Shown in pieces: positions 1-53,421 of a stretch of 53,421 nt of DNA. The stretch's first letter is position 1. Every line of letters starts with the position of its first letter. Below the pieces are notes generated by a model. The model saw nothing but the letters and a program-made list of their open reading frames with translations, ran no database searches and was not told the DNA's origin. Made by a program: the position numbers and the translations under genes. The stretch comes from a virus. The stretch spans positions 1-53,421 of IMG/VR virus record IMGVR_UViG_3300028666_000004. The stretch is one strand, 5' to 3'.

Positions 1-127
1 CATTGAGACGCAGTCTCGACATTTGGCGCAACAGGGGCTTGCTGATTTTGATAATATTGTTGCTGATTAAACTGCTGCTGCTGTTGACTCTTTTCATCAA
101 ACTCTTGCTGTTGAACTCTAAGATTCT
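1..127. repeat. Terminal direct repeat, left copy (circular overlap)
   Basis: Bases 1-127 are identical to bases 53295-53421. A repeat of exactly 127 bases at the two ends of a contig is the usual signature of a de Bruijn assembly of a circular or circularly permuted molecule. A gene is continuous in frame across the join (617 to 1, then 53294 to 52820, exactly 364 codons with the stop), which supports true circular continuity. It is probably not a physical phage terminal repeat. Confidence 0.95.
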
Positions 128-617
128 GCTCTCCTTTCCATTTCTCTAACCTTTCATATTCATTAAGAGCCATATTTAGAGATATATCAGCATCTACTTG
201 CGCTTTTATATCACCAGATTCATACGCTTGCGCTTTTAGATTCTTTGCCCTATCTAATCTATCTAGTGTTGATGTCTCATAATTAGTAATAGCCGCTTTA
301 GTTGAGAAATCATTTAATTGCTTAAGGCTAGCATTCTCTTGCATCAAGCGATTCCGCTCTTCAGCAATAATATTTCGCTCTTGTTCAAGCTGATACTTGT
401 CTCTCATTAACTGATTAACTTTTAACTTGCTTGCTTCATTCTTCTTTTTCTTAGGCTTTTGTTCTGTCTCCTCCTGCTGCTCCGCTTCTCCACCTTCAGA
501 AAACTCAGCAGACGAGCCGCCAGAATCATCAGCAATAATTTCTATATCACCTTCAGGCACTGCCTCTTCATGTGATTCTTCTGCGCCAAAACTTAAATTT
601 TGATTCTCGGTATCCAT
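1..617 (-). CDS. Scaffold-like head protein, N-terminal part (continues at 53294)
   Basis: N-terminal portion of a 363-residue protein that is split by the window ends and finishes at 52820. The start is ATG at 617, 9 bases after the upstream GroES-like gene ends. The first ~55 residues are very acidic and low-complexity (Glu, Asp, Ser, Gly), followed by a Lys patch (PKKKK), a long coiled-coil-like segment (about residues 60-170) and a Gln-rich linker. An acidic coiled-coil protein placed between portal and major capsid genes fits an internal scaffolding protein. The assignment rests on composition and gene order; a structural protein with another role is possible. Confidence 0.6.
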   Translation of the reverse strand, partial: MDTENQNLSFGAEESHEEAVPEGDIEIIADDSGGSSAEFSEGGEAEQQEETEQKPKKKKNEASKLKVNQLMRDKYQLEQERNIIAEERNRLMQENASLKQLNDFSTKAAITNYETSTLDRLDRAKNLKAQAYESGDIKAQVDADISLNMALNEYERLEKWKGEQNLRVQQQEFDEKSQQQQQFNQQQYYQNQQAPVAPNVETASQ

Positions 618-626
618 ACTCACTCC

Positions 627-1244
627 TTAATCTCTTGTTACCCAAGTTGGATCTTGAATTACACATAAACATCTATCATCAGCAATAAATTGAACAGGTA
701 ATCCCCTGAAATTTACTTGCGTTCCTTCATTGCGCGGAATAACTATCCAATCCCCTACCTTGCACCATGGCTTAATAAATCGTTCACCTTTATAACAACC
801 ATCACCTTGACTCAAAACTAAAGCGGTACAGTTTGTATATTTGTCATGCACCGTTGCTGTTTGAGGAAGATATAATTTACCCGTTGTACCGTCTGATTTA
901 GTAAACTCAGCTATCTCATCAGGTCTGACATAGATTTTTACAGCCATGTGATAACCAGTCACTCTAGGCGCTTCAAAGCCAAGACTTGCTTCTACTAATC
1001 TCTTTGCTTCTGATTCTTCATAATCTTCTATATAACTCAATCTAAATTCATCAATTCTTTTACTTCCTTCCAAATCCACTTTTTCAGATTCAGATTCTAA
1101 TAACTCTAAATTTTTTCTCTTATGCTTCTCCTCAGCTTCCTTTTTCCATCTTTCCGCTTCAGCTTCTGCCGCTGCTCGTTCAGACCGCGTATCCTTATAA
1201 ATAATAGACTTATGTGGTTTGTTTCCATGCATGTCGTTCATCAT
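627..1244 (-). CDS. GroES-like co-chaperonin-type head assembly protein
   Basis: 205 residues. Residues ~15-90 are a charged helical or coiled-coil extension rich in Ala, Glu, Lys and Arg. Residues ~98-199 look like a GroES fold: a leading strand (MAVKIYVRP), a mobile-loop-like stretch (KSDGTTGKLYLPQTATVHDK), a central hydrophobic strand (TALVLSQGDG), the typical 'vGDwIviPrNEG' turn and a final 'RCLCVIQDP' strand. GroES-like proteins are known phage partners of host GroEL for capsid folding (T4 gp31), and the gene sits among head genes. The start is ATG at 1244 or 1241 after an AGGAGG site; it overlaps the upstream gene by 35 bases. A general structural OB/beta-barrel protein cannot be excluded. 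Confidence 0.5.
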   Translation of the reverse strand: MMNDMHGNKPHKSIIYKDTRSERAAAEAEAERWKKEAEEKHKRKNLELLESESEKVDLEGSKRIDEFRLSYIEDYEESEAKRLVEASLGFEAPRVTGYHMAVKIYVRPDEIAEFTKSDGTTGKLYLPQTATVHDKYTNCTALVLSQGDGCYKGERFIKPWCKVGDWIVIPRNEGTQVNFRGLPVQFIADDRCLCVIQDPTWVTRD

Positions 1245-1440
1245 CGTCCTCCTTTTTCCCTTCGTACATATCTTTGTACACTTTCTTTACCAACTCTTCG
1301 GCCTCTTCAAAGGCCATGTATTTACCCGAAATAAACTTATACTCATCTAAAACAGAGAAACTGCCGGACAATATCCGGGTAGAATAAATTGCCCGGCGTT
1401 CCCTTATCTTCGCTAGAAGATTCTCTACATATTTGAACAT
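1210..1440 (-). CDS. Small hypothetical protein of the head operon
   Basis: 76 residues, no family recognised. The sequence is mixed and charged, with a basic N-terminal half and an acidic, predicted helical segment (FEEAEELVKKVYKDMYEG) before a Lys/Asp/Glu-rich tail. The start ATG at 1440 shares its base with the end of the upstream His-rich gene, and its 3' end overlaps the GroES-like gene, so translation is probably coupled. Its place between portal and capsid genes suggests a head-assembly or minor virion role. Confidence 0.6.
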   Translation of the reverse strand: MFKYVENLLAKIRERRAIYSTRILSGSFSVLDEYKFISGKYMAFEEAEELVKKVYKDMYEGKKEDDDERHAWKQTT

Positions 1441-2339
1441 TACCTGCTAAGGTCCAACTTATGTCTAATTGCTCTACCGCGTGAAGTAGCTTCTCCATGT
1501 CTAATCTTGCCTACTCCGCCCATCGCCATTTTCTTAACATGTCCACCATGACGTTTATAATTTTGCCCTTGAGTCTCATCATCACGCCCAGCCATCATAT
1601 GATGTGTTCTACGTGGAACACTTCTAGCGTGCTCGCCTCTCATGATGTCTTCATAGTTATAGTGGTGCATGGCATGGGATGGATGTTCTCCAACCATTTC
1701 ATGCTCATACACGTTTCCACCATGAGCATAATGATGTTTTTTAGATGGATGATTCCTCAAGTGAAGCTCCTTAGAATGCTTCATATGAACATTCCCACCA
1801 TGTTTCATTTCCCCGCCTTCATTTCTATGAGCGGCATGATGCTTTTTATGAGCATGTCCGCCACGCTTCATCGCTGGTTGGGAAGCTGGCTGTGTAGCAA
1901 ATGGCATTCTTGGGGCGATCCCTGTAGGCATCTCATTTGACAATTGACTACCCAACATTCCACCCATGTTTCGATGAACTGCACGATGTTTCTTATGAGC
2001 ATGTCCACCATGTTTCATTTCCCCGCCTTCATTTCTATGGGCGCTATGCTTTAAATGCTTAGGGATATGCAAATCGGTTTGGTCTTTTTGGAGTCCATGA
2101 GCGCGCGGAGCACTGTGGTGTTGTCTATGCGCATGATGGCGTTCCATACGTTCTTCCATTCTTTCCGAATGGCCATGATGTTTCACATGCCCACCTTTCT
2201 TGAAATGGCTAATACGACCAACATGTTTGGTTGGCATATTTTCTGGACCACCAGCATGATCGATATGTCCTCTAAACATTCTTTCTGCTTTCTCTCTCAT
2301 GGCATCGTGGCCTTGAAAACCTGGTAAAAATCTATTCAT
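1440..2339 (-). CDS. Histidine-rich Gly/Lys repeat protein of the head operon
   Basis: 299 residues with about 49 histidines (roughly 16%) and many Gly, Lys and Arg. Short imperfect repeats recur, such as GGHAHKKH and AHRNEGGEMKHGG; the underlying DNA is duplicated near 1800-1830 and 2010-2040. The C-terminus (KKMAMGGVGKIRHGEA) resembles Gly/Met/Lys-rich proteins found beside the portal in other short-tailed phages. It starts 1 base after the portal stop. Such composition suggests metal or nucleic-acid binding, perhaps packaged with DNA. No enzymatic motif is visible. Confidence 0.6.
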   Translation of the reverse strand: MNRFLPGFQGHDAMREKAERMFRGHIDHAGGPENMPTKHVGRISHFKKGGHVKHHGHSERMEERMERHHAHRQHHSAPRAHGLQKDQTDLHIPKHLKHSAHRNEGGEMKHGGHAHKKHRAVHRNMGGMLGSQLSNEMPTGIAPRMPFATQPASQPAMKRGGHAHKKHHAAHRNEGGEMKHGGNVHMKHSKELHLRNHPSKKHHYAHGGNVYEHEMVGEHPSHAMHHYNYEDIMRGEHARSVPRRTHHMMAGRDDETQGQNYKRHGGHVKKMAMGGVGKIRHGEATSRGRAIRHKLDLSR

Positions 2340-2340
2340 G

Positions 2341-4773
2341 TTACATACCTCTTGGATGTTGGTTTAGTTTTGCATCCGCTATAGTTAAATCAACGTCTGC
2401 CTTTGTTTCAGCTATAGCGCGCTGTGTTTCCATTTTTGCTTTTTCACTTTCAAACTTAAGCTGTGCTTTATGTGCTTCAGTCTGAGATTTAAGGACCACT
2501 TCTTCTTCCTTCATCCTTGCGGCCTCACGTTTCTGCCCTACATCTGCCATCATGGCTTGAGCAGGAGTTACCTGCTGCGATTGGTCTTCCAATGCTTTTT
2601 GCTGCTGCTCCATAGCTTTATGTGCATCTTCTTTTGCTATGGCATTCTGTACTTCTGGGATCATTAATAATTGCTGTGGCTGCATTTGCGTAAACATTTG
2701 CTGCATTTGAGGGTTTTGTGAAAACTCAGGCATATTCTTGACTACTCTCGTAGCTTTATGAGTTTGTACATGCATCATTGTTGACGCATATACTGCTGGA
2801 TTAATAGGGAACATCTGCATACCAAATGGCTCATGAACCATATTGTGTGCATCATCATCTTGTGGCCATGTAACCGTGACGGGCTGGCCTTGCATGAGAA
2901 GCATATTTTCAGAAATAGGATCTAAAGATTGAGGTTGAGGCTGCGGTTTTAATATCTTATCGATGTTTTCAACATTCATTGCTTGATAGTATTGACGCAA
3001 CACTTCATGCATATCATGCATTTCTGGATATGCAGTTGCCGATTTCACGAGAGTTTCTGCTTTCACCATTCGGTGAGCAGTAGTAAGTGTTCCAGGACTC
3101 GACACAGGCACGATATTAATATTATCAGCAAAGTCTGAACGCATTACTGCCGTTTCTTTACCCGGCACCATAAATGGATAGCCCTCTGGCGGTAAATGTT
3201 GGGCAAAAAGCTCTTTCATCAATTGCAATTCTTGCCCTAGCGCGAAATGAAGAGAGCGCAGAACTGTAGATTGAACTTTATCTGCCACTTCCAATAATGC
3301 CAACGTTGTTCCAACTGGCGCATTAGAGCTGTTCTCAGGGATAGCATTCTGAGAAGCATTAACAATATCCATTACTTCAGATTTAAGCTCGCTTCTAAGC
3401 TGCATCAACACTTGAGAAGGTTCGCTATAAGGCATTAACATTAAACATTCTTGAATTGGTCTGCCACCAGTATCTATTTCTAAGAACTCTGATGGGCCAA
3501 TTGCTCTATCATTATTTTCCGCCTTAACATCCCTCGTTCTAATTCCCCCAGGAAAATTCTTAAGCATTCCAGCATCAATTGTTTGACGCAAAATGCTAGT
3601 TAGAGCAATCGCATTAGTACCAGCAAGAGCAGCGTAACCGATACCGTAAATGCCAAACCCACGTAACATATAATAATTAATAAAGCTTTGTCGTCTTTTA
3701 AATTTCTGATCATTTTCTACCCAACCTCTCTTAATAGAAGCTATCTTATTATTGTCGGCGCACATAGTAATCACATAAGGACGCAACTCAACAACATCAT
3801 CCCCATCTTCACCCTTTTGTGGCTTGTGAATTCCTGGCTCTATATCAGAAGCATCTTTAATTACATGTATTTCATAGTATTCATAGATACTTTTCTTTTC
3901 CATCGATGCTTTATTAATACCGTCAATCTTATTAATGCTTTTCTTAATCTTAGACTTATCATCATCATCCGAGAAATTAGCATCAGGTAATGTATCGAGT
4001 ACAAATTCTCCCGATTTCTCTCTCCCTAATACATATCCTTCACTCCAATAACATCGCTGCGTCATTCTTTCTGATGACAGCAAACTTATAGTGTCAGGAT
4101 TAACAATAAAATCGAATGGCTTTACGAATCTACCAATAGGAAGGTTAGTTTCATCATTAATATAACATTTGCGAAATCCAGAGCCAAAAAACATCGTGTA
4201 CCACAATAATTGCTCTGAATCAGGATAATATTCTTTGTCTACTACAGTATAATAATAATTAGAAAATAACTTAACTCTTTCGCCCCTGTCCTCGATTTCA
4301 GCAGTTGGAATTCCGTTTATCTGCACCTTGCAAGGGCCCTCAGCGGGATACAGCTCTGCGCGCGCCACTGAAAATCCTCGTATGAGGGCTCCAAGAAGAG
4401 TCGTATCGAATGCTCCGCATGCATATAAAAACGGAGTCTTACGAAACTCTTCAATCTTTATTCCTAGATAGTTGAGAACCACATTATTTGTGTTTTCCCA
4501 CTCACTACGAGCCGCTATATCAGCGTCTATCTCTTCGCTTAACTCTATCCCTAAGGCCGTTAACTTCCCTTCATCCATATCGGCCGCAATATTACCGTAG
4601 AAATTAACATCTGACAGTAATTCTTCCCTTTCCTCTTCCATGTCCTGCGGCATCAACTCGAACATCCCGCTTCCATCGTCGAAGTCCGCAGTTTTGATAA
4701 TGGGACTTGTAGGAACTTCCGGAAACATCCCGAATCCAGACGTATTAAAGCCATCAGGCATATTTGTAGCCAA
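2341..4773 (-). CDS. Portal protein (podovirus type)
   Basis: 810 residues, in the range of P22-like portals (about 700-800). The N-terminal half has a portal-type wing and stem region, and the C-terminal ~90 residues form a long charged helix with Gln-rich flanks, like the barrel and crown helices of P22 gp1. The predicted role is a dodecameric DNA-entry vertex of the head. The start is TTG at 4773, 8 bases after a GGAG site; the first internal ATG (4761) is an alternative. It is the first gene of a minus-strand head operon and lies next to the putative origin. A piece of it (about 4432-4514) has a near copy beside TerL at 17188-17270. Confidence 0.8.
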   Translation of the reverse strand: MATNMPDGFNTSGFGMFPEVPTSPIIKTADFDDGSGMFELMPQDMEEEREELLSDVNFYGNIAADMDEGKLTALGIELSEEIDADIAARSEWENTNNVVLNYLGIKIEEFRKTPFLYACGAFDTTLLGALIRGFSVARAELYPAEGPCKVQINGIPTAEIEDRGERVKLFSNYYYTVVDKEYYPDSEQLLWYTMFFGSGFRKCYINDETNLPIGRFVKPFDFIVNPDTISLLSSERMTQRCYWSEGYVLGREKSGEFVLDTLPDANFSDDDDKSKIKKSINKIDGINKASMEKKSIYEYYEIHVIKDASDIEPGIHKPQKGEDGDDVVELRPYVITMCADNNKIASIKRGWVENDQKFKRRQSFINYYMLRGFGIYGIGYAALAGTNAIALTSILRQTIDAGMLKNFPGGIRTRDVKAENNDRAIGPSEFLEIDTGGRPIQECLMLMPYSEPSQVLMQLRSELKSEVMDIVNASQNAIPENSSNAPVGTTLALLEVADKVQSTVLRSLHFALGQELQLMKELFAQHLPPEGYPFMVPGKETAVMRSDFADNINIVPVSSPGTLTTAHRMVKAETLVKSATAYPEMHDMHEVLRQYYQAMNVENIDKILKPQPQPQSLDPISENMLLMQGQPVTVTWPQDDDAHNMVHEPFGMQMFPINPAVYASTMMHVQTHKATRVVKNMPEFSQNPQMQQMFTQMQPQQLLMIPEVQNAIAKEDAHKAMEQQQKALEDQSQQVTPAQAMMADVGQKREAARMKEEEVVLKSQTEAHKAQLKFESEKAKMETQRAIAETKADVDLTIADAKLNQHPRGM

Positions 4774-4810
4774 TCACAAGTCTCCTAAGCGAAGTATTAC
4801 CATCATAACA

Positions 4811-5013
4811 CCTTGTGAATATCTTGTGAATATCTTGTTCATAACTATATTTTATCTGTGGATAACTTTAATAATCATAAATTCTCATACTTATCCACAG
4901 GTTTATACACAAGATATCAACAGACTTATCAACAGACTTATCAACAGAATTTTAAGTTAGAATTACCATAGAAATCATCAAGCTATTTAAATAAACTAAA
5001 ATAGTTATCCACA
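4811..5013. other. Putative replication origin: DnaA-box cluster with iterons
   Basis: The non-coding 4774-5092 region is very AT-rich. Perfect TTATCCACA DnaA boxes lie at 4891-4899 (+), 5005-5013 (+) and 4857-4865 (-), with TTATACACA at 4903-4911. One-mismatch boxes (TTATCAACA) lie at 4926-4934 and 4938-4946, and TGTGAATAT, the reverse of a one-mismatch box, lies at 4814-4822 and 4825-4833. Three 12-bp tandem units (tatcaacagact and variant) run 4915-4950; three 11-bp units (cttgtgaatat and variant) run 4812-4844. This density in 200 bp matches bacterial oriC-type origins. It also separates divergent operons, so it may double as a regulatory region. Confidence 0.75.
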
Positions 5014-5092
5014 GGTTTTTTGGCATATAATAATAACAAGAGACTATATATCATAATATCATTATTATTAATGAGGTTTCTAGATAAAAAGC

Positions 5093-5121
5093 TTGACAAA
5101 TAATGTGTATATGGATATAAT
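5093..5121 (+). promoter_or_regulatory. Consensus sigma70 promoter of the early operon
   Basis: Perfect -35 TTGACA at 5093-5098 and perfect -10 TATAAT at 5116-5121, separated by exactly 17 bases. Transcription would begin near 5128 and read rightwards into the early genes from 5230. It lies directly downstream of the DnaA-box cluster, so initiation of transcription and replication could be linked. Confidence 0.9.
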
Positions 5122-5142
5122 TTTATTGAAATCGAAGATTAT

Positions 5143-5205
5143 GGCGTTTTTGGGTGGTTTTCTCCTTGTCCCTTTGGAGTTCACGCTCACGCATCCAAAA
5201 GCGCC
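5143..5205 (+). promoter_or_regulatory. Structured 5' leader of the early operon
   Basis: The ~100-base leader between the promoter and the first gene can fold. GGCGTTTTTGG (5143-5153) pairs with CCAAAAGCGCC (5195-5205), an 11-bp stem with one G-U pair. Inside it CTCC (5162-5165) can pair with GGAG (5176-5179). The ribosome site just downstream is an unusual run of G (5220-5226). The fold may act as a translational or antitermination control element; this is inference from pairing only. Confidence 0.4.
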
Positions 5206-5229
5206 TCCATTATCAAATTTGGGGGGTTT

Positions 5230-5628
5230 ATGATTGATTTAAAAGATATCCTGGCTATTGAGAAGCCTCCAGAGAAAGATAAGAAGAAAATAAAGGATGA
5301 ACGGAGAGCTAGAGCGATTAAAAAGTTTATTTCTCTAACTGATAAAGAGAGAGGAAAGTTATTCGGCTTAATTCAAGATAAGTTTAATCTTTACGAGCTT
5401 CATATGGGGGCTCATAAATTATACAAGAAGGACTTTGTTTATTCTTCCCATACTTTCTTGAAAAGTTACTTATTTGATTTGGCTATGGACATTTCTGATA
5501 GCATTAAGCAAGATTGGAATAGGCATGAGATGTCTGATTCATCTGCCGTAAAAGAGATCCCAGTAAAGCAGAACAAGGAAGTTATTAACGAGGCTAAGTT
5601 GGTAGAGAGGCGATTCAATGATTCGTAA
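5230..5628 (+). CDS. First early gene, hypothetical charged protein
   Basis: 132 residues, no family recognised. The N-terminal ~35 residues are extremely charged (PPEKDKKKIKDERRARAIKK), followed by a helical, aromatic-containing middle. ATG at 5230 follows a G-run that serves as ribosome site. It is the first gene after the consensus promoter, so it should be expressed early and strongly. It overlaps the next gene by 11 bases. Function unknown; a first-expressed small charged protein often targets a host or defence factor. Confidence 0.65.
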   Translation: MIDLKDILAIEKPPEKDKKKIKDERRARAIKKFISLTDKERGKLFGLIQDKFNLYELHMGAHKLYKKDFVYSSHTFLKSYLFDLAMDISDSIKQDWNRHEMSDSSAVKEIPVKQNKEVINEAKLVERRFNDS

Positions 5629-5887
5629 GTATGATGATAATGACATAGCATTAGTTGTAAATATGTTATGTTTTTTAGCATGTATGTGTTCAGAGTCTGG
5701 ATATTTTACAGTAATCCTTTCTGACATATGTCCTGAGTATATTTTAGAAAAAGCCAAGAGATATGGACTTCAATATGATTCTTCGTCTACATGCAAATTA
5801 TTTATATATAAATCATTAAGTGGTGTTCATCCGATTCTTCAAAAGCATATAGCAGATTTTTTAAATAAATGGGAAATAGAGATTTAG
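5618..5887 (+). CDS. Hypothetical early protein
   Basis: 89 residues, no family recognised. The N-terminal half contains several Cys (CFLACMCSESGYF) and the rest is mixed alpha/beta-like. It overlaps the previous gene by 11 bases, consistent with coupled translation in the early operon. No membrane or signal segment is clear. Confidence 0.55.
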   Translation: MIRKYDDNDIALVVNMLCFLACMCSESGYFTVILSDICPEYILEKAKRYGLQYDSSSTCKLFIYKSLSGVHPILQKHIADFLNKWEIEI

Positions 5888-5895
5888 GAGTTAAA

Positions 5896-6123
5896 ATGCA
5901 CGATGTTTATTTATTGATTGGTTTGGCGTTAGCTTTGGTTGCTAAATTATCACATACGATGTTTAAAGATACAGACGTAACGAAAAGAGATATTATTTTA
6001 CTTATGTCGTTGGTTGTAATGGCTGCATGCGTGATGATTCATATTGTTTGGAAAGCGCCCGAAACTGAGATTGCTGAAGAAGTAGTTGAAGAAGTTATTC
6101 GTACTGAATTGGAGGTTGGATGA
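5896..6123 (+). CDS. Small two-pass membrane protein
   Basis: 75 residues. The start at 5896 is chosen because TTAGGAG lies 6-7 bases upstream, unlike the upstream in-frame ATG at 5869. Two hydrophobic segments (about residues 4-18 and 32-52) flank a short charged loop with KDTDVTKRD, followed by an acidic tail rich in Glu and Val. The topology suits a small inner-membrane protein. Its early position argues against a holin; host-envelope modification or superinfection exclusion is possible. Confidence 0.6.
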   Translation: MHDVYLLIGLALALVAKLSHTMFKDTDVTKRDIILLMSLVVMAACVMIHIVWKAPETEIAEEVVEEVIRTELEVG

Positions 6124-6124
6124 T

Positions 6125-6316
6125 ATGGCTTTTAGCGTTAATGAGATGATGTCAAGGTTATCAATAATAAAGGATAAAGAGGAAGATATTTTAACTCAAG
6201 TTAATATCTTGCTTACAAATGAATCGGTTGATAAACGATGGGCGAATATTGGTATTACTCACTTACAGCAAGCTATTATGGCTATAACTATAAGCGTGCT
6301 ATGGGAGAGAATATAA
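6125..6316 (+). CDS. Small protein with Acb2/Tad1-hairpin-like C-terminus
   Basis: 63 residues; the start at 6125 follows GGAGG by 9 bases. An N-terminal helix is followed by a C-terminal pattern, [19 protein letters not shown] (residues ~37-55). This resembles the conserved 'aiAlThLqqAxMwa' helix of small phage proteins of the Acb2/Tad1 hairpin type. Acb2 forms a hexamer that sequesters cyclic oligonucleotides and blocks CBASS defence. The match is from memory of the motif, not a search. The protein is shorter than some Acb2 members but the right architecture, and it lies early in the operon where anti-defence genes are expected. Confidence 0.4.
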
Positions 6317-6495
6317 TGCCATTAGAACCTGGGAAATCTAGAAAAGTAATAGGCCGCAATATAGCAGAGATGGAAGAAGCTGGCCATCCTGCAAAGCAGG
6401 CTATAGCGGCATCATTGAATAATGCTAGGAAATATGGGACACATATCCCGAAGAAGTCTAGCAAGAGAAAGTTAAAACCCCTCAACATTATTTGA
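6316..6495 (+). CDS. Small conserved phage protein (basic, '[12 protein letters not shown]' type)
   Basis: 59 residues; the start at 6316 overlaps the previous stop as TAATG and follows GGGAGAG. The segment [20 protein letters not shown], followed by [10 protein letters not shown], matches a very common small phage protein family ('[26 protein letters not shown]'). The C-terminus is strongly basic (KKSSKRKLK). Function unknown; the composition suggests nucleic-acid binding. Confidence 0.6.
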
Positions 6496-6575
6496 GTAGG
6501 AATAATGACATGAGTAACTTTACTGGGCATTTTAATCGTTCTTATTTATAACAAAATTTGAAGAGCATGCAGCTT

Positions 6576-6607
6576 TAAATAAAGGAAATCGCTATTTCCT
6601 TTATTTA
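6576..6607. terminator. Perfect 14-bp hairpin, possible terminator or processing site
   Basis: TAAATAAAGGAAAT (6576-6589), loop CGCT, then its exact reverse complement (6594-6607). It lies in the 156-base gap between 6495 and 6652. There is no long U-run, so it may be a weak or bidirectional terminator, an RNA processing site or a stabilising structure. A 12-bp palindrome AAAGGATCCTTT follows at 6622-6633. Confidence 0.5.
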
Positions 6608-6651
6608 TGGTTTAGCTAAGTAAAGGATCCTTTCTCCATGAGAGTCAATAA

Positions 6652-6876
6652 GTGCATATACTTGCAATCATATTCATAATCCTGTATATTCTCTGGTTTA
6701 TAGGAAAGTACAAGGAAATCAAAGAAAAGCTTCAGGCTGAAGGGCTTGAAGAGTGCAATAAATATTGTAGATATGTAAAGGATAGATATTATGGGTGCGC
6801 GACATATGGTGGAATGGGAGATTTAGGGGGAATGGCGCGAGACTTTATGAATAGATATCGTAGGGAACAATGTTAA
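6652..6876 (+). CDS. Small N-terminally anchored membrane protein
   Basis: 74 residues with a GTG start at 6652. Residues 2-18 are strongly hydrophobic (single N-terminal membrane anchor), followed by a charged helix (KYKEIKEKLQAEG) and a Cys-containing C-terminal part with YGGMGDLGGMA. No family recognised. It follows a hairpin, so it may be a separately processed transcript unit. Confidence 0.5.
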   Translation: MHILAIIFIILYILWFIGKYKEIKEKLQAEGLEECNKYCRYVKDRYYGCATYGGMGDLGGMARDFMNRYRREQC

Positions 6877-6889
6877 TTAATGTAAGCGG

Positions 6890-6952
6890 TACTTTACGTA
6901 ATCCATTTTGAGTTAAGTAAAATAGACTATACTTTACGAAAATCCACTTTAG
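6890..6952 (+). repeat. Short imperfect direct repeat before 6963
   Basis: ACTTTACGTAATCCATTTTGAG (6890-6911; split here only as a description: ACTTTACG core) recurs as ACTTTACGAAAATCCACTTTAG at 6931-6952 with a few changes. The pair lies in the gap 6877-6962. It may be a tandem operator or a remnant of local duplication. A TATACT element at 6928-6933 could be a -10 box but has no convincing -35. Confidence 0.35.
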
Positions 6953-6962
6953 GAGGTAGAAG

Positions 6963-7172
6963 ATGATTGAAACAAGATTTATAGAATTTGCTGGATATCT
7001 AATAAATTTAGACCATGTGTATCAATTTGTAAAATGTCATAAAAGTAACTCTATTTTCATTTCTTCTGTTATTGGGATAAACCAATATAAGGAGCAATAT
7101 GAAAAAACAGAAACTATGCTTGATAGATGGGCGTATCTAAAATCGTTAATTTGTGCCCGGGGTAATGAGTAA
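6963..7172 (+). CDS. Hypothetical small protein
   Basis: 69 residues, no family recognised, with a good ribosome site (TAGGAGG) 6 bases before the start. The N-terminal part (FIEFAGYLINLDHVYQFVK) resembles small beta-sandwich proteins that begin 'iN.d.V..f' and carry no catalytic motif. Its stop overlaps the next gene's likely start. Confidence 0.55.
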   Translation: MIETRFIEFAGYLINLDHVYQFVKCHKSNSIFISSVIGINQYKEQYEKTETMLDRWAYLKSLICARGNE

Positions 7173-7437
7173 GGAGATAGGTGATGGTATTGCAATAATG
7201 AATATAGAACATCCAAGTAATGGAAAGATTTCTACTCGCGTTAAATTTAAGCATAAAAGGTTTGATAGGCGATTTGATGATATAGAATGTAATGAATGCG
7301 AGAGAAAGATTTCTGGTCGCATGATTCGAACTGGAAAATGTGATGAAGACTGGGCAGAGGAAAATTACAAAGTATATTGGCATAAAAAATGTCCCCCTGA
7401 GATTGTTTCGAGAATGCGAAAGGAGAGAGTAAAATGA
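7165..7437 (+). CDS. Small Cys/His-containing protein, possible zinc binding
   Basis: About 90 residues. The start is uncertain: ATG at 7165 overlaps the upstream stop, a GTG lies at 7153 and an ATG at 7198. It contains IECNECERKI (CxxC, residues ~40-43) and later C and HKKC, a possible four-ligand zinc knuckle in a basic protein. It ends 4 bases inside the start of the DUF6745-like gene, so it is probably co-translated. Function unknown. Confidence 0.55.
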   Translation: MSKEIGDGIAIMNIEHPSNGKISTRVKFKHKRFDRRFDDIECNECERKISGRMIRTGKCDEDWAEENYKVYWHKKCPPEIVSRMRKERVK

Positions 7438-8594
7438 TTGAAAGTTTAACTGAAGAACAGATAGCCAAGTTTCCAGAATACGTTAAGAAATGGACTGATA
7501 TAGGATTATGTACAGATCCAGCAAATAGGCCTGAAGCAGAAAAAGCAATTAATAAATGTTATGAGCTTGCAGGCTTAAAGCGGCCAGAAAAGATAGTTTG
7601 GTGTGGATCTCCTCTTTCACAAGGTCTAGTTAGATCAATTATTACAAATGAAAATATAATGAAAGAAATAGGATCTAAGATTTCAATAGGAGATTCCGTG
7701 AGGGAGTCCGTAAGACAGTCCGTAATGGATTCCGTAGTGGATCCCGTATGGAATTCCGTAGTGGATCCCGTATGGGATTCCGTAGGGGCTTCCGTATGGG
7801 ATTCCGTAAGGGCTTCCGTATGGAATTCCGTAGGGGCTTCCGTATGGGCTTCCGTAGGGGCTTCCGTATGGGATTCCGTAGGGGCTTCCGTAAGGGCTTC
7901 CGTAGGGGCTTCCGTAAGGGCTTCCGTAGGGGCTTCCGTAAGGGCTTCCGTAGGGGCTTCCGTATGGGCTTCATCCTACGGATCTCATGATGCTGACTTC
8001 TTATCATTTTATAGTTTTTTCAGGAATGAACTTAAATTAACCACTCAAACAGATAAAATTACAGGATTAACAGAATTGGCAAATCATTGTGGATGGATAT
8101 TACCACACGAAAATATTTGTTTTGCATCTGAACGTCATTGCATTCTCAATAGAGATGAGAGAGGCAGATTACATTCAATATCTGATCCAGCTATTATGTA
8201 TCCCGATGGATGGAAAATATATGCAATCCATGGCGTAAGAGTTCCTGAATATATAGTAACGAATCCTGAACAAATAACTATTGATAAAATAGATTCTGAG
8301 AAGAATGCAGAAATCCGAAGAATAATGATTGATATTTATGGTGCTAAAAATTATATTGAAAACTGTGGCGCTACATTAATACATAATGACAAATATGGTA
8401 AGCTATACAAGAAAGTAGTTGAAGACGATGAAGATATAGTTATGGTTAAAGTAATTAATTCAACATCAGAGCCTGATGGGACATTCAAGGAATATTACCT
8501 AAGGGTCCCACCTAATATTGAACGAGCACATCAAGCTGTTGCGTGGACCTTTGGGAAAACGGAAAAGACTTATAATCCATTGTTAGAAACTTAG
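7434..8594 (+). CDS. DUF6745-like protein with SVxx tetrapeptide repeats
   Basis: 386 residues in three parts. Residues 1-85 (MIESLTEEQIAKFPEYVKKW, then an AxKAINKCYELAGL-type helix and WCGSPLS) match the usual N-terminus of this family. Residues ~88-179 are 23 tandem units of (S/P)V-x-x with x mostly Gly-Ala, Arg-Ala or Trp-Asp. Residues ~205-386 carry the conserved core: GWILPHENICFASERH, RLHSISDPAI-YPDGWKIYAIHGVRVPE, then EPDG and VAWTFG. The family is known in bacteria and phages but has no established function. The gene just downstream is its usual neighbour. Recognition is from memory of the family pattern. Confidence 0.7.
   Translation: MIESLTEEQIAKFPEYVKKWTDIGLCTDPANRPEAEKAINKCYELAGLKRPEKIVWCGSPLSQGLVRSIITNENIMKEIGSKISIGDSVRESVRQSVMDSVVDPVWNSVVDPVWDSVGASVWDSVRASVWNSVGASVWASVGASVWDSVGASVRASVGASVRASVGASVRASVGASVWASSYGSHDADFLSFYSFFRNELKLTTQTDKITGLTELANHCGWILPHENICFASERHCILNRDERGRLHSISDPAIMYPDGWKIYAIHGVRVPEYIVTNPEQITIDKIDSEKNAEIRRIMIDIYGAKNYIENCGATLIHNDKYGKLYKKVVEDDEDIVMVKVINSTSEPDGTFKEYYLRVPPNIERAHQAVAWTFGKTEKTYNPLLET
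7695..7970 (+). repeat. 12-bp tandem repeat array, 23 units, inside the DUF6745-like gene
   Basis: Units of the form TCC GTA xGG GCT or GAT encode Ser-Val-x-x. Third-codon and x positions vary, but TCCGTA is kept nearly everywhere, and the last third is almost homogeneous (alternating GGG-GCT and AGG-GCT). No frame is stopped, so long spurious ORFs appear on both strands. An in-frame 12-bp array can change length by slippage without breaking the gene. Confidence 0.95.
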
Positions 8595-8604
8595 GAGAAC
8601 CAAT

Positions 8605-8925
8605 ATGTTTAAACAAGCCAGACAAGGTGATGTATTTATAGAAGAAGCATCTATCACTATAGATAATGATTTTGAGCAAATCCCAAAAGACGCAGGAAGA
8701 ATTATATTAGCTTATGGTGAGGCTACGGGACATGCGCATGCAATAAAAGATACATCTAGTCTTTACTTTAAAAACAAGAAGACAAGCAAGATATATTTAG
8801 TAGTAAACAATCCTACTGAAATTACGCATGAAGAGCATAAAGAGATACCCTTGAAACCATCTATTTATGAAGTTATCAGACAGGTTGAATATACTCCTGA
8901 AGAAATTAGGTATGTGGCGGATTAG
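8605..8925 (+). CDS. Small conserved partner of the DUF6745-like protein
   Basis: 106 residues, starting after TAGGAG. Conserved-looking motifs: RQGDVFIEEA near the N-terminus, LAYGEATGHAHAI (residues ~34-46), HEEHKEIPL and VIRQVEYTPEEIRYVAD at the end. This pattern is shared by small proteins commonly encoded next to DUF6745 genes in bacteria and phages. The GHAHAI and HEEH histidines could form a metal site. Function unknown; the 10-base gap to 8594 indicates one transcript. Confidence 0.65.
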   Translation: MFKQARQGDVFIEEASITIDNDFEQIPKDAGRIILAYGEATGHAHAIKDTSSLYFKNKKTSKIYLVVNNPTEITHEEHKEIPLKPSIYEVIRQVEYTPEEIRYVAD

Positions 8926-8929
8926 ATAA

Positions 8930-9115
8930 ATGAAATGTACCTGTTGTGGTAAATTTACAAAAGAATCCGAGTTGACGCAAAGAGCTGAATATAGTCAGAA
9001 TGGATATATTGACGTTTATCATATATGTGGAAAATGTTATGAAGAAAAATCAATTGATTGCCCAATCTGCGGGAAAGAAGTTTTACCCGGTGATAATCAT
9101 GGTCATTATTTATAA
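8930..9115 (+). CDS. Small zinc-ribbon protein
   Basis: 61 residues with three Cys pairs: MKCTCCGK, HICGKCYEE and DCPICGKEVLPG. The spacing fits one or two small zinc ribbons. No other domain is present. It follows the DUF6745 pair by 4 bases and may belong to that unit. Likely a nucleic-acid or protein-binding adaptor; exact role unknown. Confidence 0.6.
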   Translation: MKCTCCGKFTKESELTQRAEYSQNGYIDVYHICGKCYEEKSIDCPICGKEVLPGDNHGHYL

Positions 9116-9124
9116 GGATTAAAC

Positions 9125-9361
9125 ATGAAAAATACTGAAGCATATGATGATTGGATAAGCAAAGTTGATAGATTGCAGGAATTGTTATCTGAGTCTGCGC
9201 ATGCAATGAATGCATATATGTGCTCAAAGGACCCATCTAAAATTGTAATAGCTCCTAAAATCAATTATGCAGCAATTGAAAACATGAATAAGCGTTTCAA
9301 TGAAGCCAAGGAAGCTATTGAGTTCATCAAGAGTCGGGTATATTGCTATTTTCCGGATTAA
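9125..9361 (+). CDS. Hypothetical helical protein
   Basis: 78 residues, no family recognised, starting after AAGGATT. Two predicted helices (about 5-30 and 48-70) are joined by a Lys/Pro-containing linker. It ends 5 bases before the next gene. No motif allows a functional guess. Confidence 0.5.
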   Translation: MKNTEAYDDWISKVDRLQELLSESAHAMNAYMCSKDPSKIVIAPKINYAAIENMNKRFNEAKEAIEFIKSRVYCYFPD

Positions 9362-9366
9362 GAAGA

Positions 9367-9708
9367 ATGACTATTTATACTGGCAGCATTGGTGAACTTA
9401 TTGATAATATGAAAGCCTATGTATTTTTTTACAAAAGCAATTATATACCTAGCGATATAAGAAAGTTTCTCTCAATTGAATATGATATTGAGTTTGGAAC
9501 AGATTCATATTGCGTCTCATTAGTATACGAAAACAATGATGTTCGTAAGATACTAAGAACAATTAAGATAGGCAGATTTGACTTGATAAACGAAACAAAC
9601 GAAAACATGAGAAATACCATAATCGATATGCTTGAGTTATTGTTAACTGCTGTCTTTCCTAAGGATAAAAGACTTGAAGAGCATAGAAAACTGTTGGAGG
9701 ATAAATGA
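9367..9708 (+). CDS. Hypothetical early protein
   Basis: 113 residues; the start at 9367 follows AAGAAG, whereas an upstream in-frame start at 9343 lies inside the previous gene. The predicted fold is alpha/beta with a helical C-terminus. No family recognised. Its stop overlaps the ribosome-site region of the next gene (GGAGGATAAATGA). Confidence 0.5.
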   Translation: MTIYTGSIGELIDNMKAYVFFYKSNYIPSDIRKFLSIEYDIEFGTDSYCVSLVYENNDVRKILRTIKIGRFDLINETNENMRNTIIDMLELLLTAVFPKDKRLEEHRKLLEDK

Positions 9709-9709
9709 A

Positions 9710-9940
9710 ATGAAAGTTAAGACAACAATTGAATTAGATGGAAATACTGTTTGCCCAATAACAAATGAATCACACGAATTATATATTGGAATAGCTGATT
9801 TATTAAATAGATTTTATGGAAAGGCTGTTTCTCTTCCCCAGGATTGCACATTTGTTCTTAGATGGAAAAACTATGAAGATAATGACGCTCCATGGAAAGG
9901 AGCAAAGGAAATCAAAGAAGCGCATTTAATATTTGAGTAA
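9710..9940 (+). CDS. Hypothetical early protein
   Basis: 76 residues; the start at 9710 is preferred because GGAGG lies 11 bases upstream. It begins MKVKTTIELDGNTV and ends with an acidic helix. No family recognised. It lies 11 bases before the HD-domain gene and is probably on the same message. Confidence 0.5.
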   Translation: MKVKTTIELDGNTVCPITNESHELYIGIADLLNRFYGKAVSLPQDCTFVLRWKNYEDNDAPWKGAKEIKEAHLIFE

Positions 9941-9951
9941 GGAGATATAGA

Positions 9952-10545
9952 ATGAGTGAAATAACTATAGCTAAAGCTAAACTGCTTTCAAGAATAGCTC
10001 ATGATAGTATAGGGCAAAAGAGAAAATATACAGGAGAGCCCTATTATAGCCATCCATATGATGTTGTAATGATTCTTCATTATCATAAATTATATACATT
10101 TTACGATGAATTAATTGTTGCGGCATACTTACATGATATGCTTGAGGATGTAGAGCCTATTAATCCTTATTTTAACAAAGAATTAATTATAAATATATTT
10201 GGTATAGATCTTGGAAGGCAAGCAAGTGACACTGTTTATGAATTGACAACCGATAATAAAAGGTTTTCAGGTAATAGAGCTGAACGTCATATTAAAAAGT
10301 TAGAACACTATTCTAGTATATCGACGCATGCCTCACTAATCAAGCTTGCAGATATAATTGATAACTGTAGTAGCATCGTAAAGCATGATAAAGACTTTGC
10401 GAAAGTTTATATAAGGGAATGTTTAGAGATAGCAAAAGTTTTACAAGACAATATCGATATAACTAATATAGACCAGTCTGGACTTTATGATAGGTGTATG
10501 TTAACATTATATAAAGCTAAAGATGAGCTTGGATGGGAGATATAG
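9952..10545 (+). CDS. HD-domain (p)ppGpp hydrolase-like protein (Mesh1/SpoT type)
   Basis: 197 residues, about the length of Mesh1-type single-domain hydrolases, with no synthetase or regulatory domain. Residues expected of the family are present: the GQKRKYTGEPYYSHPYDVV signature (His34), AAYLHDMLEDVE (His61, Asp62, Glu65, Asp66) and SLIKLADIIDN (Asp134, Asn138). In Mesh1 and SpoT these bind manganese and hydrolyse the 3'-pyrophosphate of (p)ppGpp. The start follows AAGGAGATATAG. It could instead act on another nucleotide. Predicted effect: lowering the stringent-response signal during infection. Confidence 0.75.
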   Translation: MSEITIAKAKLLSRIAHDSIGQKRKYTGEPYYSHPYDVVMILHYHKLYTFYDELIVAAYLHDMLEDVEPINPYFNKELIINIFGIDLGRQASDTVYELTTDNKRFSGNRAERHIKKLEHYSSISTHASLIKLADIIDNCSSIVKHDKDFAKVYIRECLEIAKVLQDNIDITNIDQSGLYDRCMLTLYKAKDELGWEI

Positions 10546-10818
10546 ATGTGTTTTCTTGAATGTTACAAAAATTGGCGAAAAAAGAAGAGTGAAACTAAGA
10601 TACAAGAGGTGGCTGCTCAGCAGGCAGTAGAGAATAATGTAGAGAATCTTAAGGTTTCACTTGATAGAGCTCAATTGATTGAGCCTCTGCCAAAAGGTGG
10701 AGAAGTTCATGTAAGGATTAGGTATAACGAAGATAATCAATTTCATGACCCAAGAGGACAAATGGAGATGCAAGAGCCTGTTAGGGTTAAACATATTGTA
10801 AGATTTAATAATGCATGA
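10546..10818 (+). CDS. Hypothetical charged protein
   Basis: 90 residues, starting on the base after the HD gene's stop, with GGGAGATAT as ribosome site. The N-terminal ~50 residues are a charged helix (NWRKKKSETKIQEVAAQQ) and the remainder is beta-like with HVRIRYNED. No family recognised. Tight spacing implies coupled expression with the HD protein. Confidence 0.55.
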   Translation: MCFLECYKNWRKKKSETKIQEVAAQQAVENNVENLKVSLDRAQLIEPLPKGGEVHVRIRYNEDNQFHDPRGQMEMQEPVRVKHIVRFNNA

Positions 10819-10827
10819 GGGCTAAGC

Positions 10828-11088
10828 ATGAGATTCTGGATTATCTTATTTGTCGCACTAGTAGTTTTAAATCTGGTTGTAACTTTTTATAGCACATGTC
10901 ATGCAATGGAGTGTAAGGAAGTGACTATAGATAAGATTAGGGTTCTGAAAAAAAGTGAAGACCGCACATGGACTGGACCTCTTTTTGAAGAGCATTTTAA
11001 GATAGATGATGAATATGAAATAAAAGGGTATAGCTGTACAACAGGTAGAACCTGTAGCGTCTTGTTATGTAAGGAAGATAAGTTATGA
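10828..11088 (+). CDS. Small exported or membrane-anchored Cys-rich protein
   Basis: 86 residues. Residues 2-22 form a signal or anchor (FWIILFVALVVLNLVVTF) followed by STCHAMEC; cleavage after HA is possible. The mature part has further Cys (GYSCTTGRTCSVLLC), which could form disulphides in the periplasm. Export to the periplasm fits a Gram-negative host and could serve envelope protection or superinfection exclusion. No family recognised. Confidence 0.55.
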   Translation: MRFWIILFVALVVLNLVVTFYSTCHAMECKEVTIDKIRVLKKSEDRTWTGPLFEEHFKIDDEYEIKGYSCTTGRTCSVLLCKEDKL

Positions 11089-11420
11089 AAATAGTGCAGC
11101 ATGTTCCTGGATTTGTAAGTGGTCATACGCCATTTCAATTTGAATTTAATACGACGCAAGAATTGCTTAATCGTCCGGAAATTATAAAAATACAAGATAC
11201 AGGATCGATATGGATGAAATCAAAAGATGAAGATGAGATTATGTTAATGATAGAATACAATAATTCTCGAGCAGGTCAGGCAGAAGATGAAGGAGAGAGA
11301 ACATTTTATGTTATAGGATATATATCTGGAACTAAAGAAGAGCTGGAAACTATAGACTTACCTGAATTTGATTACAACAATCCAAAATATCATAACAAAC
11401 AAAATAAGGAAGATAAATAA
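11085..11420 (+). CDS. Hypothetical early protein
   Basis: 111 residues, overlapping the previous stop by ATGA. It begins MKIVQHVPGFVSGHTPFQFEFN, a beta-rich start, with an acidic Lys/Asn C-terminus. Short phage proteins with a similar HVPGFV..H.P..fefdtleeLL pattern are common but uncharacterised. No catalytic motif. Confidence 0.55.
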   Translation: MKIVQHVPGFVSGHTPFQFEFNTTQELLNRPEIIKIQDTGSIWMKSKDEDEIMLMIEYNNSRAGQAEDEGERTFYVIGYISGTKEELETIDLPEFDYNNPKYHNKQNKEDK

Positions 11421-11666
11421 ATGATAGTAGAATGTATTGCTTGGGGAGTTATTGCCTTAACATTTTTTAGCTCTCTTGTAATTATTGATGTTGCGCGCGC
11501 ATTAAATAATCTAAATAAAAAACTAGATGTCCTGAATATTTTGGACAAATTGGAGTGTATAGAAAAAGAAGCGAAGATGTGCAGGGCTAATTGTCATGAT
11601 ATACAAAGACAATTAGGAATTATATTGTCATTAGAGGAGGAATCAGAATGCAAGAGCAAAGATTAA
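11421..11666 (+). CDS. Small membrane protein with coiled-coil tail
   Basis: 81 residues. One N-terminal membrane segment (about residues 7-25) is followed by a coiled-coil-like region (LNNLNKKLDVLNILDKLECI) and a charged C-terminus. It starts right after the previous stop and overlaps the next gene by 19 bases. The topology suggests an inner-membrane anchored helical protein; function unknown. Confidence 0.5.
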   Translation: MIVECIAWGVIALTFFSSLVIIDVARALNNLNKKLDVLNILDKLECIEKEAKMCRANCHDIQRQLGIILSLEEESECKSKD

Positions 11667-12109
11667 CATTTAAAGATAGAAGTAGATACTCTAGAGGTCC
11701 ATGGGATGATGAGCCAGATAGAATCTATTGGGTAGATGATGAAACGAAATATCCATGTTTAATGAAGCGTAATAATAGCGGTGTATGGTGCGGCTATGTG
11801 GCGGTTAATGAATCACATCCATTATATGGTAAAGATTATAGCGGGCTAGATATAGAAATTCATAGAGGATTAACATATGCAGGGTATTGTGATGGGGATG
11901 CAGAAAAAGGTATATGTCATGTCAAGGATGATGGAGAAGATGAGGTGTATTGGTTTGGATTTGACTGTAATCATGGGTGCGATCTTACTCCGATGGAAGA
12001 TATGTACAGCAATTTCGGTGCAACATATCGTGATGAGGAATGGGTTAAGCGTGAAGTAAAGTATTTGGCTCATCAGCTTAAGTATAAGGGGGATGAAACT
12101 TCCAAATAG
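11648..12109 (+). CDS. Conserved phage protein of unknown function ('RGPWDDEPD' type)
   Basis: 153 residues; strong ribosome site GAGGAGG. The order RGPWDDEPDRIYWVD, WCGYVAVNESHPLYGKDY, HRGLTYAG, ICHV, WFGFDCNHGCDLTP and a C-terminal REVKYLAHQL matches a conserved protein seen in many phages and some bacterial genomes. Several conserved His, Cys and Asp suggest metal binding, but no function is established. Recognition is by pattern only. Confidence 0.65.
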   Translation: MQEQRLTFKDRSRYSRGPWDDEPDRIYWVDDETKYPCLMKRNNSGVWCGYVAVNESHPLYGKDYSGLDIEIHRGLTYAGYCDGDAEKGICHVKDDGEDEVYWFGFDCNHGCDLTPMEDMYSNFGATYRDEEWVKREVKYLAHQLKYKGDETSK

Positions 12110-12330
12110 ATTTAATTGGTGAAATATTTGACTTCGCGTTTAGCTGTAGTAGTTGGGTTGCTAGGTTATTGAATGCTAAAGCTGTGAGAATATGTTTTAT
12201 AATATGGAGTGTGTGCTCTTTATATTGGATATACAGGAATATATCGAATGAGTTATATTCACAAGCATTGTTTCAGGTTCCGACGATAGCGCTGAATATA
12301 TATGGCTATGTTAAATGGGGGAAGAGGTAA
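12097..12330 (+). pseudogene. Membrane-protein reading frame without a standard start codon
   Basis: An open frame of 77 codons ends at 12330, immediately before the next ATG. Its product would have two hydrophobic segments (residues ~26-45 RICFIIWSVCSLYWIY and ~58-70 FQVPTIALNIYGY) and end KWGKR, like a family of small two-pass phage membrane proteins. No ATG, GTG or TTG lies in the first 25 codons. An ATG at 12093, just after AAGGGGG, is in another frame and stops after nine codons. Possible explanations are a non-canonical start (ATA 12106 or ATT 12115), a frameshift, or a sequence error. It fills the 221-base gap between annotated genes. Confidence 0.5.
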
Positions 12331-12747
12331 ATGGGTCTTGATGTTAGCGTATCAGCAGTAATTGGTTATAAATTGAAAATAAGGGATATCTATGATAATA
12401 ATTTTATTGAAGATCAATCCAAAGATTATGCTTTATTTGTTCAAAATAATGAATATGAGACATTTTTAGCTGATTTTATAGACCACACTTCACTAATATA
12501 TCTAAATATTGTAGCTTCTATGGAAGATGGTTTTGATGATTTTGAAGACCATTTAATCTTATATTACGAAAGAAATCATAAGGGGATGGAATCAAGAGGG
12601 ATATTGGTAGGCTCAATGAAAGTTGATTTTTATACTGAAAAACAGATTGATAAGATTAAGGAAAAAATAAAAGGTATTTTGCTGCCAATTGGGATATGGA
12701 ATGAAGAAAATTTTGGTCTATGGGTAGCATCAAATGCGAGTTGGTAA
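12331..12747 (+). CDS. Hypothetical early protein
   Basis: 138 residues, starting right after the upstream frame with GGGGGAAGAGG as ribosome site. It begins MGLDVSVSAVIGYKLKI, an opening seen in small phage proteins of unknown role, and is acidic through the middle (MEDGFDDFEDH). No family assigned. Confidence 0.6.
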   Translation: MGLDVSVSAVIGYKLKIRDIYDNNFIEDQSKDYALFVQNNEYETFLADFIDHTSLIYLNIVASMEDGFDDFEDHLILYYERNHKGMESRGILVGSMKVDFYTEKQIDKIKEKIKGILLPIGIWNEENFGLWVASNASW

Positions 12748-12755
12748 GTAGAATA

Positions 12756-13019
12756 ATGATGAAGGTAACAGAAAGATACTCATTTTATTATGAGGATCCA
12801 TTAATCATCACTCAAAAATTATGGACGAAAGATGCTTCATTTCGGTGTTTACAAGATAATATGGAGATATTGAATGAATTACTTTCTTATAATATATTTA
12901 CAGACCCTTATCTTCCAGGCTTTTTAAACATGTTTATAGCTAAAAGGAAAAGATTAATTGCTGAAAGTATTCAGGATTTAAAGAGCTACGGAGAGAATAA
13001 AGGGTATAAGAAAACATGA
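12756..13019 (+). CDS. Hypothetical early protein
   Basis: 87 residues; ATG at 12756 is preferred over an in-frame ATG at 12720 that lies inside the previous gene. Aromatic-rich and mildly basic at the C-terminus. It overlaps the next start by ATGA. No family recognised. Confidence 0.45.
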   Translation: MMKVTERYSFYYEDPLIITQKLWTKDASFRCLQDNMEILNELLSYNIFTDPYLPGFLNMFIAKRKRLIAESIQDLKSYGENKGYKKT

Positions 13020-13312
13020 ATAATAATTGGCATGTTCTATATAAAACGAAATTAGATGAGATGACGGATGCATATCAAGCCGCAGTATCTACTATCAATA
13101 TGCTTCAAATGGAAATTAACAAGCTTAATAAGATTATCGATCGCCTCATTCGCGGTAACATGCTTCATGAGAAAAGTGAGCCTTGCCTTGAGTTTGGTAT
13201 TTATAGTATAAAGTTACCACAAGCAGAAAGAGAAGACTGGGTTAAAGTTAATGATATGGTTAAATCATTTAGAAAGATAATTGATGAAATAATTGAAAGC
13301 ACAGGAGGATAG
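13016..13312 (+). CDS. Hypothetical coiled-coil protein
   Basis: 98 residues. Residues ~10-45 form a likely coiled coil (AVSTINMLQMEINKLNKIID) and the C-terminal half is mixed. The start overlaps the upstream stop. No family recognised; a small oligomeric regulator or adaptor is possible. Confidence 0.5.
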   Translation: MNNNWHVLYKTKLDEMTDAYQAAVSTINMLQMEINKLNKIIDRLIRGNMLHEKSEPCLEFGIYSIKLPQAEREDWVKVNDMVKSFRKIIDEIIESTGG

Positions 13313-13313
13313 A

Positions 13314-13676
13314 ATGAGTTATGACATATATTTAAACGAGAAAGAAGAATCTATAGGATATAGCGGGACAAAATATCATGAGGTATTAAAGATGCCGCAT
13401 CTTCATTATGAAGGTGGAACTATAAACCTCTGCGGAGAAGAAAAATGCATATTGAATGTAACATACAATTACTGCAATCTATTTAGATTTAAATCATTAG
13501 ATGGAAAAGTGGCAAAAGATACATTGAAAGAAATGAAAGATTTTTGTGAAGAGCATAAAGGTGAACCAATTGATTTAGACTATTGGAAAAGCTGCCCAGG
13601 AAACGTTAGAAAAGCATTAGAGGTTTTGATAAGATTTTCTGAACAACATCCAGAAGGTATATGGGAGGTAATATGA
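13314..13676 (+). CDS. Conserved phage protein ('MSYDIYL' type)
   Basis: 120 residues; the start at 13314 follows GGAGGATAGA. It begins MSYDIYLNEKEE and has HYEGGTINLCGEEKCILNVT followed by YNYC, matching a widespread phage protein (SYDIyl.., then ggTY...G, then lNvTYNYs). Its function is not established. It overlaps the next gene by 4 bases (TAATGA). Confidence 0.65.
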   Translation: MSYDIYLNEKEESIGYSGTKYHEVLKMPHLHYEGGTINLCGEEKCILNVTYNYCNLFRFKSLDGKVAKDTLKEMKDFCEEHKGEPIDLDYWKSCPGNVRKALEVLIRFSEQHPEGIWEVI

Positions 13677-13843
13677 GGCTTAGAAAGAAAGATGCTAAAA
13701 TGATAATTGATGGTTTACATAAGCTTACTGGGGAATCGTTTGGGACTAGTAGTTCACCTTATGATGAGGAAAAGGTTGAAATGCTAATCGATGAGATAAA
13801 GGAGCGAGTCTTAACGCGTAAAGAGAAGGAAAAGAAAGAATGA
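13673..13843 (+). CDS. Small basic/acidic hypothetical protein
   Basis: 56 residues, with GGGAGGT as ribosome site. Mostly helical and highly charged, ending in a Lys/Arg/Glu tail (RVLTRKEKEKKE). Overlaps neighbours on both sides by a few bases. No family recognised. Confidence 0.5.
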   Translation: MRLRKKDAKMIIDGLHKLTGESFGTSSSPYDEEKVEMLIDEIKERVLTRKEKEKKE

Positions 13844-14451
13844 GTGATATAGCACGAGATTTAATGTGTGAATGGCTAGATGAGGCTAAACAAGAAGAGT
13901 ATAAGTTAGAGCCAATGAAAGCATATAATATTAAACCAGAATTGTTCCTGTATGATATTAAAGCTCCAAAGTATATGAGATATTATGTAGCTAATATGAA
14001 AGTACGTGGCAGCGAAATCTCTGCCAAAATAACTGAAAATCCAATGCATTTAGAAGATATTAACTACACTATAGAAGATCATTATAAGAGAGGATTAGTC
14101 CCATTATCGCCAAGGATGTATCCCTCAATGCCTGAGAAAGATGGATTAATAGAGAAAAGGGATATGGCGTTATTTGTATGTGCTAACAAAGAAGAGATTG
14201 GAGAGGTGCTGCATAAATATATTACTAAAGGGATAGAGAGATTTAAGAAAGAGGAGTACGACCCATTAAAAGAGAAACTAAGGAAAGCAGAAATGCTAAT
14301 AGCTAACTATGAGGATTTAGTTGATAAGCAAGATGAGCTTAATGATAGGTTAAACATGCTTAATCCAATTAAGAGAATTAAGGATGAAGGTATAAAAGTG
14401 GGAGATGAAGAAATATACTTCCCTTATGGTGAGGAAGGATGGCACGAATGA
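13840..14451 (+). CDS. Hypothetical protein with C-terminal coiled coil
   Basis: 203 residues. The N-terminal ~120 residues contain LSPRMYPSMPEKDG and hydrophobic strands. Residues ~135-185 form a long charged coiled coil (FKKEEYDPLKEKLRKAEMLI). No family recognised. ATGA overlaps join it to both neighbours, indicating one polycistronic message. Confidence 0.55.
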   Translation: MSDIARDLMCEWLDEAKQEEYKLEPMKAYNIKPELFLYDIKAPKYMRYYVANMKVRGSEISAKITENPMHLEDINYTIEDHYKRGLVPLSPRMYPSMPEKDGLIEKRDMALFVCANKEEIGEVLHKYITKGIERFKKEEYDPLKEKLRKAEMLIANYEDLVDKQDELNDRLNMLNPIKRIKDEGIKVGDEEIYFPYGEEGWHE

Positions 14452-14894
14452 ATTATCATGACAAAAAAGTACTTGAAATGGCACGTGATTTATTTAATTC
14501 CAGGATGAAAGAAGAGGGTATAGAAGGAGTTAAATTTACCACAAGCATGAGGGCCGGATATAGCATCGGAAGTGACTTTAGCTCTTCTGCACTTGTGAAA
14601 GAAGAAAATGAATTAATGGAGCGGTTTAAAGAGGTGCTAATTGAGGAAGAATCAGAAAGACGTAAAACACGTATGAATGAGGGAGAACAACAAGTGAAAG
14701 AAGGATGCAGCATTGACACTAAGACAGTAAAAGAAAAGATAAATGACTACTGTAATCATATGGACGCTCTTGGCCTCCAAGCAACTTTAGCAGGAATCCA
14801 TGGTTATCTTGGGTTAATGATAATGCAACATTTACTTTCAACTGATGATTACATAGAGGTAATTAATAGGTTAGAAAATGCTAACAAAAGTTGA
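14448..14894 (+). CDS. Hypothetical protein
   Basis: 148 residues; the start at 14448 follows GAGGAAGG by 9 bases, better spaced than the ATG at 14439. The central section is highly charged (EEESERRKTRMNEGEQQVKE) and the C-terminal part is helical with LGLQATLAGIHGYLGLM. It overlaps the next gene by 17 bases. No family recognised. Confidence 0.5.
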   Translation: MNYHDKKVLEMARDLFNSRMKEEGIEGVKFTTSMRAGYSIGSDFSSSALVKEENELMERFKEVLIEEESERRKTRMNEGEQQVKEGCSIDTKTVKEKINDYCNHMDALGLQATLAGIHGYLGLMIMQHLLSTDDYIEVINRLENANKS

Positions 14895-15240
14895 GTGGAT
14901 ACAGATTAAAGCGGCTATGGAGATATATGATTCGGCATTAGAGTTCGATTCAAATAAGTTCATGGATTTCCTTAAAACATATGTTGAAGTGGAAGAAGAG
15001 AAGATAAAATCTAATATGGATATTACGTATCCGATTATGACTCCTCCGCATGCTCCACCATTCGATTGGTCAAGTGTTCCTGAAGATTCTACAATTAAAG
15101 CTACAGAGAGAAGAAGTTATGGTCTTTTCGATTCGAAAAATGTGTCGATAGGGGCGCAAATGGATTCTACGTCAGAGGAATATAAGCAATATATGAAAGA
15201 CAGCAACCCGATTTACCCACAGAAGATAAGTGAGAAATGA
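14878..15240 (+). CDS. Hypothetical protein
   Basis: 120 residues, no family recognised. The N-terminal half is helical and acidic, and the second half is Pro/Ser-rich and probably disordered (TPPHAPPFDWSSVPEDS). It starts inside the preceding gene, suggesting coupling. No motif. Confidence 0.5.
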   Translation: MLTKVEWIQIKAAMEIYDSALEFDSNKFMDFLKTYVEVEEEKIKSNMDITYPIMTPPHAPPFDWSSVPEDSTIKATERRSYGLFDSKNVSIGAQMDSTSEEYKQYMKDSNPIYPQKISEK

Positions 15241-15241
15241 C

Positions 15242-15472
15242 ATGGATATAAAAAAGGTTATAAACTTAAGAGTAAAGCATGAGGTAAGATTAGACGATGA
15301 TACTCTGATAATGATTGTAACTTGGATTCTTGTAATGTTAAAATTATTGGATAAGACTCAAATATCATGGTGGATAGTTCTTGCTCCGTTTTTGGGTGGG
15401 CTAACGTGGGCTATTTTAAAAGAGGTAGTTGATAAAGAATTTGAATGGACATTTTGGAAGATGGATAAATAA
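15242..15472 (+). CDS. Small two-pass membrane protein
   Basis: 76 residues; ATG at 15242 (a GTG at 15230 is an alternative). Two membrane segments (about residues 25-40 and 46-64) are joined by DKTQISWW, resembling small phage membrane proteins of the pattern 'lvlKllg.i.wsWwwvl.P.w'. A Lys-rich C-terminus is probably cytoplasmic. Role unknown; holin-like behaviour is possible but its early operon position argues against it. Confidence 0.55.
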   Translation: MDIKKVINLRVKHEVRLDDDTLIMIVTWILVMLKLLDKTQISWWIVLAPFLGGLTWAILKEVVDKEFEWTFWKMDK

Positions 15473-15512
15473 TATGGGAATACGGCTATTTAAGACATCC
15501 AGGGGGTAATAT

Positions 15513-15776
15513 ATGATAATTCGATATCTAAGAAAGATTATATTCAATAAGCTTATAGATAGCCTTAAAAGAGATATAGATTTAAAGGATGAAATTTCCG
15601 TAGCTCTTATGCATATAATTAAGCATCTATTAACAAGGAATAATGGAGAAATAGAATATTTACTTGAATCAGATTTCAATTTTATACCCAATCATAGGAT
15701 TAGGATTCTATTAAGGCCATTTATCATGGCGACATGCGTAGGAATAAAAAAAGAAGCCGTTAAAGGTGACATATAA
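15513..15776 (+). CDS. Hypothetical protein
   Basis: 87 residues with AGGGGG upstream. Helical and basic at the start (MIIRYLRKIIFNKLIDSLKR). Similar openings occur in uncharacterised phage proteins, but no family can be assigned. It shares TAATG with the next gene. Confidence 0.5.
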   Translation: MIIRYLRKIIFNKLIDSLKRDIDLKDEISVALMHIIKHLLTRNNGEIEYLLESDFNFIPNHRIRILLRPFIMATCVGIKKEAVKGDI

Positions 15777-15976
15777 TGCTAAATAAAGAAGAGCGAAAAA
15801 AGATAAATAAACTATTAAATGATTCGCCTGGATGCACCGTATTTGTCGTACCATTAGAGAAAAGATACACTGGTGAACATCCAGTAATGAGCGCATCTGA
15901 AGATATTCCCCGGGGAATAGTTGAATTCTTAACATGGAAGGATGTGATGGATATATTGGACAAGTTCACATCTTAA
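15776..15976 (+). CDS. Last gene of the early operon, hypothetical
   Basis: 66 residues, no family recognised. It begins with a basic helix (LNKEERKKINKLLND) and contains a short beta-like stretch (GCTVFVVPLEKRY). Its 3' end overlaps a minus-strand 22-codon gene by 11 bases, making a tail-to-tail junction with no visible terminator. Confidence 0.5.
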   Translation: MLNKEERKKINKLLNDSPGCTVFVVPLEKRYTGEHPVMSASEDIPRGIVEFLTWKDVMDILDKFTS

Positions 15977-16034
15977 CGAGAAGCATGCCAATGATAAATC
16001 CTAGTAACACAAAGATGATGGTATGATCACTCAT
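15966..16034 (-). CDS. 22-residue membrane peptide
   Basis: A short frame coding MSDHTIIFVLLGFIIGMLLV plus KM: a single hydrophobic helix with a short polar N-terminus. The start overlaps the upstream stop (ATGAGTGA), and GGGGAGA lies about 8 bases before it, both signs of a real gene. It is the last gene of the packaging operon. It could be a small regulator of a membrane protein or a lysis/antitoxin-type peptide; too short for family assignment. Confidence 0.45.
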   Translation of the reverse strand: MSDHTIIFVLLGFIIGMLLVKM

Positions 16035-16530
16035 CTTTATTCTCCCCGCTATCGCTAATATCAGCAGCTTCAGCCCAAGCTATTCCGTCAAGAATTAACG
16101 CATAAAATCTCATAGCCATTTGATATAATGCAAAATCAGTTATTTCAGTATTAAGCCAACCAGTAACGAACCAATCGTGTATATATAATTTCCCATCAAT
16201 GTAGGGTATAGCTGTTTTTATAGGATTAGTTCTAACCTGAAATGAGATTTCACCGTCCTCCTTAAATGAAAGCTCGTATTCCTGCTTATATTTATCTATA
16301 ACTTTCGAGAACGTAACAAATAGAGAATGACATCTATCGACAATACCCATGAGCTCCAAGAAGAATGTTGATAAGTTACATAATGTTTTTTGATTGAATC
16401 CTTTGCTTTGGTATAAATCAACAAGCATAACTTGATTCTCTAACTTACTGTATTCTTTCCAAAGGTTAACGATACTATCTGCTCGAATAGTTGGAAGGTG
16501 CGTTATGGTATCTTTGGATTCATCTGTCAT
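16027..16530 (-). CDS. Hypothetical protein of the packaging operon
   Basis: 167 residues; ATG at 16530 is preferred because GGAG lies 10 bases upstream (in-frame ATGs at 16539 and 16548 are alternatives). Mostly helical with aromatic-rich segments (HDWFVTGWLNTEITDFALYQ). No family recognised. It overlaps its upstream neighbour by 11 bases. Confidence 0.5.
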   Translation of the reverse strand: MTDESKDTITHLPTIRADSIVNLWKEYSKLENQVMLVDLYQSKGFNQKTLCNLSTFFLELMGIVDRCHSLFVTFSKVIDKYKQEYELSFKEDGEISFQVRTNPIKTAIPYIDGKLYIHDWFVTGWLNTEITDFALYQMAMRFYALILDGIAWAEAADISDSGENKDE

Positions 16531-16972
16531 CTTCTTCATTCTCCTCATTGCAAGGATCTATAAGTTTTCGCAAGTCTTCTTTTAATGAGTTGAAATCATA
16601 TGGATTAGGATGGTTGGACATATAATCCTTAATTTCATTAGCCTTTTCAGAACAGAATTTAACAATGTTATCTAAGTCTGAATGGTAAGGGCATACGTTG
16701 TTTTTAAGTCCTGAAATTAATTGTTGGCCAAGCCCTGTTACATTATTGTTAGCCATTTTTGTTTCATGTAAAGCAAGTGATACTTTACCTTCTAAATTAG
16801 CAATCTTTTCTAAAAATCCTCTAATCAAGCTGTCAAGTTTTTCATATGATGTAAAAAGCGTACATAGCTGGATATCATTAACCGCAGCTCTTAATATAGA
16901 TATATCATACTTAACTTTTTCAATATCGTGCCCATGTATCATCAGAGTATGGAATGCGGTATCATCTGTCAT
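16520..16972 (-). CDS. Hypothetical helical protein of the packaging operon
   Basis: 150 residues, predicted mainly helical with heptad-like leucine spacing in residues 30-90 and an acidic C-terminus (PCNEENEEDDR). No family recognised. It overlaps the portal-fragment gene by 4 bases (ATGA). Confidence 0.5.
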   Translation of the reverse strand: MTDDTAFHTLMIHGHDIEKVKYDISILRAAVNDIQLCTLFTSYEKLDSLIRGFLEKIANLEGKVSLALHETKMANNNVTGLGQQLISGLKNNVCPYHSDLDNIVKFCSEKANEIKDYMSNHPNPYDFNSLKEDLRKLIDPCNEENEEDDR

Positions 16973-17343
16973 ATTTCATCATCTCCATTACTCCCAAAGT
17001 AGCATTTACCTTCCATCATTTTATGAATGCTATTTCTTATATAAGGGCTATTATTAATGAAGTCTTCTAATCTTTTAGCTCGCGCTATTACTTCTGAATC
17101 ATTATCATAACCTGTCGATGGCGAAACTGAGACCAACTTATCCATGTTCTTATAAGGTTGTGTTGGAATTTCAAATGGCTTTAAGGGCGGAGTCTCACGA
17201 AACTCTTCAATCTTTATTCCTAGATACTTAAAGGCCAAAGTATTTAGGGTTCCCCACTCACTACGAGCCGTTATATAATCGTCATTGCTAATTACTTCCT
17301 GGCCAGTATGGGCTTTCTCTTGGTCCGCCTCTACTTGAGACAT
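16969..17343 (-). CDS. Protein carrying a duplicated portal segment
   Basis: 124 residues. Residues ~26-50 (ARSEWGTLNTLAFKYLGIKI, then EEFRETP) closely match the portal N-terminus (ARSEW, YLGIKIEEFRKTP). The DNA match is collinear over about 83 bp (17188-17270 with 4432-4514), including 30 identical bases. The rest is unlike the portal and has no recognised domain. It overlaps the 3' end of TerL by 56 bases, exactly where a portal gene usually begins. It looks like a remnant of an ancestral portal 5' end or a gene that captured this segment; it remains an intact frame. Confidence 0.65.
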   Translation of the reverse strand: MSQVEADQEKAHTGQEVISNDDYITARSEWGTLNTLAFKYLGIKIEEFRETPPLKPFEIPTQPYKNMDKLVSVSPSTGYDNDSEVIARAKRLEDFINNSPYIRNSIHKMMEGKCYFGSNGDDEI

Positions 17344-18922
17344 ACTCTTTATCCTTAGGATGTTTAAGCTCGTTGCTACGAAGCAACTTTAACAATACTT
17401 GAGTCATAGTGTCAACAACATCTCTGGCATCTGAGTTAGGGAATATCTTACATAGATTAAGGAACAAATCAGCCCATGACCTAAGCTTTTCATAATCAGG
17501 AGGTAATGCAGGAAGCCAAATACGACCAGCTTCAATAATATGTGAGCATAGCCTTACTCTTGCGAGCTTATCACCATATTCAGTGGGATCGAATCCGTGA
17601 GCCAAAATACCAGCTCTACGTAAGTCTTGAATCAATGGAGCACCTGATGCTTTTGATTCTACCAATACAAGAGATGGGGTATGCTTTCCATCAGGAGTTA
17701 TAGTTATATGACCATCATCACGATAATCGTTATTTAGTCTTTGTGCCATCTGTCTTAATTCAGGATATTCAACCCTTCCTCGCCACAATGACAGTAATAT
17801 AAGGTTTTGAATACCTTTGTCATCTACGAATAAACCCCATGTAGTACATGCAGAAAAAGCGTTATGAGCATCATCTCTAGCTTCAAGAGCTGTATCCCAT
17901 GATTGAACAACGTAAGTAATTTTTGGGGGAGAAGGCTTCTTCCATACTTGAAACCACTTAGCTTTTAGAATACCACCCTCTGCTGGTGATGGCCTTTGTT
18001 GAAGCTGACCTGCTATATCATATTCACTGATGAGTGATGCTTTTCTATCCGCTAATTCATCGGGACCTTCTTTGTTAGGCCATATAAGTTCACCATCTAA
18101 TCTACGCGGGTCTTCCCATTCTTTACCAGTAGCTATATCAACAATATTAGTCTTACAATGTCTTTCCTTTTCATACTCATAAGGGAGCAGCAAATGCGTC
18201 CATCTCTTTTGTTTATCATGCTTCAATAAGAATCCTGTAACGTCATTCTCATGACAGCGCTGCATAATGATAACGATAGCGCCTGTCTTTCTATCGTTAA
18301 GACGATTCATGAATACAGCCCTGAGCCAATTGTTTGTTTTATCTCGAATAGTATCTGACAGCACTGAAAGAGTATCGTTTAAGTCATCTCCAATTAGAAT
18401 ATCACCGTTAGCACCTGTACCAGACGCATCAACGGAAGTTATGCCACGAGAGCCGCTAGCTTCATTGGCGAATAACCTTTTGGAATTCTGAGACCTACTA
18501 AGCTTAACTAAATGACCCCATCGTCTTTGATACCATTCAGAGCCTATAATCTTACGACAAGCATCGCTATCACGTTCAGAGATGGTAAATGAGTGAGCAG
18601 AGCATAGGAAACGCTTGGCTGGATGAGTTATCCATATCCATGCAGGCCACATAACGGATACGATAGTTGATTTACAGGTACGAGGTGGAACATTAATTAT
18701 TAAGCGTTTTATTTTGCCATAGGTTACAGCTTCAAGATGTTCGCAGATAGCTCTAATATGCCATCCGTCAACGAACTTAGTTTCAGGCTCTAAGATATGC
18801 CAAGCTTGCCGTACGAATTCATGTAAGCTTATTTGACATTTAAGGATAGCGCGCTTTTCAAGCAATAATTGCTTTTTGTATTCTAATAACTTAGCGGATT
18901 CACTCTTTACTATTGCGCTCAT
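17288..18922 (-). CDS. terL: Terminase large subunit
   Basis: 544 residues, a normal length. The ATPase domain has a Walker A-type loop PPRTCKST (residues 79-86) and a Walker B DILIGDD (174-180); the coupling region includes QRCHENDVTG. The C-terminal nuclease domain shows the expected acidic positions, QSWDTA (Asp343), LVESKASG and DARDVVD. It pumps DNA into the procapsid through the portal and cuts it. The gene overlaps the upstream gene by 23 bases and the portal-fragment gene at its 3' end. Small subunit candidate at 21321-21836. Confidence 0.95.
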   Translation of the reverse strand: MSAIVKSESAKLLEYKKQLLLEKRAILKCQISLHEFVRQAWHILEPETKFVDGWHIRAICEHLEAVTYGKIKRLIINVPPRTCKSTIVSVMWPAWIWITHPAKRFLCSAHSFTISERDSDACRKIIGSEWYQRRWGHLVKLSRSQNSKRLFANEASGSRGITSVDASGTGANGDILIGDDLNDTLSVLSDTIRDKTNNWLRAVFMNRLNDRKTGAIVIIMQRCHENDVTGFLLKHDKQKRWTHLLLPYEYEKERHCKTNIVDIATGKEWEDPRRLDGELIWPNKEGPDELADRKASLISEYDIAGQLQQRPSPAEGGILKAKWFQVWKKPSPPKITYVVQSWDTALEARDDAHNAFSACTTWGLFVDDKGIQNLILLSLWRGRVEYPELRQMAQRLNNDYRDDGHITITPDGKHTPSLVLVESKASGAPLIQDLRRAGILAHGFDPTEYGDKLARVRLCSHIIEAGRIWLPALPPDYEKLRSWADLFLNLCKIFPNSDARDVVDTMTQVLLKLLRSNELKHPKDKEYVSSRGGPRESPYWPGSN

Positions 18923-19346
18923 TTAAATCTAAATGCATTACTTCCGATGTATATTCCACATCTTCGATGATGCAATCCTCAAAGCTTAATAAAGGCGCAG
19001 TTAGAGTAATCATTTGTTCAGTATACATATCTGCTGGATAAATATTGTTAACATCGTTGACATCATTATTATCCAAAGTTAAGGTTGAGATATCATCAAT
19101 TCTTACTATTAACCTTCCGTTAAGATATGAAATATTTATCTTCCTATCATCGATTGATAGACCGCTCCAAGAGCAACCAATAATATTAACAATCTCTTGA
19201 GGAACATCGTCATATTTACAATAATAAATGTGCTTAACTTTAGTTATCTCAATATTATCTTTATCTATTTTTACCTTCTCGGCCCCTGACAATATTATAT
19301 TCCAACATGGACTTTTCCATCTCATGTCCAATTTATAAATTGGCAT
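18900..19346 (-). CDS. Hypothetical protein upstream of TerL
   Basis: 148 residues, mostly beta-like with acidic loops; contains YYCKYDDVPQEIVNIIGCSW and repeated DNNDVNDVNN. No family recognised. It overlaps TerL by 23 bases and its upstream neighbour by 14 bases, so it belongs to the packaging operon. Confidence 0.55.
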   Translation of the reverse strand: MPIYKLDMRWKSPCWNIILSGAEKVKIDKDNIEITKVKHIYYCKYDDVPQEIVNIIGCSWSGLSIDDRKINISYLNGRLIVRIDDISTLTLDNNDVNDVNNIYPADMYTEQMITLTAPLLSFEDCIIEDVEYTSEVMHLDLNERNSKE

Positions 19347-19608
19347 TACGTTGTCTCCTTATAATCCCTGGCCAAACCTTGGCAAGATGATTATTGGCAT
19401 ATCCTAACATATTTCTATATTGAATACGCTCTTCAGGACTCATCTTAATTATACGTTTAAACATTTCTATATCATTTATAGCACGCTCTAGAGATTTGCT
19501 TGATAAGTAACCCTGAAATTTTTCTAATAAGTCATGCGAGAGATCGTACGGATGATTAATTTTAATATCTTTAAGAGTATCCTCAATAGCTCTATTCACA
19601 AATATCAC
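19333..19608 (-). CDS. Hypothetical protein
   Basis: 91 residues; GTG at 19608 is preferred, 8 bases after GGAG and overlapping the upstream stop as GTGA (ATG at 19638 would overlap more). Helical, with MSPEERIQYRNMLGYANNHL in the second half and a basic C-terminus. No family recognised. Confidence 0.5.
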   Translation of the reverse strand: MIFVNRAIEDTLKDIKINHPYDLSHDLLEKFQGYLSSKSLERAINDIEMFKRIIKMSPEERIQYRNMLGYANNHLAKVWPGIIRRQRNANL

Positions 19609-19973
19609 AATGTTTTCTCCACGTTTCCAAGAAAACAATCAGAGCATACGAATCTTCCGCCAGCAGTCATATAAGGCTTTAAATGGAAATTTATCGTTGA
19701 CTGCAATATTTCACAACTTGAGCATTCAATCATATCGCTATCTTGTATGATTTCATTAAATTCATTAATGTCATCAACGGTAGCCTTTATATCATCAATG
19801 GCAGCATTCAAAGCAGTTTCGCTAGGGTAATCTGAACCACTCATAACAAGTTCTCCATTTACATATTTTATCTCTAACCCATCGTTTTCATCAACATATT
19901 TTATAGCTCCACTTGTTGATATTGATATGCAATCCTGCTTTATTGTCATCTTCGGTTTTTCATCGCTCATCAT
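19605..19973 (-). CDS. Hypothetical protein with C-terminal zinc-ribbon pattern
   Basis: 122 residues, with GGAGG upstream. The first ~85 residues are beta-rich and acidic. Near the end ECSSCEILQ and FVCSDCFLG give two CxxC pairs separated by ~24 residues, a plausible zinc ribbon. Start at 19973 or 19970. Neighbouring 19960-20214 also has a zinc-ribbon pattern. Role unknown. Confidence 0.55.
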   Translation of the reverse strand: MMSDEKPKMTIKQDCISISTSGAIKYVDENDGLEIKYVNGELVMSGSDYPSETALNAAIDDIKATVDDINEFNEIIQDSDMIECSSCEILQSTINFHLKPYMTAGGRFVCSDCFLGNVEKTL

Positions 19974-20214
19974 TTATTCCTCCGTTCGTACTGTTTGCGT
20001 ATAGTACTTTCTTCTTCTCTAATGTTATCGGGTCTTGCTCTTCACCTTTCCTGTTAAACCTAATGTCGCATTCTTTACACCATCCATCCCATTGGTTGGT
20101 AGTTGACAATAATCTTGTGCATTCTTGCGTCCCACATTTGGGACACGGGACGCCATAAGAAGAAATAAGTTTAGTAAAGATATCTATTGCTGCAACGGAT
20201 GTTAATTGAGTCAT
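19960..20214 (-). CDS. Small zinc-ribbon protein
   Basis: 84 residues with VPCPKCGTQECTRLL and WDGWCKECDIRFNRKG, a CxxC...CxxC zinc ribbon like those in topoisomerase and transcription-factor domains. It starts 1 base after the upstream stop. Likely nucleic-acid or protein binding; no specific family assigned. Confidence 0.6.
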   Translation of the reverse strand: MTQLTSVAAIDIFTKLISSYGVPCPKCGTQECTRLLSTTNQWDGWCKECDIRFNRKGEEQDPITLEKKKVLYANSTNGGINDER

Positions 20215-20215
20215 G

Positions 20216-20641
20216 TTATTCTTCCTTTTGCAGATTCACATTTTTCAAGTCTTCATAATGATTAGCAAAAAAGCTAGCAAGCGTATTATTTTCAACCGCA
20301 TCTTTAGCTTTATCTTCAAGCTCTTTTATGTTAACTGGCTCTTCAATCTCACAATTAAACTTAAGGTGCGAGGCTAATATTAATTGCATGATAGTGGAAT
20401 CCATACAACCATCATCATCATCTTCTTCTATATTCGGAACTGGAACGCTAAAAGTTTCTCGGTCACCTAAATCGGAATGAATTGTATAATCCAAGCGGCC
20501 AAAGACTTTATCGATAACAATCATTCTCCCGTCATCAAGCTTGCCTTCCCATTGCGCAGGGAAATAAGTATTGCTATGGCATTCCATTACATTATATTTA
20601 GGCTTTATCATTTTATATATGTTCAAAAGATTAAGCGTCAT
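20216..20641 (-). CDS. Hypothetical protein
   Basis: 141 residues with a beta-rich first half (FPAQWEGKLDDGRMIVIDKV), an acidic linker (IEEDDDDG) and a helical C-terminus. No family recognised. It starts next to the upstream stop, in the packaging operon. Confidence 0.5.
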   Translation of the reverse strand: MTLNLLNIYKMIKPKYNVMECHSNTYFPAQWEGKLDDGRMIVIDKVFGRLDYTIHSDLGDRETFSVPVPNIEEDDDDGCMDSTIMQLILASHLKFNCEIEEPVNIKELEDKAKDAVENNTLASFFANHYEDLKNVNLQKEE

Positions 20642-21310
20642 TTATTCCTCCCTCTTCAGCACTCTAGCAAAGTACTCATCAATCATCTTAACGTTATAGA
20701 ATATAATCGCTTTAGCTTTTGACTTTGTCATATAATTTAATTCAAATATACTATCAAGTTCATAGCTCTTTAGCTCATCATCAAAAGCTAATATTTCACA
20801 TATGCATAATTCTCGTTCTTTCGTATCATCATAAGGATTAAACCCATCTTCATTGATTATCTTTTTGATAGTAAGCTTACATGGTCTAAGCGCTAGCATA
20901 AATGAATAGGCATAATCGATAGTACTTAATGGAAAATCTGGCGTTGCTTGGAAAGCAGATAACTGTTTAAAAAAGTAATCAGATAATGGTTGTGTTACTT
21001 CAGCATTTCCTCTGTTATTCCGCGGTCCTTTCTTCGCTTTGCTTTTTTTAGCCACTTTTCCTTTTTCTCGGCTTCCCACTTCTTTTGTTTTTCCTTTTTG
21101 TACTTTCGTCTTCGGCTTACCTTTAACGGCTCTCCTGACATTGTCATTGCTATCACCTTTTAAAGTTGCTTTTTGAATTCCTGAATTAATTATTTCAGGT
21201 TTAGGTTTCTTTGTGGATGATTTTTCTTCATCGACTTTAGCTTTTAAAGCTGCTGCTTGAACCTTTTTAGGAACTCCTATTTGGTCCATTAATTCTTGAA
21301 ATGATATCAT
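20642..21310 (-). CDS. Hypothetical basic protein next to TerS
   Basis: 222 residues using ATG at 21310 after AAAGAAG, 10 bases beyond the TerS stop; a longer frame from 21415 would run deep into TerS. Residues ~15-100 are very basic and low-complexity (Lys, Arg, Gly, with KGKVAKKSKAKKG). The C-terminal ~120 residues look folded (LSDYFFKQLSAFQATPDFPL) and helical. A DNA-binding packaging or recognition role is possible. Confidence 0.55.
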   Translation of the reverse strand: MISFQELMDQIGVPKKVQAAALKAKVDEEKSSTKKPKPEIINSGIQKATLKGDSNDNVRRAVKGKPKTKVQKGKTKEVGSREKGKVAKKSKAKKGPRNNRGNAEVTQPLSDYFFKQLSAFQATPDFPLSTIDYAYSFMLALRPCKLTIKKIINEDGFNPYDDTKERELCICEILAFDDELKSYELDSIFELNYMTKSKAKAIIFYNVKMIDEYFARVLKREE

Positions 21311-21320
21311 TGTTACTTCT

Positions 21321-21836
21321 TTATTGGCTGACTTCTTCGTTGGTTTGGCTTTCTGTATCTTCTTCTCCACTATCAATAACTCCCATATTTTTAAGTTGCA
21401 TATCCACATTATCAAGCTCGCTAGTTATTTGCAACAGATTCATTTGACCTACTTCAGTAGATTCTTGCTTGATATTAAGTTGAGTTGGAACTCTTCCTTC
21501 AGCGCGATTCCATAGCTCGAGAATGAGTTTAATACGTTCAGCGGGTTTAAGGTCATATTGTTCATTGGTAAGTATTTCGTGGGCTACATTAAAGCTATCA
21601 GTTAGCATAGCATTAGCAAACTCTCTTATCTTGCTATTAGTTCTATAGTAATTCATTGCGCCACCAGGATTGCCGGAGAATCCCTTCTTCCAATATCCAT
21701 TTGGATGACGCTCTGGTTTATAATCGGGAGAATCTTTATTGACCTTTTTTTCTTCTAGTTTAGTAGGTTCAATTACGGTTATAGATTCTTTCTTAACCTT
21801 TCCTTTAGGTTTCTTCTCCTTAGCTTTCCTAGCCAT
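21321..21836 (-). CDS. Putative terminase small subunit (DUF5681-like)
   Basis: 171 residues. A Lys-rich N-terminus is followed by GYWKKGFSGNPGGAMNY (residues ~48-64), which matches the 'GqwkkGqSGNPaGR' motif of DUF5681 proteins often found beside terminases. A helical region (SKIREFANAMLTDSFNVAHE) and an acidic tail follow. First gene of the minus-strand operon that leads to TerL. The small-subunit role is inferred from motif and position. Confidence 0.6.
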   Translation of the reverse strand: MARKAKEKKPKGKVKKESITVIEPTKLEEKKVNKDSPDYKPERHPNGYWKKGFSGNPGGAMNYYRTNSKIREFANAMLTDSFNVAHEILTNEQYDLKPAERIKLILELWNRAEGRVPTQLNIKQESTEVGQMNLLQITSELDNVDMQLKNMGVIDSGEEDTESQTNEEVSQ

Positions 21837-22092
21837 AAATCCCTTCAGTTAGAGCTTTATCAAAGTGATCTATCTAACGTGTTTTTTCCAACACGTGACG
21901 TTTTAGTTACCTATATTAACTTTAGGTATTAAGGAATGCAAGGAAGTTATTATTATCGCTACAATTGGGGCAGAGCAACCTAGAAGTAATCCTGCCCCTT
22001 TTGCAGTTTTTTTACAATTCAAGGAATCATATGATGTCTAGTCAATATGAATCTCAATATTACCATTTCATTATTCAGTCATCAAGAAATAT
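21837..22092. other. Divergent intergenic region between packaging and regulatory operons
   Basis: About 320 non-coding bases separate TerS (minus) from the XRE gene (plus). Visible elements are an inverted repeat ACGTGTT/AACACGT (21877-21883 with 21890-21896), a second TACCTA/TAGGTA (about 21908-21927) and a plus-strand terminator-like hairpin (listed separately). No convincing minus-strand promoter for the packaging operon was found; TTGCAT with TAATAT at 17-base spacing is weak. Confidence 0.4.
21967..22013 (+). terminator. Orphan rho-independent terminator-like hairpin
   Basis: GGGGCAG (21967-21973) pairs perfectly with CTGCCCC (21992-21998), with an 18-base loop. It is followed by TTTT, GCAG and a run of seven T. 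The orientation would stop plus-strand transcription, yet no plus-strand gene lies just upstream. It may end a small RNA or protect the regulatory block from antisense transcription. Confidence 0.55.
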
Positions 22093-22121
22093 TTGACATC
22101 TAAACAATGCGTGCATATAGT
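22093..22121 (+). promoter_or_regulatory. Sigma70 promoter of the XRE regulator
   Basis: -35 TTGACA (22093-22098) and -10 TATAGT (22116-22121) with a 17-base spacer, about 40 bases before the XRE gene start. Very close to consensus, so it should be active on host RNA polymerase alone. Confidence 0.85.
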
Positions 22122-22159
22122 ACATATATTATTAACTTAGATACAAAGGAGATATTGAG

Positions 22160-22513
22160 ATGCCGACTAAATTTGAGAAGTTATCGAAATTCGGACAAGA
22201 GGTTCGAAAGTTACGTCTTTTAAACAGCATTGGCCAGAGAGAATTAGCGGCCAAGATTGGTTGCGCAGGCTCTAAGATACACACTATAGAAATGGGTAAG
22301 AGCGGGATGACACTAGAGCAGCTCGATTTACTGATAAAAGTTCTTAAGCCTACTCCCAAGATAAAAAGAAAATTAAGGTTACTGGTTCGTATTTCTGTCC
22401 CACGAGCAAAGAAAGGGAGAAGGAATGAATTCTTAAAAATATATTCTCAATTCAGGTTTGCGTCTGATACAGACATGAGTAAAATAAGCTCAATATTAGC
22501 TAAGTATAAATAA
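22160..22513 (+). CDS. XRE-family HTH transcription regulator
   Basis: 117 residues. A helix-turn-helix of the lambda-Cro/CI superfamily occupies residues ~9-60 (VRKLRLLNSIGQRELAAKIG, then AGSKIHTIEMGKSG). The C-terminal half is basic (RAKKGRRNEF) and lacks a peptidase or dimerisation domain of the LexA type. It is driven by its own consensus promoter and is the first gene of the regulatory block. A repressor-like role is likely, but no integrase is present to show lysogeny. Confidence 0.75.
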   Translation: MPTKFEKLSKFGQEVRKLRLLNSIGQRELAAKIGCAGSKIHTIEMGKSGMTLEQLDLLIKVLKPTPKIKRKLRLLVRISVPRAKKGRRNEFLKIYSQFRFASDTDMSKISSILAKYK

Positions 22514-22570
22514 AGGAGAAAACTAATGTCGATAACTAAAAAAGACAAGAAGAGCTCCCCCTCTTAAGAA

Positions 22571-22598
22571 TTGACATAACCTATTGTCTGTATATACT
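22571..22598 (+). promoter_or_regulatory. Sigma70 promoter of the second regulatory operon
   Basis: -35 TTGACA (22571-22576) and -10 TATACT (22593-22598) with a 16-base spacer, just after the XRE gene. The ~90-base leader holds an inverted pair ATGGAGC (22603-22609) and GCTCCAT (22664-22670) that could form a long-range stem or operator. It reads into the genes from 22698. Confidence 0.8.
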
Positions 22599-22697
22599 AC
22601 TTATGGAGCTCATGAATATATAGAGATTACGCTAGCCAGCTAATATTTATATAAACACTCATGGCTCCATCTATATTTAGGTCAATAGGAGCTTGTA

Positions 22698-22844
22698 ATG
22701 GAAATTAACGAAATAATCGGGGCAGCACTCCAATTAATCCAAAAGATGGATGCATGCTCGGAAAAAGGTGTTTTGAGCGCATTCGAAGCGACAGTGGATA
22801 AACTAATTGAGGTAAATAAAAAATTAGAAAATAAGGACGTATGA
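22698..22844 (+). CDS. Small helical protein upstream of the Cro-like gene
   Basis: 48 residues: a single amphipathic helix-rich sequence (EIIGAALQLIQKMDACSEKG). TAGGAG lies 5-6 bases before the ATG at 22698. The stop overlaps the next start (ATGA), supporting reality of this short gene. No family recognised. Confidence 0.55.
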   Translation: MEINEIIGAALQLIQKMDACSEKGVLSAFEATVDKLIEVNKKLENKDV

Positions 22845-23080
22845 CAACTGGCAGAATGCCTAAGAAGCACCTAAAGAAGCCTACCTTAATGAAAGCAGTA
22901 AATTATGTAGGTGGAGTATGCCAATTAGCAAAATTGTTAAAGGTGGCTCCATCTACTTTATCAATGTGGATGTATAATAATATAAAAATAAAGGCAGCTC
23001 TAGCAGAAAGGATTGAAGTCGTAACAATTGGGAAAATAAAAGCTGTTGATGTTCTTAGCGAGAATCCTAAGGGAAAATAA
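22841..23080 (+). CDS. Cro/YdaS-like HTH protein
   Basis: 79 residues. The segment MKAVNYVGGVCQLAKLLKVA, then PSTLSMWMYN and LAERIEVVTIGKI, follows the YdaS/Cro pattern (HTH with 'GgqaaLAeaLGvs...vsqW', then 'iPaeRa..IE..T.G'). Such proteins are small DNA-binding repressors or antitoxins in prophages. Located behind its own promoter downstream of the XRE regulator, a layout reminiscent of a cI/cro switch. Confidence 0.7.
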   Translation: MTTGRMPKKHLKKPTLMKAVNYVGGVCQLAKLLKVAPSTLSMWMYNNIKIKAALAERIEVVTIGKIKAVDVLSENPKGK

Positions 23081-23349
23081 TGTTACCTACCATGAAAGTA
23101 TCGATGTCATATAGCCAGGGTCAAAAGAAGCCGCTTATTCAGAGTGCGTGTAAAGAGCTTGATGCTTTAATGGAGTTATTGGGAAGAAAGACGCTAGAGC
23201 CTCGTGAGCTTCATTACTTGCATAGAATGGGTTATGAGATTCAATATGTTGGAAACCTTAAGGCAGCCTATGATTATGTAGGGAAAGTTAATGTTGATAG
23301 TGACAATAAGCTAAAGAAAGAATTCTTTGAGAAGAAAGAAGATAAATGA
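23080..23349 (+). CDS. Hypothetical protein
   Basis: 89 residues, no family recognised. Helical middle (LIQSACKELDALMELLGRKT) and a Lys/Glu tail. The start overlaps the Cro-like stop by 1 base and the end overlaps the next start (ATGA), so it belongs to the same operon. Confidence 0.55.
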   Translation: MLPTMKVSMSYSQGQKKPLIQSACKELDALMELLGRKTLEPRELHYLHRMGYEIQYVGNLKAAYDYVGKVNVDSDNKLKKEFFEKKEDK

Positions 23350-23678
23350 GTGACTATGTAGGGACTTTGTTTGAGCATGTAGAGAGTGAGCTAAAACAGC
23401 TTATAAGCGATAAGCTCATATCCCTCGGAGAGAAGCCAGAAGATTATATGTTCGTTAATGGCTTTGTCCATTTTCCTCTAATGCAAATGCTAGGTCAATC
23501 AACTTACAAGGTACAAGTAACATCTATAGCGTTAGCGAATAATTTCACTCATCAGTTCATATTCTTTAATGCTCATTCATTGATCAAAGAAATTCATGAA
23601 AATAGAGAGAAGAACCTGAAGAGATGTAGTGTCACTAGTATTAGTCAGTTTAAAGTTAAAAAAGAGGAGTCAAAATAA
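23346..23678 (+). CDS. Hypothetical protein
   Basis: 110 residues of alpha/beta character, no family recognised. Starts with acidic DYVGTLFEHVESELKQLISD, ends with a Lys/Glu tail. Overlaps neighbours by 1-4 bases. Confidence 0.55.
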   Translation: MSDYVGTLFEHVESELKQLISDKLISLGEKPEDYMFVNGFVHFPLMQMLGQSTYKVQVTSIALANNFTHQFIFFNAHSLIKEIHENREKNLKRCSVTSISQFKVKKEESK

Positions 23679-23869
23679 TGGATTTAAAATTAGGTGAAAC
23701 TTACACTATGACAGGAAATGTTAGAAGCTATGAAACAGTCATTACGCCAGGATATTTAATTTATAATAATACACCCTACGCCTTTAGAGTTGATGTTTTA
23801 GAAAAACCAAAATGGTATAGAATGCTCTTCTTGTATCTCATCGGTTTTAAATGGGTAGATAGGATATAA
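23678..23869 (+). CDS. Hypothetical small protein
   Basis: 63 residues with AAGAGGAG upstream. Beta-rich N-terminus (GETYTMTGNVRSYETVITPG) and an aromatic, hydrophobic C-terminus (WYRMLFLYLIGFKWV) that might associate with the membrane. No family recognised. Confidence 0.5.
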   Translation: MDLKLGETYTMTGNVRSYETVITPGYLIYNNTPYAFRVDVLEKPKWYRMLFLYLIGFKWVDRI

Positions 23870-23940
23870 ACTTCTTGCTGCACATCTAGCAGAGAAGATA
23901 TTCTCAAACGTTGTCCTAATGCTAAATTCAAGGAGTAAAA

Positions 23941-24195
23941 ATGCCATCGTTTCCTTATTTCGAATGCTTTAAGAAATGCTTTAAAAATCAAGTTACGCCT
24001 AATGCCGCTCCACAACCACAGCATAGAACAGGCCATACTATGGTCTCTTATGACTTTGAGAACTTAAATGAAATGAAAAGATGCTTAGGAGATTTGAATG
24101 CCAGAGATGAAAATAAGGCGCAAGTAGCTAATACCCCCGAACAACTTGCTCAAATAACGGTTGATAGCGTTAAGAAAAACAACTATACTTCTTAG
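23941..24195 (+). CDS. Hypothetical protein
   Basis: 84 residues with AAGGAG 6 bases upstream. N-terminal Cys/Phe-containing segment (PYFECFKKCFKNQVTPNA), a Pro/His-rich linker and an acidic helical C-terminus. No family recognised; lies in the regulatory block. Confidence 0.5.
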   Translation: MPSFPYFECFKKCFKNQVTPNAAPQPQHRTGHTMVSYDFENLNEMKRCLGDLNARDENKAQVANTPEQLAQITVDSVKKNNYTS

Positions 24196-24219
24196 TGTAT
24201 ATAAACTTAATGGCGGGTA

Positions 24220-24693
24220 ATGATGGATAGTTGCATAAACTTTACTATTAGGAAAGCATCTAGAGCTTTAAATAAATATTTTAATAAGAAATTACTGACC
24301 AAGAGATATCCTCTGATGGTTACTCAAATTCAAATGCTATGGACCGTTAAGAAGTTTCCAGACCAAAATATAACCTTCATTTCTAAAATATTGGCCATGG
24401 ATAGAACTACAACTAGCAGGAATGCTTCAATCTTAATTAGGGAAGGATTTATAGAAACAAAAAAAGTAGGTGACAAACGTAACATAGTATTTGTCCTTAC
24501 TCAAGAAGGGACTGATATTTTGGAGAAAGGACTAAACCATATGGCTACCTCTTCACAATCATTATCTGAAACATTGAAATTCATGGGAATAGATTCGAAA
24601 AATCTTTACGCATGGCTGTCTGAGATAGCCTCTAACTTTTATGACAAAAGCACTGATATGGAAAAAAAAGAAACTAGTAAGAAGAATCGATAA
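24220..24693 (+). CDS. MarR-like winged-helix regulator
   Basis: 157 residues, typical MarR length. Winged HTH at residues ~35-100: QIQMLWTVKKFPDQNITFIS, then DRTTTSRNASILIREGFIE, then wing KVGDKRNIVFVLTQEG, the standard MarR 'LT.eG' turn, and flanking helices for dimerisation. Start ATG 24220 or 24223 after GGCGGG. Phage MarR proteins are uncommon; it may control late or lysogenic-conversion genes such as the neighbouring outer-membrane gene. Its 3' end overlaps the convergent gene by 20 bases. Confidence 0.8.
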   Translation: MMDSCINFTIRKASRALNKYFNKKLLTKRYPLMVTQIQMLWTVKKFPDQNITFISKILAMDRTTTSRNASILIREGFIETKKVGDKRNIVFVLTQEGTDILEKGLNHMATSSQSLSETLKFMGIDSKNLYAWLSEIASNFYDKSTDMEKKETSKKNR

Positions 24694-25321
24694 TTTCTAT
24701 TTCTTTCATCATCTCTAGCAATAAGTCGATCCCTTTATCAGTCAAAGTATAGTTATTATGAAACCCGTTACCCATAGAATATTTATCACAATACCCCATT
24801 TCAACTAAGTAACTAAAATTATTTGCGCAAGTGTTCTTTTCCCCAATCCCTGCTCTCATGCATTTATGACTCGTAACAGTCTTGCTGGAAAAGGTAAACC
24901 AAAGTAACAGGAATTGAATTAATCTGATCCCTTTTGATTTAGCTACCGCAGTATATGAATCTTCTATGCCCTTAAACTCTTCCTTAAAGGCAAGATATTT
25001 ACAATTCTTAAAATCATATTTCTTAAAATCGATGTCTCTTTTTAAAACATGTATTTCCATTTTTTGAGTCGACGAATCCTTCGCTTTTATTGTCATAGTA
25101 TTCTTTAATTCCTCCTTGATTATCCATTCACTTACTTTGTCAACTGAATTTTCTTGTTTTTCTTTCCTGACTTTATTATATGTTATTTTCCTGTCTGAGG
25201 CAAGAGCGACGGGCTTAATGAAGGTTTGTAAGAACTCAATTGGATCGTATAAATGATTATCAATATTCTTATAATATTGATTATTGTAAATTTTCGTTAA
25301 AAATAAATTTAAATCTTCCAT
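24674..25321 (-). CDS. Hypothetical protein with C-terminal winged-helix-like segment
   Basis: 215 residues from ATG 25321. The C-terminal ~60 residues (CANNFSYLVEMGYCDKYSMG, then NYTLTDKGIDLLLEM) resemble a winged helix. No overall family recognised. The start lies directly behind the T-run of the preceding terminator, so it has no ribosome binding site. A promoter-like pair inside the gene (25175-25203) with AAGGAGG and an internal ATG about residue 84 may give a shorter product. Convergent with, and overlapping, the MarR gene. Confidence 0.55.
   Translation of the reverse strand: MEDLNLFLTKIYNNQYYKNIDNHLYDPIEFLQTFIKPVALASDRKITYNKVRKEKQENSVDKVSEWIIKEELKNTMTIKAKDSSTQKMEIHVLKRDIDFKKYDFKNCKYLAFKEEFKGIEDSYTAVAKSKGIRLIQFLLLWFTFSSKTVTSHKCMRAGIGEKNTCANNFSYLVEMGYCDKYSMGNGFHNNYTLTDKGIDLLLEMMKEIEIIDSSY
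25175..25203 (-). promoter_or_regulatory. Possible internal promoter
   Basis: On the minus strand TTGCCT (25198-25203) and a perfect TATAAT (25175-25180) are separated by 17 bases, inside the 24674-25321 gene. It could drive a short form of that protein. Only the -10 is perfect. Confidence 0.4.
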
Positions 25322-25322
25322 C

Positions 25323-25358
25323 AAAAAAAAGGGCGCACAGATAGCAAATCAAGCGCCC
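25323..25358 (-). terminator. Rho-independent terminator of the outer-membrane gene
   Basis: On the minus strand GGGCGC (25353-25358) and GCGCCC (25331-25336) form a perfect G+C stem with a 16-base loop, followed directly by eight U (25323-25330). It lies 25 bases after the outer-membrane gene stop. Confidence 0.9.
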
Positions 25359-25383
25359 ATACTCAAAATTTAACAAGGAGATA

Positions 25384-25959
25384 TCAGAATGAATATACTA
25401 ACCCAAATCCATACGAAAGTATAGATTTAAATTTGTATGGTCCTGATTTCTTAATCTTACCAAATCCTTCCAAGGAAGAAGATAATCTAAACTTAATAGT
25501 ATCGGTAACATTAAGTTGAGCACCCGCTAATAACCTTGGAGCAATGGATGACTTCTTGAACTTATGGGTAACAACAGTATTATAAGACAACTTACTTGCG
25601 CCAATTCCTACCCCACCAAGAATCTCGGCATAATTAGAAATCGGATAGAATCCAACCGCATCAAGACTTAAATGATAAGATTTAACAGAATTCGAATTTA
25701 AGGTACGATTTCCTGTCTTAGCGACGCCCAATTCAAAACCTAGGTTGTCATTGTATTTATATCCCAAAAGACCCTGTAGGCCCTTAGAGCGCTTCTCTAA
25801 TTGAAGCTTCCCAATATTATTCTTAAATGCAATGTCTCGGAATGAATAACTGGCTCCGGCATAATATGGAGTAGTAGAGCTACATCCAATATCTTCTTGT
25901 GCCATTGTTTCTTGTGACAGTAACATTAAGCCAAAAAATGCTAATGATTTAAGTTTCAT
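25384..25959 (-). CDS. Exported 8-stranded-type outer-membrane beta-barrel protein
   Basis: 191 residues. A Sec signal peptide is clear (MKLKSLAFFGLMLLSQETMA, cut before Gln21). The mature part alternates polar and hydrophobic residues as in OmpA/OmpX-like barrels (YYAGASYSFRDIAF, then LQGLLGYKYNDNLGFELGVA, and so on) and ends ...GLVYSF with the C-terminal Phe needed for BAM assembly. Monocistronic with its own terminator, resembling lysogenic-conversion 'moron' genes such as lambda lom. Possible roles: superinfection exclusion or change of host surface. It implies a Gram-negative host. Confidence 0.8.
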   Translation of the reverse strand: MKLKSLAFFGLMLLSQETMAQEDIGCSSTTPYYAGASYSFRDIAFKNNIGKLQLEKRSKGLQGLLGYKYNDNLGFELGVAKTGNRTLNSNSVKSYHLSLDAVGFYPISNYAEILGGVGIGASKLSYNTVVTHKFKKSSIAPRLLAGAQLNVTDTIKFRLSSSLEGFGKIKKSGPYKFKSILSYGFGLVYSF

Positions 25960-26033
25960 AGATATCTCCCATTATGTTAAATGACTAAAACTTACCAACT
26001 TATTGTAGACTGCATATGAATATATTTCAAGCG

Positions 26034-26062
26034 TTGACAAGAATAAAGGGTGAAGTTACAAT
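26034..26062 (+). promoter_or_regulatory. Sigma70 promoter of a two-gene plus-strand cassette
   Basis: TTGACA (26034-26039) and TACAAT (26057-26062) with a 17-base spacer. It lies within an apparent upstream extension of the next frame, showing that the true start is further in (26085). Confidence 0.85.
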
Positions 26063-26084
26063 TAATTATTTTGGAGGAATGGTA

Positions 26085-26468
26085 ATGAGAGAATACAAAT
26101 TTAGAATTAATGCTGAAGAACAGACAACAACACTAAAAATCCCTAAAGATGACAATATTGATAATCCATTACTTTTAATGAAAGATTTAATGGTAATTAA
26201 TGAAACAGTTTTAAAATTTTTAATTGAAGATTTACCTACAAAAGTAGACGGTGTCATTGATATTTTTTATGCCATGAAAAACAGCCTTTATATGGCGGGA
26301 GGAATGATTAATGATGAAGTTGAAAAATACCTTAATAAGAAATTTACTGAAGAACAACTGAAAGAGCTGCAAAAAGTAAGCACTAAAGACGATATGGCTG
26401 ATAGCGTAAAAAGAATGTTAGATATCAATAAAGATGATCCAAATAATACCGAAGGGGACCAAAGGTGA
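26085..26468 (+). CDS. Hypothetical protein of the 26.1-26.8 kb cassette
   Basis: 127 residues; ATG 26085 sits 7 bases after GGAGG. An upstream in-frame ATG (26016) precedes the promoter and is rejected. Acidic/basic helical protein, C-terminus DINKDDPNNTEGDQR. No family recognised. Stop overlaps the next GTG start. Confidence 0.6.
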   Translation: MREYKFRINAEEQTTTLKIPKDDNIDNPLLLMKDLMVINETVLKFLIEDLPTKVDGVIDIFYAMKNSLYMAGGMINDEVEKYLNKKFTEEQLKELQKVSTKDDMADSVKRMLDINKDDPNNTEGDQR

Positions 26469-26803
26469 GCGATAAAGAAAACGATAAAGAAATATATAAA
26501 AAATATGCAGAAATAGTCGATAATATTTATGAATTAATTATGACTTTCGAGCAATGCGAGCTAATGAATACAAATTGTCAGATTATGTTAGATAGTATAG
26601 TACAAGAATGCATAGAAAGAGTAAGAGAGTACAATAAATTACTATCTGAACTTGACCAAACTCTTAGAGGTAAAGCAATCGAGGCTATAGTGAGAGGATA
26701 TATAAGCGTTTATGATAAATTATTTACAAAAAATATAACTTCATTAATATTTAAATTCGATAATGTAGCAAAAACAGAATTAAACGATAAAAAACTACAT
26801 TAA
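26465..26803 (+). CDS. Hypothetical helical protein, second gene of the cassette
   Basis: 112 residues with a GTG start at 26465 overlapping the upstream stop (GTGA). Almost wholly helical, with a coiled-coil-like core (YNKLLSELDQTLRGKAIEAI). No family recognised. Its 3' end overlaps the convergent lysozyme-like gene by 4 bases. With 26085 it forms a self-contained insertion against the local direction of transcription. Confidence 0.55.
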   Translation: MSDKENDKEIYKKYAEIVDNIYELIMTFEQCELMNTNCQIMLDSIVQECIERVREYNKLLSELDQTLRGKAIEAIVRGYISVYDKLFTKNITSLIFKFDNVAKTELNDKKLH

Positions 26804-27276
26804 GCATTTACATATTTATGGTAATGCGCTATGAATTCCTCAGTTGTACCCTTCCCCAATGATGTATTCCAGTATTTCTTCCAATAGTCAGCAATCGCCT
26901 GAATATTATCATGAGCAGGGATTGGCTCTTCAACTCTTAAGAAGAATACGCGACACATAATTACAGCAAGCTTAAGGTTATTAACTAATTCTTTAGGGTA
27001 AGGAGCAACTAAAAAGTTGCACGCCTTCATTATCTTATTATGGAGCTCTGGTCTCTTTTTTAGAATTTCATTATTCCACAAGTCTATAAACGTAGCAGAC
27101 TCCATCTCAAAAACCCCTAATGCAGGGCCGTCATTCAATTGAGCGATATAAGTGCCACCCAATGTCTCATGACCCATTATACCGATAGCAAGCTCTTCAA
27201 AATCTCTACTATAGAGCCCTATCTCAGTAAGAGAAGGATTTATAATCAATCTCCTGACTTGCTTTGAGTCAATCAT
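26800..27276 (-). CDS. Putative endolysin (lysozyme-like)
   Basis: 158 residues, with AGGAG 6 bases upstream. Residues ~25-65 (ELAIGIMGHETLGGTYIAQL, then GPALGVFEMESATFIDLW) match a phage family with 'tgaHESlggkyl.Q..GPALGiyQMEP.TH.DiW', where the Glu of GHE would be the catalytic acid of a lysozyme-like fold. It follows a small two-pass membrane gene, as in holin-endolysin pairs. It has no signal peptide, so release would need a holin. Identification is by motif and context, not search. Confidence 0.6.
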   Translation of the reverse strand: MIDSKQVRRLIINPSLTEIGLYSRDFEELAIGIMGHETLGGTYIAQLNDGPALGVFEMESATFIDLWNNEILKKRPELHNKIMKACNFLVAPYPKELVNNLKLAVIMCRVFFLRVEEPIPAHDNIQAIADYWKKYWNTSLGKGTTEEFIAHYHKYVNA

Positions 27277-27289
27277 CCTAATCTCCTCA

Positions 27290-27499
27290 TCAATATCTAT
27301 ACCATTGATGAAGAGTACCCATTGTTACGCCAAAAATCAAGGTGTTAACTATCCAAAATTCTTTAAACAAGTCACGAATCAAACTACATTCCAATCCACA
27401 ATAACATATAATATGAAATAGTCCCCATAGACAACAACATGAATAAGATCCAAATCCCGTAAACTTTGCAAGCTTGGTTGCAAGATAAGCCAAGTTCAT
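27290..27499 (-). CDS. Putative holin (two-pass membrane protein)
   Basis: 69 residues from ATG 27499, which directly follows the upstream stop (longer frames from 27559 overlap it). Two hydrophobic segments (about residues 16-34, Cys-rich, and 48-64) fit a class II holin size. It lies 13 bases before the lysozyme-like gene. The five Cys in one segment are unusual. Role inferred from topology and position. Confidence 0.5.
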   Translation of the reverse strand: MNLAYLATKLAKFTGFGSYSCCCLWGLFHIICYCGLECSLIRDLFKEFWIVNTLIFGVTMGTLHQWYRY

Positions 27500-27500
27500 C

Positions 27501-27695
27501 TTATTTCCAAAATTTGTCTGCCGTAATCTCGAGCGCATGTGTTTTCTCCATGATTGCATTTAATATAGAATTGCAAGCTTGGTTCGAAATCTTATCTTCA
27601 TAAGATAATTTACTGATAAAAACTAATGTCTTACCATAAAAGTTAACATCTAAAACCAATCGCCTTAATAATTTCACATCCCGTTTATCACTCAT
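27501..27695 (-). CDS. Hypothetical small protein of the lysis cassette
   Basis: 64 residues, overlapping the upstream stop by 4 bases (ATGA). Helical with basic N-terminus (MSDKRDVKLLRRLVLDVNFY). No family recognised. It could be a lysis regulator. Confidence 0.5.
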   Translation of the reverse strand: MSDKRDVKLLRRLVLDVNFYGKTLVFISKLSYEDKISNQACNSILNAIMEKTHALEITADKFWK

Positions 27696-28135
27696 GAAAA
27701 TTCCTCGTCTATAGTATCAACGTTAAACATTTCATGAATTTCATGCTGCCTATCCCATAAAACATTAAATCTATTAAACATAACATAACACGATATAATG
27801 ATTATTGCCGACATAAGAAATGTAGGGATAACTTTAGACATCAATCGTTTAAAAGAAAAATCACCGCTCATATCCACTTCCTTTCTATCGTGAATAGCTG
27901 AATATATATATCCCCTAGTCTCTGGATTGTTTAAAAACAAAACACTAGCAGGAGCAAAACATTCAGGATAATTATTCTTGCTAAATTCATCATAACAAAT
28001 ATGCGTCACTGCATTAACATAAATTGAATAGGGTCTGCTTGAAAACTTCTGAAAAGCAAGCATAATCTTGGCAGCCTGCATGCAAACTTCAGACTCCCAT
28101 TCTTCACTTAAGTAAAATTCAGGCGTTCTCATCAT
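27692..28135 (-). CDS. Membrane protein upstream of the lysis genes
   Basis: 147 residues with AAGGAGA upstream. A long N-terminal soluble part with several Cys is followed by one membrane segment at residues ~105-122 (FLMSAIIIISCYVMF) and a short acidic tail. No family recognised. Located between ERF and the holin candidate; an antiholin or spanin-like role is possible but unsupported by motifs. Confidence 0.5.
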   Translation of the reverse strand: MMRTPEFYLSEEWESEVCMQAAKIMLAFQKFSSRPYSIYVNAVTHICYDEFSKNNYPECFAPASVLFLNNPETRGYIYSAIHDRKEVDMSGDFSFKRLMSKVIPTFLMSAIIIISCYVMFNRFNVLWDRQHEIHEMFNVDTIDEEFS

Positions 28136-28811
28136 ATTCTCCTTGGTTAATTATCTGTCTCTCTTGCTCCAATGAATGGTTTGCAATCTCTAGTTTGTGA
28201 AGGCACTTTTTAAGCATGTTCTCATCGCAGTCGTTAATGCTTTTAAAGTTATACTTAGTAATCCAAAGCTTAAACTCATCATTCTTTCCCTGCTCTGATA
28301 AAAGCTTCTCAATGCGAGCAATCATAACTTTCTTATGGTCAAATCGATCTTTTCTATAACCATTCGCTTTACTAGATTCTTGTGCATTAGCCCATACTTG
28401 TTGCTGGCCATCATCGTCAATACTAGCCAAACCAAATATAGACTGCAAGGAATATCTGCGCATATAAGTTATAACGCTGCCAGCAGACTGAGCAAGGGTC
28501 GTAGAGTTTTTGCCGGATTTGTTGACTAATCTTTCTATTTCCATTTCCATGCCACATTGTAAATATTGACTAGAATGCATTACTCTAGTAATTAATCCTA
28601 CATGATTGTCTTTGCTTCCAAGCGTTGGAAATTGAACAACAGATAATTCATGCTTGGTCCAAAGCGGTCTAGCATATGAAAGTAAAGCGCCTAAGTCTGC
28701 AAATTTATAACCATATCCCTGTTTATCTTTGACTATATCTTCACTTTCAGACTGAAAAGCATTAATAGCCCTAGCAACCAAATCAAATTCAAGAGAAGTT
28801 TTAATTTCCAT
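28119..28811 (-). CDS. erf: ERF-family single-strand annealing recombinase
   Basis: 230 residues, close to P22 Erf (about 204). The ERF core is clear: GYGYKFADLGALLSYARPLW (residues ~33-52), a central strand (LSVVQFPTLGSKDNHVGLIT) and SAGSVITYMRRYSLQSIFGL (~111-130) followed by DDDGQQ. ERF proteins anneal homologous single strands and circularise phage DNA. No partner exonuclease or SSB was seen. The start follows AGGAGATAG. In the csrA operon. Confidence 0.85.
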   Translation of the reverse strand: MEIKTSLEFDLVARAINAFQSESEDIVKDKQGYGYKFADLGALLSYARPLWTKHELSVVQFPTLGSKDNHVGLITRVMHSSQYLQCGMEMEIERLVNKSGKNSTTLAQSAGSVITYMRRYSLQSIFGLASIDDDGQQQVWANAQESSKANGYRKDRFDHKKVMIARIEKLLSEQGKNDEFKLWITKYNFKSINDCDENMLKKCLHKLEIANHSLEQERQIINQGEYDENA

Positions 28812-29070
28812 TTTTTCTATCTCCTATACAGCCATTAACATAAACAGTTAATGAATCATTTTTAGTTTTCTCAATATAAACATGGAAATCTAAAACAGGA
28901 CACATAAGTGACAATGTTTGCCATGTGTTATTTTCTGTGGATTCTTGGTGTGATTGAATTATCTCGTATATTAATTTTCTAAAAGAATTCAAATGATTTA
29001 ATTTATGTCCTGTATATATCATATCAATATCTCTTATACCTCTATCATCTCTGCTAGTAATTACATACAT
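28801..29070 (-). CDS. Hypothetical protein between csrA and erf
   Basis: 89 residues with AAGGAGATATT upstream. Alpha/beta, C-terminal VYVNGCIGDRKNGN. No family recognised. It overlaps erf by 11 bases. A TTGACT element at 29127-29132 upstream could be a weak secondary promoter. Confidence 0.5.
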   Translation of the reverse strand: MYVITSRDDRGIRDIDMIYTGHKLNHLNSFRKLIYEIIQSHQESTENNTWQTLSLMCPVLDFHVYIEKTKNDSLTVYVNGCIGDRKNGN

Positions 29071-29128
29071 CTTAATATCTCCTTACATGTTGAACTTACT
29101 TTAAACTTAGTAAAAGAATAATTAAAAG

Positions 29129-29362
29129 TCAACAAACCACTTCATGTTGATCTATATTTTGCAATGACTCTAATAAATTATCGTATTTCTCTTTTATTAT
29201 TTTTTCAGCTATTTCTGACCTATGTATTACATATTCGTCATCAGCTTCAAATCCAAGTCTTAACTGTCCATGCGAACAAGTTAAGAAGTAAACTTTAACA
29301 ATGGTTTCATCATCTTTAATGATATGAATAGCCTGACCTTGTCTCCTGGTTAATATCAACAT
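29129..29362 (-). CDS. csrA: CsrA-family RNA-binding regulator
   Basis: 77 residues, slightly longer than the usual ~61. The CsrA signature is intact: MLILTRRQGQAI (Leu4, Arg6), GQLRLGFEADDEY and VIHRSEIAEKI with the key Arg48 equivalent to CsrA Arg44. CsrA dimers bind GGA-containing RNA hairpins, often at ribosome sites, and control carbon flux, motility and virulence phases. The C-terminal 25-residue tail (YDNLLESLQNIDQHEVVC) is extra. It has its own promoter and a GGAGAG ribosome site, so it is produced independently of the fibre gene. Confidence 0.9.
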   Translation of the reverse strand: MLILTRRQGQAIHIIKDDETIVKVYFLTCSHGQLRLGFEADDEYVIHRSEIAEKIIKEKYDNLLESLQNIDQHEVVC

Positions 29363-29394
29363 AAAATTCTCTCCATTTCCATGTTTAAAATTAG

Positions 29395-29423
29395 ATGATA
29401 CTGCACGCTTTTATTTATGTCAA
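29395..29423 (-). promoter_or_regulatory. Sigma70 promoter of the csrA-erf operon
   Basis: On the minus strand TTGACA (29418-29423) and TATCAT (29395-29400) with a 17-base spacer, about 35 bases upstream of csrA and only 7 bases past the fibre stop. Strong match to consensus. Confidence 0.85.
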
Positions 29424-29429
29424 GCTTTT

Positions 29430-31889
29430 TTAGAAATCTCCATCGGCATACCAATGTCCTTGGATTGTATAGTTAAGGCTAGCTATAGGCGCCCCACAAT
29501 TGTTTTGAACAGAAAACAGAGTCTTGCTAATATTAAATGGAGCAGCAGATTGAGTCGCCAAGTCTGTATTGCCTGTTGTCCAAGCGTTAGCTGTTGCGGG
29601 AGTAACTACAGGATAGGTTTTCACAACTGGAACATTATTAAAGGGTCTTGAGAAAGTTACTGAACAATAAACGTTCGCATTAGCGATAGTACCTAAGTTT
29701 CCAACAAAAAAGTTTTGAGCAGACAAAACGTTAGCTGTTCCTATGGCAATATCATAATTCACATCTTTCTGGAAATATGACATACAGTTTTGCTGTTCCA
29801 ACGCAAAATTTGGAGCTGAAAATGTCGTGGCTACAGTTCCAAACTCAACTTTAACGCAAGTCATATCCCAAGTGGATGTTGCAGCAGATCCGGTACTATC
29901 ACACCATGCAAATAGCGCTAGGTTGTTTATTCCTGCTGTATTGATGGTTGTAGGGCCTAATACGGATAGAGTAAGTGGTGCCGCTGTATTGACGCTAAAA
30001 GAGGGTGCCACATAAGCCCAGTTAGCAGCTAAAGTTGGATCTGCTCCTTGCGCATTCCAGGCCGTTATAAAATTACCACCAGTCAATAATGGGACATCTG
30101 CTGTTCCGGTCCAAGCAATGAAAGCCGCTCTAATTAAATTTATACCAGCCGTAGCATTCCATAATTGCAACATTACTGTCCTGCCAGCAATCATAGTCGT
30201 ATCAGCATAATTGAATACTTGAACATATCCAAACTTTGTATTAGCAGCAACAATAGTTGAGCGAAGCGCATAAGGAGAAGCGGCTAAAGGATTTAATAAG
30301 TTAACAGTTTGCCTGCTTACAGTAACAATATTATTGCCATTAGATTGAAGATTCCACCTGTCAGCAGTATAAGTATCATTATTATTTGGGTAAGCAAATG
30401 TTCCACTATTAAATGTAGTATTACGTTGCCAAATTAACATACTTCCATTCATTAAAAGGTTTGGATTAGTTGGAGCATTACCCCAAGACCAATGATAACT
30501 TCCTCCGGCAGTTGATGTCATATAAATTATCTGACCAGGAGTAGGTATAGCTGCTGGCAAAACATAAGGTAAATCTACACCGGGAAGGTCTGGGCATGAA
30601 AACGATGTAACGTTAGTTCCGCCAATTAATGGCTCAAATAAAGTTAATGCATGACCATTAGTAATCTGAAAATCTGAAGAGGTTTGAACCGGGCTAACGC
30701 CATTTGGAGATAAAACTAAAGCGCCAACTGAAGTTGATATAGTCGTTGCAGCAGAAGTACCAAACAACATATTGCCAATTATTGCTGAATTTATACCAGT
30801 CAGGTTTCCAAAATCATCAAGCAATACCACAGAATTATTTAGAGAGCCGCTAGTATTAAGGTATCGAGCCACAGCATTAACAGTTGTAGCCGCTCCTGAT
30901 GTGGCAATCGTAGCCCAAGATAGAGCTGCCGTGCCTGCTCCTAGTGACGTTACGATTGGGGCTTGTCCTAAAGCCGGATCTGTTGTTGGCAGCGTCACAG
31001 TCAATGTCGTTGTACGATTTCCGGCAGTTAACGCAAATATATTGACATTATTGGTACCAAATAAATCAATCTCGCCTCCATGCATTATTTTTAATGCTAC
31101 ATCTACTCCGCTTGTGTTATCGACTACAACATCACCATTGCCATTAGGAGTAAGAAGTAAATTCTGATTAGCAACAGTGGTTGTAATTACATTGTTTGAA
31201 AAGTTCAAATCCGCAACAGTTAGATTATTAATTCCTGTAATAATAGTTGGCAACGAAATGGTTGGGTTTCCAGCAACACCATTACCATTGACCACGGTAA
31301 TTTGATTGGGTGTACCTGTAATTGTTCTTAAAGCCCATGCCTCTACACCCGTTCTAACAGCTATTCCAGTACCTGCGCCAAAATTTGCTAAAGCAAATAA
31401 ATCTCCCGCCAAAACAAAGGTAAAAGTCCCTGCGCTTGTGATTGGAGAGCCAGCAATAATTAAATTGGCACTAGTAACCACACCAAATGTAATTGCCCCA
31501 ACAGAGGTAACAGCAACAACACCTCCTCCTGCTGGTAATACATCCCAATTACCATCTTGCGTTGAATTGTTTCTTAATATAAATATTTGAGCAGTGCCAG
31601 CGTTTACGGGAAAAGTTTGACCTGCACTAAAAGTATGTAATGTTGTATTGAATGCCGTATGGTTAACTATTAACAATACTTGACCAATGGAGGCCAATTC
31701 TGCATCAGGTAATGTTACCGTTAAGCCGCCCATTTCCGGAGAGAAATAAAGGACAGCGGCAGTCACATCAAGGACATCTTGAAATTGAGTTGGCCACGCC
31801 AATTGTACGTTTGCATTATAGACAATATCATTATAGCCTTGATTAGCTGCCTGAACTACGTTTCCACCGAATGTATATACAAAACTCAT
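29430..31889 (-). CDS. Large tail fibre / carbohydrate-binding virion protein
   Basis: 819 residues. The N-terminal ~120 residues are a beta-rich attachment-like domain. The middle is a series of Gly/Thr/Val beta repeats. Residues ~490-770 match a common fibre C-terminal module: NPNLLMNGSMLIWQRNTTF, then TYTADRWNL, and later KVEFGTVATTFSAPNFALEQ with NCMSYFQK. This module is a receptor-binding beta-sandwich found in many phage fibres. It overlaps the ejection gene by 4 bases and ends the late operon. Confidence 0.7.
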   Translation of the reverse strand: MSFVYTFGGNVVQAANQGYNDIVYNANVQLAWPTQFQDVLDVTAAVLYFSPEMGGLTVTLPDAELASIGQVLLIVNHTAFNTTLHTFSAGQTFPVNAGTAQIFILRNNSTQDGNWDVLPAGGGVVAVTSVGAITFGVVTSANLIIAGSPITSAGTFTFVLAGDLFALANFGAGTGIAVRTGVEAWALRTITGTPNQITVVNGNGVAGNPTISLPTIITGINNLTVADLNFSNNVITTTVANQNLLLTPNGNGDVVVDNTSGVDVALKIMHGGEIDLFGTNNVNIFALTAGNRTTTLTVTLPTTDPALGQAPIVTSLGAGTAALSWATIATSGAATTVNAVARYLNTSGSLNNSVVLLDDFGNLTGINSAIIGNMLFGTSAATTISTSVGALVLSPNGVSPVQTSSDFQITNGHALTLFEPLIGGTNVTSFSCPDLPGVDLPYVLPAAIPTPGQIIYMTSTAGGSYHWSWGNAPTNPNLLMNGSMLIWQRNTTFNSGTFAYPNNNDTYTADRWNLQSNGNNIVTVSRQTVNLLNPLAASPYALRSTIVAANTKFGYVQVFNYADTTMIAGRTVMLQLWNATAGINLIRAAFIAWTGTADVPLLTGGNFITAWNAQGADPTLAANWAYVAPSFSVNTAAPLTLSVLGPTTINTAGINNLALFAWCDSTGSAATSTWDMTCVKVEFGTVATTFSAPNFALEQQNCMSYFQKDVNYDIAIGTANVLSAQNFFVGNLGTIANANVYCSVTFSRPFNNVPVVKTYPVVTPATANAWTTGNTDLATQSAAPFNISKTLFSVQNNCGAPIASLNYTIQGHWYADGDF

Positions 31890-34105
31890 TCTTCTTCCCC
31901 TATTTCATGCATTCCCATGTATTTGATTTCGCGCTCAGTTAATGGGATTAAACGATTTAATATAGAATGGGCATATTTCTCTTTTCCTTGCGCACGAGCC
32001 TTGGCGTAATGATTAGATAAACGAACGAATTCCTTGTTAGCCATTAATTTAGATAAATAATAAGGCGCAGCTATTGCGGCAGCTCCCCCCGCTACATCAG
32101 CCACTTTATAAGCACCAAAAACTAATCCAAACGTACCTAATGTCGCTTTTTGTACCCTATTTAAATCTGCTTGCGTTAATGCAGTTCCGGAAGTATTCAA
32201 TAACTCTTTTCCTGAGCTAGAAAATTCTTGAGCTATATCTGCAATCTCAGATAAATTGTTATATTCTTTTTTACCTAATAATCCTTGTAACATTTCTTGA
32301 TTCTTTTCTTGCTTTGAGAATATTTTAGAGAATGGTCCAGATTTAAGCTTTCCAGTCTGTAAATCACCTTCAACCGCCTGCGTAAGCATTTGACGTACTT
32401 TAGCCTTTTTTAAAGAATCAAATATTTCTTTTCCTTTTTGGGATTCACCTGAAATTCGTTGAAGCATTTGGATGTTCTGCGGATTAGACATTAAATTAAA
32501 AGCATCTTGTGGCACTTCCCCGGTCATAACGCTTCGCGCCATATCTGTTCTGAATCTATTGGCTATATTTTCTTTAAAGAACTTGCGAGCTTGCCATAAT
32601 CTTTCTCCATATTCTTTATTGGGGGAGCTTGCCATGTCTTTTTCTAAAGCATTGCTTAACTTATAAAGCAATGCTTCTTTTCCCCTAATATCGGCCTCAT
32701 GCCCTAATATTTCACCAATTTCTTGCTTTATTTCATACAAGTTTTTAGGGCTTATCTCTATTTTCTGCTTAAATCCACCCATTAATTCTTTTACTAATTT
32801 AGATTCAGATAAATCCACCCCGGTCATCATTATTTTTTGAGGCCCTTTCTTTAATCCCCAATTGGATGATAGTTCAGACAATAAACCTACAATCCTTTTA
32901 GTGGCGGGAGAAGAAACATCTCGACTTAATATATCTTCCATCGAATGAATGGCGGCTATCGTATGTTTTGGCTGAACCATATCTGTAGGCTTTAATGATT
33001 TATCTGCCAAATCATATAATTGACCTGCTTGCTTTTGGAAAACTTTTTCATCTTCTTTTAGGAAGTTTTTAAAATTTAATGATGCTTCGTGCGGTAGTAC
33101 ATCCGCTCTGCCAAGGCTATCTATAGATTTATTTACAGCATCAATCATGGATTTATCAGCGTCTTGCAATGATTTCTTATAAGCATTGCTAACAAACATT
33201 GACTTGAACCCTGTATTAGCCATAAAGTTTCTAACGCTGCTTTTAACGGCAACGTTATAAGGCAATTCCACTCCGTGCTTTTCTGCTAACTCCATTGTTC
33301 TTATATTAGGTGTACCTACTTTGGAAAATCCTTTCGCCATAAAATCTAATGGCATCTTAGATGCATTCTTTAATGCATCCTTTACATTTCCTTGGCTGCT
33401 CATATTCTTTAGGTAATTAGCAGTTGAAGCCAGCTTAGAGCCTGCTGCACTTCCTATCATTACTTTTGCTAAGTCTTCTCCAACTCTAGGCGCTTTACCT
33501 TCTTCGGTAAACTTAGGCAAAGCTTCTAATGCTGTAGATGCTCCAAATGCTGCCGGAGCTTCTTTTAGTAATGCTTTCCCAACCGCTTTAGCGCCCATTT
33601 TAACTGGTGCTCCTAATGGCCCAAAGCCAGGGATAGGAACAGATATTTCACCAGCACCATGAATAATTCTACCCTTAATATCTTCGTTGGTAGGTTTTAG
33701 GGAACGACCTGCAAATTCTTCTATTGGTCTAGCAAAAGCTTCTTGCATATTTGAATTTTTCGCTTCATTAATAGCCGACTGACGCTCTTCTGGAGTCTTA
33801 GCCCCAAATGGTGCGACATTTCCTATAGCTTGCGCCAAAGACTCCGTCATTGGATGTTCTGCGATGCCTATCCCCGCTTGGCCAGCCAAATCAACTAATG
33901 AGCCAGCACCACTAGCTAAGCCTCTTCCATACTGCATAGCACGCTCAGGATAAGAATATTCATTTGGATTTTGTGACTTTTGTTGTATGGAATTAAAAAG
34001 TTGGTCTGCTTCTTGTTCGATTGGTGAATTTACTTTAGGCGCAGAAGACTGCCGCTGATTAATAGCGTTAAAAAGTTGGTCTGCTTCTTGTTCAGCATTT
34101 ATCAC
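31886..34105 (-). CDS. Large internal (ejection-type) virion protein
   Basis: 739 residues. It begins with two copies of an EQEADQLFN(A/S)I motif whose DNA contains an exact 26-bp repeat. Long helical regions with Ala/Gly-rich patches (YGRGLASGAGSLVDLAGQAG; GAAAIAAPYYLSK near the end) are typical of short-tailed-phage ejection proteins that are extruded into the cell envelope. No lytic domain was recognised. It overlaps its upstream neighbour by 4 bases. Confidence 0.6.
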   Translation of the reverse strand: MINAEQEADQLFNAINQRQSSAPKVNSPIEQEADQLFNSIQQKSQNPNEYSYPERAMQYGRGLASGAGSLVDLAGQAGIGIAEHPMTESLAQAIGNVAPFGAKTPEERQSAINEAKNSNMQEAFARPIEEFAGRSLKPTNEDIKGRIIHGAGEISVPIPGFGPLGAPVKMGAKAVGKALLKEAPAAFGASTALEALPKFTEEGKAPRVGEDLAKVMIGSAAGSKLASTANYLKNMSSQGNVKDALKNASKMPLDFMAKGFSKVGTPNIRTMELAEKHGVELPYNVAVKSSVRNFMANTGFKSMFVSNAYKKSLQDADKSMIDAVNKSIDSLGRADVLPHEASLNFKNFLKEDEKVFQKQAGQLYDLADKSLKPTDMVQPKHTIAAIHSMEDILSRDVSSPATKRIVGLLSELSSNWGLKKGPQKIMMTGVDLSESKLVKELMGGFKQKIEISPKNLYEIKQEIGEILGHEADIRGKEALLYKLSNALEKDMASSPNKEYGERLWQARKFFKENIANRFRTDMARSVMTGEVPQDAFNLMSNPQNIQMLQRISGESQKGKEIFDSLKKAKVRQMLTQAVEGDLQTGKLKSGPFSKIFSKQEKNQEMLQGLLGKKEYNNLSEIADIAQEFSSSGKELLNTSGTALTQADLNRVQKATLGTFGLVFGAYKVADVAGGAAAIAAPYYLSKLMANKEFVRLSNHYAKARAQGKEKYAHSILNRLIPLTEREIKYMGMHEIGEEE
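33993..34093. repeat. 26-bp exact direct repeat in the ejection-protein gene
   Basis: The same 26 bases occur at 33993-34018 and 34068-34093, 75 bases apart, encoding the duplicated N-terminal motif EADQLFN(A/S)I. The spacing is a whole number of codons, so recombination between copies would keep the frame. Confidence 0.9.
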
Positions 34106-35322
34106 TTCTGTCCTTGCGCCTTCATTCTTTGAATGACCAATTTGATTGCTTCATCTGAATAATTTTGAGATTCTGGATATTGCCTTCTGAAATGATCGAT
34201 TCCTCCAACATCACTTTCTTCATTAATCATTTGCTGTTTAGCTACTTCGTCAACTATTTGAGGAGGCACATAATAACCGCCCGCTATTCCTTTTGCTGAC
34301 CATCTTGATTCCTCTAATTTTGGTTCAATTTCATCTCGCAATTCTTTTATATTGTAATCGCGAGCTTCTTTTGTTAATCCGAAACGTGGTACACCTTCCA
34401 TTATGTTTTTCTTCATGATATCTGTAACAGCTTTACCACTCATCCCCGATATCTTACTAGTCACTAAATTACTGGTTAATTTGGTCCATTTTTCAATAGC
34501 GGCACGTGATTTCTTATCAGACATTCCAACCTTAGATAAGGCTATAGCACTTTTTGTTTTGGCATTTTCTGGATCTAAAAATATTTGATTAAAATCCGTA
34601 TCTAAATCAGGATATTCATCTGATAATTTCTGCATTTCATCTAAAGTGGATATAACATTATTATAGAATTTACCTTTGTTAGCTTTCTCTAACATATCTT
34701 TATGGTATGTCAACTGTACATTTTTAGGTAAAGAAGCTAATGGAACCGCATTTGCTGGCGCTTCTCCAATTTCCATTAATTTGCTTACATTATTAACATT
34801 TTCAATACCTTTAGCACCATATTGCATTTTTGCTTTCTGCATTAATTGGCCTAAATGCGCATCATTATAACGTTTGGTTTCATCAAGCTGTTCTCTTTTT
34901 AATTGTTCTTGCCTAAAAGATTGATTTAAATCATCTTGTCTTTGGAGCATTTTAAGATTTATCATTCGCTCATGTTCTCTTGCTTGATTATGCGCGCTAA
35001 CAGCAGGAATAACAGATTCATTCAATGAATTAGCTAAAGAGCCAAGCCCAAACATTGGTTCACCTGAACTTCTTCTTTTATACATATTCGAAAAAACATG
35101 CATCATAGCTTGACCCATTGCACGTCGATTTTGCTCTTCATCCCCTGCAATTGACTCGCGAGCGGCTCTCATTCCAGACATGGTACCCTGATCTAATGGG
35201 TTGCCATAAGATTGAATGCTTGGCATTTGGCTTTGAAAAGGATGCGCAAATTGTCCAGCATTCTGCGGTTGATTAGCATTCTGTGCCTGTTCCAACATTT
35301 GCATCTCTTCTAATGTTCTCAT
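34102..35322 (-). CDS. Internal virion / ejection-type protein
   Basis: 406 residues, mostly helical, Gln/Met-rich N-terminus (QPQNAGQFAHPFQSQMPSIQ), coiled-coil mid region (QEQLKREQLDETKRYNDAHL) and a charged C-terminal helix. Sequence and position between two other internal proteins fit a DNA-ejection protein. No enzymatic motif. Confidence 0.55.
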   Translation of the reverse strand: MRTLEEMQMLEQAQNANQPQNAGQFAHPFQSQMPSIQSYGNPLDQGTMSGMRAARESIAGDEEQNRRAMGQAMMHVFSNMYKRRSSGEPMFGLGSLANSLNESVIPAVSAHNQAREHERMINLKMLQRQDDLNQSFRQEQLKREQLDETKRYNDAHLGQLMQKAKMQYGAKGIENVNNVSKLMEIGEAPANAVPLASLPKNVQLTYHKDMLEKANKGKFYNNVISTLDEMQKLSDEYPDLDTDFNQIFLDPENAKTKSAIALSKVGMSDKKSRAAIEKWTKLTSNLVTSKISGMSGKAVTDIMKKNIMEGVPRFGLTKEARDYNIKELRDEIEPKLEESRWSAKGIAGGYYVPPQIVDEVAKQQMINEESDVGGIDHFRRQYPESQNYSDEAIKLVIQRMKAQGQK

Positions 35323-36158
35323 CGCATCCCCTGTCTCATAGCAAACATGGAGGATGCTAGATTACCTAAGTTTCCAACGGTATTCATTTGAGGAGGAGCT
35401 GCTAACGGATTATCATACACATGTGTAGCTGTAGAATATGGCATTCCATGAACAACGCTGGCCCACTGAGACATTCTTTCAGCAGGTGCCGCTACTTCCC
35501 GCAAGAAATTCTGATAATCAATATCATGTGCTAGTTGACCTTGTCTTTGTTTATTTGCACCTGTTTGTTCTAATGATGCAATATCGGCTACATGACCAGC
35601 ATGTTTCATTTGACCTAAATTAGCCAATTCTCTGGCAGACATTAAACGTCTCGCTTGGTCTGTAGCAAATTGTTGCGCAGATTGTTCATATCCATGAGCC
35701 AAAGCGCGATGTCTTCTTTCAGCTAAATCATTCTGTAAATCTCTAGTTGCTCTTAAGGTTAAATCTCTGTGTCTTGAGCCACCATGTTGACCTAATCTTA
35801 CAAATTTATTCTCAATGGCGGGCAATATCTTTTCGCCCAGTGTCCTCATCGATTCGTTTTCCATATTTCGGATAACATGCTGTTCATAAGGATTCATATA
35901 ATGTTGATGCATGCCAGGAAAAGTTTGTTGCGCTATATTACCCATTAAACTTTGCGCAGTATTAAAGTATGGTTCATAAACTCCTTCCCTTTGTGCTAAT
36001 TCAGAAGCACGTAACTGTTCTCTACTTAAAGGAAATACCCTTTGTCCGCCATAATGTCTATAAGGTTCATTCGCCAAGTTTTGAGCGCGAGTCATTGCTG
36101 ACTCTACTTGGTTTTTATACCAATCTGGCATCTGTTGTACGCTAAATGAAAATGGCAT
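35319..36158 (-). CDS. Internal virion / ejection-type protein
   Basis: 279 residues, helical, rich in Arg, Gln, Ala. It has MPDWYKNQVESAMTRAQNLA and GGSRHRDLTLRATRDLQNDL, patterns found in uncharacterised phage proteins encoded near ejection genes. No transmembrane segment. Overlaps the next gene by 4 bases. Confidence 0.55.
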   Translation of the reverse strand: MPFSFSVQQMPDWYKNQVESAMTRAQNLANEPYRHYGGQRVFPLSREQLRASELAQREGVYEPYFNTAQSLMGNIAQQTFPGMHQHYMNPYEQHVIRNMENESMRTLGEKILPAIENKFVRLGQHGGSRHRDLTLRATRDLQNDLAERRHRALAHGYEQSAQQFATDQARRLMSARELANLGQMKHAGHVADIASLEQTGANKQRQGQLAHDIDYQNFLREVAAPAERMSQWASVVHGMPYSTATHVYDNPLAAPPQMNTVGNLGNLASSMFAMRQGMR

Positions 36159-36167
36159 CTCTATTCC

Positions 36168-37502
36168 TTATCTAACATATGCATGTAATGGTTTAGTTTT
36201 AGGAGGAAGAATACGTGCAACACCTTTATGCTTCCTTATATTTTTACGCATTTTATCTACAGCTCTTGGTCCGCCTAAAGCGTTTACAGCTTCTGGCCTA
36301 AGTACATACTCTCCATCAGAAAGATGAACATTTACATTATGACTTTTTGGATAATGACGCGTCATATAATTTCTATGGTGACCTGATTTAATTAATTTCG
36401 CTTCAAGCTCTGACAGCCTAGATGCTCCATGTTCTGTATTACCATCACCAATCATAGATACATCGGTAGCATTCATGACATAAGAGCCTTTAGGTATTAC
36501 AGTTCTTACGTCATCAGCTTGGCCACTCGATCTACCTTTAACATATCCACCTTCCGCATACATCGATGGATTTGCTTCTTCAAAATAAGGTGAAGGAGTG
36601 AATCCTCTTCCTGATTCTATATCTTCATAGCCATAGGTATTTCTGTTCTTTCTTTCCGACCTGTTTAAAGCCTTTTGTGGAATAGAGGGTGCATTGTGAA
36701 CTCGATGAAATCTTTCCATCTCTTCCTTCATTCTTTCTTCTTCTGTTCTTGGTTTATTCTTTTCTTTACCAAACAATTTGCCGCCGAGAGCACCAGCCAT
36801 TAAAAGTTGGTCTAATCCATCCATTCCACCGCCCATGCCGCCAACATTCCATTTGCCACCGCCCATGCCGCCTAGTCCTCCCATCAATCCTTTAGCTACA
36901 CCGCCTAACCCTTCTCCTCCAAATAGATTACCCATTCCACCGCCCATGCCGCCTAATCCTAATCCAGCATTTCCCATGCCAAACATATCTCCAAGAAGAG
37001 CACCAGTGCCAAAGCCCTTTAATCCTCCCATGGCAATGTTATGACCCATGCCATGCTTGCTCTGCATTGCGCCGCCGAGAGCTCCTCCCATTGTTGCGCC
37101 CATAGGTCCAGCGCCCATCATAGAAGCAGCCGTTCCCATAGCAAATGGAAGGATAGGCTTTAGCTTCATTGCTAAAGCAACACCTTTAGGAGGTTCATGA
37201 TGATGACGAGCTACATATTCTTCATGGTTTTCAGGTTTAACTAAATGAGCTAAAGGTCTAACAATTTCCTTTTCAATTCCATGCATGTTGAAGATTGGAG
37301 CAAGCCACTTTAAGCTTTTTCCAATCTTCTTAAATAATCCAAACTGTGGCAATCCAGTGTAAGGGTTATAATCCATCCCATATTGTTTAGCTAACATTGA
37401 AGCTTCATCAGGATTGATGTGCGCTAATATATTATCTTCACCTTCCCCGTGATTTTGTAATCTTGAAGCTATATCCCTTAAACTATGATGCTGGCGTTTC
37501 AT
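36168..37502 (-). CDS. Gly/Met-rich virion protein with two 'DGEYV' modules
   Basis: 444 residues. Residues ~110-250 are Gly/Met/Ala-rich and hydrophobic (MGGLGGMGGGKWNVGGMGGG). The C-terminal part has two related modules: GRSSGQADDVRTVIPKGSYV with MIGDGNTEHGASRLSELEAK, then VHLSDGEYVLRPEAVNALGG followed by RKHKG and PPKTKPLHAY. The pattern is shared with proteins of many short-tailed phages. A membrane-active or ejection-related role is likely but unproven. Confidence 0.6.
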   Translation of the reverse strand: MKRQHHSLRDIASRLQNHGEGEDNILAHINPDEASMLAKQYGMDYNPYTGLPQFGLFKKIGKSLKWLAPIFNMHGIEKEIVRPLAHLVKPENHEEYVARHHHEPPKGVALAMKLKPILPFAMGTAASMMGAGPMGATMGGALGGAMQSKHGMGHNIAMGGLKGFGTGALLGDMFGMGNAGLGLGGMGGGMGNLFGGEGLGGVAKGLMGGLGGMGGGKWNVGGMGGGMDGLDQLLMAGALGGKLFGKEKNKPRTEEERMKEEMERFHRVHNAPSIPQKALNRSERKNRNTYGYEDIESGRGFTPSPYFEEANPSMYAEGGYVKGRSSGQADDVRTVIPKGSYVMNATDVSMIGDGNTEHGASRLSELEAKLIKSGHHRNYMTRHYPKSHNVNVHLSDGEYVLRPEAVNALGGPRAVDKMRKNIRKHKGVARILPPKTKPLHAYVR

Positions 37503-37512
37503 TTGGACTCCT

Positions 37513-38454
37513 TTAAGCTTGACCCAAGCTTAATGAATGAGCAATTTGATGTAATGGGCTTACATGACCACCATCTACATATCCGCCATGAGCATATTCA
37601 GAATTAAACATATTGCTTAATCCCATATCTTCTTCAGGCTCTTGATAGCCAATTCTGTGACCCATTTGACGACCAAATTGCTCTCCTGCTCTACCACCTA
37701 AATGACTACCCATTTGACCCATCGGAGTATTTCTCATCTCGCGCCCCATGTAGGGTTGCAACATTTGCTGAGCTCTTCCGCCAAATTGTTGCCCCATTTG
37801 CGGCATTCTTTGACCAAATTGTTGAGCCATTCCATAGGGAGATTGTTGAGCATAGCTGCCCATTCCTCTATTCAGCATATTCCCAACACCTTGACCAAAT
37901 TGATGGCCATATTGACTTAGGCTTTGCGGCAACATTCCGCCAAGACGGTTTCCAATGCCTTGACCAAATCTACTAGCCATTCCACCGAAGGATTCTTGTG
38001 GCATTCTATTGCCAAACATGTTTTGGAATTGATTTTGAGCAAATTGGCCAGCCTGTCTTCCCATTTGTGGAAACATTCCACCCATTGGAGTATTCATGTA
38101 AGGCTGCATGCCTTGCTGCATTCCTTGAGGCATTTGCTGCATCATTTGATTTTGAGCATAATGGCCACCTTGCTGACCGATGTCTTGACCCATTTGGGCC
38201 GGAGACGGTGCTTGATTATTGGCTCCTAACATGTTTCCAAACATTCCGCCAAGATTGCTTCCAATCATGGCTCCTTGAGGTCCTCCAAACATTCCACCTA
38301 ATGCACCACCAGCCATTGGGGCAAGAGCGCCCGCCGCAGGCTTAATGAAATCTACAATGGGTTTTGCAATAGATGAAATACCTGAAACGATAGGACTTGC
38401 AACAGAAGAAATCGCGTTTCCGATTGGACTAAAAATATCTGATAACCAAGACAT
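37513..38454 (-). CDS. Gly/Gln/Met-rich virion protein
   Basis: 313 residues. N-terminal helix and hydrophobic patches (PIVDFIKPAAGALAPMAGGA) followed by a low-complexity region of repeated MGQ, QFGQ and Gly-rich units, ending with YAHGGYVDGGHVSP. Probably an internal or ejection-associated protein, as it sits with them. Related in composition to the 36168 gene. Confidence 0.55.
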   Translation of the reverse strand: MSWLSDIFSPIGNAISSVASPIVSGISSIAKPIVDFIKPAAGALAPMAGGALGGMFGGPQGAMIGSNLGGMFGNMLGANNQAPSPAQMGQDIGQQGGHYAQNQMMQQMPQGMQQGMQPYMNTPMGGMFPQMGRQAGQFAQNQFQNMFGNRMPQESFGGMASRFGQGIGNRLGGMLPQSLSQYGHQFGQGVGNMLNRGMGSYAQQSPYGMAQQFGQRMPQMGQQFGGRAQQMLQPYMGREMRNTPMGQMGSHLGGRAGEQFGRQMGHRIGYQEPEEDMGLSNMFNSEYAHGGYVDGGHVSPLHQIAHSLSLGQA

Positions 38455-38465
38455 TGGTGCACCTC

Positions 38466-38693
38466 TTAATAATTTGCCATAGATTTAAACACGTCTTTCG
38501 CCCATGTTTGCCAATCTGAATAAGCTTGTGTACCCGGTGCACCGTTATCCAAAAATGTATTTTCTTGAACTAAAAAATTCCCCCAGTTTTTCCATCCTGA
38601 CTCATCCAATAAAAAAGGAATGTTGTCATCGGGAAAATCAATAACCAGTGAATCTGCCCATAATTTAAGCGTAATGCCAACGGGAAGAATCAC
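38466..38693 (-). CDS. Small conserved tail-associated protein
   Basis: 75 residues, starting 4 bases inside the nozzle gene. The segment SGWKNWGNFLVQENTFLDNG, then YSDWQTWAKDVF, resembles a small protein common in podovirus tail operons. Function not known. Confidence 0.55.
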   Translation of the reverse strand: MILPVGITLKLWADSLVIDFPDDNIPFLLDESGWKNWGNFLVQENTFLDNGAPGTQAYSDWQTWAKDVFKSMANY

Positions 38694-40186
38694 TCTCTCA
38701 AATCTCCAATTCTTCCAACAATCAAAGATTGCCCCATTTCAAAATATCCACCTATATCGTCGCTTTGAAATGTAAGCGTCATTTCTCTTTGCTGCTCTCT
38801 CAAATCTATTTTAACCGTATTGCTAAGGTAAGAATAAGGGGGCGACGTATAGGGTACAGAGCGTGCATATTCAGTTCCGCCAACTATTAAATTCATAGTT
38901 CCTGTCTGTATCATATCTGGCTCGACTCTATATAAATCGACCCATCTACTAAGCTCATTTCTTTGAGCATTTGGTCCCGTTGTAAGCCAAGATATAAAGG
39001 GAGTAGTGATTGAAGATAGGATTGGATTTGTGGTGCCATCTAGGAAAACTTGATCGTATCCTGATTCATGTACCCAGAGAGGGAAAGTTCCAGCAGTGGG
39101 ATTATTGTCGGCCCAAATAGGTTTTGCGAAAACCTGATCGAAATATCCATCCGAGCGCCCAATTGTTCCGCTATCCCAACATCGTTCGCGAATATTGTAT
39201 TTAACGTAATTAGTAACTTCAGTAGCGTTACCGAAAGGAGCAAACCAAATTATTTCGCCATATTGTGTTATTTTTGTAGCCCAACATTTTTGTCTTTGAG
39301 CATAATTAATATTGCGGAAGAAGTAATTTAAGCAAGAATCGTTTGGAAGTTCTTGTACTATACCATTGTAAAAAAGGAATCTATCAACTGCTGCCCAATA
39401 GTAAATACCATCGAATTCTATTATTCCTCTGCTAGATAATAATGAGCTTTCACTTGTTACGGTATCAAATTTAAACTCTACCTCATTTATACCGACATTC
39501 GTTACACGTATTAGCGAGTCTAGGCTCCAAAGAAGACCCGCAGGGGAAGTGTTTCCGCCTCTTACTGATAAGCCAAAGCATATCTTAGATGCAGTTATTC
39601 TGGCGCTTCCCATGATTGTGGTTGGATCGTTAGCATTCGTCCACGCTACATCCCCATCATTTCCGAAAAAGAATAAAAATGGATGAAATACTGCAATGCC
39701 ACCTGAACAAAAATTGCCAGTTGGCTGTAATGTCGCAGCAGCGTTTAACTCACCAAAATAGATTGGTCTCTCTATATCGCTGTTTATTCCTGCTAGGTTT
39801 GGAGCAGCAAAGGCAATGAGGATACCGCCATTATCTACGGTAGAAAACATATTATCGAATTGCCAATCATTATTAGCATCGGCTTGAAATGGAACAGGAG
39901 TTCTATTGACGGGTCCGGCGATGTGGTTTCCAAACTGATCGATAGTTATATAGTTTAACTGGCTTGCAGTGCCGTAATAAACATTAAAATTAGGAAAGTC
40001 ACTAGTAACATATGTTCCACGAGTTATCTCCGTAGAGGAACCAATTTGGACATACCCGCCCATTTTCTGAGGCAATCCACGTTGGAATCTAATCCATTGC
40101 CCATCTGACCAAGTTCTTGCAGCGAGCTTCGTTCCATCCCGCTGTATTCCTGGTGGAAAGTTTAATGGATATATTTTGTCTTCCAT
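38690..40186 (-). CDS. Tail nozzle / packaged-DNA stabilisation protein (P22 gp10-like)
   Basis: 498 residues, close to P22 gp10 (472). Starts YPLNFPPGIQRDGTKLAART, with WSDGQWIRFQRGLPQKMGGY, the standard opening of this family, followed by repeated beta-propeller-like blades with FGNDGDVAWTNAND and WAPFG-like turns. It plugs the portal channel beneath the adaptor. Overlaps neighbours by 1-4 bases. Confidence 0.75.
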   Translation of the reverse strand: MEDKIYPLNFPPGIQRDGTKLAARTWSDGQWIRFQRGLPQKMGGYVQIGSSTEITRGTYVTSDFPNFNVYYGTASQLNYITIDQFGNHIAGPVNRTPVPFQADANNDWQFDNMFSTVDNGGILIAFAAPNLAGINSDIERPIYFGELNAAATLQPTGNFCSGGIAVFHPFLFFFGNDGDVAWTNANDPTTIMGSARITASKICFGLSVRGGNTSPAGLLWSLDSLIRVTNVGINEVEFKFDTVTSESSLLSSRGIIEFDGIYYWAAVDRFLFYNGIVQELPNDSCLNYFFRNINYAQRQKCWATKITQYGEIIWFAPFGNATEVTNYVKYNIRERCWDSGTIGRSDGYFDQVFAKPIWADNNPTAGTFPLWVHESGYDQVFLDGTTNPILSSITTPFISWLTTGPNAQRNELSRWVDLYRVEPDMIQTGTMNLIVGGTEYARSVPYTSPPYSYLSNTVKIDLREQQREMTLTFQSDDIGGYFEMGQSLIVGRIGDLRE

Positions 40187-40818
40187 TAATCTGCCTCACG
40201 GTTATACTGTCTATCAAAGTGACTTTGAGTGTCTTGTTGAATAAGTGAAGCTATTCCAGCTTTGTATTTTTCCTGCCACGCTGGAATTCTTTCATCATTC
40301 TTAAGGAATGGCATCGCTTCCAATAGACTGCCATACAAAAGAACATCGCCAGCATAATTAGTAAGCCAATTCGTCTGTTGATTAACGGTAAGAGGAACAG
40401 GTAGCTCTATATATGCAAACTCAAAAGGATAAGCAATATCGGGCGTAGGAGCGATTAAAAGCGTGTTGTAATCATAATCAGAATAATAAATGGGTGCCGC
40501 AGTCAGCGTTCTATTAGGCCAATACATATTCAGATATTCATAAGTGCCTTGTTTTAGGAAGTTTCTAGTGTTAAATCCTTGTCCTGAACCGTAATTGAAG
40601 GTGATTGTTCTTCTCCATCTTGCAGGCTTCTCCATCACAGCTTGTCCCGGTTGAAAGAACCCTGACACATATTGTTCCAATCCAATAGTTTTTGCTTCTC
40701 GACAAATTTTAAGTTGAGCATTTAATATAAATGTAGGAATTTGTTGAATAGTAGATGCATCATTTCTGACTAAGTAATTTTCTATGCTTGCGACCAACGA
40801 ATTATAAGTTATTCCCAT
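40186..40818 (-). CDS. Head-to-tail adaptor (gp4-like family)
   Basis: 210 residues. Helical start (YNSLVASIENYLVRNDASTI, with IPTFILNAQLKI), then beta strands (RWRRTITFNYGSG), a PIYYSDYDYNTLLIAPTPD turn and a C-terminal helix. This arrangement matches the phage adaptor family of podoviruses that connects portal and nozzle. Placed directly upstream of the nozzle gene. Confidence 0.65.
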   Translation of the reverse strand: MGITYNSLVASIENYLVRNDASTIQQIPTFILNAQLKICREAKTIGLEQYVSGFFQPGQAVMEKPARWRRTITFNYGSGQGFNTRNFLKQGTYEYLNMYWPNRTLTAAPIYYSDYDYNTLLIAPTPDIAYPFEFAYIELPVPLTVNQQTNWLTNYAGDVLLYGSLLEAMPFLKNDERIPAWQEKYKAGIASLIQQDTQSHFDRQYNREAD

Positions 40819-41432
40819 TATGCGCTCTCCATCACATAATTAACCGCCCAAAGGGTAGGAGTAACTAAAGAATTTAATTCTTGCACCTGTAATATTATTT
40901 GATCAACGCCAGCCACCCATCTAAATGAAGGCGTATTTAAGCCTATATTGTTTAATACTGCTGTTGTGCTGCCAACTATATTAATTCCAGCTGATGATTG
41001 ATAGCCATTAATTAACAAAGTTGATAAAGTACATCCAAATGCATTCAATGAATCATCGACTGTGGTTACTTCAATTGCAAAAGACACTGATACTGAATGT
41101 CTATCATGGGCATCGTATGGCAAAACATTAAGTATTAATAATGAAGTAAATAGATTAGTTGAAACTGTTTCGATTTCATTTAAAGGCAATATAGTTGGTA
41201 CTTCGTTCAATTGAGCTGCACTTGCCGTTAATGATTCCCCGTTAATCTGAAAACGAAGAGGGCCTGTGGTATCAAAGTTAACTATTTGTTGACTCATAGA
41301 TACTGGGCTATTGTTGCCTAATCCATCTTGTATTGGAACAGGTACAGTTAGCGGCAATCCTTGACCATTATTAGTAGTGGTTAATAAATCTCCATAAGTA
41401 CTTTCAGGTGTTTGATTGGTTAATTGTGTCAT
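40818..41432 (-). CDS. Virion protein of the tail operon
   Basis: 204 residues from ATG 41432, which shares TAATGA with the upstream stop. It opens MTQLTNQTPESTYGDLLTTT, with VPIQDGLGNNSPVSMSQQIV, a pattern found at the start of small beta-rich fibre or neck proteins. The remainder is a beta-sandwich-like sequence. Function unknown. Confidence 0.55.
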   Translation of the reverse strand: MTQLTNQTPESTYGDLLTTTNNGQGLPLTVPVPIQDGLGNNSPVSMSQQIVNFDTTGPLRFQINGESLTASAAQLNEVPTILPLNEIETVSTNLFTSLLILNVLPYDAHDRHSVSVSFAIEVTTVDDSLNAFGCTLSTLLINGYQSSAGINIVGSTTAVLNNIGLNTPSFRWVAGVDQIILQVQELNSLVTPTLWAVNYVMESA

Positions 41433-41851
41433 TAAGGGCCCCACGAATAATTTTCTAAAGACGCTAATATTTGCGCTTGATTAGGTCCATAATAACCATC
41501 ATCTAACGTATCCCAACTTGCAAAAGTAAGCATATTTAAGTTGTTCCACGCAAACATTAAACCCTGATTCCAAGTAATTGGCTGCATTTGCTGAGGACGA
41601 GGATTTTGAACGGGAACTGGGTCAGGAGGAAGAATAGGCGGTCTATTCTGTTCATTTGGAACATCTGCATAATCTTTACCAACGTACAATCCAGTCCATA
41701 CAAGCCCATTTCCGCGATATTCCATTTGCTGCACTAAATCTCGTCTAAGATGTACGAAACCTGTGTAATCACATATCCCAAGAGCTTCCGGAGAGCTCTC
41801 ATCGATTGATACATGTTTTCCATGGGGTCTATACGTCACGATCTGGTCCAT
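41432..41851 (-). CDS. Conserved tail-operon protein, degenerate zinc site
   Basis: 139 residues. Homologues in podoviruses carry 'C..CGF......L...W.glYVc..D' with two Cys pairs; here the pattern is ICDYTGFVHLRRDLVQQMEY and LVWTGLYVGKDYAD, with only one Cys left. PPILPPDPVPVQNPRP follows. It overlaps the adaptor-F5/8C gene by 16 bases. Role unknown. Confidence 0.55.
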   Translation of the reverse strand: MDQIVTYRPHGKHVSIDESSPEALGICDYTGFVHLRRDLVQQMEYRGNGLVWTGLYVGKDYADVPNEQNRPPILPPDPVPVQNPRPQQMQPITWNQGLMFAWNNLNMLTFASWDTLDDGYYGPNQAQILASLENYSWGP

Positions 41852-42897
41852 CCTTGCGTATAATCACCATATATTCTCAACGGAACCCTTTCTCTGTCCT
41901 CTGCTTTTGCCATAGCAAACTCTTCATCCGATAAAGCTTTCAAATAACTTACCCTATCTAGTGGAATATCAAGCCTTTTTACCGACAAACTATGCGCCAA
42001 CTTAGCGATGACAGGCTCTATAAATCTTGAAGGGATTTGAGGAACATTCGTTAAATTCCCTATATCTTGCATCGTTTCAATATAGGTGTAATACATATTG
42101 TTAAAAAGAGCATTTGGCGTTGGCCACAGATATACTGTTGGAACAATTTGTCTATCTAAGTAAAATGCTGATGGTCTTCCAGTCTGATTCTTTTGAGGTA
42201 GAGCCATCCATTCCGCTCTAGATATAGGATTGATAATCGTATCGTAAATTAAAGTGTTGAAATACAGTTCTTGCACATTTAATGTTGCTCCCCCTGTTTC
42301 TCTTATTCTGAAAACTGAACTAGCAATAGGGATTGGAATTACAAACCAACTTATTGTCCCTATAGTATATTGTTGAGCTGGAATATTTAAGGCTGTTGTC
42401 CAAGCGATATTATCATTTGAATATTCTGCATCCAATGTATATGTGGTTGTAACATTTGATTGTATGCCTACCATTGCTATTATAAATTGCGAATTATTCC
42501 AATTATAGCTAATATAACCATTTGGAGCAGTTTGAGTACAGGCTGTATTTTTATTTCCATCAAATGCGTTGGAAGCGACACCACCATTACTTGAAAATGG
42601 TGTTCCCCCAAGTGCTCTTTGCGACTGTCTCATTGTTGCTTCTAATATTGCGACAGCAGGATTTGGTAATTGATAAGCTGTTTGTCCATTAACAAGGGCC
42701 AACATACCTTGTTTTACAGTCCATAGATTAAGGCCTCTATTTATCCATGAACTTAAGATACAATTTAATGAACGAAGCGCATTTGTTATTTGTTCTCTAT
42801 CGATGATATTTCCGAGCACACCTATTCTATTGTAAGCTTCTCTTACAATAGTATCGACTTGCGGCGTTAAAAATAGATATTCCCCGGATGTGCTCAC
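41836..42897 (-). CDS. Tail adaptor with inserted F5/8C-like (discoidin) domain
   Basis: 353 residues. Residues ~1-92 and ~218-353 form a gp4-like adaptor (VREAYNRIGVLGNIIDREQI; then SRAEWMALPQKNQTGRPSAF, DRQIVPTVYLWPTPN). Residues ~95-215 are an insertion with the F5/8 type C signature: GVASNAFDGNKNTACTQ, a beta-sandwich and FRIRETGG near the end. F5/8C domains bind sugars or lipids. The insertion falls in a loop, so the adaptor is likely still functional and the domain is displayed on the virion neck. Confidence 0.65.
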   Translation of the reverse strand: MSTSGEYLFLTPQVDTIVREAYNRIGVLGNIIDREQITNALRSLNCILSSWINRGLNLWTVKQGMLALVNGQTAYQLPNPAVAILEATMRQSQRALGGTPFSSNGGVASNAFDGNKNTACTQTAPNGYISYNWNNSQFIIAMVGIQSNVTTTYTLDAEYSNDNIAWTTALNIPAQQYTIGTISWFVIPIPIASSVFRIRETGGATLNVQELYFNTLIYDTIINPISRAEWMALPQKNQTGRPSAFYLDRQIVPTVYLWPTPNALFNNMYYTYIETMQDIGNLTNVPQIPSRFIEPVIAKLAHSLSVKRLDIPLDRVSYLKALSDEEFAMAKAEDRERVPLRIYGDYTQGWTRS

Positions 42898-42906
42898 TCA
42901 TAATCC

Positions 42907-43095
42907 TTAATGATGAAATCCCTTAAGTGTTTCCGCTAAAACAGCACGCTTACGTAATGTTGGATTTGATGAATGGGTAGCTTTCTCTAATTTTCCAGCT
43001 GGAATTTTTTTGTCTTGTGGCACATGTAATTGTTTATGCAGCGCACCTTTCTTCATGTGCATTTCTTGTATAAACATCTTCTTAGCTCTGCCCAT
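42907..43095 (-). CDS. Small conserved basic phage protein
   Basis: 62 residues, Lys/His-rich: MHMKKGALHKQLHVPQDKKI, then LEKATHSSNPTLRKRAVLAE. This matches a frequent small phage protein (MkkgaLhk.LgvP...kIp). It lies within the structural operon. Function not established; possibly an internal virion or assembly factor. Confidence 0.6.
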   Translation of the reverse strand: MGRAKKMFIQEMHMKKGALHKQLHVPQDKKIPAGKLEKATHSSNPTLRKRAVLAETLKGFHH

Positions 43096-43104
43096 AAATA
43101 TTCC

Positions 43105-43776
43105 TTAAATAGCACAAAATTCTTGAATTGATATTAATCCAGCACTTCCTGCTCCACCTTGAACATTTCCACCGCCATTCCAACTGCCACCGCCTGCTCC
43201 ACCAGCACCAAATCCGGCGGCGTTATTGCCAGTAACGTTTCCATTAAATGAGCTCGCAGCACCTCCACTACCAAAATTACTATTTCCACCTGCACCTGTA
43301 TATCCGAAAACTGTTACTACTCCTTGCCCTATTCCTTGCCAGCCTGTTTGACCAACAAAGGTTAAGTCCCCAGTTCCAGCGGTTCCACCTGCTCCACCGA
43401 CGCCACCCGTTGCGGATGCCGCTCCACTTCCACCCGTTGCCCCGTTCGCAATAACAAGAGCACCTAAGCTAGTATTACCACCATTTCCACCTGGATTATT
43501 TCCGGCAGTTCCAGCAGTACCGCCTGCACCAATAGTAACTGTTTGAGAGACACCGATTTGAGAGGCTGTCAAAGTAGCAAGAGCAAAACCGCCGCCGCCG
43601 CCGCCACCACCCGCGCCAGCAGCACCAGCCCCTGAAGTTGCACCACCGCCTGCACCACCACCGCCCTTTGCGGTTACAACGCAATAAACCATTCCGGCTG
43701 TTGGCGTATAAGTACCGCTAGCAGTAAACTTTTGATAAGTGATTTTATTGATATTTTCAGGGTAATTAATTGTCAT
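43105..43776 (-). CDS. Glycine-rich adhesin-like tail protein
   Basis: 223 residues, dominated by Gly, Ala, Thr and Asn. It opens YQKFTASGTYTPTAGMVYCV, then a GGGGAGGG block, an IGAGG segment and several Gly-rich runs, ending ISIQEFCAI. The domain 'F...GtytpptG......vkGGGGaGgg' is known in fibre-tip and adhesin proteins of phages, including those with polyglycine-helix tips (S16 gp38). A host-receptor-binding role is likely. Confidence 0.65.
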   Translation of the reverse strand: MTINYPENINKITYQKFTASGTYTPTAGMVYCVVTAKGGGGAGGGATSGAGAAGAGGGGGGGGFALATLTASQIGVSQTVTIGAGGTAGTAGNNPGGNGGNTSLGALVIANGATGGSGAASATGGVGGAGGTAGTGDLTFVGQTGWQGIGQGVVTVFGYTGAGGNSNFGSGGAASSFNGNVTGNNAAGFGAGGAGGGSWNGGGNVQGGAGSAGLISIQEFCAI

Positions 43777-43788
43777 AGCAGATCCTTA

Positions 43789-45087
43789 TTAAACAATGGT
43801 CCAATTACCTACATAATTCATAACAACCCAAGTTGTATTGGTGGTAATGCACATTATAGATATTGCATTATATTGGCCTAACGCAGTGATAGAGCCACCT
43901 ACACCTGTAGTTGTTACCTGGCCATCAAAATGAATCAATTGACCTGCATTCTGAGCAATACTAAATAAACCCGCACCTTTTCCAATAATTCTAAAGCTAT
44001 CACCTTCAGTTGCAGTAGCAGGCAAAGTAAAAGTTCCACCAGTACCGTTATTAGCAACATAAGTACTTCCGCGTACGATTGCTTGAGAAGGACCAGGGAC
44101 ATCGGCGGTTAAATTCATAACAAATGATGCATTTTGCCCGGTATCAGGTATTGTATAAGTTCTTGCAGCAGCTTGAGACGCAGGAGAAATAGTAACGTTT
44201 GAAGTAGAGCTTGTACCTAAAACAGCGCTGCCAAATGGATTTGCAGTAGTACCTAATGCGCAACCACCTGTAGTTGAAGCGTTAATGATAGTTGTTAGCG
44301 CTGAATTTCCGATAACAGCTTGATTGTCCGCAGTAACAGAAATAGAATCACCGATACAGATCCTATTAATAGCGCCAGCAGCATTAACACCCGTGCCCCA
44401 TCCAATGAGAATATTTTTCTGACCGGTTGTAATAGCGGTTCCGGTTACGCCTGAAGATTCACCAATGAGAATATTATTTATACCGGTTGATACATTTTGT
44501 CCTGCACTAAATCCTAAAGTGATACAACCTGTTGCTGTAGTAATATTTTGAAGTCCGTTACGGCCAATCGCAACATTACTTTGAGCAGTAACAGTTGAAG
44601 GGGTTCCATTGCCTTGTATTGTATTTAAACCAATACCGATATTGTCTTGATTTGATAAATTCTGGCAAGAATTAGATCCTATCCCTATTACAGAGGATGC
44701 CGTAGTTGCATTCTGTCCAGCAAAATTTCCTATAAATATAGCATTACCGGCAGATATATTGGTGAGAGCAGTTCCTGCTCCTGGTCCAATAACGATATTA
44801 GACGCAGTAGTATCGGCAAATAAAGCAGTAGAGCCCGCACCATTACCAGTTACAAAGTTATTTGATGTGGAATAAAATGCAGGCCCTGTTAAAAACTTAG
44901 TATTACCTGTATTGCAAAGCAACATATTCGAGCTTGCACCAGCATCAGGAATGGTTATAGTGACACTTGATGCGGGCGCTGTAGATGAAACAGTCGTTGT
45001 ATTAGTAGTCCCTAATACCAACTGATTCGTTGTATTTGTTAACGATAAATTAGAGCTAGATTTGTTTATCGCATTAGTCGTAGTCAC
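43789..45087 (-). CDS. Fibre protein with YadA-head-like repeats
   Basis: 432 residues. N-terminus shares NLTNTTNQLVLGTTNTTT and the TAPASSVTITIPDAG block with the next gene. Residues ~115-270 hold repeats of the kind NIVIGPGAGT, NAIFIGNFAG, IGIGLNTIQG, NVAIGRNGLQ, NNILIGESSG, like left-handed beta-roll YadA heads. The C-terminal ~100 residues (GDSFRIIGKGAG, then QLIHFDGQ, NTTWVVMNY) form a module shared with 45100 and 46020. Probably a trimeric surface fibre. Confidence 0.65.
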   Translation of the reverse strand: MTTTNAINKSSSNLSLTNTTNQLVLGTTNTTTVSSTAPASSVTITIPDAGASSNMLLCNTGNTKFLTGPAFYSTSNNFVTGNGAGSTALFADTTASNIVIGPGAGTALTNISAGNAIFIGNFAGQNATTASSVIGIGSNSCQNLSNQDNIGIGLNTIQGNGTPSTVTAQSNVAIGRNGLQNITTATGCITLGFSAGQNVSTGINNILIGESSGVTGTAITTGQKNILIGWGTGVNAAGAINRICIGDSISVTADNQAVIGNSALTTIINASTTGGCALGTTANPFGSAVLGTSSTSNVTISPASQAAARTYTIPDTGQNASFVMNLTADVPGPSQAIVRGSTYVANNGTGGTFTLPATATEGDSFRIIGKGAGLFSIAQNAGQLIHFDGQVTTTGVGGSITALGQYNAISIMCITTNTTWVVMNYVGNWTIV

Positions 45088-45099
45088 TATAACCCCTTA

Positions 45100-45990
45100 T
45101 TAAACCACTGTAATATTGCCTTGTGGAGCGCGAGCAGACCAAGTTGTATTTGCTGTTACACAGACAATGTAAATGTTATCCCATTGATTGGTGCTCGCTA
45201 AACTACCACCTACACCTGCTGTGGTCGCACTATTTCCAAGATGAATGGTTTGGCCTGAGTTTTGAGCAATTAACCAACCGCCAGCGCCTTTTCCAAACAC
45301 TTCAACGAAATCACCCGCTGCGGCAGTTACAGGCAATGTAAGCGTTACTAATCCTGCATTATTTGCAGCATATCTATTATCAACTGCCATGGCTTGCGTT
45401 GTGCCAGGGACATCGCTCCAGTTACTTGAAGCACCAGTATTTGTAATTGTAATTGTTCCGGCACCATTGGTAATTGATATTCCGGTTCCCGCTGTTAATG
45501 CAGCAGCAACAGGAGTAGCACCAGTTGAGCCTATAATTACTTGCCCATTTGTTAATGGCCCTAACCAGGTCGGCGCACCTGTTGATGAAGTAGCTAAAGA
45601 AGCGCTATTAGCTGTTGCAAGAGCAGCCATAGTATTCGCTGAACTTGCGTAAAGCAAAGTATTAATAGCGTTTGTACTTGGATAAGTGGAAGTACTCCAT
45701 GAAGGAGTTGTAGATGAGCCTGACAGCAATAATTGGCTTGCTGTGGCTGTACCAGCCAGAATTGCGCCTGATGCGGCTGTTGAATATAAAATACCACCAT
45801 TACTGAATGCGCTTGTACTTAGTACAAAATTTGCAGCAGCCCCAGCATCGGTTAATGTATAGGTTCTACTCGAAGCAGGCGCAGTGGATGAAATCGTAGT
45901 CGTATTGGTCGTACCCAATACTAACTGATTGGTAGTATTAGTAAGATTCAATAACGATGATGTGTTGTTAATTGCATTATTTTGTGCCAT
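45100..45990 (-). CDS. Fibre protein, paralogue of 43789
   Basis: 296 residues. N-terminus NLTNTTNQLVLGTTNTTT is nearly identical to 43789, and the C-terminal module (GDFVEVFGKGAGGWLIAQNS, then GGSLASTN and NTTWSARAPQGNITVV) matches it too. The middle is a different beta-repeat (LLSGSSTTPSWSTSTYPSTN). Ends mixing between paralogues would swap only the variable middle. Likely a receptor-binding fibre. Confidence 0.65.
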   Translation of the reverse strand: MAQNNAINNTSSLLNLTNTTNQLVLGTTNTTTISSTAPASSRTYTLTDAGAAANFVLSTSAFSNGGILYSTAASGAILAGTATASQLLLSGSSTTPSWSTSTYPSTNAINTLLYASSANTMAALATANSASLATSSTGAPTWLGPLTNGQVIIGSTGATPVAAALTAGTGISITNGAGTITITNTGASSNWSDVPGTTQAMAVDNRYAANNAGLVTLTLPVTAAAGDFVEVFGKGAGGWLIAQNSGQTIHLGNSATTAGVGGSLASTNQWDNIYIVCVTANTTWSARAPQGNITVV

Positions 45991-46019
45991 TTTAAATCTC
46001 TCTATCTATCAATCTATTG

Positions 46020-48245
46020 TTAAACCCATGCCCAATTGCCCATCTCTGGTATTGCTATCCATATACAGCTACCACCTGCTGTAGATGCTTCGAACGTCAT
46101 TGCATCGCCTTGCTTCGTTGATTTAACGGACGCGGTAGGATTTACAGAGCCAAATACCATTGATTGGCCACCATTTAAATCGACTGTAATAGTTCCGCTT
46201 GAATTATTAACTCTTACTTTTACGAAATCACCTACATTCGGCGATGCTGGCAATGTCCAAGTTACAGTCGAGCTATTGTCTAGATAATTCACCGAATTAC
46301 TTAACAATGTTCCAGAGGTATTGACTGTTTTAGTAACTGGAAATACATTTACCAACTGTAAATTAACGCCATCCGGAGATATGAAATAGAATACGTCATA
46401 AGTTCCAGCGCCCAGCGTTCCACACAATGGTTGACCTTGCGGGAATATATAACTTGCATTGAATGAAGGTTGAAAACCATTATTTTGAACAATTAATTTG
46501 TAAGTAGCACTTGATGTAATAATATTGGATGGCGTTTGCAGCACATGACCATTAGCTGATAATGACCACAATGCGGTAGGAGCCTCAGTAACATTCCATT
46601 GTACCGTTGCACCATCTGCCAATCCTACCGGGCTATCCGTATAAAGCTCTGACAGATTTGTATCTGTAATAGCTCCCGTTATATTTGATGTCGGTCTCCA
46701 AGTAGAATAATCTCTTAGAATTGTTATTCCGCCACCATTATTAGTAGCAAATTGTATATAGGTTGGATTACTTCCGAAATATGATTGATTACATGAATGT
46801 GTCGCAGAAGCAATGCAAGTAATGCTTCCTATTGAAGCTCCCCAACTATTAATTATAAAGTTATTATGGGTTGATAGCCAAGTTACAGTACCTATAATTT
46901 GATTTGCGCTACTAAAATTACTGTCTTTATCAAATACAGTTATACCATCAAATACGCAGCCTGTAGAGAATGTAGTATCAAAAATACATTCATAACTATA
47001 CATTGTAAATGTATGACTGCTATTTCCGCAGGTTAAAACAGGTGCTTGCACACAATTCAAATTGTACATCGAGAAATTGTTATTAAAGTTAGTAATTCCG
47101 GTAGTATTTAACGTAAGCGTTAATGTAGTATCTAATGTGATACCGCTCATATTCACATAAGATAATGTTCCAGACCAGCCAGCCGCATTTAATGTAATCG
47201 TAGTTACCATGCCATTTGTGGTCCAGATTACAGCGCCCCCATTTGAAACCCAGTTTATATTTGGATATATCAATGCGCCATTAGTGATTTCGTAAGTTCC
47301 TGGGTCGCCTATTATGTTTACCTGAAATTCAGCAGTTGGCGTCAATGTTAATGCATAAGTAAGCGCTTTAGTCGGCGTAGCAAATGGATAACTGATAGTA
47401 CCATTTCCGGCTGTATCGTTTCCTTTGTTAGAATAATAAACCGATTGAATCGACATTACTGTATTGGATGGTATCTCCCAAGTTAAATCACCTGAAATGT
47501 CTGTAGTAAGTATTCCGCCTGCGACAATTGTTCCTGGCAGAATATAATTAACTGAAGCGCCTAATGCAGCAGGTGCTAATAAGTTTACAGCATGTGTATT
47601 CGCTAAATTGTTTATCGATATTGCTGCTTGATAGGTATGAGTTGGATCTGAAAGGAACTCAAAAGTTCCGCTTGTAGACTGAAAAGATAGAGATATAAGT
47701 GCATCCGAACCAATAACACCTATTAATGGCGCTATACCTGTTGGAGCGCCTGAAAATGTTATAGCATTAACGGCTGTATTCAAACCATAAACTGCGGCTT
47801 GCAAAGCACCATTTGCTGTAATTCCTAGAACATGGAGAGCCTCTAAATACAGTCCCGTAGTTGCATCATTAATAAACGTCATACTAGGAGCAGCAGCACT
47901 GCCATCGCCTAATGAAATCTTAGGTGCTGTGATTGGCCCAAATGTTGAATCTATTGGATACCATGTCCCACCAAAACTAAAATTCAGCAAGTTGGTGTTA
48001 GAATTATAAACCAACATTCCGCTATCAGTTACCAAATTATTAATTTGAGCAGTCGTTAACACTGGAAGCTGAAGGCCGCCTTGTTTTGATAAAATAGCAA
48101 ATGCAGCACTAATCGGTGTATTGTTTATTTTTGGCAATTGCGGAATTGAATCTGATGAACCCCCAGGATATTGAACTAAATCTCCAACAATAGTACCTGA
48201 TGGTAAGAAAACTTCTGGAACATTATTTAAATTATTCGTAGTCAT
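46020..48245 (-). CDS. Large fibre protein, paralogous modules
   Basis: 741 residues. N-terminal ~170 residues (PSGTIVGDLVQYPGGSSDSI and GDGSAAAPSMTFINDATTGL) are shared with 49334. A central beta-helix-like part has Asn/Thr-rich repeats (SIYYSNKGNDTAGNGTISYP). The C-terminus shares the GDFVKV and GNWAWV module with the two smaller fibres. Shared TAATG with 48245-48982. Role: host-binding tail or head fibre. Confidence 0.65.
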   Translation of the reverse strand: MTTNNLNNVPEVFLPSGTIVGDLVQYPGGSSDSIPQLPKINNTPISAAFAILSKQGGLQLPVLTTAQINNLVTDSGMLVYNSNTNLLNFSFGGTWYPIDSTFGPITAPKISLGDGSAAAPSMTFINDATTGLYLEALHVLGITANGALQAAVYGLNTAVNAITFSGAPTGIAPLIGVIGSDALISLSFQSTSGTFEFLSDPTHTYQAAISINNLANTHAVNLLAPAALGASVNYILPGTIVAGGILTTDISGDLTWEIPSNTVMSIQSVYYSNKGNDTAGNGTISYPFATPTKALTYALTLTPTAEFQVNIIGDPGTYEITNGALIYPNINWVSNGGAVIWTTNGMVTTITLNAAGWSGTLSYVNMSGITLDTTLTLTLNTTGITNFNNNFSMYNLNCVQAPVLTCGNSSHTFTMYSYECIFDTTFSTGCVFDGITVFDKDSNFSSANQIIGTVTWLSTHNNFIINSWGASIGSITCIASATHSCNQSYFGSNPTYIQFATNNGGGITILRDYSTWRPTSNITGAITDTNLSELYTDSPVGLADGATVQWNVTEAPTALWSLSANGHVLQTPSNIITSSATYKLIVQNNGFQPSFNASYIFPQGQPLCGTLGAGTYDVFYFISPDGVNLQLVNVFPVTKTVNTSGTLLSNSVNYLDNSSTVTWTLPASPNVGDFVKVRVNNSSGTITVDLNGGQSMVFGSVNPTASVKSTKQGDAMTFEASTAGGSCIWIAIPEMGNWAWV

Positions 48246-48982
48246 TAAGTAATACCTTGCTGCATGATATAGAATATTGCGGATGCAGGCGTTGCATCAC
48301 CTGATACTGAAATCCAACATGTCTTAACAGGCACAGGTCCATATACCGGAACATCATATGTAGGAGCTCCCGCACCTGTAGCGCTTATAGCTAACATTCC
48401 ATGAGAGCCTAACGTATTAGTCGCCGTATCACTTCTCATGTTATACATCGTTCTTGAGCCATTATTTACGCTAAAATCACCGTCAAAATCTGGTGATTGA
48501 ATTGAAGAATAAAATGAATAAGTTAAATGTCCAGCACCTGAAGTTATTATCGCTTGAGCAGAAATAGCATCAACAGTAGCATGTTCATTTGCTCTAAAGA
48601 TTGCGGTATATCCTGACAATCCACTGCCTGCACTTACTGTAAAACCACCCGTTCCCGCATTTGCCGAAATACTTACAACACTATCATAAACATTAGCCGT
48701 TTCAACGGTATCAGCATTAGGTCCCGCAATGGTTTCAGAATAGGGATGCCCAAGATACGTACCAGAGATTGTGAAGTTAACGCCACTTAAATTAGAGGCA
48801 GACGTCAATGAGACCTGTCTGCTTATGTTTGAATAAGAAACAGTAGGATTTAAAACATTGTAACTATTATAAGTTGCAAGATTTCCGTTTAATATTAGAT
48901 TTCCAGCAGCAGCTAATGTTTGTAGATGAGCAAAGGCGGCAGTATCAGGCTCTGGCCAATAATATTTAACACATCGTCCCAT
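48245..48982 (-). CDS. Conserved virion structural protein
   Basis: 245 residues. SLTSASNLSGVNFTISGTYL followed by IAGPNADTVETANVY, then a beta-rich part, matches uncharacterised structural proteins found beside capsid genes in podoviruses. Probably neck, decoration or minor capsid. No enzymatic motif. Confidence 0.6.
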   Translation of the reverse strand: MGRCVKYYWPEPDTAAFAHLQTLAAAGNLILNGNLATYNSYNVLNPTVSYSNISRQVSLTSASNLSGVNFTISGTYLGHPYSETIAGPNADTVETANVYDSVVSISANAGTGGFTVSAGSGLSGYTAIFRANEHATVDAISAQAIITSGAGHLTYSFYSSIQSPDFDGDFSVNNGSRTMYNMRSDTATNTLGSHGMLAISATGAGAPTYDVPVYGPVPVKTCWISVSGDATPASAIFYIMQQGIT

Positions 48983-49002
48983 AATGCCACCTTATTTATC
49001 TC

Positions 49003-49308
49003 TTAATTTTGCGAAGTTGTAGCTGCGTTAGCATTGCTTGCGTCTACCGTTACAGGCGCAGCGTTTGCGGCTGCATCTACAACGCTCGAAGCAGCACCTA
49101 CAACAGTAGAGACGGCTTCTACAACACCTAATGCTGACTTAAGGCTGCTATTAGTCGCTGCAAAAGCTTCTAATGCTCCTTCAATCTTGCTGATAGCACT
49201 TTTTGCGGTATCTAAATCAGAGGCTAATCTCAATGCTAATGATTGATGATTAGACTTCTGGTCCATTAATTCCTTTACCTTTGCTTCTATTGCTGAAATA
49301 ACTTGCAT
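49003..49308 (-). CDS. Small coiled-coil structural protein
   Basis: 101 residues, with a long coiled coil (residues ~1-55, VISAIEAKVKELMDQKSNHQ) and an Ala/Ser/Val-rich C-terminus. Lies between capsid and fibre genes. No family recognised; may be a fibre-assembly factor or trimerising stalk. Confidence 0.55.
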   Translation of the reverse strand: MQVISAIEAKVKELMDQKSNHQSLALRLASDLDTAKSAISKIEGALEAFAATNSSLKSALGVVEAVSTVVGAASSVVDAAANAAPVTVDASNANAATTSQN

Positions 49309-49333
49309 ATTTACTCCTTTCCTTTAGTTAACA

Positions 49334-50416
49334 TTAAACGACTGGTATTACTGAATACCAAACGTATAGTTTTATATCAAATGTTCCTGTTGTGAATGCA
49401 GCAGTATCATTTGTCAAATATATATCTTGACCTGTTACAGCTGGGCCTGATAAACCACCAGGATATTCCAACCCTGCTACCTGTCCAATATAAGTTGTCA
49501 CACCAGTACCAGTTAATAATGCATCGCTGAAACTATCTGATGCTTCAAACGTTCCATGCCCTATATTTGCCCATTCTAAATATATACCCCCACCTCCGGC
49601 ATATGCTGTTCCAGTTAATGTTTCGATAGCTGCTCTATGAACTATAATTGCTGTACCTGATATATGAGGTATTACTAGCACAGGAGTGGTATACATTGCT
49701 TTTAATTGAGCAGAAGTAACATTCATTGTTGCATAACAAACATTAGCTGCACTGAAAAACATTGTTCCGCCAGGATTTGCAACCAATGGCGTATTATTAA
49801 GAACAGGTGTTGATGCTGGGAGAGTTAATACGATGTTAGAAGTCAATCCTCCCGCTACCGTTTGAGCAGCCAATGCAACATATTTTGAATTTACTTCATT
49901 AAAAAAGAATGCTGTACCGGGAATTCCGCTGCCAGCTAAAATTTGTATGCCTGTATCACTTAAAGCAAAGCTTTCAACACCACCAACTGAAAATGATATA
50001 ATTGGTCCAGCAGAAAAATAAATTCCTGTTGAATGATCGGATGTAAACGACATTGATGGAGCAGCGGCAGAGCCATTCCCTACAAATATTCTAGAGAAAG
50101 TATCTAGTCCACCGCCAATATTATCCCATGCATTAATTACGCCCGCAAAATAGGCATCAAATGTAGTCGTATCAGTATTGTATATAATCATTCCAATATA
50201 AGGAGTTAATGCGTCGCGCTGTGCTGTCGTCATCGAAGAGATGGTCAATGCACCATAAAGAGTCGGGAGATAAATAGCAGCAGAAATTGGATTTACACCA
50301 ACTTTTGGCAATGAAGGCAATCCATCAGCTGAGCCGTTAGGGAACTGAACTGGATCTCCAATTATCATCCCAGACGTCATAACAGTTGGATAATTTAAAT
50401 TGATTTTTTCTGACAT
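49334..50416 (-). CDS. Fibre protein, paralogue of the 46020 N-terminus
   Basis: 360 residues. Residues ~1-150 share PSG/MTSG-MIIGDPVQFPNGSADG and VGNGSAAAPSMSFTSDHSTG with the large fibre at 46020. The C-terminal ~140 residues (MNVTSAQLKAMYTTPVLVIP) are distinct and beta-rich. Next to the major capsid gene, so it could be a capsid or neck fibre. Confidence 0.6.
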   Translation of the reverse strand: MSEKINLNYPTVMTSGMIIGDPVQFPNGSADGLPSLPKVGVNPISAAIYLPTLYGALTISSMTTAQRDALTPYIGMIIYNTDTTTFDAYFAGVINAWDNIGGGLDTFSRIFVGNGSAAAPSMSFTSDHSTGIYFSAGPIISFSVGGVESFALSDTGIQILAGSGIPGTAFFFNEVNSKYVALAAQTVAGGLTSNIVLTLPASTPVLNNTPLVANPGGTMFFSAANVCYATMNVTSAQLKAMYTTPVLVIPHISGTAIIVHRAAIETLTGTAYAGGGGIYLEWANIGHGTFEASDSFSDALLTGTGVTTYIGQVAGLEYPGGLSGPAVTGQDIYLTNDTAAFTTGTFDIKLYVWYSVIPVV

Positions 50417-50465
50417 TTTTGCTCCATAGCCTTTGCAGCTATTTCAATACTTAGCCTAGTTAAGC

Positions 50466-50497
50466 TGTAAGAAGGCAAATCTCTTTACCTTCTTACA
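50466..50497 (-). terminator. Perfect 10-bp hairpin downstream of the capsid gene
   Basis: TGTAAGAAGG (50466-50475) and CCTTCTTACA (50488-50497) form a perfect stem with a 12-base loop, in the gap right after the capsid stop. No U-run follows on the minus strand, so it is likely a partial terminator or mRNA-stabilising element that lets capsid mRNA exceed fibre mRNA. Confidence 0.6.
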
Positions 50498-50506
50498 AAC
50501 CTTTAA

Positions 50507-51409
50507 TTACGGACCATTACTGCCGAATGCACAACGGAAGTTACTAACACCGAATGAATACCGCTCTACAGCTTTAGCTAATAGATTGTCAGTTTGGAAA
50601 TCAGTGTAAACATCGGTTTCAATCTTTTCACGAATGTAATGCTTAAAACCATTAGGAGCATTAGTCATCACCATCCAGAAATTTGGAAGCGTCAGATATT
50701 GATTAACACGGAACCCTTGAGGAATAGACGACATGTTATATATGGCTGACACATCATTATTCGGGGTATTAGTTCTGAAGGCAGAAGCAAGTAAACGCTC
50801 CGCAATAAATTGTCCTTGAGCAGGAACAATCATTTTCTCAGCTTTAGTCATTACGATTAGACCGGCTTGGTCTCTAAATTGCTGAATAGCAATCAATGCC
50901 GCTTCTAATGAAGCTTCATTCAAATCGGCCTGAACAACAAAAGTATTAGCAACTACACCAGTATCAATTGGATGATTAACGCTGAATACAGGTTGACCAT
51001 CGCCAATTGGGAATGCGCCATTAAACCCGTTATTAAGAACGTTAGCGCCAAGGAGCTCTTTGGACTGCGCCATTGAATCTCTTAAAGCGCGCGCCATAAT
51101 TGGGAATTTATCCTTATACAGGTTGTCCTGAATCGCTTGGCGAGTAATTTGGAAACCTAACCCAAGATATCGGTGCACATAACTCGTTATAAAACGCTGA
51201 CCCATATCCTGCATCAAGGTTGGTGAACCCTCAGGTCGGAATGCGGCCAATCCTGTCAACTTCATTTCAGTTTCATATTCAACTGCTTTGTCTGAAGTAT
51301 AAGTTTCAAAGATATCTGACCATTGTGACGGCCATTTAGGGTAACTACCGAAAACAGCAGCTAGTCCAGGTCGCAATAATGATTGAATTGCAGCGGTATT
51401 AATAGTCAT
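50507..51409 (-). CDS. Major capsid protein (Mu gpT-like, HK97 fold)
   Basis: 300 residues. YTSDKAVEYETEMKLTGLAA, then GFQITRQAIQDNLYKDKFPI, HPIDTGVV, and MTKAEKMIVPAQGQFIAERL match the Mu gpT-type major head subunit. HK97-fold shell proteins assemble on the scaffold and portal. Located between the decoration-like gene and the fibre genes; followed by a hairpin. Length and motifs fit well. Confidence 0.8.
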   Translation of the reverse strand: MTINTAAIQSLLRPGLAAVFGSYPKWPSQWSDIFETYTSDKAVEYETEMKLTGLAAFRPEGSPTLMQDMGQRFITSYVHRYLGLGFQITRQAIQDNLYKDKFPIMARALRDSMAQSKELLGANVLNNGFNGAFPIGDGQPVFSVNHPIDTGVVANTFVVQADLNEASLEAALIAIQQFRDQAGLIVMTKAEKMIVPAQGQFIAERLLASAFRTNTPNNDVSAIYNMSSIPQGFRVNQYLTLPNFWMVMTNAPNGFKHYIREKIETDVYTDFQTDNLLAKAVERYSFGVSNFRCAFGSNGP

Positions 51410-51422
51410 TCGTCAATCTCCC

Positions 51423-52091
51423 TTATACGCCAGCCGTACCAGTGCCGCCGTTGTAATAATGATTGTTAATTTTCACAAGCGCATTATTGAATACAACGCC
51501 TGCAATATTTCCAGGAATCTGTGTGAATCTAATAAGCTTTAGATTTAGAGTTGCGGTATTAGCAATCGAATTAGTATCTAAGTAATATCCCGACAATCCA
51601 TTTGCGGTATTTCCAGCGCCAGGATTTGGAGCGGGAGTTACACCAACAATGGGATTATATGTAGTGGCTTGAACACCAAAATTAGCATTCTCAAACATTT
51701 CAGCTTGAGTTAATGAAGGTGCAGCAACAGGTCCACCACCAACGCCATTTGCACATTGAATATCAAATAGAACATTTGGATCGTCACAAACCAATGCAGT
51801 CGCAGGAACTGCGCCCTGAGTGACTGTGTTTGCGGGCCAATATTGTGAGAACTGAGCAGTTCCAGTTGCGTCAACATACTTAACACCCATGAACACGCCA
51901 ACAATTGGGCCACCAATGGTGCCTATGACAATAGTTCCAGTGTTAGCAAATGAAACAGGATCGAAAGTGAATAGAGAAGTCGCGTATCCGGATGGAATTA
52001 AATATTCTGTTAATTGTCCATTCCAAATAGAGCCGTCGTTATATTGAGAAGGCTGTAAGCCTCGAGGAGCGTTTTGACCATTACCGTACAT
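51423..52091 (-). CDS. Capsid decoration / head stabilising-type protein
   Basis: 222 residues. The pattern 'GtivIGTIGGPIVGVFMGVKYVD', 'FSQYWPANT', 'LVCDDPNVLFDIQC' (split here into short pieces) is typical of a capsid-associated protein placed just before the major capsid gene. Mostly beta. It is first in the capsid transcription unit, preceded by a long structured leader. Confidence 0.6.
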   Translation of the reverse strand: MYGNGQNAPRGLQPSQYNDGSIWNGQLTEYLIPSGYATSLFTFDPVSFANTGTIVIGTIGGPIVGVFMGVKYVDATGTAQFSQYWPANTVTQGAVPATALVCDDPNVLFDIQCANGVGGGPVAAPSLTQAEMFENANFGVQATTYNPIVGVTPAPNPGAGNTANGLSGYYLDTNSIANTATLNLKLIRFTQIPGNIAGVVFNNALVKINNHYYNGGTGTAGV

Positions 52092-52245
52092 AGTTAATCC
52101 TTCGGTATAAACCTAACGTAAATACAAGATTTATCTCGACCGCGTTTGTAGGTGTGGTCTAACCGGGATTAACCCGACAGTTTTTTACTAGCGCTGTCTG
52201 CTAGGATGCAAGGTAACATTTCAAAGAACATTACCTAGCATCTCT
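52092..52245 (-). promoter_or_regulatory. Structured leader of the capsid operon
   Basis: Between promoter and decoration gene, three adjacent hairpins can form: TGCTAGG/CCTAGCA (52199-52205 with 52234-52240), GACAG/CTGTC (52176-52180 with 52194-52198) and CGGG/CCCG (52164-52167 with 52173-52176). AGGTAA (52211-52216) with TTACCT (52231-52236) excludes the first stem, giving two alternative folds. A regulatory leader is likely; its ligand is unknown. Confidence 0.5.
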
Positions 52246-52273
52246 ATTATCGCTCTATTAATTCCTGCGTCAA
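52246..52273 (-). promoter_or_regulatory. Promoter of the capsid operon
   Basis: On the minus strand -35 TTGACG (52268-52273) and -10 GATAAT (52246-52251), spacer 16 bases. Good sigma70 match. It sits in the 217-base gap after the 52309 gene and would drive the capsid and downstream late genes. Confidence 0.7.
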
Positions 52274-52308
52274 TACTCTAACTATTACGTGTAGTACAAC
52301 AACCCGTT

Positions 52309-52815
52309 TTAGTAATTGGATGTATTGGAATAAGAAGTTTGCGCCGCAAAAACTTGTCCTGGCATAGTAGGCTCCATACCCAGTCCATTCTTGAGGGATT
52401 CTAATGAAGTTACTTTTTCAGCATTAGCTTTTGCAAAATACTGTCTTTTTTCATCATTGATGCTCTTAGGTATTTCACATAACATTAAGCCTTCTTTAAC
52501 AATAAAGCCTTCTGTGTTGCTCTGTCCTTTGTTTGAAAAACGTCTCGCTAACTCAGGATGTCTATCAGCAGGAACAGGTGTATATCCTGAAGACAATGAT
52601 TCGTTTTCATTTTGATAATCTGGAATGCTCATACAGCTAATGCGAACCCATTTATATTCCCATCCACAAGGAACTACGCTCGCATCGATATGAAGCTTGC
52701 TAACCGGAAGCATACTCATGCTCGGTCTAAGCTCTGCTGCTCTCATTTCAGCGCGTCTGGCTTGTTCTATACGATTCTTTTCATCATCTGGCTTTGTTTT
52801 AAGTCCTCGCTCCAT
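52309..52815 (-). CDS. Hypothetical head-operon protein
   Basis: 168 residues, with AGGAG 8 bases upstream. Charged N-terminus, then a folded part with VVPCGWEYKWVRISCMSIPD and NTEGFIVKEGLMLCEIPKSI, resembling uncharacterised proteins encoded before capsid genes in podoviruses. Disordered Ser/Asn/Tyr C-terminus. Head-assembly or minor capsid role suspected. Confidence 0.55.
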   Translation of the reverse strand: MERGLKTKPDDEKNRIEQARRAEMRAAELRPSMSMLPVSKLHIDASVVPCGWEYKWVRISCMSIPDYQNENESLSSGYTPVPADRHPELARRFSNKGQSNTEGFIVKEGLMLCEIPKSINDEKRQYFAKANAEKVTSLESLKNGLGMEPTMPGQVFAAQTSYSNTSNY

Positions 52816-52819
52816 GGTT

Positions 52820-53421
52820 TTATCTCCTATTTTGTCTTAAATGTGCTGTTTGTCTATCATGCAATACATGTCTGGCGTAATCTTCTGCTGAAACGCCTGG
52901 AATAGTGCTCATGCGATTGGCAAATTCCATCTCTTCTTGGTTCAATTTAACTTGCTTTCGGTTATTAACCGCTGCATTCGTTCTATATCCACTATTACTT
53001 ACGCCTGAAGTAACACTTTTAGGAGCGCTCATATATTGATTCCTTGATTGCTGTTGATATTGAGACTGTTGTCTCTGTTGTTTAGGTTGAGTCCTCATAT
53101 GATCGTATTGTCCAGATTTAAACTTCTCCACTTCATTATCTAAATATTCAAAATATTCCGGAGAGTAAATGCCATGCTGCATTCCCGCTCTATATAAGTA
53201 AGCATCCATTGAATTTGTTAAATCTTCAGTAAAACGACGTAAGTCTGGATCGTAATTTTGACTCTCTTCAACAAACCAATCATTCTCCTGTACCCATTGA
53301 GACGCAGTCTCGACATTTGGCGCAACAGGGGCTTGCTGATTTTGATAATATTGTTGCTGATTAAACTGCTGCTGCTGTTGACTCTTTTCATCAAACTCTT
53401 GCTGTTGAACTCTAAGATTCT
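52820..53421 (-). CDS. Scaffold-like head protein, C-terminal part (begins at 617 across the join)
   Basis: C-terminal portion of the same 363-residue protein; bases 53295-53421 duplicate bases 1-127. It contains the Gln-rich linker, then a segment with W(V/F)-acidic motifs (ENDWFVEESQNYDPDLR) that resembles the NPWFG-like region of putative scaffolding proteins in other short-tailed phages, a second Gln-rich stretch and a basic C-terminus. It precedes the gene at 52815 by 4 bases, so the two are probably translated from one message. Function inferred from position and composition. Confidence 0.6.
   Translation of the reverse strand, partial: NLRVQQQEFDEKSQQQQQFNQQQYYQNQQAPVAPNVETASQWVQENDWFVEESQNYDPDLRRFTEDLTNSMDAYLYRAGMQHGIYSPEYFEYLDNEVEKFKSGQYDHMRTQPKQQRQQSQYQQQSRNQYMSAPKSVTSGVSNSGYRTNAAVNNRKQVKLNQEEMEFANRMSTIPGVSAEDYARHVLHDRQTAHLRQNRR
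53295..53421. repeat. Terminal direct repeat, right copy (circular overlap)
   Basis: Exact copy of bases 1-127. Remove one copy before computing genome length or gene content; the unique circle is 53,294 bp. The repeat lies in the middle of the scaffold-like gene, not in an intergenic packaging site. Confidence 0.95.

Follow-up and report, generated by a model that had tools for sequence, protein, structure and literature searches.

We propose, with a probability of roughly 0.6, that the intergenic gap at 4.8–5.1 kb in the genome of an uncultivated tailed phage is a host-DnaA-dependent replication origin, a compact oriC-like element that stands in place of a phage replisome. The window analysed here is the whole IMG/VR record IMGVR_UViG_3300028666_000004 (53,421 nucleotides), a lytic-type phage that begins and ends with the same 127 bases. 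An exact repeat of this kind is what a circle-closing assembler leaves, and the 53,294-bp unit is therefore probably the complete genome. No integrase or ParA was found in it. Its landmarks are the following.

627–1244, minus strand: GroES-like protein.
2341–4773, minus strand: portal protein (phrog_1216, 5e-17), the first gene left of the putative origin.
4774–5229: intergenic gap with the putative origin, 456 bp, 30% GC, flanked by the late (portal) and early operons, which diverge from it.
5230–5628, plus strand: first early ORF, 132 aa, with no convincing family.
5230–15776, plus strand: early gene block of short ORFs, among which no replication enzyme was recognised.
17288–18922, minus strand: TerL.
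28119–28811, minus strand: Erf-type single-strand annealing protein (phrog_155, 3e-27; PF04404, 4e-19).
50507–51409, minus strand: major head protein.

The phage also encodes tail-fibre proteins and an SU10-type adaptor. The DUF6745 protein encoded at 7434–8594 (1.6e-58) contains an insertion, a 24-bp tandem repeat at 7687–7972 of about 12 copies, each coding for an 8-residue unit (e.g. SVGASVRA). HTH and MarR-like regulators lie on the plus strand at 22160–22513 and 24220–24693, in a region that is otherwise mostly leftward. An outer-membrane beta-barrel or OmpA-like protein (25384–25959, 2e-14), to which known phages offer no relative, suggests that the host is Gram-negative.

A scan of 4811–5013 for DnaA boxes identified six boxes with no more than one mismatch to TTATCCACA, all of them between 4857 and 5013. 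Three are perfect copies of TTATCCACA (4857–4865 on the minus strand, 4891–4899 and 5005–5013 on the plus strand), one is TTATACACA (4903–4911, plus) and two are TTATCAACA (4926–4934 and 4938–4946, plus). Four further boxes have two mismatches and start at 4814, 4825 and 4836 on the minus strand and at 4914 on the plus strand. A preliminary description of this DNA had listed the same three perfect boxes and the same TTATACACA, together with four one-mismatch boxes; the latter resolve into the two one-mismatch and four two-mismatch boxes given here, which makes six boxes at one mismatch or fewer and not eight. Its account of the surroundings as AT-rich non-coding DNA agrees with the gap between the divergent genes. 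It had also reported 11-bp and 12-bp tandem units, and these exist (11 bp at 4812–4838, 12 bp at 4915–4948), but not as separate short iterons. The 12-mer consists of a DnaA box and 3 additional bp, the 11-mer of the minus-strand weak box ATATTCACA and 2 additional bp, so that every repeat unit is a DnaA box in register, and iterons distinct from the boxes were rejected.

The boxes form two arrays that diverge from a 25-bp centre (4866–4890), with perfect boxes innermost.

4814–4865, minus strand: left array, read leftwards as a perfect box (4857–4865), TTATGAACA (4836–4844), ATATTCACA (4825–4833) and ATATTCACA (4814–4822).
4891–4946, plus strand: right array, with TTATCCACA at 4891, TTATACACA at 4903, ATATCAACA at 4914 (two mismatches), TTATCAACA at 4926 and TTATCAACA at 4938.
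5005–5013, plus strand: outer, detached perfect box TTATCCACA.

The three weak boxes of the left array are exactly 11 bp apart, i.e. a 9-mer followed by 2 bp, and three such boxes occur in 0.04% of the other 46-bp windows. Spacing in the right array is 12, 11, 12 and 12 bp. Ordered strong and weak boxes in opposite orientations, a property of oriC-type origins, are thus present in the gap.

The box density holds up against shuffled sequence. Among 20,000 shuffles of the gap none reached six boxes and none contained more than one perfect box, compared with three observed, while 400 dinucleotide-shuffled genomes gave at most three boxes per 165 bp and the counts for 300 permuted 9-mers never exceeded four. 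When chains were defined as head-to-tail boxes with up to two mismatches and 11–13 bp apart, the longest at the gap were five (plus strand) and three (minus strand), compared with two or fewer in the rest of the genome and never more than three in 60 block-shuffled genomes. The cluster is unique within the phage genome and its formation by chance is excluded. Slippage does create short tandem repeats, and 9-mers could by this or by chance build up in AT-rich DNA with no function; against the shuffling results, the organised spacing and orientation of the boxes and a motif at least five times commoner across viral contigs than its permuted control, such an explanation has a negligible probability.

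The DNA that adjoins the arrays has further features.

4927–5126, no strand: putative DNA-unwinding element; it overlaps the right array and is the genome's least stable stretch of 200 bp.
5093–5121, plus strand: perfect sigma-70 promoter TTGACA-N17-TATAAT (12 of 12 matches), reading into the early genes.
4802–4830, minus strand: promoter-like site TTCACA-N17-TATGAT with an extended -10 (TG) and 10 of 12 matches, reading into the portal operon.

Stability was predicted by nearest-neighbour calculation in sliding windows along the circularised genome, and the least stable 100 bp lie at about 5025–5124. A putative DNA-unwinding element of low predicted stability, as an oriC-type origin would have next to its boxes, is thus present, but a gap rich in promoters would be expected to have an unstable duplex as well. 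The right array abuts the perfect early promoter; the preliminary description had likewise placed the cluster beside an early promoter.

The -35 of the portal promoter-like site falls inside the left weak-box array, and this overlap, with the perfect early promoter beside the arrays, is what would be expected if DnaA only regulated the divergent early and late promoters. Alternatively, the boxes could titrate host DnaA as a datA-like decoy and so block host initiation, since each of many phage genomes in a cell would bring at least six boxes and together they might titrate it. Titration and regulation both leave unexplained how a genome with no recognisable replisome is copied and why the minimum of duplex stability lies next to the array, and we regard them as improbable.

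Other signals of the gap were less informative. A minimal DnaA-trio pattern follows the box at 5005 (spacer 13, three NTN) and the minus-strand box at 4857, but about half of the positions in the gap also reach three, and the trios are not above this background. No IHF consensus site with zero or one mismatch was found within 4774–5229; as such a site is not universal among oriCs, we do not take its absence as a defining failure. GATC is likewise absent from the gap, which is uninformative given an expectation of about 0.5 (59 in the genome), and the leader hairpin at 5143–5205 has a z of -1.5. The GC-skew switch looked for at 4.8–5.1 kb does appear, as a minimum of the cumulative skew at about 5.0 kb. 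However, plus- and minus-strand genes in the 16–29 kb region have an equal coding-strand skew (+0.159 and +0.158). The minimum thus follows gene orientation, which explains it, and it was dropped as independent evidence for an origin.

A genome with no helicase, primase or polymerase can be copied only by recruiting the host replisome. When ORFs of at least 80 aa were scanned with Pfam and PHROGs (some, mainly structural ones, with PHROGs only), Erf alone fell into the DNA-metabolism class, besides a DNA-ejection virion protein. Six-frame searches read through stops revealed no DnaB_C, DNA_pol_A, DNA_pol3_alpha, Helicase_C or Bac_DnaA match in the phage genome, so that a phage-coded DnaA was rejected, and a six-frame search with the CRP-901 primase-polymerase and helicase gave no homologues. 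In all, no polymerase, primase, replicative helicase, initiator or helicase-loader family was recognised.

Missing homologues are not missing function, and a novel initiator or helicase loader may hide among the orphan early proteins. The main rival to a host-DnaA origin is that one of these proteins is a phage initiator that escaped recognition; it would bind the 12-bp repeats as iterons and load host DnaB, with DnaA as a helper only, as in lambda and iteron plasmids. Many of the early proteins, indeed most, are orphans in the ORF scans, the 11/12-bp direct repeats are iteron-like, and the 132-aa ORF that adjoins the origin is the natural site for a hidden initiator; close relatives of this ORF were sought and none was found. 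Single-sequence structure models of two orphan early proteins, one of them the 132-aa ORF with a helical model, were uninformative (pLDDT 52 and 43), their confidence being too low to help this explanation. What argues against a phage initiator is that every repeat unit is an in-register DnaA box, that the gap has three perfect 9-mers, and that no initiator or helicase-loader family was detected. On balance we consider it unlikely. Origins of lambdoid phages and iteron plasmids resemble the present gap in having direct repeats beside an AT-rich stretch and transcription next to the origin; they differ in that the present repeats are themselves DnaA boxes, with no cognate initiator gene recognised.

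Relatives of the phage that share its portal family carry replication genes of their own. All seven of seven encode a helicase, and most also a polymerase or primase: Pol III alpha, an SNF2-type helicase, an AEP primase and UvrD in G045; Pol III alpha and an SNF2-type helicase in G049; Pol A, an AEP primase and a helicase in G041; a primase-helicase and a second helicase in G048; DnaB_C in G044; and a prim-pol and a helicase in CRP-901/902. At 80 portal loci of relatives (0.7 Mb) there were two boxes or fewer per 250 bp, and 12 related records contained no tandem box pair, compared with three in this phage genome. Thus, within the lineage, the array is present only in the genome that has no recognisable replication enzymes; this contrast is a single lineage comparison and not a statistical association.

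CRP-901/902 are roseophages of the CRP-901 type. The portal of the present phage is about 32% identical to their head-tail connector and TerL is 41–44% identical to theirs, the GroES-like and head proteins are related, and genome size is similar (53 kb). In contrast, CRP-901/902 have genes for a DNA helicase and a bifunctional primase-polymerase but no DnaA-box array. The bifunctional primase-polymerase and helicase are described as typical of the CRP-901-type group (PMC10149686). The early block with the putative origin (5230–15776) lies between TerL and portal in the present phage, and TerL and portal are adjacent in CRP-901/902.

Clusters of DnaA boxes are found in other viruses too. At least 120 IMG/VR viral stretches carry the triple-box pattern, compared with 24 for a permuted control of equal composition, and many of the matching clusters are arrays with an 11–13 bp spacing and up to 13 boxes. 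T5-like phages (Tequintavirus, Epseptimavirus) share the 21-bp motif TTATCAACAGACTTATCAACA letter for letter; it lies in their non-coding DNA, within the terminal repeat or close to it. The view that such box density is rare in lytic phages is contradicted by these phages and the IMG/VR stretches alike. Two array patterns searched in genome_contigs for an oriC-like host match gave nothing, and a DNA search of known phages and plasmids returned only short box matches. Five contigs share the 12-11-12 box register of the present array with no evident similarity outside the boxes. Their likeness therefore speaks for convergence or a shared constraint, and a homologous origin in other viruses was rejected.

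Several of the IMG/VR arrays deserve mention in their own right. Five contigs (L034, L040, L035, L109 and L126) have 11–13 DnaA boxes within 300 bp, mostly perfect, and are candidates for stronger oriC-like elements. A 38,244-bp contig (G034; array L101) has four perfect boxes exactly 11 bp apart at 20327–20368, and encodes Terminase_6C and an SU10-type portal with no DnaB_C or DNA_pol_A match. L223 and L224 are a near-identical non-coding array of several boxes, with TTATCCACAGG-type units, in two metagenome contigs.

T5-like phages encode a PolA and a DnaB-type helicase themselves, and more than one in three of the IMG/VR contigs with arrays that were searched had a DnaB_C match. Arrays alone are therefore no proof of DnaA-driven or host-only replication, and since T5-like phages bring a polymerase of their own, injection control, DnaA titration and promoter control are alternatives for the present array too. 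The T5 region at the end of the terminal repeat is described as containing repeats, palindromes and DnaA boxes, and such boxes have been considered to belong to a proposed injection stop signal (PMC13250531). By analogy, the present array could be a DNA-entry or terminal element and not an origin. The likeness consists of the identical 21-bp TTATCAACAGACTTATCAACA and the non-coding AT-rich setting in both; in a T7-like Shigella phage a weak match lies no more than 111 bp from the genome end, and on larger IMG/VR contigs 13 of 47 arrays are no farther than 1.5 kb from a contig end. In contrast to the T5-like phages with their own replisome, none was found in the present phage, whose map is circular; the genome-minimum duplex stability beside its array is what an origin would be expected to have. 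An entry element is accordingly a long shot.

We infer DnaA binding, melting, helicase loading and dependence on the host replisome to follow one another in the gap. Host DnaA would bind the strong boxes at 4857 (minus), 4891 (plus) and 5005 (plus), and would spread from them along the two divergent arrays of weaker boxes. It would then melt the adjoining AT-rich stretch (about 4947–5124), aided by transcription from the promoter at 5093–5121, and the opened DNA would be loaded with host DnaB helicase and Pol III. The phage would supply no helicase, primase, polymerase or initiator, and Erf would act later, in recombination that forms concatemers. In bacteria, opening the DNA and delivering DnaB is the task of DnaA, and an oriC-like array beside the weakest duplex of the genome is the simplest cis-element for recruiting the host replisome. 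The absence of recognisable replisome genes set against their presence in relatives, the least stable DNA beside the array and the two divergent arrays all favour the oriC-like reading. The preliminary proposal of an oriC-mimicking, host-DnaA-driven origin therefore stands as the best reading, while its arguments from skew and rarity fall away.

In E. coli oriC, strong boxes flank two oppositely oriented arrays with weak sites 2 bp apart (PMC6727663). The present gap likewise has strong 9-mers with arrays of weaker boxes, 2–3-bp gaps, opposite orientations and an AT-rich neighbour of low stability. It differs in lying on a phage genome, in its size of about 200–310 bp, and in having no dnaA, dnaN or gidA neighbour and no IHF consensus; moreover, the right array has a mostly 12-bp period, the strong boxes are innermost and the DnaA-trio signal is weak.

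A stronger version would have a lytic-type tailed phage of more than 50 kb discard its whole replisome and initiator, with the replication module swapped out and every round started only by host DnaA at an oriC mimic. We hold this tentatively, at somewhat below even odds. To our knowledge, initiation of tailed-phage replication by host DnaA alone has yet to be demonstrated, and a literature search returned no case of it, so that the strong version, if true, would be a notable surprise. Should the host-DnaA origin be real, the phage would have exchanged replication proteins for a copy of the host origin that acts in cis, and its replication would be tied to host initiation control, i.e. to DnaA availability and the cell cycle. 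It would also offer a very small natural DnaA origin for dissection. The recurrence of such arrays in viral contigs raises the wider question of why DnaA boxes accumulate in phages, whether or not these encode a replisome.
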